Assembly (NCBI RefSeq): GCF_001701025.1
Contig: NZ_CP016793.1
Span: 9,933,873 to 9,997,872 of the forward strand
Reading direction: 5' to 3'
DNA length: 64,000 nt
Source: Lentzea guizhouensis
Lineage (GTDB): Bacteria > Actinomycetota > Actinomycetes > Mycobacteriales > Pseudonocardiaceae
Of this stretch, positions 1 to 64,000 are shown piece after piece. The notes beneath the pieces are model-generated. The model was not told the origin of the DNA and did not search any database. It worked only from the letters and a program-made list of their open reading frames with translations. The translations under genes and the position numbers were made by a program. Numbering within the stretch: the first letter of the stretch is position 1; each line of letters opens with the position of its first letter.

Positions 1-8192
<8,192 letters not shown>

Positions 8193-8216
8193 CGCGCTTC
8201 CTTCTCGGATCGCCCG

Positions 8217-36033
<27,817 letters not shown>

Positions 36034-36069
36034 TGGTCCGTCCTCATTTCGTGCGGGCAAACACTGCTA

Positions 36070-39000
36070 CTACGAGAGGTCGAGCAACTCGTCGTCGATG
36101 ATGGAGAGGAGGTCTTCGACGGAGGCGGAGCGGAGATCGTCGTCCGAAGTGGACACGGGCTTCTTCAGGCGGCCCAGCAGCTTTTCCAGGCGCTCGCGGA
36201 TCGCGTCGTGGTCCTCCGGAGCCGCCGAGGCCACCGCCGCCTCGAAGCGCGTCAGCTCGGCCAGCGCCGAACCGTCGGACGAGGACAGGCCCTCGAGCAG
36301 GTGCAGGGCCACCAGACGCGGGGTCGGGTAGTCGAACACGAGGGCGGACGGCACCGGCAGGCCCGTCGCGGCCTTGAGGCGGTCACGCATCTCCACGGCG
36401 GTCAGCGAGTCGAAACCCTGGTCGCGGAACGCCTTCTCGGGGTGGATCGACTCGACACCCCGGTGTCCCAGCACGGCGGCGGCCTCGGTGCGGACCAGGT
36501 CCAGCAGCACGCGGCAGCGGTCGGGCTCGGACAGACCGGCGAGCTTCTCCTGCAACGCGACCTCGGCGCCGGAGGGGTCCGCGTCCGCCAGCGCGGCCAC
36601 GACCTCGGGGATCGCCGAGAACAGCGGTGACGGGCGAGAAGCGGTGAAACTCGGTGCGAAACGGGCCCAGTCGGTGTTCGTGACGGTCAGCACCGTCTCG
36701 CCGTCGGACACGGCCTGCACCAACGCGGTCAGCGCCAGCTCCGGGTCCATCGGCAGCACGCCGTGGCGGCGGAGCTGGTCGTAGGTCTGCGAATCGGTCG
36801 CCATGCCCGCTTCGGCCCAGGCACCCCACTGCAGCGAGGTCGCGACGAGGCCCTGGCCGCGACGGAACTGCGCCAGGCCGTCCAGGTAGGCGTTCGCGGT
36901 CGAGTAGGCCGGCTGGCCGCCGCTGCCCCACGCCGCCGCACCTGATGAGAACAGCACGAACGCGTCGAGGTTCCCGGTCAGCTCGTGCAGCCACCGCGCC
37001 GACAGCATCTTGGCGCGCAACAACTCCCCGAGCTGCTCTGCGGTCAAAGAAGCCAACGGCGCGTCACCGGCGTCGACCCCGGCGCAGTGCACAACGGCGG
37101 ACAGATCGGGGAACTGCGACAGCAGCTCCGCCACCGCAGCCCGGTCCGCCACGTCACACGCCTCGACGGAGACCTCGGCGCCGAAACCCTCCAGCTGCGC
37201 GACCAGGTGCTCGATGCCCGGTGTCTTGGGGCCACGCCGCGAGGTCAGCACGACGTGCGACGCACCACGAGCGGCAACGGCACGTGCCACGAACCCGCCC
37301 AGCGCCCCGGTCCCGCCGGTGATCAGCACGGTGCCCGAAGGCGTCCAGTCCTCGCCGTGCTCACCACGCGGTGCCGGCACCAGGCGCCGGGCGAACACGC
37401 CGTTGCCGCGCACCGCGATCTGGTCCTCGCCCAGCGAGCTCGTCAACGCCGCCTGCAACCCCTGCGCGATCTGCTTGTCGACACCGCCCGGCAGGTCGAC
37501 CAACCCGCCCCAGCGACGTGGCATCTCCAGCGCCGCCACCCGGCCCAGGCCCCACAGCGCGGCCTGCACCGGCGAGGTCACGATGTCGCCGTGCCCGGTC
37601 GACACGGCACCCCGCGTCACCGTCCACACCGGAGCGTCGATGTCGAGCGCCTGCAGCAGCTCCACCGTCCCGGACAAGGCCAACGGCACGTCATCCGAGT
37701 CGTCGGAGACCCCGAGCAACGACACCACACCCGTGAACTCACGCCCGGCGAAGGACGCCACCTCGTCGAACGGAACCGCGACCCCGCCGACGATCTCCAC
37801 GACGTCCCGCGTCCACGCGTCCTGCTCCCCCGGTGGCACCACGACCAGCCAGGACCCGCCGAACGCACCGGACGGCGACAACCGCGTCCACGACTCGCGG
37901 AACCGCCACGAATCCACAATGGACTGGGCACGCCGCCGGGTGCGCCACGACGACAACGCCGGCACGACCGCCGCCGCCACCTCCGGGTCGAGGTCCAGCA
38001 CCGACGCCAGCTCGTCGTTCTCCACCAGCTGCCAGAACGCCGCGTCCAACGGGTCCACCGCGCCGACCGCGACCTCGGGCTCCGGCCAGAACCGCGACCG
38101 CTGGAACGCGTACGTCGGCAGGTCCACCCGCTGCGCACCGGCACCTTCGAACAGCACCCGCCAGTCCACCGGCACACCCACGACGTGCAGCCGGGCCAGC
38201 GCCGACACCACCGACGCCTCCTCTGGCCGCTCCCGCCGCAGCACCGGCACCACCGCCGTGTCCAGCGGCACCGCACCGGTCTCCGTCATCTCCGCCACCA
38301 ACGCCGACAGCACGCCGTCCGGGCCGAGCTCCAGGAACGCCGACACCCCCTGCCGCCCCAACGCGCGCACGCCGTCGGAGAACCGCACTGCCTCACGCAC
38401 GTGCCGCACCCAGTACTCCGGCGAGGTCAGCTGCTCGCGCACGGCCAGCTGCCCGGTCACGTTCGACACGACCGGGATCTGCGGCTCCGCGAACTCAAGG
38501 TCCTCGACGACCGCGCGGAAGTCGTCCAGCATCGGGTTCATCAAGGGCGAGTGAAACGCATGGCTGACCCGGAGACGCTTAGTCTTGCGGTCGGCCAGGG
38601 CGGCGACCACCGCGTCGACCCCGGCGGCAGTCCCCGCGACCACCACCGACCGCGGCCCGTTCACCGCCGCGACCGAGACGTCGGATCCCAGCAGCGGCAG
38701 CACTTCCTCCTCGGTCGCCTGCACCGCCACCATCGCACCGCCGGCGGGCAGCGCCTGCATCAGCCGCGACCGCGCGTCCACCAACCGGCACGCGTCCGGC
38801 AGCGACAGCACCCCGGCCACGTGCGCGGCGACGATCTCCCCGATCGAGTGCCCGCCGACGAAGTCCGGCCGCACCCCGAAGGAGGATGCCAGGCGGAACA
38901 ACGCCACCTCGACCACGAACAACGCCGGCTGCGTGTACCGGGTCGCGTTCAGCGCCTCGGCGTCGTGACCCCACATCACCTCGCGCAACGCCGGGTCCAG

Positions 39001-40610
39001 GTGCTCCAGCACCGCGTCGAACGCCGCCGCGAACGCCGGGAACCGCTCGTACAGCTCACGTCCCATGCCCAGGCGTTGCGCCCCCTGCCCGGAGAACAGC
39101 ACCGCCAGCGGCCGCTCGGCCGCCACCCCGCGCGCGATCTCCGTGCCCTCCACGACGACCGCGCGGTGCTCCAGCTGCGTCCGCGTCGACACCAGCGACG
39201 CCGCCACGTCCAACGTCGGCGCCTGCACCGCCCGGAACCGCTCCAGCTGCGCGTCCAGCGCGGCGGACGTCCTCGCCGACACCACCCACGGCACCACCGA
39301 CAGCACGGTCGACGGTTCCTCCGGCGTGACCTCGACCTCCGGCGCCTCCTCCAGGATCACGTGCGCGTTCGTGCCGGACACACCGAAACCCGAGACCGCG
39401 GCACGGCGCTCACGGCCCGCCGAAGGCCACGGCTGTTCCGACGTCAGCAGCTCAACGCGACCGGCACCCCACTCGACGTGCGACGACGGCGAGGTGACGT
39501 GCAACGTGCGCGGCAACGTGCCGTGCTTCAGCGCCATCACCATCTTGATCACGCCCGCCACGCCCGCGGCCGCCTGCGTGTGCCCGAGGTTCGACTTCAC
39601 CGACCCCAGCCACAGCGGCACGTCCCGGTCCTGCCCGTAGGTCGCGAGCAACGCCTGCGCCTCGATCGGATCACCGAGGACGGTCCCGGTGCCGTGCGCC
39701 TCCACCGCGTCGACATCCGAGGTGGACAGACCGGCGGACGCAAGCGCTTGCTTGCCGGATCACGCGTTGCTGCGACGGACCGTTCGGCGCGGTCAGGCCG
39801 TTCGACGCGCCGTCCTGGTTGATCGCCGAGCCGCGCAGCACCGCGAGCACCGTGTGGCCGTTGCGCCGGGCATCGGACAACCGCTCCAGCACCACCAGAC
39901 CGGCGCCCTCGGACCAGCCGGTCCCGTCGGCCGAGTCGGAGAACGCCTTGCACCGCCCGTCCGCGGACAGCCCGCCCTGCCGCGAGAACTCCACGAACGT
40001 CTGCGGCGTCGACATGATCGTGACACCACCGGCCAGCGCCAGCGACGACTCACCGGAACGCAGCGACTGAGCCGCCCAGTGCAGGGCGACCAGGGAAGAG
40101 GAGCACGCGGTGTCCACGGTGACCGCCGGCCCCTGCAGCCCCAGGGTGTAGGCGACGCGACCGGACACCACACTGCCCGCCGTACCGGTCGTCCAGTACC
40201 CCTCGGTCCCCGCGGGCGCGTCCACCAGACCGGCGCCGTAGTCGTGGTACATCACGCCCGCGAACACACCGCCGTTGGTGCCCCGCAACGACGCCGGGTC
40301 GATCCCGGCTCTTTCCAGCGCCTCCCACGACACCTCCAGCAGCAGCCGCTGCTGCGGGTCCATCGCCAGCGCCTCCCGCGGCGAGATCCCGAAGAACTCC
40401 GCGTCGAAGTCGGCCGCGTCGTGCAGGAACCCGCCGGAGCGGGTGTGCGAGGCGCCGTCGAACAGCTTCTCCAGGTCCCAGTTGCGGTCCGCCGGGAACG
40501 GCGACACCACGTCCCCGCCCGCGAGCACCAGCCGCCACAGGTCCTCCGGCGACATCACGCCACCGGGGTAGCGGCAGGCCATGCCGACGATCGCGATCGG
40601 CTCGTCCGGC
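36070..40610 (-). other. PKS module 1: KS-AT(malonyl)-KR(A-type)-ACP plus C-terminal docking
   Basis: KS about 40605-39350 with TACSSS; its frame is broken by the CTTG duplication at 39747-39754, just before EAHGTGT. AT about 39310-38150 has GHSIGE and SHAFH (malonyl). No DH; a dimerisation-element-like segment (F-W-Q-L-V-E-N) precedes the KR (about 37900-36650). KR has TGGTGALGG, no LDD, and W-G-S-G-G-Q before the Tyr (A-type). ACP about 36490-36320 has GFDSL, followed by a docking region. Predicted result: a benzylic-side beta-hydroxyl next to the aryl starter. Confidence 0.9.
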
Positions 40611-43600
40611 ACCGCGCGCACCGCCTCCACCGGCGTCACCGCCGCGCGTTCGCCCAGCAGCTCCGCGCGCAGGTGCCGCGCCAGCACCACCGGCGTCGGG
40701 TAGTCGAACGCGACCGGCGCCGACAGGTGCAGCCCGGTCGCCGCGGTCAGCCGGTTGCGCAGGTCCACCGCCGTCACCGAGGTCAGCCCGAGCTCGCGGA
40801 ACGTCTTCTTCGCCTCCGCCCGCTCCCCGCCAGTCAGCCCCAGCACCCCCGCGACCTCGGTGCGCACCAGGTTCAGCAGGAAGATGTCCTGCTCCTCCGG
40901 CGACATCGCGACCAGCCGCTGCCGCAACGCCGACAGGTCCCGCTCGTCCGGTGTCGCCAAGCGCGCGGACACGTCGATCAGGCCGCGCAGCAACGCCGGG
41001 ACCTCGGTCGCCGACGTCTGCTCGCGCAACGCCGCGCTGTTGATCCGCATGATCACGGCCTGCGCCAGCCCCGCCGAGGTCGCCACGTCGAACATCGCCG
41101 CGAACTCGTGCGTCGACAGCTCCCCCACCCGCGAGGCCGTCGTCGGCGCGTCCGTCGACCCGACCGCGAGGAACGTCGCGGCCAGCTCCCGCTTGCGGCG
41201 GTAGCGGGCCAGCGCGTCCAGGAACGAGTTCGCCGCCGCCTGCTCACCGGAACCGACCAGCCCCAACGCGCCCGCGACCGTGCACAGCATGACGAACGCG
41301 TCCAGGTCACCGTTCTTGGTGAGCTGGTGCAGGTTCACCGCACCGTCCACAACGGACCGGAACACGTCGGCCCTGCGCGCGGGCAACGGGGTCGCCGGGT
41401 GCTCACCCTCGCTGTGCACGACGGCGGTGATCGGCCGCTTCAGCTTGCCGAGCACCTCCGCGAGCGCCGCCCGGTCCGTCACGTCGCACGCCGCGACCGC
41501 CACCTTGGCGCCGAGCTCGGTCAGCGCGGTCTCCAGCTGCGCGGTGGCGACGTCCGCCCGGCCGTTCCGGCTGATCAGCAGCAGGTGCCGGGCGCCGTAG
41601 GCGGCGACGAGGTGCTTGGTCAGCGCTGCGCCCATAGTGCCGTCCGCGCCGGCCACCACGACCGTGCGCCTCGGGTCGATCCGCAGCACCTCGTCGCTGT
41701 CGACCGACGCCGACACGCGCTTGAGCCGCGGGATCAGCGCGATGCCCGACCGGATCGCCAGCTGCGGTTCGCCGGCGGCCACCGCTCGCGGCAGCACCCC
41801 GGTCGACGGTGGCTGGTCGTCGATGTCGATCAGCGTGAACCGGTTCGGGTACTCGACCTGCAACGACCGCAGCAGCCCCCACACCGGCGCGTGCACGAGG
41901 TCGCGCACGTCCTCGACGCCCGCCGCAACGGCGTTCCGCGTCAGCACGACCAGGCGTGAGTGGGCGAACCAGGCGTCGTTCACCCACGTCCGCAGCACGT
42001 CACCGACCTTGCGCAACGCGTCCTGCGCGGCCGTGGTGAGCTTGCCGCCGGTGTCCATGTCGTCCGGGCAGCACAGCACCGCCACGTCCGGTGCCGTCTC
42101 ACCGTCCACGACGGACACGTGCAGCGCGGCCGCGTCGAGGTAGGTGGCGACGTGCAGACCGGCCGACACCAGCGCCGTCGTCAGGCCGAACACGTCCGGG
42201 CCGACGACCGCCCACCGCTTGGCCAGCTCCAGCGACGTCGTGCGGACCGACGGCATCGGCGCCCAGTCCATCCGCAGCAGCGACTCGTGCTGCCCACCGC
42301 TCGCCGCGCGCAACCGGGCCGGCCGGTCCAGCAGCACGTGCCGGGTGATCTTGCCCGAGGTCGTGCGCGGGATGTGGTCGATCTCGTACAGCTCTTCCGG
42401 CACCTTGAAGTTCGACAGCTGCTCGCGGCAGGTGTCGTAGAGGCGCACCGGGTCGAGGCCCTGCTTGCCGGGCACGACGAACGCGATCGGCACCTCGCCG
42501 AGGATGTCGTGCGGCTTGCCGACCACCGCGGCGTCGGCGACACCGGGGACCTTGAGCAGCACCTCCTCCACCTCGCCGGGGTGGATGTTCTCGCCGCCGC
42601 GGATGATCAGCTCCTTCACCCGGCCGGTGATCGTGAGGTAGCCGTAGAGGTCCCGGCGCGCGAGGTCACCGGTGCGGTACCAGCCCTGCGGCATCGCCTG
42701 CGCCGTCGCCTCCGGCTGGTTGTGGTAGCCGACCATGAGGCTCGGGCCGCGCACCCACACCTCGCCCTCGGCCTCCACCCCGACGTCCACGCCGGTGTCC
42801 GGGTCGACCAGCCGCACCGACAGCCCCGGCACCGGCAGCCCGACCGAACCCGGAACCCTGGTGCCCTGCAACCAGTTCACCGCGATCAGGCCGCACGTCT
42901 CGGTGCTGCCGTACCCGTCCAGCAGCGGCACGCCGAACAGCGCCTCGAACTCCACCCGCACCGCCGGAGGGCAGGCGGCGCCGGCCGTCATGCACCGGAC
43001 CAGGCCGCCCGGCTTCACCTCACGGGTCCGCGCGACGTCCAGGAGGTGGTGGTACATGGCGGGAACACCGCACATGAAGGTGTAGCTGTCGCTCTCCAGT
43101 GCGCTCAGCACCTCGTCGGCGGCGAACCCGTCCAGGATCCGCGCGGTCGCTCCGACAGCGGTCACACCTACTACACAGAGGACGTGCGCGAGGGAGTGGT
43201 GCAGCGGCAACGGCCACAGCACCTCGTCCTCGCCGTTGAGCCCGATGACCGGGGCGTAACAGGCGGCGACCGACCACAGGCAGCTGCGCTGGGTCGACAG
43301 CACACCCTTGGGCTTGCCGGTGGTGCCGGAGGTGTAGAGCATGAACGCGACGTCGTCGAGCCCCTGGTCGTCGCGCGCGGGAACGGCCGGGTCCCGGGCC
43401 GTCAACTCCTGGTACGACAGGAGTGCGCCGCCACGCGGGACGGGCTCGTCGCCGGTGACGAGCACCGTGAGATAGGGACGACCGGGCAGCAGCTTGCGGA
43501 CCTGGTCGAGGTGCGCGGGATCGGTGATCACCACGCGCGCGCCGCTGTCGTCCAGCACGTAGGAGAGCTCGGCGTCGGCGGAGTGCGGGTTGAACGGCAC

Positions 43601-43855
43601 CGCGACCGCGTTCGCACGCGTGACACCGAGGTAGGACTCGATGCACTCGACGCTGTTGTTCAGGTAGATCAGCGCCCGGTCGCCGGGCTGCAGCCGGGCC
43701 TCGGCCAGGTGCCCGCCGAGCCGCCGGGTGCGCCGCTCCAGCTCCGCGTACGTGACCGCGCGCCGCGCGTCGGCGAACGCGACCTTCTCCGGCGTCGTCG
43801 CGGCGTGGTGGCGCAGCAGGTCGGACAACGGCCGGATGAGCTCGGTTCGAAACAT
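36070..43855 (-). CDS. Modular PKS: CoL-KR(dead)-ACP loading module plus module 1 (one 4-bp frameshift)
   Basis: First PKS of the series, divergent from the chorismatase gene. It starts at ATG 43855 and ends with TAG at 36070-36072. It encodes an adenylate-forming starter ligase, an inactive KR, an ACP, then KS-AT-KR-ACP and a C-terminal docking region ending in LLDLS. Length 7786 nt is one more than a multiple of three because CTTG is duplicated at 39747-39754. Removing the copy restores KS frame into VEAHGTGT and gives about 2,593 aa. The architecture matches shikimate-derived carboxylate-primed systems (rapamycin, FK506, rifamycin families). Inferred role: activates and loads 3-hydroxybenzoate and performs the first extension. 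Confidence 0.96.
40640..43855 (-). other. PKS loading module: CoA-ligase-like A domain, inactive KR, ACP
   Basis: The A (CoL) domain, about residues 1-535, has the YTSGTTGKPKG core, the GYGSTE motif, YRTGDL, a GRVKELIIRGGENIHPG hinge and the TSGK motif carrying the catalytic Lys. No CoA transfer is needed because an ACP follows. A KR-like region (about 42200-41000) has TADGTMG-like glycine motif remnants (A-D-G-T-M-G), and the expected N-Y-A-A-A-N reads E-Q-A-A-A-N, so the catalytic Tyr is lost. The ACP (about 40900-40660) has the phosphopantetheine Ser in L-T-S-V rather than D-S-L. Predicted substrate: an aryl carboxylate, most likely 3-hydroxybenzoate given the neighbouring chorismatase. 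Confidence 0.88.
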
Positions 43856-44121
43856 CCCGACGGCGCTCCCTATTTGCTGACGGCATGGCGTGCACCTGCG
43901 CCGATGCTAGCCTCGGCCTCACCGGCCCAGTAAGTAGGAAATCCCCTAGCACCCCCCTATGTCCCCCCTATCTCGTCACCCGGAAGCTCATTGTTCTCGC
44001 GGGGCAGTTTTGCGGAGTCGTGCCGGTGCTAATCTTTCACCACCGGCCCGGAAGAGAAGCCGAGAAGAATTACCAGGTTTAACTCCGCAAATGATTCACC
44101 AACTCCTCGGAGGGCATTCCG
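43856..44121. promoter_or_regulatory. Divergent promoter region between PKS loading gene and chorismatase operon
   Basis: A 266-bp gene-free stretch separating the PKS series (minus) from the starter-unit operon (plus). It should carry both promoters. It contains three phased C-rich repeats (43943-43970) next to an imperfect palindrome around GGAAATCC (about 43934-43949), and a CGGAGG ribosome site about 8 nt before the chorismatase ATG. The LAL regulator at 48123-50867 is the natural candidate to bind here; this is inference. Confidence 0.6.
43943..43970. promoter_or_regulatory. Three CCCCTA/CCCCCCTA repeats with 11-bp period (candidate activator site)
   Basis: CCCCTA ends at 43948, CCCCCCTA at 43959 and CCCCCCTA at 43970. 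The exact 11-bp spacing places them on one DNA face. Such phased direct repeats are typical of activator binding upstream of PKS genes. No binding data are available here. Confidence 0.4.
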
Positions 44122-45144
44122 ATGACGCAGGCGCAGCAGAAGGTGAACCTTCCCGGCTCCGTGTTCACCAGCCTGACCGAAGTCAGCCACGTCGCGGCGA
44201 GCGAAAACGTTCTCGGCGTCATCAACTACACCACCGGGTGCGCCGACCCGCGTGTGGAGAACGGCCTTCTGACCCTTGACATCCACATGGCGGCTGTGGA
44301 CACCGAAGCGTTCGCGGAGATCTGGACGACCACGGGTCCGGTCGAGACGGGCGAGCACCACGGCGTCTTTTACGCCCACGACGGCGAGTACCTCCTCGTG
44401 GCCGGCCGCATCGCGCCGACCGGCCGCTACACCGAGGACACCCGCGCGGCCTACGTCGCGGCGCTCGACCTGATGGACACGCTCGGCTACAAGAACTGCT
44501 TCCGCATGTGGAACTTCCTCAACGACATCAACGGCGACAACGCCGAGGGCCTCGAGATCTACCGGGACTTCTGCAAGGGCCGCGCGGAGGCGTTCGAGCT
44601 CTTCCACTTCGGTGACGCCGAGGTCCCGAGCGCGACCGGAATCGGCTCGCAGGGCGGCGGGATCGCGTTCTACTTCCTCGCCTCCCGCTCCGCCGCGCTC
44701 ACCTCGGTGGAGAACTCGAAGCAGATGGCCGCCTACCACTACCCGCGGCAGTACGGCCCCCGCCCGCCCAAGTTCGCGCGGGCCACCTACCTCTCCTCCA
44801 CGCACACCGACCGCAGGTCAGGGCAGATCTACGTGGCCGGCACCGCCAGCATCCGCGGGCACGAGACGCTGCACGAGGGCGACATCGCCGCCCAGGTGGA
44901 GTTGTCGCTCGACAACATCGAGCACCTCATCTCCGACGAGAACCTGGCCGACTACGAGATCACGCGGGGCAACTCCCTGCTCGACCTCGACAACATCAAG
45001 GTCTACGTCCGCCACCGCTCCGACATCCCGACCGTGCGCGCGATGTGCGAGGAGCGCTTCTCCCCGAACGCCCGCGTCCAGTACCTGAACGTCGACGTCT
45101 GCCGCGCCGATCTCCTCGTGGAGATTGAGGGCATCGTCGCCTGA
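44122..45144 (+). CDS. Chorismatase, probably 3-hydroxybenzoate synthase (Hyg5-like)
   Basis: 340-aa protein of the FkbO/Hyg5/RapK chorismatase family, which splits chorismate into pyruvate plus a ring acid. ATG 44122 follows a GGAGG site. Family features visible are the N-terminal T-G-C-A-D-P segment, R-M-W-N-F near residues 128-132, the G-T-A-S-I-R-G-H loop at 240-247 and the C-terminal L-L-V-E-I-E-G segment. From memory of published work, Hyg5-type enzymes (3-hydroxybenzoate) are distinguished by Gly240 and Cys327 where FkbO types (dihydroxycyclohexadiene carboxylate) have Ala and Gln. This protein has G at 240 and C at 327, so 3-hydroxybenzoate is favoured. It is first gene of a three-gene operon with DAHP synthase and a flavin hydroxylase, and diverges from the PKS loading gene that would use its product. 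Confidence 0.9.
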   Translation: MTQAQQKVNLPGSVFTSLTEVSHVAASENVLGVINYTTGCADPRVENGLLTLDIHMAAVDTEAFAEIWTTTGPVETGEHHGVFYAHDGEYLLVAGRIAPTGRYTEDTRAAYVAALDLMDTLGYKNCFRMWNFLNDINGDNAEGLEIYRDFCKGRAEAFELFHFGDAEVPSATGIGSQGGGIAFYFLASRSAALTSVENSKQMAAYHYPRQYGPRPPKFARATYLSSTHTDRRSGQIYVAGTASIRGHETLHEGDIAAQVELSLDNIEHLISDENLADYEITRGNSLLDLDNIKVYVRHRSDIPTVRAMCEERFSPNARVQYLNVDVCRADLLVEIEGIVA

Positions 45145-45178
45145 ACCGCCCGGCCGAACCAGAACCAGGAGCGAGACA

Positions 45179-46387
45179 ATGCCTCAGACGGTGAAGCTGA
45201 ACGAGTTCACGTTCACCCGCGCGTCCGCACCGTGGACGACCCTGCCGGCGCAGCAGCAGCCGCACTGGCACGACCACCCCGACTACGACCTGATCGAAGC
45301 CGAACTGTCCGGTGCGCTGCCCCTGGTCGCACATTCCGAAATCCGCGAGGCCAAACGTGCTCTCGGTCTCGCCGCCCTCGGTGAGGCGCGGGTCCTGCAG
45401 CTCGGCGACTGCGCGGAGTCCTTTTCCGACGCCGACCCGCTGACAACTTCCCGAAAGGTGCGCAACGTCGCCAGGATCGCTTCCCGGCTGGCGGACCGCA
45501 CGGGCCAGCAGGTGGCACGTTTCGGACGGATGGCGGGCCAGTACGCGAAGCCCCGTTCGAGCAACTTCGAAACGGTCGGCGGGATCGAGCTGCCGTCATT
45601 CCGCGGCGAGCTCGTCAATTCGTTCGAAGCGGAGCTCTCCGCCCGTCGGCACGACCCCGAACGAATGCTGCAGGCCTATGACGCCTCGGCCGCCGTCATC
45701 CGAGAAGTGCGCGCCCATTGGACGGGAAGCGCCGAGGAACTCGACGGCGGCCCGTGGGTGGCGCACGAGGCATTGGTGCTGGATTACGAGAACGCGCTGA
45801 TTCGCACCGACGACCGCACCGGCGAGCAGTTCCTCACCTCGACGCACTTCCCGTGGATCGGCGAGCGCACCCGCCAGCTCGACCACGCGCACGTGTCGAT
45901 GTTCGCCGCGATCGCGAACCCGATCGGCGTGAAGGTGGGCCCGACGGCGGACCCCGAGACCGTCGTGCGCCTGTGCCAGCTCCTCGACCCGCACCACACG
46001 CCGGGCCGGCTGACGCTGATCGTCCGCATGGGCCGCGAGGACATCCACGTGGCACTGGCCCCGATCGTCCGCGCCGTGCGGCGCGCGGGCCACCCGGTCG
46101 TCTGGATCTCGGATCCCATGCACGGCAACACGGTCAAGGCCGAGTGTGGGCAAAAGACTCGATTTGTCACTCATATCATCGAGGAGGCCACGGCGTTCCG
46201 GCACATCCTGGAGACCGAGGGCGCCCACCCGGCAGGCTTGCACCTGGAAGTGGCGGCGTCCGACGTGACGGAGTGCGTCGGCGGAACCGTGCCCGACGAG
46301 TCGGCCCTCTCCGAGCGCTACGAGACCCTCTGCGACCCCCGCCTGAACCCCGACCAGGCACTCGGAGTGATCGACTCGGTGTTCTGA
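45179..46387 (+). CDS. Class II (plant-type) DAHP synthase
   Basis: 402-aa enzyme condensing phosphoenolpyruvate and erythrose-4-phosphate to 3-deoxy-D-arabino-heptulosonate-7-phosphate, the entry step to chorismate. I chose ATG 45179 because AGGAGC lies about 8 nt upstream; an in-frame upstream extension to 45125 lacks a good site. Family motifs seen are the metal-site Cys in LGDCAESF, the R-M-A-G-Q-Y-A-K-P-R-S active-site block near residue 118, R-L-T-L-I-V-R-M-G and W-I-S-D-P-M-H-G-N-T. It is shorter than housekeeping mycobacterial class II enzymes (about 460 aa), as is common for cluster-borne copies that lack regulatory extensions. It begins 34 bp after the chorismatase stop. Inferred role: boosts chorismate supply for the starter unit. 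Confidence 0.94.
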   Translation: MPQTVKLNEFTFTRASAPWTTLPAQQQPHWHDHPDYDLIEAELSGALPLVAHSEIREAKRALGLAALGEARVLQLGDCAESFSDADPLTTSRKVRNVARIASRLADRTGQQVARFGRMAGQYAKPRSSNFETVGGIELPSFRGELVNSFEAELSARRHDPERMLQAYDASAAVIREVRAHWTGSAEELDGGPWVAHEALVLDYENALIRTDDRTGEQFLTSTHFPWIGERTRQLDHAHVSMFAAIANPIGVKVGPTADPETVVRLCQLLDPHHTPGRLTLIVRMGREDIHVALAPIVRAVRRAGHPVVWISDPMHGNTVKAECGQKTRFVTHIIEEATAFRHILETEGAHPAGLHLEVAASDVTECVGGTVPDESALSERYETLCDPRLNPDQALGVIDSVF

Positions 46388-46409
46388 CCCTTCGCAGACA
46401 GGGAAACAG

Positions 46410-48014
46410 ATGACGTCTCCGCACCAGGCCGGCCGAGCCGCAACGACCACCGCGGACGTCGCGGTGGTCGGCTGCGGCCCGGTCGGCCTCGTCCTGTCCA
46501 TCCTGCTGGCCCACAAGGGATGGCGGGTCGTCATCCTGGAGAAGTACCGCGGCCAGTACCCCTTCCCCCGCGTGGTCGCCTTCGACGGCGAAACGGCCCG
46601 CTCCTTCGCCTCGGCCGGCATCGGCGCCGACCTGATGGAACTCGGCGAACCCCTGGGCCAGTACATGTTCCAGAACGCCGAGGGCCGCGAGCTCTTCTCC
46701 TTCGAGGCCCCGTACGAACCGGGCCGCGACGGCTGGCCCATCGCCACCGTCATGCACCAGCCCACCTTCGAACGGGCCCTGCGCGACCACGTCACCACCC
46801 TGCCGAACATCACCACCCTGTTCGGCCACAAGGTCGAGTCCATCACCGACCACGGCACCCACGTCTCCCTGACCGCCCCGGGCCCCGACCACGACGGCGC
46901 CGTCACCGCCTCGTGGGTCATCGGCTGCGACGGCGCGAACAGCTTCGTCCGCGACGCCATGGGCACCCGCATGATCGACCTGAACTTCAAGCACGACTGG
47001 CTCCTGGTGGACGTCGTCTTCCACGAGAAGCGCGCCTTCCGCCCCAACGACGTCCAGGTCTGCGACCCGGCCCGCCCCACCACCATCGTCGCCTCCGGCA
47101 GGGGCCACCGCCGCTGGGAGTTCATGCGCCTCCCGGGCGAGTCGATCGAAGAGCTGTCCACAGTGGAACGCATGTGGGAGCTCCTCCGCCCCTACGACGT
47201 CACCCCCGACAACGCCGACCTGACCCGCAACATCGTCTACACCTTCCAAGCCGCCCTGGCCGACAAGTGGCGCAACGGCCGCCTCCTGCTCGCCGGCGAC
47301 TCGGCCCACCTCATGCCTCCCTTCGCAGGCCAAGGCATGTGCTCCGGCATCCGCGACGCCGCGAACCTGGCCTGGAAGCTCGACCTGGTCCTGCGCGACA
47401 TCGCCGATGACACCCTCCTGGACGCCTACCAGGCCGAACGCTCCCTCCAGGTGCGCCACACGATCGAGATGTCCATCGAGGTCGGCAAGATCGTCTCGGA
47501 GCTCGACCCGGTCGCCGCAGCCCGCCGCGACGCGTTCCTGATCGCGATGCAGGCGAAGCCGGAGGGTGTCGACCTGGCTCCGTCGGCTTACGCACTCGAG
47601 GACGGAATCGTCCGCCGGACCGGCGGTGAGGTCGTGTTGCCGCACGGCGAGCTCTCACCCCAGGGCTTGGTGGCCCGGGGTGCTGAGCGCGACCGGTTCG
47701 ACGAGGTCGTGGGACGTGGCTGGCAGCTGATCACGACGCTCGACCCGTACGAGGCGCTGGGCGAGGACGAGCTGGAGTTCCTCAAAGTCCTGGGAGCACA
47801 GCTCGTCCGGGTCATGCCCGCCGGCATCCCACCGAAGATCGCGCGGGCGCACGAGGTCGTGGACGTCGAGCGCCTGTACCTGCCTTGGCTGGCGGGCCAC
47901 AAGAAGGTGGCGGCCCTGGTGCGGCCCGACTACTACGTGTTCGGCTTCGCACAGGACCGCGCGGACCTGCCGGCGTTGGTGCAGGAGCTGAAGGCCCAGC
48001 TGCCGCTGGTCTGA
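46410..48014 (+). CDS. FAD-dependent aromatic hydroxylase (MhpA/Rif-Orf19-like)
   Basis: 534-aa class A flavoprotein monooxygenase. It has an N-terminal FAD-binding GCGPVG motif followed by an ILEKY acidic end, the W-V-I-G-C-D-G-A DG motif near residue 173, and the GD motif L-L-L-A-G-D-S-A-H near residue 295 followed by PPFAGQG. A C-terminal thioredoxin-like extension puts it in the phenol hydroxylase/MhpA subgroup (3-(3-hydroxyphenyl)propionate hydroxylase). It is the last gene of the starter operon, 22 bp after DAHP synthase. Inference: ortho- or para-hydroxylation of the 3-hydroxyphenyl group, either free or on the polyketide, giving a catechol or hydroquinone. A rifamycin-like role at the aryl ring is a reasonable model. 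The exact substrate cannot be read from sequence. Confidence 0.88.
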   Translation: MTSPHQAGRAATTTADVAVVGCGPVGLVLSILLAHKGWRVVILEKYRGQYPFPRVVAFDGETARSFASAGIGADLMELGEPLGQYMFQNAEGRELFSFEAPYEPGRDGWPIATVMHQPTFERALRDHVTTLPNITTLFGHKVESITDHGTHVSLTAPGPDHDGAVTASWVIGCDGANSFVRDAMGTRMIDLNFKHDWLLVDVVFHEKRAFRPNDVQVCDPARPTTIVASGRGHRRWEFMRLPGESIEELSTVERMWELLRPYDVTPDNADLTRNIVYTFQAALADKWRNGRLLLAGDSAHLMPPFAGQGMCSGIRDAANLAWKLDLVLRDIADDTLLDAYQAERSLQVRHTIEMSIEVGKIVSELDPVAAARRDAFLIAMQAKPEGVDLAPSAYALEDGIVRRTGGEVVLPHGELSPQGLVARGAERDRFDEVVGRGWQLITTLDPYEALGEDELEFLKVLGAQLVRVMPAGIPPKIARAHEVVDVERLYLPWLAGHKKVAALVRPDYYVFGFAQDRADLPALVQELKAQLPLV

Positions 48015-48036
48015 GCGACAGCAGCGAACGCTTTCG

Positions 48037-48065
48037 CAGGGGTCCCCCGACCAGGGGGACCCCTG
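48037..48065. terminator. Bidirectional hairpin terminator
   Basis: CAGGGGTCCCCC at 48037-48048 pairs perfectly with GGGGGACCCCTG at 48054-48065, leaving a 5-nt loop. It lies between two convergent genes (flavin hydroxylase and LuxR regulator). No clear U-tract follows, as is common in GC-rich actinomycetes. Confidence 0.8.
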
Positions 48066-48122
48066 TTCTCATTCTCCCAGCCAGGTCTGACAACTTCGGG
48101 TCTGCGCAGGTCAGCACACCCG

Positions 48123-50867
48123 TCAGGCGGTGCTCGGCAGGTACGAGTGCAGATCCGCCGGCAGGTCCTTCCGGTACTTCACGTTCAACTTCCGATACAC
48201 CCGCGTCAAATGCTGCTCGATCGTCGAAGGCGTGATGAACAGCTTCGACGCGATCTCCCGGTTCGTGTACCCCACCGCGGCCAACGCCGCCACCCTGCGC
48301 TCCGCATCCGTCAACGTGGAAATCGGATCCACCTTCTCCTCAACGGAAGCAGCCTCCTCCTCCCCCTTCCCCCGCGACGGCAACAACTCCTCACACAGCT
48401 CCGCCGCATCACACACGTTCGCCACATGCCAAGCCCGCCGAGCCACCGTCCAGGCCCGCCGATGCTCCCTCAACCCCTGATGCGCCTTCGACAAGTCCGC
48501 CAACGCCCGAGCCAGCTCGTACTGGTCCCCGTTCTCCTCCAGCACCACCACCGCGTCCTGCAACAACTGCGGCCGGTTGTGCGGCTGGTTCACCGCGGCC
48601 AGCAACCTCAACGCGATCCCCCGAGTCCGCGACCCTTCCGGTCCGAGACGCGCCAACTGCTCGTTGATCAACCGCTTGGCCTCGTCCCGGTTCGCCCCGT
48701 GCACCAACCAGGCCTCCGCCGCAGACGTCCGCCACGGCACCACCGCGGGTTGATCCACACCCCACGACGTCATCAGCTCGCCACACGACAAGAAGTCCGC
48801 CAACGCCGCATAGTGCCGTGAAGTCGCCAAGTAGTGATGCCCGCGCGCATACAGGTAGTGCAACCCGTACCGCGACTGGAACATCGCCTCCGGCACCGGT
48901 TGGTCCAGCACCCCGGCGGCCTCGGAATGCCTGCCCATCTTCGTGGCCGCGTTGATCAGCACCCCGAGCGGCATCCCCACCGCGACACCCCACCCACCGG
49001 CGGGCATGAAGTCCAGGGCGTTCTGCGCGTGCTCGTACGACGACGACAGGTCTCCGCGCCGCAACGCCACCTCGGCCCGCACGCACGAGTAGAACGCGCG
49101 CGCCACCCCGAGGTTCTTGACCCGTGCCTCCTCCAGCAGCCGGTCGCACCACGACGCGGCCACGTCCAGCCGGTCCGCGTAGACCAGGGTCTGCACCGCC
49201 AGCATCGCCGACTCCGGTCCCCAGGACGCGCTGTCGGACGGCCGCGCCGCCTGCAGCACGTGCTCGGCATCGGTGGCGGAGGCGTCGTTCGGCCCGTAGG
49301 TCAGGACGTTCGCCAGCGCCGTCACCGCCTTCAGCATCGGCCCGGACGTCATGCTCACCAGCCGGGTCTCGCGTTTGCCGGACTCCGCCTGCGGGCGCCG
49401 CGCCAGCGTCGGGTGTGAGCACGCGAGCCACAGCTCGGCCGCGCGCAGTCCGGGGCTCCCGGCACCGCGCCGGATCCGTTCCAGCGCCTCGGTGGCCTCG
49501 TCGACCTGGCAGTTCCACAGCATCGGCTGCACCAGCGAGGTGACGTCCCGGTCGGAGAGCTGGCCGGCCCGCATCGCCGGCACCACCGTGCCCAGCCTGC
49601 GCCCGGCGGCGGACGGGTTGACCCGCCACTCCACCCGCACCAGCTTCGCCGCGATCGCCGCGCGACCGTGCACCTCGACGCACGCCCGATGGGCGAGCTC
49701 CAGGTACCGCAGCGCCGTGTCGACCTGCTCGTCGCGCAGGGCGTGCTCGGCGGCCTCCTCGAAGACCGGCACCATCCACGGGTTCTCGGAGTGGTCGGCC
49801 ATCACCAGGTACGGCGCGACCTCGGTGGCCGGCGCGCCCTCGTCGTGCAGCAGCAGCGCCGCCCCGAGGTACATCTCCTTGCGGTCCTGTGTGGACAGGT
49901 CGTCCAGCACCGCACCGCGTGCCGCCGGGTCGCGGAACCAGCCGTCGGCCAGCAGCCCGGCCTCGTTCATCACGTCCAGCGCGGAGTCGACGACCTCGGC
50001 CTCGATCCTGGCCAGCCGTCCCAGCGACTCGCGGGTCGCCTGTTGCCCCGTCACCGCCAACGCCCGCGCCACCGGCAGCACGTGGTGGTCGCAGCGGTGC
50101 AGGCAGCTCACCAGTGCGCGCCGGAAGCTCGGCCCGATCACCAGGCCACCGTCGTCACGCGGCTTGCACAACCGCTGGTCGTCGAGCAACGACCGCACCA
50201 GCAACGGGTTCCCGCCGGTCAGCACCATCGCGTCGGCGGCGTGCGACGGGGAGACGAACAGCGGGTCCAGCACCTCCAGTGGCGCCAGCGGCACGTCCCG
50301 GCAATGCGGGTGGCGCAACAGCTCCGTGTGCAACGGCGTGTGCGCCGCGCGTGGCGAAGCCGTCTCCGACAGCATCAGCAGCACCTTGGTCTGCCCGAGC
50401 CTGCGGATCAGGTAGAGCAACCAGTGCATCGACGGGGAGTCGGCGTGCTGGACGTCGTCGATCCCGATCACCAGCGGCGTCTCGGCCGTCAGGTCCAGCA
50501 GCGCCAGGCACAACGCGTGCAGCTGGCGTGCTGAAGGTCCGTCCGCGGACCGCGCGGCCGCGTCGAGCAGGTCCCGGACCTCCTCCGGCACGTCCAGCGG
50601 GTGGAAGACCTGGCTGACCACGCCGAACGGCAGGTCCCGCTCGAACGCCGAGCACGTCGCCTTCACGAAGCTGACGCCGCAGGCCTCCCCGAACGCGTGC
50701 AGCAGCTCGGTCTTCCCCGACGCGACGGGACCCGTTAAGAGGGCGACCCTTCCGGAACCTGACAGGGAGTCCGCCAACAGCGTCTCCAGGGTGGCCCACT
50801 GGTCGTCACGCTCGATCAGTCCCGCGAGCCGTGCCTTGGTCGTGCTGGATTCGGACGTCCCGGTCAT
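48123..50867 (-). CDS. LuxR-family large ATP-binding (LAL) transcriptional activator
   Basis: 914-aa protein. I chose ATG 50867 since GAGAGG lies about 9 nt upstream; a frame extension to 50993 is unlikely. The N-terminal P-loop (G-P-V-A-S-G-K-T, about residue 40) and Walker B (IGIDDVQ, about residue 130) define the NTPase domain; a long helical/TPR-like middle follows. The C-terminal HTH (L-T-D-A-E-R-R-V-A-A-L ... N-R-E-I-A ... T-I-E-Q-H-L) is a LuxR DNA-binding domain. LALs of this size are pathway activators in many macrolide clusters (PikD, RapH type). It is divergent from the glycosyltransferase operon and convergent with the starter operon. Inferred role: cluster-specific activator. Confidence 0.93.
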   Translation of the reverse strand: MTGTSESSTTKARLAGLIERDDQWATLETLLADSLSGSGRVALLTGPVASGKTELLHAFGEACGVSFVKATCSAFERDLPFGVVSQVFHPLDVPEEVRDLLDAAARSADGPSARQLHALCLALLDLTAETPLVIGIDDVQHADSPSMHWLLYLIRRLGQTKVLLMLSETASPRAAHTPLHTELLRHPHCRDVPLAPLEVLDPLFVSPSHAADAMVLTGGNPLLVRSLLDDQRLCKPRDDGGLVIGPSFRRALVSCLHRCDHHVLPVARALAVTGQQATRESLGRLARIEAEVVDSALDVMNEAGLLADGWFRDPAARGAVLDDLSTQDRKEMYLGAALLLHDEGAPATEVAPYLVMADHSENPWMVPVFEEAAEHALRDEQVDTALRYLELAHRACVEVHGRAAIAAKLVRVEWRVNPSAAGRRLGTVVPAMRAGQLSDRDVTSLVQPMLWNCQVDEATEALERIRRGAGSPGLRAAELWLACSHPTLARRPQAESGKRETRLVSMTSGPMLKAVTALANVLTYGPNDASATDAEHVLQAARPSDSASWGPESAMLAVQTLVYADRLDVAASWCDRLLEEARVKNLGVARAFYSCVRAEVALRRGDLSSSYEHAQNALDFMPAGGWGVAVGMPLGVLINAATKMGRHSEAAGVLDQPVPEAMFQSRYGLHYLYARGHHYLATSRHYAALADFLSCGELMTSWGVDQPAVVPWRTSAAEAWLVHGANRDEAKRLINEQLARLGPEGSRTRGIALRLLAAVNQPHNRPQLLQDAVVVLEENGDQYELARALADLSKAHQGLREHRRAWTVARRAWHVANVCDAAELCEELLPSRGKGEEEAASVEEKVDPISTLTDAERRVAALAAVGYTNREIASKLFITPSTIEQHLTRVYRKLNVKYRKDLPADLHSYLPSTA

Positions 50868-51150
50868 GATGATGTACCTCTCGCCAGGAAGCCGCCGGCC
50901 CGCAGCGCGATGGTGGTGATGACGAGACAACCACCGCGGTCCCCCAGGTGCGCGGGTACGACGAGTCGACCACGACTCTCGCAGGCGGAGCACCGCCCGT
51001 GAAATCGATACGCGCCAGTTCTAGGTTTTTCCTTGAAGACCCGGTGCTTGCCAACACTAGGTCTTCTTCCGGAGAACACTGTCACCCCAGGACACACCCC
51101 TACGCCCTCCGGCACGCTCGCTGTCACCAGTGATCTGGAGGGTGAAGTCC
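50868..51150. promoter_or_regulatory. Divergent promoter region, LAL regulator / glycosyltransferase operon
   Basis: A 283-bp gene-free stretch. Two CTAGGT direct repeats (51021-51026 and 51057-51062), each followed by a pyrimidine-rich run, lie 36 bp apart between the genes and might be operators. A GGAGGG ribosome site at 51137-51142 precedes the glycosyltransferase ATG. Nothing else was recognised. Confidence 0.5.
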
Positions 51151-52518
51151 ATGAGCCAGCGGCCGATCCTGTTCGTCAGCCTGCCGGAGAGCGGGCTGCT
51201 GAACCCCATGCTCGTGCTCGCGGAGGAGCTGTCGCGGCGTGGCGTGGAGGACCTGTGGTTCGCGACCGACGACAAGGGGCGGGACGAGGTCGAGGCGGCG
51301 GCGGTCGGGTCGCCGATCCGGTTCGTGTCCCTCGGTGACGTGGTCCCGGAGATGTCGTCGGTGACCTGGCCGGACGACGTCTACGCGGAGGTGACGCAGC
51401 GGTCGCGGTTCAAGGCGCGCAAGGCCGTCATCGCGCAGACCTTCCGGCCGTCGCTGCGGATTCCCAAGTACCGCGAGCTCGAAGCGGCCGTGGAGAACAT
51501 CAAGCCCGCGCTGATGGTCGTCGAGTCGATGTGCATGTTCGGCTACGAGCTCGCCATCACCAAGGGCATCCCGTACGTGGTCAGCAACCCGTTCGTGCCG
51601 TCGAACCTGGTCACCTCCGTCATCCCGATCGGCCCCTCCTACACCCCGAAGGACTTCCCCCGCCCGCACACCGGTCTGCCCGCGGCCATGACGTGGCGGC
51701 AGCGGTGGACCAACCGGCTGTTCGGCTGGCGCACGCTCGCGACCGCGTTCACCAAGCAGCACAAGGAACGCAACGCCGAGAACGACCGCGTTGTCGCCGA
51801 GCTCGGCATCTCCCCGAAGACCCGCGGCCAGTTCGCGCGGGTCGAGAACTCCGAACTGGTGCTGTGCTACTCCATCCCGGAGATGGACTACCCGTTCGAC
51901 GTCCCGGAGAAGATCCGCACGGTCGGCGCGCTCGTGCCGCCGCTGCCCCAGGCGGAGCGCGGTGAGCTGGACGAGTGGCTGGACGCGCAGAAGTCAGTCG
52001 TCTACATGGGTTTCGGCACCATCACCCGGCTGACGCGCGAGCAGGTCGCGGCGTTCGTCGAGGTCGCCCGCCGGCTCGACTGCTCGGTGCTGTGGAAGCT
52101 GCCGCGCGACCAGCAGGTGTTCCTGCCGGCCGAGCTGCCGGCGAACCTGCGGATCGAGACGTGGGTGCCCTCGCAGCTCGACGTGCTGGCGCACCCGAAC
52201 GTGCACGTGTTCTTCACGCACGCGGGCGGAAACGCTTACACGGAAAGCATCTACTTCGGCAAGCCGATGGTGTCGCGGCCGCTGTGGGTCGACTGCTACG
52301 ACCAGGCCGTGCGCGCGGAGAGCTTCGGCGTCGGGCTCACGCTGGACCGGCCGCACACCGTCGACCCGGACGACGTCGTCGACAAGCTCACCCGCGTGCT
52401 GACCGAGCCGGGGTTCCGCGAGAACGCCGAGCGGCTCGCGGCCCTGCAGCACGCGGCGGGCGGCCGCAAGACCGCGGCCGACCTGGTTCTCTCCCTGCCC
52501 GCACTCACCGCGAAGTGA
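51151..52518 (+). CDS. GT1-family (macrolide-type) glycosyltransferase
   Basis: 455-aa UDP/TDP-sugar-dependent glycosyltransferase of the GT-B fold. ATG 51151 follows GGAGGG; an in-frame GTG at 51130 is upstream of that site and less likely. The N-terminal half begins with a beta strand and a G-L-L-N-P-M loop typical of acceptor-binding domains. The C-terminal donor domain shows V-Y-M-G-F-G-T, W-V-P-S-Q-L-D-V-L and T-H-A-G-G-N-A-Y-T-E-S with a following D-Q-A-V-R-A-E. It shares a four-base overlap or near overlap with the next gene, forming an operon with an aminotransferase, P450 and ferredoxin. Inferred role: attaches an amino-deoxysugar to the polyketide. Acceptor and sugar cannot be read from sequence. 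Confidence 0.92.
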   Translation: MSQRPILFVSLPESGLLNPMLVLAEELSRRGVEDLWFATDDKGRDEVEAAAVGSPIRFVSLGDVVPEMSSVTWPDDVYAEVTQRSRFKARKAVIAQTFRPSLRIPKYRELEAAVENIKPALMVVESMCMFGYELAITKGIPYVVSNPFVPSNLVTSVIPIGPSYTPKDFPRPHTGLPAAMTWRQRWTNRLFGWRTLATAFTKQHKERNAENDRVVAELGISPKTRGQFARVENSELVLCYSIPEMDYPFDVPEKIRTVGALVPPLPQAERGELDEWLDAQKSVVYMGFGTITRLTREQVAAFVEVARRLDCSVLWKLPRDQQVFLPAELPANLRIETWVPSQLDVLAHPNVHVFFTHAGGNAYTESIYFGKPMVSRPLWVDCYDQAVRAESFGVGLTLDRPHTVDPDDVVDKLTRVLTEPGFRENAERLAALQHAAGGRKTAADLVLSLPALTAK

Positions 52519-52526
52519 GCGTCAGC

Positions 52527-53582
52527 ATGAGCTACCGCTATCCCGTCTCGATGCCCTCGTTGCGCGGCAACGAGCTCGAGTACACGACGAAGGCCGTGAC
52601 GGACGGCTGGATCTCCTCGCAGGGCCCGTACGTGCCTCGGTTCGAGGAAGCTTTCGCCGCCTACAACGGTGTCCAGCACGGCGTTGCGTGCTCGTCCGGC
52701 ACGACGGCATTGACGCTCGCGTTGCGCGCGTTGGGGATCGGGCCGGGCGACGAGGTGATCGTGCCGGAGTTCACGATGATCGCCTCGGCGTGGGCCGTGA
52801 CCTACACGGGCGCGACCCCGGTGTTCGTGGACTGCGGTGACGACCTGAACATCGACGTGCGCAAGATCGAGGAGAAGATCACCCCGCGCACCAAGGTGAT
52901 CATGCCGGTGCACGTCTACGGCCGGCGTTGCGACATGGACGCGGTCCTGGAGCTGGCCTACGAGTACAACCTGCGGGTCGTCGAGGACTCGGCCGAAGCC
53001 CACGGCGTCAAGCCGACCGGGGACATCGCGGCGTTCTCGCTGTTCGCCAACAAGATCATCACCTCCGGCGAGGGCGGCATCTGCCTGACGAACGACCCGC
53101 ACCTGGCGCGGCAGATGGCGCACCTGCGCGGGATGGCGTTCACCCGCGACCACAGCTTCCTGCACAAGAAGCTCGCCTACAACTTCCGGATGACGAACCT
53201 GCAGGCGGCGGTCGCGCTGGCGCAGACCGAACGCCTCGACGAGATCATCGCGACGCGCGCGCGGATCGAGAAGCGGTACGACGAAGGCCTTCGAGGCATC
53301 AAGGGCATCACGCTCATGCCGCCGCGGGACGTGTTGTGGATGTACGACCTGCGCGCCGAACGCCGGGACGAGCTGCGGGCGTTCCTGGCGGAGCAGGGCA
53401 TCGAGACGCGGCTGTTCTTCAAGCCGATGAGCCGCCAGCCCGGCTACCTCGACCCGGTGTGGCCGACGCTGAACGCCCACCGCTTCGCCGAGGACGGCCT
53501 GTACCTCCCCACCCACGCCGAGCTCACCGAGGACGACCAGGACTACGTCGTGGGCCAGGTCCGCCGGTTCTACGAGGGATGA
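52527..53582 (+). CDS. DegT/DnrJ/EryC1-family sugar aminotransferase
   Basis: 351-aa PLP-dependent aminotransferase of the perosamine synthetase/DesI-like group, acting on 4-keto (less likely 3-keto) NDP-deoxysugars. Start is ATG 52527; an in-frame GTG at 52515, overlapping the previous stop, is an alternative. Visible motifs are G-Y/G-P-Y-V-P-x-F-E near residue 36, C-S-S-G-T-T-A-L (cofactor phosphate), D-S-A-E-A-H-G, and F-A-N-K-I-I-T-S-G-E-G-G, where Lys forms the PLP imine. The F-x-N-K-x-I-T-x-G-E-G-G arrangement resembles 4-aminotransferases such as perosamine synthase. It lies 1 bp before the P450 start, so translation is coupled. No NDP-sugar synthase, 4,6-dehydratase or N-methyltransferase lies in the window; these must be elsewhere. 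Confidence 0.9.
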   Translation: MSYRYPVSMPSLRGNELEYTTKAVTDGWISSQGPYVPRFEEAFAAYNGVQHGVACSSGTTALTLALRALGIGPGDEVIVPEFTMIASAWAVTYTGATPVFVDCGDDLNIDVRKIEEKITPRTKVIMPVHVYGRRCDMDAVLELAYEYNLRVVEDSAEAHGVKPTGDIAAFSLFANKIITSGEGGICLTNDPHLARQMAHLRGMAFTRDHSFLHKKLAYNFRMTNLQAAVALAQTERLDEIIATRARIEKRYDEGLRGIKGITLMPPRDVLWMYDLRAERRDELRAFLAEQGIETRLFFKPMSRQPGYLDPVWPTLNAHRFAEDGLYLPTHAELTEDDQDYVVGQVRRFYEG

Positions 53583-53583
53583 G

Positions 53584-54759
53584 ATGACGACCACCGACGC
53601 AGACCTTGTCCCGTTCCTGCTGCGCCGTCCCGGCGCGTCGTTCCCGCCACCGGAGTACGCGGGCTTCCGCGACAGACCGGGTCTGGTGAAGGCAGCGCTG
53701 CCCTCGGGCGGCACGGTGTGGCTGGTCACCCGGCACGAGGAGGTCCGCGCGGTCCTCACCGACCCGCGGATCAGCTCCAACCCGACCCACGAGGGCTTCC
53801 CTCGCCCGTCACGCACCGTGGGCGCGCCGTCCGCGGACGACGTGCCGGGCTGGTTCGTGTCGCTGGACCCGCCGGACCACAACAAGTACCGCAAGGCGCT
53901 GATCCCCGAGTTCACCGTGCGCCGCATCCGGTCGTTGCGCCCGGCGGTCGAGGAGATCGTCGACCGCACCATCGACCAGATGCTGGTCAAGGGCAACACC
54001 GCCGACCTCGTCGAGGACTTCTCGCTGTCGGTGCCGTCGCTGGTGATCTCGTCGCTGCTGGGCGTGCCGAAGATCGACCGCGACTTCTTCGAGGAGAAGA
54101 CCAAGGTCCTGGTCACGCTGACCTCGACCGACGAGGAACGCGACAAGGCCTCCGAGCACCTGCTGCGCTACATCAACCGCCTGATCGCGATCAAGGCGAA
54201 GCGGCCGGGCGACGACCTGATCTCCAAGCTGGTGCAGGGGGAGATCCTGACGCAGCAGGAGGTGTCCGGCATCTCGATGCTGCTGCTGATCGCGGGCCAC
54301 GAGACGACGGCGAACAACATCTCGCTGGGCGTGGTGACGCTGTTGCAGGAGAAGCAGTGGATCGACGACGAACGCACGGTCGAGGAGCTGCTGCGCTACC
54401 ACTCCGTGGCCGACGTGGTGGCGTTGCGCGTGGCCATCGAGGACGTCGAGATCGGCGGCCAGCTGGTGCGCAAGGGCGAGGGCATCGTCCCCCTGGTGGC
54501 CGGCGCGAACCACGACCCGTCGATGTTCGAACGCCCGCACCAGTTCGACCCGGCCCGCTCGGCCACCGGGCACGTGGCGTTCGGCTACGGCGTGCACCAG
54601 TGCCTGGGCCAGAACCTGGTGCGGCTGGAGATGGACGTGGCCTACCACAAGCTGTTCCAGCGCATCCCGACGCTGGAGGTCGCGGTGCCGTTGGAGGAGC
54701 TGCAGTTCAAGTACGACGGAGTCCTCTTCGGACTCCACGCGCTGCCCGTGCGCTGGTGA
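53584..54759 (+). CDS. Cytochrome P450 monooxygenase
   Basis: 391-aa soluble bacterial P450. ATG 53584 follows the aminotransferase stop by 1 bp. The I-helix A-G-H-E-T-T motif (near residue 239), the E-E-L-L-R form of ExxR, and the haem-binding F-G-Y-G-V-H-Q-C-L-G-Q with the Cys ligand near residue 339 are all present, so the enzyme should be competent for normal O2 activation. The N-terminal P-P-x-E-Y and D-P-P-D-H-N-K-Y-R-K stretch resembles macrolide-tailoring CYP105/CYP107 enzymes. A ferredoxin gene follows 16 bp downstream and probably supplies electrons. Inferred role: hydroxylation or epoxidation of the macrolide or sugar. Confidence 0.95.
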   Translation: MTTTDADLVPFLLRRPGASFPPPEYAGFRDRPGLVKAALPSGGTVWLVTRHEEVRAVLTDPRISSNPTHEGFPRPSRTVGAPSADDVPGWFVSLDPPDHNKYRKALIPEFTVRRIRSLRPAVEEIVDRTIDQMLVKGNTADLVEDFSLSVPSLVISSLLGVPKIDRDFFEEKTKVLVTLTSTDEERDKASEHLLRYINRLIAIKAKRPGDDLISKLVQGEILTQQEVSGISMLLLIAGHETTANNISLGVVTLLQEKQWIDDERTVEELLRYHSVADVVALRVAIEDVEIGGQLVRKGEGIVPLVAGANHDPSMFERPHQFDPARSATGHVAFGYGVHQCLGQNLVRLEMDVAYHKLFQRIPTLEVAVPLEELQFKYDGVLFGLHALPVRW

Positions 54760-54775
54760 TGGTGGAGGAACGGCA

Positions 54776-54970
54776 ATGGCTCAGATCAGTGTGGACACCG
54801 GGAAGTGCATCGGCTCGGCGCAGTGCGTGCTAGCGGCGCCGGAGGTGTTCGACCAGGACGACGACGGGTTCGTGACGGTGCTGGACGCGAGCCCGTCGGG
54901 TGAGGCGGCGGCGAGCGCGCGCACCGCGCAGGGCATCTGCCCTGCGCAGGCGATCAGCGTGCAGGGCTGA
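54776..54970 (+). CDS. Small [3Fe-4S]-type ferredoxin
   Basis: 64-aa ferredoxin of the class usually paired with actinomycete P450s. It has C-I-G-S-A-Q-C near residues 11-17 and C-P-A-Q-A-I near the C-terminus; the usual second Cys of a four-Cys cluster is replaced by Ala, as in 3Fe-4S ferredoxins. A GGAGG site lies 7-12 nt before ATG 54776. It is the last gene of the glycosyltransferase-aminotransferase-P450 operon and probably serves the upstream P450, and perhaps the distant one at 58274-59458, which has no ferredoxin beside it. Confidence 0.93.
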   Translation: MAQISVDTGKCIGSAQCVLAAPEVFDQDDDGFVTVLDASPSGEAAASARTAQGICPAQAISVQG

Positions 54971-54973
54971 GGA

Positions 54974-55011
54974 GGTGCCGAGGGCCGTGGTCATTCATGG
55001 CCCTCGGCACC
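54974..55011. terminator. Hairpin terminator between ferredoxin and convergent NTPase gene
   Basis: GGTGCCGAGGGCC (54974-54986) pairs perfectly with GGCCCTCGGCACC (54999-55011), 13 bp with a 12-nt loop. The stop codon of the minus-strand gene (54991-54993) lies inside the loop, so its last codons form part of the hairpin. It can end transcription from both sides. Confidence 0.8.
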
Positions 55012-57097
55012 CGATCCATTCCGACGTGCCTGAAGCTCTTCCTGTACGGCGGGGAGGCCCAGCCATCGCACGCCGCTTTCACCGCTTTCCCGCCGAACAT
55101 CCTCCACAAGTCCGTGAAACTCACAGTACGCCTGACTCTCGTGGCCGCTGCGCATGAGCGCGATCGCCCGCCACAGGCGGATCCTGCGCTCAACGTTGAT
55201 CGCGTACTCAGGCGGCCAACCCCACTCGGTCACCTCATCACGCAGTTCTTCGAGTGCTCGCAGAGCGCTTCTTCCACTCCCGCACATACCGGCCCAATGT
55301 GCGACGACTCGTCGGCAGACGAACAGCACCCTCGGGTCAGGCGATCTCGTCAGGCGATACTCCTCGAACATCGCCTTTGCCATCTCCAGCGCCCGCTCTC
55401 GCTGACCGAGCTCACCTAGCCCATCGACCAGGTCCACTCTCGCGTAGACGGTCCTGGGAGCGAACCTGCCCGCTGTGCTTTCGTTCTGCGCCACGATCGC
55501 TTGCAGCTCCACAAGCGCACGCTCGCCCATATCCGCGCGAAGAAGTTGTTCCGCCCGCACATAACGCAGCGAGATGCAGAGGTCTTCAGGCGCACGGAAC
55601 TCGGCCCGCATGCCAGACGAGGCTCAGCTTGGCATCCAAGGTCTCCTCGTGCTGAGCGCCTAGAACGGCTTCTAATTCCAGTGCTGTGCGGCTCAGGAAC
55701 CGGCGGTGCTCCTCGAAACCGTCTCGAGCACCGATGACGTATCCGCGGTTGCCCCGGCCATCCTGATGGATGCCCGACAGCCGTTCGAACGCCGACTCGG
55801 CTTCGTCGTACCGGTGCCAGGTCCAAGCGGCGTGTCCGACGTCGTTCATCTCTTCGACGGTCGCGGTGGTGATGAAAGCCGCCAACGCCTCGCCAGGTAT
55901 CGCCTCGCGCTCGACCGCGTCGATCAGGTAGTCGAACGCGATGTGCGTGTCATCCCCGTCAGGGAGCAGCAGGCTGCTCGTTCCCCGGACAGGCGTGCCC
56001 GCCCAGGCGAACGCGTCGTCCAGCGACTCCGGACGCAACCGCGCACCGCCCCGTTCCCGCAGGTACGCCTCATGAGCACGAACCAGCGTCTCAGCGGGAA
56101 GCGGCCGGTGGATTCCCGCCCGACGCGCGTCGACCGCGGCGAGCACCAGTGCCGCCCCGCGCGGGTGCGCGCCGGGCGCCCAGGCGTCGCGCCACCTCGC
56201 GAGCAGCTGCGGCCCGGCTGCGAGGTACTCGGAGATGCCGAACTGGTCGGCTTGCGCCAAGGCTTCCGTGATCCGCGGGTCGTTCGCACCGGCTTCCCGC
56301 GCCCTGGACAGCTCGTGCCAGCTCCAGGACCGCTCCAGGTCGACTCTCGTGGCGAGCCGCAGCACGTCCCACCCCTGCCGGACCATCTCCCGGCTGCGCA
56401 CCGGATCGACCACAGCGGCCGGCCCACCGCAGAAGTAGGAGTACTCCTCAGACCGCATGGTGGCGACGATGACCTTCCTGTCGCCTTTGTCGCTGAGGAT
56501 GCTCGACACGCCTGCTCCGGTGAGCCCGCCCTCGCCGAGAAGCCGCTCGATGTCGTCCAGCCACAGCACCGCACGCGAACAGCCGAGCACCGCCTGGACA
56601 GCGGCAGCGGCTCCGTCACGTCCGGTGGGCTCGACCAACCGGTGGCCGGGGAACAACGTTCGCACGGCTTCGTAGGCCGCGCGCGACTTCCCCGCCGTCG
56701 ACTCGCCCACCAGCAACACGAACCGCTCTTGTCGCATCAGGGTTTCCAAGCGGCTCATGACATCACGATGCACGAAAGCCGGCAGACGGTGAACACCGTC
56801 GACAGGCGCGGCCGGGTGCACGCCGAGCTTGACCGGGTCGTCGAGCTCGCGCACCAGCGGAAGCCGGCCTCGATGATCGGACCGGACCAGTGCGACGCGA
56901 CTTTCCGTGCGGTCGTCGCGTGACTTCAACACGGCCGCGGCACGCGTCGACCAGAACCCCGCGACAACCAGTCCGGCAGCGGCCAGAGCGGAAGAAACCG
57001 CCGCCGGCACAGGAAGTTTGGTGAGTGCGGCACCCAGTCCGACCACCAGGCAACCCGTTGCGACGAGCAGCCACCTCCATCTTCGACCCGGTTGCAC
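54991..57097 (-). CDS. Membrane-anchored P-loop NTPase with C-terminal TPR-like repeats (probable frameshift)
   Basis: GTG start at 57097. The N-terminus has two hydrophobic segments (about residues 9-27 and 32-50). A P-loop G-E-S-T-A-G-K-S follows near residue 131 and Walker B A-V-L-W-L-D-D near residue 180. The C-terminal part has TPR-like helices (ETLDAKLSLVWHAG). The first frame stops at 55586. A second frame (55611-54991) carries on directly with TPR-like sequence (A-L-V-E-L-Q-A-I ... L-G-E-L-G-Q-R-E-R-A-L), so one protein of about 700 aa with a one-base indel near 55603-55607 is more likely than two genes. The family is common and poorly understood in actinomycetes. There is no clear link to the polyketide; it may be a regulatory or signalling STAND-like NTPase. 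Confidence 0.7.
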
Positions 57098-57145
57098 GGC
57101 GCCTCCCGAGCGCAGGATTGTATGCGCCCAAACCGTACAACGCGA

Positions 57146-57856
57146 CTAACGACCGCGGCGGGGCTTCGCGCGCTTGGCCTGCTGTTTCGGCTGGTTCTGC
57201 TGGCGTGCCGGGCTCCGCCGCTGTTGCTGCTGCTGGGGCTGCTTGGCCGGCTCCGGCGCGGGCCCGCGGGTGCTGTTGACCGTGCGCCCGCGGACGATGC
57301 CGATCAGGTGCTCGACCAGTTCGGGGTTCTCGTCCTCGACCAGCCACGCCAGCGCCACGCGGGACTGCGGCGCGTCGGTGACCTCGACGTATTTGAGGTC
57401 CTTGCGGTGGTGCAGGCGGGCCAGCGACTGCGGCACGACCAGCAGCCCGACCTCGGCGGCGACGAGCTCGATCGCGTCCGCGGTGGTGTTCGGGCGTTCG
57501 ACGGGCGCCTGACCGGGCTGTTCGTCCCAGTCGAGGCTGTCGTCGGCCGGCTGCCACAGCACGTGCGGCTTGAGGTCCTCAAGGGACAGTTCCTCGGCGG
57601 CGGCGAACTCGTGGTCCTTCGGGAAGACGACGACGCTGGTCTCGGTGTAGAGCGGGATGGCGTGCAGGTCCTCGCGGTCGCCGGGCAGCCGCAGCAGCAC
57701 CGCGTCGACGTCCTTCGCGCGCGCCTTCGCGGCCGCTTCGGCGGTCGTCACCTGAACGAGGTGCAGCGGGGTCTCCGGCAGGCGTTCCTGCCAGATCCGC
57801 GCCCACTTGCCCGGCGTCACACCTGGGACGTACGCGAGCGTGAAAGAGCCGGTCAC
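57146..57856 (-). CDS. LysR-type substrate-binding-domain protein without DNA-binding domain
   Basis: 236-aa protein starting at GTG 57856. Residues 1 to about 170 form a LysR-type periplasmic-binding-like fold (L-A-Y-V-P-G start, hinge segments, V-G-L-L-V-V-P-Q-S-L-A-R). No N-terminal helix-turn-helix is present. The last 45 residues are a Pro/Gln/Arg/Lys-rich tail, probably disordered and very basic. It diverges from a DUF5997 gene; I recall that pair as conserved neighbours in many actinomycetes, which suggests a core-genome block rather than a biosynthetic gene. Its ligand and role are unknown. The next gene on the same strand begins 48 bp downstream. Confidence 0.8.
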   Translation of the reverse strand: MTGSFTLAYVPGVTPGKWARIWQERLPETPLHLVQVTTAEAAAKARAKDVDAVLLRLPGDREDLHAIPLYTETSVVVFPKDHEFAAAEELSLEDLKPHVLWQPADDSLDWDEQPGQAPVERPNTTADAIELVAAEVGLLVVPQSLARLHHRKDLKYVEVTDAPQSRVALAWLVEDENPELVEHLIGIVRGRTVNSTRGPAPEPAKQPQQQQQRRSPARQQNQPKQQAKRAKPRRGR

Positions 57857-57895
57857 GTGCTGAGGCTACCGGACGCTGCGGTTACTCTTTTCGGC
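57857..57895. promoter_or_regulatory. Short divergent promoter, LysR-like / DUF5997 genes
   Basis: Only 39 bp separate the two start codons, so the promoters must overlap each other or the coding ends. No clear operator was seen. Confidence 0.4.
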
Positions 57896-58273
57896 ATGAA
57901 GTCGCAGCAGACGATGAAGCCCGCCACCGCCGCCAAGAAGCTGGGCGTGTACCTCGAGGCGACGCCCGAGGAGTTCCAGGCCGGCGTCGTCTCGCGCGAC
58001 GAGCTCGACGAGATGCAGGCCAACCCGCCGGAGTGGCTGCGCGACCTGCGCCGCAACGGCCCGCACCCCAAGCAGCTGATCGCGCAGAAGCTCGGCATCT
58101 CCACGAGCGGCCTGGTGCGCGCGGGCATCACCGAGGCGCTGACCACCGAGCAGATCAACGCGATCAAGGAGGAGAACCCGGACTGGCTCGTGCGCGAGCG
58201 CAAGACCTACGCCGAGTTCAAGGCCGAGGAGGCGCGCCTGGCGGAGAAGGCGCGCCTCGAGGACGAGTCCTGA
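57896..58273 (+). CDS. DUF5997-type small conserved protein
   Basis: 125-aa charged, mostly helical protein (K-P-A-T-A-A-K-K-L-G-V-Y-L start; W-L-R-D-L-R-R-N-G-P-H-P-K middle; K/E-rich C-terminus). It matches my memory of the DUF5997 family of actinomycetes, which has no known function. ATG 57896 is used; a second Met six codons on is possible. It ends convergently with the P450 at 58274: the two stop codons abut in the palindrome TGATCA, with no spacer. Probably core genome, not pathway. Confidence 0.75.
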   Translation: MKSQQTMKPATAAKKLGVYLEATPEEFQAGVVSRDELDEMQANPPEWLRDLRRNGPHPKQLIAQKLGISTSGLVRAGITEALTTEQINAIKEENPDWLVRERKTYAEFKAEEARLAEKARLEDES

Positions 58274-59458
58274 TCACCAGGTGAGCGGGAACTTCTCCAG
58301 TCCGCCCGCGAGCCGGCCGCCGGGGTGCGACTCCAGTTCGGACTCTCGAACCGCGAGCTTGAGCCCTGGCAGGCGTTCGAACAGCGCCGTGTAGGCGACG
58401 GCGAGGATGATCCGCACGAGCGGGGCGCCCGTGCAGTGCCGCATGCCGTGACCGAACGTGAAGTGGTGGTTGGGCGTGCGGGTGACGTCGAAGTCGTGCG
58501 GGTTGTCGAACGCGCGCGGGTCGAAGTTGGCGAGCGAGAAGTCGAGCATCACCAGGTCGCCCTCGCGGATGGTGACCCCGCCCACGTCGATGTCGGTGCT
58601 GGCGTAGCGGGGCAGCACGGGTGAGCTGATCGTGGCGCGCATCACCTCGTCGACGGCGCGGGCCATGATCTCCGGGTCGTTCATGGCCTTCTCGCGCTGC
58701 TCGGGGTTGCGCAGGAACAGCAGCACGCCGAAGTCGAGGTGGCTGGCGAGGCCCGCGAGGCCGGTGAACAGCAGCGTGACGACGTGCAGGCCGATCTCGT
58801 CGTTGGTCAGGCCGGTCTCGATGAACCGGGAGATGACGTCGTCACCGAGGTCGCCGCGCCGGCGTTCGCCGATCTCGGCGGCGTAGCCGAACAGGGGTTC
58901 CATGCCGGTCTCGGCGTGGTCCTGGTCGGAGGCGCCGACGGTGTCCATGAGGTCGAGGAGCCGGCGGCGGTCCTGCTCGGGGATGCCGACCATGTCGCAC
59001 AGCGCCTGCTGCGAGTAGTCCATCGAGTAGGCCTCGTGCAGGTCGACCGGCGGGCCCGCGGCGATGATGGCGTCGAGCTTGGCGTGCGCGATGGCCTCGA
59101 CGCGTTCGCGGCGTTCGATGACGCGGCGGGCGGCGAAGCTCTTGGTGTAGAGGACGCGTTTCTTCTCGTGGCGCTCCTTCTCGACCTCGATGTCGTCGGC
59201 GGTGACGAGCATGTCGAGCATGGGGTTGCGGAAGTAGCGCGGCGCGTTGGCAGGGTCCTTGTGGCTGCGGCCGAGGCGGTTGTCCTGCAGCAGCTGCTTG
59301 ACCTCGGCGTGGCGGGTGACGAGCCAGCCCTCGTCGCCCGCGGGCGTCCGGATGCGGCACACCGGCGCCTGCTCCTGCAGCTGCAAGCGCAGTTCGCTGA
59401 ACGTCAGGATCGACGGCAGCTCGACCCCGACCAGGGGAAGTTCCTGCGATGTGGTCAT
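58274..59458 (-). CDS. Cytochrome P450 with unusual I-helix, downstream of PKS
   Basis: 394-aa P450. ATG 59458 follows GGAAGG by 6-7 nt; a longer frame to 59488 is less likely. Haem motif F-G-H-G-M-R-H-C-T-G near the C-terminus and E-V-M-R (ExxR) are intact. The I-helix, normally A/G-G-x-E/D-T, reads A-G-L-A-S: the acidic residue is Ala and the Thr is Ser. Such loss is known in some macrolide P450s (EryF lacks the Thr) that use substrate-assisted oxygen activation. It starts 39 bp after the PKS stop on the same strand, so it is likely cotranscribed with the PKS and tailors the same polyketide. No ferredoxin lies beside it. Confidence 0.93.
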   Translation of the reverse strand: MTTSQELPLVGVELPSILTFSELRLQLQEQAPVCRIRTPAGDEGWLVTRHAEVKQLLQDNRLGRSHKDPANAPRYFRNPMLDMLVTADDIEVEKERHEKKRVLYTKSFAARRVIERRERVEAIAHAKLDAIIAAGPPVDLHEAYSMDYSQQALCDMVGIPEQDRRRLLDLMDTVGASDQDHAETGMEPLFGYAAEIGERRRGDLGDDVISRFIETGLTNDEIGLHVVTLLFTGLAGLASHLDFGVLLFLRNPEQREKAMNDPEIMARAVDEVMRATISSPVLPRYASTDIDVGGVTIREGDLVMLDFSLANFDPRAFDNPHDFDVTRTPNHHFTFGHGMRHCTGAPLVRIILAVAYTALFERLPGLKLAVRESELESHPGGRLAGGLEKFPLTW

Positions 59459-59497
59459 GGACGCCTTCCAGTGTTCGGTGGGTTTCACGATGTGCGG

Positions 59498-62400
59498 TCA
59501 GCGCCCGGTGCGGCGGCCGAGCTCGTTGTCGATGAACGCGAACACGTCGTCCACGCTCGCCGAGCTGATCCGGTCGGAGACGGCTTCCTCGGTCCTGGAG
59601 CCGCCGTACTGGGCGAGCAGCTTGCGCAGCCGGGTCGTGACACCGTCGCGGGCGAGGTCGCCGGGGTCGCTGGCGGCCAGTGCGGCCTCCAGCCGGTCGA
59701 GCTCGCCGGTCAGCGACGGTGCGGCGTCCTGGAGCAGCTCGCTCGCGAGGTAGGTGGCCAGCTCGTCCGGGGTCGGGTAGTCGAACACCAGGCCCGCCGC
59801 GAGTTTCAGGCCGGTGGCGGCGGCGAGGCTGTTGCGCAGCTCCACGGCGGTCAGCGAGTCGAAGCCGAGGTCGCGGAACTGCTTGTCGGTGTCGATCGCG
59901 GCCGGGTTCGCGTGACCCAGGACGCCTGCCGCGTGGCCGCGAACGAGGTCGACGAGGTACTTCGCGCGTTCTTCCGCGGGAATCGCGGCGAGTGTGTCCT
60001 TGAAGTCCGAAGTGGACTCCTGGCTGGCCGCTCGCTTGCCGCCCGTGACCAGGTTGCGCATGATGGCGGCGACCGGGCCGGTGGTGCGTCCGGTGGTGAT
60101 GCGGGCCGGGACGAGCACCGCGTCCTCGCGGGAGGTGGCGTCGTCGAACAACGCCATGCCCTGGCGGACGGACAGCGGTGGCATTCCGGTGCGGCCGATG
60201 CGGTCCATCCCGCCGTTGTGCAGATGTGCTGTCATGCCACTGGTTTGCTCCCACGGGCCCCACGCGAGTGAGGTGGCGGGGAGGCCCTGGGCACGCCGGT
60301 GGGTGGCGAGGGCGTCGAGGAACGCGTTGGCCGCCGCGTAGTTGCCCTGGCCCGCGCTGCCGAGCACGCCCGACACCGACGAGTACAGCACGAACGCCTT
60401 GAGCTCCTTGGCTTTCGTGGCCTCGTGCAGGTTCCAGGCGCCGTCGACCTTCGGCCGGAAGACGGTGTTCAGGCGTTCCGGGGCGAGCGAGCCGATGATG
60501 CCGTCGTCGAGGACGCCGGCCGTGTGGATGACGGCGGTGAGTTCGATGCCTTTCACGACCTTCTTGACCGCTTCGAGGTCGGCGGTGTCGCAGGCCGTGA
60601 TCGTGACGTCGGCGCCGTGTGCGGTGAGTTCTGCTTGGAGTGCAACGGCTTCTGGTTCTTCTGCGCCCCGTCGCGAGATCAGGAGAAGGCTCTTGACGCC
60701 GCGTTCGGCGACGAGGTGCCTGGCCAGTTCCGCACCCAGGCCGCCGGTGCCGCCGGTGATGAGGACCGTGCCCTCGCCGCTCCAGTCGGCCGTGTCGACG
60801 GTGTCGGTGACACGGGCGAGGCGGGCGACGCTGACCTGTCCGTCGCGGACGCGGACCTGGGTCTCGCCCGCGTCGAGCAGTCCGGTCGGTAACGGCACGC
60901 TGTCGTCGGTGTCGACGAGCAGGAACCGGCCCGGGTTCTCCGACTGGGCGCTGCGGACGAGGCCTTCGACAGTCGCTGCGGCGAGGTCGCCGTTCGTGAC
61001 GAACACGACCCGTGCTTCGGTGTTCTGCAGGACTTCGAGGGCTTTGTACGCCAGCTCGTGTGCCTGCTCGACGACGTCGCCGTCGCTGGTGAGCCGCAGT
61101 TCCTGCACGTCGGTGGCGGGCTCGGTGTCGGGCGCGGTCACCCATTCGAGTCGGAACAGCGCGTCCTGGTGCTGCTGGGCGGTGAGCGGTGCTCCCCAGG
61201 TGATGGCCTGTGCCGACACGACGGGCGAGCCGCTGGTGTCGACGGCCGCAAACTCGGTGCCGCGCAGCCTGACCCGCAGTGCTGAGGCGCCCACCGCGTG
61301 CAGGCTGACCTTGTGCCACGCGACCGGGACCTGCATGTCCCCGGTGACCCTGGTGGCGAGGTCCAGCAACGCCGGATGCACGCCGTAGTACCGCGCGTCC
61401 GCCGTGTCCTCCGGCAGGGTGACCTCCGCGTACACGGCGTCACCGGCCTGCCAGACGTGGTCCCCGATCGCCGTAGCACCCGTGGGTGGCCACTCGGTGA
61501 TCGTGAAGTCGGCCCGGTGCTCGTTCTGAGCGAGTGTTCCTTTTGCGATCAGGATGAACGATTGATCGTCGTTTGATCGAATGAACACATCGAGCGATCG
61601 TTTGTCGTTTTCCGGCGCGCCGACCCAGACCTGCAACACGCCGGGCGTGAGCGGCGCGGTGACGGTGAGCTCCTCGACCGTGCCGTACCCGACCTGGTCG
61701 GCGGCCCGGAACGCGATCTCCGCGAACGCCGTCTCCGGGTACCCGGTCCTGAGCCGGTTCGTGAACACCACGGAGTCGTTCGTCGCCACGGTCATCGCCG
61801 CGCCGAGCAACGGGTGGTCCGCCGGCCCGAGCCCCAACCCGCTCGCGTCCGCGGCCTGGACCATCGGCGTGGGCCAGTAGTGGTCGTGGTCGAAGGCGTA
61901 GGTCGGGATGTCGACGCGCCGGGCCCCGGTTCCCTCGAACGCCGCCGCCCAGTCGACGTCGGTGCCGGCGACGTGCAGCCTCGCCACCGCCGTCAGCCAC
62001 GCCGTCGTCTCGTCCCGGTCCTTGCGCAACGCCGGCACCGCACCCTCGACCAGCGCGGCCAGCACCCCGTCCGGCCCGACCTCCAGGAACGCGTTGACTC
62101 CCGCCTCCGCCAACGCCTGGACGCCGTCCGCGAACCGCACGGTCTCCCGCACGTGCCGCACCCAGTACTCCGGGTCGGTGAGCTCGTCCGTCGCGATCCG
62201 CCCGGTCAGGTTGGACACGACGGGAATGCTCGGCGCGTTGAGGTCGACGGTGGTGACCACGGCGCGGAAGTCGTCCAGCACCGGCTCCATCAACGGCGAG
62301 TGGAACGCGTGGCTGACAGCGAGCCGCTTGGTCTTGCGCCCTTGTTCAGCGAACCTGCCGGCGACCCGCTGCACCGCGTCTTCCTCGCCGGCGATCACCA

Positions 62401-64000
62401 GCGACCTGGGCCCGTTGACGGCCGCGATCGCCACCTCACCCGGAATCTCTTCTTCGGTCGCCTCCACGGCAACCATCGCTCCACCGCTCGGCAGCTGCTG
62501 CATCAACTCAGCGCGCGCGTTGACCACCTTCGCCGCGTCCTCAAGGTTGAGCACCCCGGCGACGTGTGCCGCCGCGATCTCCCCGACCGAGTGGCCGCCG
62601 ACGTACTCCGGCTCGACCCCGAACGCCTCCGCCAGCCGGTACAGCGCGACCTCGACCGCGAACAACGCCCGCTGCGCGTTCCCGGTCCGGTTCAGCGCCT
62701 CCGCGTCCTCGCCCCACATGACCTCGCGGACCGGCACGTGCTCCAGCACGTCGTCGAGCGCCCGCCGGAACGCCGGGAAGCGTTCGTACAGCTCCCGCCC
62801 CATCCCGAGCCGCTGCGCCCCCTGCCCGGAGAACAACATGGCCAGCCGACGCCTGCCGGCCTGCCCCTGCGCCACCTCCACGCCATCGAGCAGCACCGCC
62901 CGATGCTCAAACCGCGACCGCCTGACCAGCGAGAACCCCACGTCGAACGCATCCGCCGTCGCGAGCCTCTCCCCCACCCTGCCGATCTGCGCGCGCAATG
63001 ACGCCGAGGACTTCGCCGAAACAACCAGCGGGGCCCCCTTGGGGGGACGCGAAGTCCCCACTCCAATCGTCCCACGCACCGCCGACGACTCGGCGCCGCC
63101 AAGATCCACAACTCCCGAGTTGTCCACACCCGCCGAGTTGTCCACAGATTCAGCGCCATCCCCTTGACCAGCACTTTCACCCGGTACGCTGGAAATCGGG
63201 GGGATCCCCGAGCCGGGCGCGGCCGCCGACGACGACGGCACACCCTCAAGGATGATGTGCGCGTTCGTGCCGGAGATGCCGAACGAGGAGACGCCTGCCC
63301 TTCGCGCGCGAGGCACCGAAGGCCACGGTGTGTTCGACGTCAGCAACGACACCGATCCCGCGGTCCAGTCGACGTGTGACGAAGGCGCGGTCACGTGCAA
63401 AGTCCGCGGCAACAACCCGTGCCGCAACGCCATGACCATCTTGATCACACCGGCAGCCCCGGCCGCGGCCTGCGTGTGCCCGATGTTCGACTTGATCGAC
63501 CCCAGCAACAGCGGCTCAGCACGATCCTGCCCGTAGGTCGCCAGCAGAGCCTGCGCCTCGATGGGATCGCCCAAAGAAGTACCCGTGCCATGAGCCTCAA
63601 CGGCGTCCACATCAGCAAACGCCAACCCAGCCGACGCCAACGCCTGACGAATCACCCGCTGCTGCGACGGCCCGTTGGGCGCCGTCAGCCCGTTAGAGGC
63701 ACCGTCCTGGTTGACCGCAGAACCACGCACGACCGCAAGCACGTCATGCCCAAGACGAAGCGCATCGGACAGACGCTCGACCACGAGCACACCGATGCCT
63801 TCAGCCCATGCCGTGCCATCAGCAGAATCCGAGAAGGGCTTGCACCGCCCGTCGCGCGCCAATCCGTCCTGCAGCGAGAACTCCATGAAGGCGCCGGGCG
63901 CCGACATCACCTGCACACCACCGGCCAGCGCGAGCGAACACTCCCCGCCCCGCAACGCCTGCACCGCCAGGTGCAACGCCACCAGAGCCGACGAGCACGC
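59498..64000 (-). CDS. Modular PKS, 3' end: partial KS-AT(malonyl)-DH(dead)-KR-ACP and docking (5' part outside window)
   Basis: Open from base 64000, where the frame begins at A-C-S-S-A, the KS active-site Cys; upstream modules are outside. KS to about 63250; linker (63220-63000) with the DnaA-box-like repeat; AT about 63000-61900 with GHSVGE and SHAFH (malonyl). The DH region (about 61820-61150) has lost the H-x-x-x-G-x-x-x-x-P motif by deletion (reads R-T-G-Y-P-E-T) and the second motif reads H-P-A-L-L-D-L-A-T, so it is inactive. KR about 61000-60050 has [11 protein letters not shown] and NYAAAN (B-type). ACP about 59930-59760 has GFDSL. A C-terminal docking region ends in GRRTGR; there is no thioesterase. 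No frameshifts. Another PKS must follow it in the assembly line. Predicted result: hydroxyl. Confidence 0.95.
62998..63220 (-). repeat. KS-AT linker repeat (upstream PKS) with paired DnaA-box-like sites
   Basis: About 220 bp, in frame, in a gene over 40 kb from the other copies. TTGTCCACA at 63120-63128 and 63138-63146, 18 bp apart. Matches the module 5 and 7 copies over nearly the whole length. Confidence 0.8.

Follow-up and report, generated by a model that had tools for sequence, protein, structure and literature searches.

In a 64,000-nucleotide stretch of the Lentzea guizhouensis genome (contig NZ_CP016793.1; hereafter the window), three genes for a chorismatase, a DAHP synthase (DAHPS) and a flavin hydroxylase were found in a row, facing a loading polyketide synthase (PKS) on the opposite strand (Table 1). 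Judging from strand and spacing, the three genes may be cotranscribed. The DAHPS gene likely starts with the ATG at 45179; the listed ORF begins with a TTG at 45125. Further right, a polyene tailoring set is present by family and synteny (a P450 for the exocyclic carboxyl, a ferredoxin, an aminosugar synthase and a glycosyltransferase), its reactions being predicted. Across related clusters the glycosyltransferase is 66–87% identical and the P450 in the AmphN position 72–89%; the choice between mycosamine and perosamine is, according to a review, not decidable from sequence.

Table 1. Features of the window, ordered by position. G014 is an intact relative used for comparison.
Feature	Position	Strand	Family match or remark
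PKS modules 8 and 9	1-8192	-	module 9 runs beyond the left window edge
PKS modules 2-7	8220-36060	-	one 9159-aa protein in G014, several frames in the window
Loading PKS, part 2: rest of KS1, malonyl-type AT, KR, ACP, C-terminal end	39705-36070	-	
Loading PKS, part 1: CoA-ligase, KR-like, ACP, start of KS1	43855-39671	-	
Hyg5-type (CH-II) chorismatase, 340 aa	44122-45144	+	TIGR04444, 440 bits
Short type II DAHP synthase, 402 aa from ATG	45179-46387	+	PF01474, 449 bits
MhpA-type flavin hydroxylase, 534 aa; proposed to hydroxylate the ring of the m-hydroxyaryl head	46410-48014	+	NF004829
LAL/LuxR-type regulator, 956 aa	48123-50993	-	PF13191 and PF00196; syntenic
Polyene-type glycosyltransferase (AmphDI position)	51130-52518	+	PF00201
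DegT aminotransferase, predicted mycosamine or perosamine synthase (AmphDII position)	52527-53582	+	PF01041, 342 bits
Cytochrome P450 (AmphN position; predicted methyl to carboxyl)	53584-54759	+	PF00067
Ferredoxin, 64 aa (AmphM position)	54776-54970	+	PF13370
LysR-type substrate-binding protein, 236 aa	57146-57856	-	PF03466, 84 bits; 82% in G014
Second cytochrome P450 (no substrate predicted)	58274-59488	-	PF00067; 88% in G014
PKS module 23, cut in the KS by the contig end	59498-64000	-	last module of a 6684-aa protein in G014

The chorismatase scored well above the cut-off of TIGR04444 (325 bits), and the structure of Hyg5 (5ag3) matched it with 408 bits. In the alignment its G240 and C327 coincided with the G240 and C327 of Hyg5, positions occupied by alanine in FkbO, and the Hyg5-class residues G173, G240, C327 and E334 were all present. 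They match the Gly/Gly/Cys positions of Nat-hyg5 (Gly-164, Gly-231 and Cys-318; PMC7170507) together with the active-site Glu. The alignment with Hyg5 and FkbO that had been proposed earlier therefore returned the Hyg5 pattern, as the original prediction had read it from positions 240 and 327. Both residues occurred in 33 of 33 aligned chorismatases, the window’s own counted in, and therefore mark the Hyg5 class and do not discriminate within this set. By sequence the enzyme belongs to the Hyg5 class and would convert chorismate to 3-hydroxybenzoate and pyruvate. An FkbO-type reaction, giving the dihydroxycyclohexadiene carboxylate starter known from FK506 and rapamycin, could appeal to the family in common and to the 287 bits scored by FkbO itself (4bps); with alanine at the two positions of FkbO and the higher score of Hyg5, we regard it as extremely improbable.

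The neighbouring genes were likewise identified by profile searches, in agreement with the earlier claim that a shikimate-flux enzyme and an MhpA-type hydroxylase stand beside the chorismatase, with aminosugar genes (aminotransferase and glycosyltransferase) nearby. The DAHPS, a probable flux enzyme, matched PF01474; against the NCBIfam equivalog it reached 415 bits, below the cut-off of 614.7, and its top PDB match was the 405-aa enzyme 6bmc (338 bits). In the tree it fell into one group with its counterparts from AHBA-primed polyene clusters (support 99/95), and the DAHPS of a further chorismatase locus, G170, was placed next to the AHBA rows, weakly supported (80/71). The hydroxylase scored 590 bits against the subfamily model NF004829 (cut-off 390) and stayed below the cut-offs of four equivalog models bearing the MhpA-type name.

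The first 523 aa of the loading PKS form an acyl-CoA-ligase-type domain, and the KR-like domain between this ligase and the ACP has no catalytic Tyr. As had been claimed, a carboxylate-activating loading PKS faces the supply genes; in the window it reads as two ORFs, split by a frame shift within KS1, whereas the G014 counterpart is one gene. The ligase domain adjoins the gene of the predicted 3-hydroxybenzoate synthase, as in 3-hydroxybenzoate-primed PKSs, its substrate being a prediction. Our own motif mapping gave the pocket letters HSHMMAGGLK for the window; nine of the ten places were identical in 13 of 13 rows of the 3-hydroxybenzoate type, for which the Saccharopolyspora-type pocket was read in three of four genomes (G345 left out), while four places differed in 4 of 4 rows of the AHBA type. 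In the ligase tree the 3-hydroxybenzoate rows did not form a single branch, although one clade was still compatible with the data (p-AU 0.57).

The gene order around the chorismatase reappeared in five loci of Lentzea for which long flanks were available, as well as in Streptomyces pacificus, and this recurrence makes the arrangement more than chance. L016, the same place as G014, was left out of the counts. Outside the genus, 46 chorismatase places exceeded the cut-off; the flanks of 20 were taken, and the other 26 were covered only by genome-wide searches for the hydroxylase and the glycosyltransferase. The original prediction could not match the cluster to a known compound; however, the locus is orthologous to 3-hydroxybenzoate-primed heptaene clusters predicted in L. 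waywayandensis and L. xinjiangensis (Caffrey 2022, PMC8944477, section 4.3), with the same gene order around the chorismatase and chorismatase identities of 91% (L011) and 89% (L013), respectively. The cluster type had thus been predicted in print, and the window holds a further member of that kind. For the Lentzea clusters, 24 modules and an AmphDIII gene have been claimed (PMC8944477); in the genome of the window no AmphDIII was found. Since neither a DAHP nor a flavin match occurs in the main text of PMC8944477, DAHPS and flavin hydroxylase are not mentioned there for the Lentzea clusters; the conserved ring hydroxylase and the kinship to AHBA-primed clusters are not mentioned in the text consulted.

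Two further kinds of cluster resemble the window. The flavatericin cluster of Saccharopolyspora flava and the cluster of S. dendranthemae share the Hyg5 chorismatase, CoA-ligase loading and the heptaene (PMC8944477), and in-vitro formation of 3-hydroxybenzoate by the S. flava chorismatase has been described (PMC8944477, section 4.3). Unlike Lentzea, the Saccharopolyspora-type loci gave no DAHPS or aminotransferase match in the stretches read; an aminotransferase match near the chorismatase was absent from the four loci of this type and from G170. Their hydroxylase (62–63% identity in G345, G346, G349 and G354) stands beside the loading PKS and not the chorismatase, as seen in G346, which was read through. 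The notion that these clusters have no hydroxylase was rejected: in two of the four genomes the gene shares a contig with the chorismatase at a distance of about 70–73 kb, and in the remaining two it lies on a different contig. The second kind is the AHBA-primed polyene cluster of Amycolatopsis (A. albispora type; PMC8944477, section 4.2). Four probable Amycolatopsis genomes, G110, G134, G161 and G165, have the layout of the window, with loading PKS, DAHPS, hydroxylase, LAL regulator, glycosyltransferase, aminotransferase, P450s and a TE module; in contrast to the window, these four carry an AHBA synthase, gave no chorismatase match and have the four other pocket letters. Cuevaene and the Nat-hyg5 system (unantimycin), compared by description from excerpts of PMC3999817 and PMC7170507, also use chorismatase-made 3-hydroxybenzoate as starter, but are not glycosylated polyene macrolides.

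For the assembly line, the window was compared with G014, in which 24 modules were counted and a terminal TE is present. A DH profile scan of G014 yielded seven consecutive DH-KR modules, M8–M14; the profile was built from nine of the scored modules, M8, M12, M20 and M23 being independent of it. Orthologues of M8–M13 are in the window’s own record, with modules 10–13 placed left of the window. Relative to G014, M14–M22 were not found in this genome record, and the terminal module-TE gene was absent between 59472 and 59493, a junction at which no long repeat was seen by eye. The best match of gmd (AmphDIII, GDP-mannose 4,6-dehydratase) in the genome reached 75 bits, versus 396–401 bits in all 6 relatives that were searched, scores themselves below the family cut-off (415); the gene may lie in an assembly gap. 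Eight PKS frame shifts relative to G014 fall inside the window. Because M14–M22, TE and gmd were not found and the frame changes are added to this, the window copy of the cluster may be incomplete or broken. The system had been called complete, which stands for supply and loading but not for the assembly line, given the contig end and the absence of the TE gene and gmd.

An AT scan of the genome gave 42 matches, many of them elsewhere as single or few modules, and part of these were compared. A PKS locus at 9.39–9.43 Mb was rejected as the missing M14–M22, its matches to G014 being not collinear and 66–76% identical (one KS 82%). The one locus returned with the C-terminal TE piece as query, at 6.49 Mb, is paralogous, and the TE-like match there (6.4875 Mb) was rejected as the missing terminal module; this locus shares 73–80% nucleotide identity with G014, compared to 81–89% for the window. 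A circular join at the contig end was also rejected: homology to PKS continues up to base 64000, and the 39 residues read from the contig start do not resemble a PKS. One ORF crosses the contig join in frame.

The absent TE gene with no long repeat in its place, the low gmd score and the eight frame changes could together mean that the cluster is a decaying remnant in this strain, which has lost its terminal module-TE and dehydratase and keeps supply genes without a working line. However, the non-PKS genes annotated here have open reading frames, the many frame changes along the PKS genes are also compatible with errors in sequencing, and with a contig that ends within the KS of module 23 and starts outside PKS sequence much of the loss can be an assembly gap. 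We consider decay rather unlikely.

With considerable confidence, we read the region as the front end, for starter supply and loading, of a cluster making a 24-module aromatic heptaene macrolide; the product is probably an aminosugar-bearing polyene of the antifungal type, primed with 3-hydroxybenzoate. Aromatic heptaenes are described as the most active antifungal polyene subgroup (PMC5220287, abstract). In the proposed pathway, DAHPS would raise the shikimate flux, the chorismatase would supply 3-hydroxybenzoate, and the CoA-ligase domain would adenylate it and hand it to the loading ACP. Modules 1–24 would then build the aryl-capped heptaene for release by the TE, both of which are seen in G014 and not in the window record. 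The P450 and ferredoxin may oxidise a methyl branch, the glycosyltransferase may attach mycosamine or perosamine, and, once the starter is loaded, the hydroxylase may put another oxygen on its m-hydroxyaryl ring, either while it sits on the carrier or when it is part of the polyene.

The hydroxylase was present at an identity of at least 59% in 17 of 390 family genomes. Among the 50 family genomes with a chorismatase, 13 carried it, the same 13 that have the polyene glycosyltransferase at an identity of at least 68%. In these wide scans few candidates per genome were scored (3 to 5 for chorismatase and hydroxylase), so that misses are possible. L009, whose contig ends after the DAHPS, was left out of the hydroxylase counts. 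The hydroxylase was also found in four AHBA-primed sister clusters, and in its tree one clade spans both starter types, each type having its own branch. An enzyme of this type thus occurs in an m-hydroxyaryl-primed cluster, as Rif-Orf19 does. In an excerpt of PMC4551226 the AHBA ansamycin enzymes Rif-Orf19 and Cxm19 are given as 3-(3-hydroxyphenyl)propionate hydroxylases; likened by description, they have the annotated family name and the m-hydroxyaryl-starter setting in common with ours, but their hydroxylation gives a naphthalene ring, unlike the window cluster.

The occurrence in both 3-hydroxybenzoate and AHBA polyene clusters inclines us, by a modest degree, to the view that the hydroxylase acts on the loaded ring, like Rif-Orf19, and adds a second oxygen. 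Alternatively, it may act first on free 3-hydroxybenzoate, so that a dihydroxybenzoate (gentisate, 2,3- or 3,4-) is loaded. In Lentzea, S. pacificus and G170 the gene sits in a tight array with those for the chorismatase and DAHPS; this arrangement, a family named for free m-hydroxyphenyl acids and the separate branch for each starter type would suit this route. We nevertheless judge it unlikely, as the same hydroxylase clade serves AHBA-primed clusters and in G346 the gene adjoins the loading PKS, with the chorismatase gene at a distance of about 72 kb. The position of the Lentzea gene among the supply genes is a point against action after loading. Target and position of hydroxylation are not readable from sequence, and the family takes its name from small phenols in free form. 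If the hydroxylase does act on the ring, predicted structures may lack one ring oxygen, which would affect a mass-based compound search.

AHBA and 3-hydroxybenzoate clusters share their layout and are told apart by their starter genes and by four residues of the ligase pocket, which suggests a natural starter swap between them. More tentatively, and with less than even confidence, both kinds of polyene may form one lineage with a swapped starter, whose products carry a dihydroxylated, redox-active aryl head. A single chorismatase gene between loading PKS and DAHPS would then do the work of the AHBA operon, a handful of ligase-pocket changes would have gone along with the change of starter, and the ring hydroxylase kept in both branches would give a hydroquinone or catechol head, possibly a quinone. 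In the papers searched, no such redox-active aromatic polyene macrolide is described. If true, such assembly lines, set apart by their starter genes and a few pocket residues, would guide the engineering of starters and would predict, in a form open to test, the pocket changes that turn an AHBA line into a 3-hydroxybenzoate one.

The chorismatase of the window, which has homologues of 86-91% identity in seven named Lentzea genomes and on that ground assigns the source to this genus, scored 440 bits against TIGR04444 and, among structures, 408 bits against Hyg5 (5ag3) and 287 bits against FkbO (4bps). In an alignment with Hyg5 and FkbO, its G240 and C327 fell on G240 and C327 of Hyg5, where FkbO has Ala; the original prediction had correctly taken these two residues as a Hyg5 signature. 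A third class residue, Gly-164 of Nat-hyg5 (PMC7170507), has G173 as its counterpart in the window. G240, C327 and E334 were present in 33/33 aligned chorismatases (the window's included), and position 173 was Gly in 30 of the 33 and Val in three, those of loci L069, L070 and L075, which adjoin a type II DAHP synthase (DAHPS) and a CoA-ligase PKS. The Tyr of the loading ketoreductase (KR) is kept in L069 and L070.

The window is the final 64 kb of a 9,997,872-bp contig, and its gene positions bore out the coordinates of all four features originally predicted. Past the chorismatase array lie genes for a LAL regulator, a glycosyltransferase, a DegT aminotransferase, a P450 and a ferredoxin. A stretch of about 2.2 kb (54991-57097) has no match in G014, a relative with an intact cluster; it holds two minus-strand ORFs, the larger of which (503 aa, no Pfam match) looks by visual impression like an AAA-type ATPase.

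Starter-supply, loading and hydroxylase genes in the window
Feature	Position	Strand	Remark
Loading PKS	43855-36070	-	One gene in G014, two ORFs in the window
Chorismatase	44122-45144	+	Position as originally predicted
DAHP synthase	45179-46387	+	Start most likely the ATG at 45179 rather than the TTG of the listed ORF
MhpA-type flavin hydroxylase	46410-48014	+	Position as originally predicted

The loading PKS begins with an acyl-CoA-ligase-type domain (residues 1-523), followed by a KR-like domain with its catalytic Tyr replaced, an ACP and one KS-AT-KR-ACP module. The Tyr was replaced in 15/15 aligned polyene-type loading modules and retained in both of two more distant ones. Using our own mapping from motifs onto the usual ten positions, the ligase pocket read HSHM(L/M)AGGLK in all 13 rows of the 3-hydroxybenzoate (3-HBA) type, the fifth place being M in the window and L in the other 12, and HSHL(L/M)GCGSK in 4/4 rows of the AHBA type, the other aromatic starter.

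The glycosyltransferase, aminotransferase, P450 and ferredoxin genes next to the LAL regulator have the amphDI-DII-N-M polyene arrangement. Some of these gene names are given in PMC8944477. We counted 24 modules (M1-M24) in the G014 cluster. A DH profile scored 415-500 bits in each of the seven consecutive modules M8-M14, all with a KR motif; since nine of the cluster's own modules went into the profile, only M8 (441) and M12 (415) are independent within this run. In M20 its score was 265 bits, and M23 gave two fragmentary hits of 91 and 97 bits; M22 has DH, ER and KR, M18 has no KR and M24 ends in a TE. On the basis of the seven DH-KR modules in a row and the TE-ended M24, the cluster is of predicted aromatic heptaene macrolide type. 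The orthologues of the window locus include those of L. waywayandensis (L011) and L. xinjiangensis (L013), for which 24 modules, an all-trans heptaene, 3-hydroxybenzoate and mycosamine or perosamine have been predicted (PMC8944477). The kind of cluster is therefore already in print, with the window as a further example, and the original view that the product could not be matched to a known compound is not supported. The same paper reports flavatericin from Saccharopolyspora flava.

In a hydroxylase search of 390 family genomes, 33 had a hit that reached E 1e-140 or better; identity was 59-100% in 17 of them and 52% in the next. Thirteen of the 17 also had a chorismatase over cut-off: eight Lentzea (the window's included), G170, G345, G346, G349 and G354. 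Hence 13 of 50 chorismatase-bearing genomes carry a hydroxylase of this clade, which was missing from the other 37, including two Lentzea (G001, G003); three of the 37 (G027, G169, G384) have a 50-51% homologue that is either distant from the chorismatase or on a different contig. As an independent check, all 50 were searched with the window's glycosyltransferase. It matched in 21 at E 1e-60 or better, and at an identity of at least 68% in the same 13 genomes; the next match, in G295 (65%), is on a different contig from its chorismatase, and G295 had no hydroxylase match in the search of 390 genomes. Outside the genus, 15 of 20 loci fetched had the chorismatase without the polyene glycosyltransferase. 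No more than a few kb separate hydroxylase and chorismatase in 8/13 genomes (seven Lentzea and G170). In G346 and G349 the two share a contig at a distance of 70-73 kb, and in G345, G354 and the Lentzea genome G020 they are on separate contigs. Reading through G346 placed the hydroxylase next to the loading PKS, with the chorismatase past the far end of that PKS block.

The remaining four hydroxylase genomes (G110, G134, G161, G165) had no chorismatase match. Their clusters share the layout of the chorismatase type, and all four have an AHBA synthase (in G110, 601 bits to 1b9h), which was found in 0/13 of the chorismatase and hydroxylase genomes at E 1e-60. Its neighbours in G110 include a type II dehydroquinase and an AHBA-associated phosphatase with 353 bits to TIGR01454 (cut-off 247); three further proteins there, under cut-off or recognised from structure matches only, resemble dehydroquinate synthase, ROK kinases and Gfo/Idh proteins. 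In AHBA clusters the loading PKS and DAHPS adjoin; the chorismatase fills the gap between them in Lentzea, Streptomyces pacificus and G170. In the DAHPS tree a branch with 99/95 support separates the enzymes of both starter types from those of eight other chorismatase loci. A starter change within one lineage, in either direction, is what layout, dead loading KR and trees point to. Among the best-matching literature listed, none linked these hydroxylases or the starter swap to polyenes, and flavin, quinone and catechol had no match in the main text of PMC8944477, supplements aside.

A single hydroxylase clade thus serves two starters that have an m-hydroxyaryl ring in common, from which we infer that the enzyme would act on this ring after starter loading; rifamycin Orf19 and chaxamycin Cxm19 offer precedents for such a ring hydroxylase (PMC4551226). 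Two observations speak against this reading. In Lentzea, S. pacificus and G170 the hydroxylase gene is placed among those for starter supply, a position that agrees equally well with action on free 3-hydroxybenzoate. In the hydroxylase tree (outgroup of our choice), moreover, the 3-HBA branch (100/98) is apart from the AHBA branch (100/99), and each enzyme group may thus have become specialised for its own starter. Against action on the free acid stands the occurrence of the same clade in clusters with two different starters.

The window's own copy may be incomplete. An AT scan found 13 modules left of the chorismatase. The right-hand block has 11 modules in G014 and the same number in G022; the window's genome shows only M23 of it, truncated in its KS where the contig stops. 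Similarity to G014 extends right up to base 64000, whereas the beginning of the contig (G000:C1:1) is not PKS and does not carry on the cut gene. M24 is absent between the P450 and M23 (59472-59498), where a remnant of its gene's last codons is left. M14-M22 were not found in the genome record, and gmd gave nothing above 75 bits there versus 396-401 bits in 6/6 relatives searched, themselves below the family cut-off of 415. Eight PKS frame changes relative to open G014 proteins (1 + 6 + 1 over three proteins) were counted on matches above 78% identity. The chromosome is probably not closed at this end, given that the genome's single contig stops within a KS, that the gene is not taken up again at the contig start, and that neither modules 14-22 nor gmd turned up. 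An assembly gap together with sequencing error would explain most of the missing parts and frame changes, though the cluster may also have undergone real decay in this strain. The genome has two further loci with several PKS modules, and neither is the missing part. One of them, L094-L095 (G000:C1:6487544-6511274), is paralogous to polyene modules 20-24 plus TE at 73-80% nucleotide identity. At L003:1118-4963, 21-25 kb from the contig start, there is a lone PKS module (KS-AT-DH-like-ACP).

Other Lentzea PKS loci with a Hyg5-type chorismatase at 50-52% (L110, L111 and L112, in G001, G003 and G020) have the pocket letters HSHTLACGMK and, in the 20 kb read, no hydroxylase of the window's clade; they are a different chorismatase-linked line. 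On the Pseudonocardia plasmid pBCI1-1 of an ant-associated strain (L135), a chorismatase lies near DAHP synthase and type II dehydroquinase genes. The starter of the Pseudonocardia Ps2 polyene was assumed to be AHBA in PMC5183585 and is assigned as 3-hydroxybenzoate in PMC8944477. On Streptomyces plasmids (L136, L137), a Hyg5-family chorismatase adjoins an AMP-binding protein and a tyrosine 2,3-aminomutase, and a gene for an enediyne chromoprotein lies close by, a gene set that suggests a 3-hydroxybenzoate-like unit in an enediyne.
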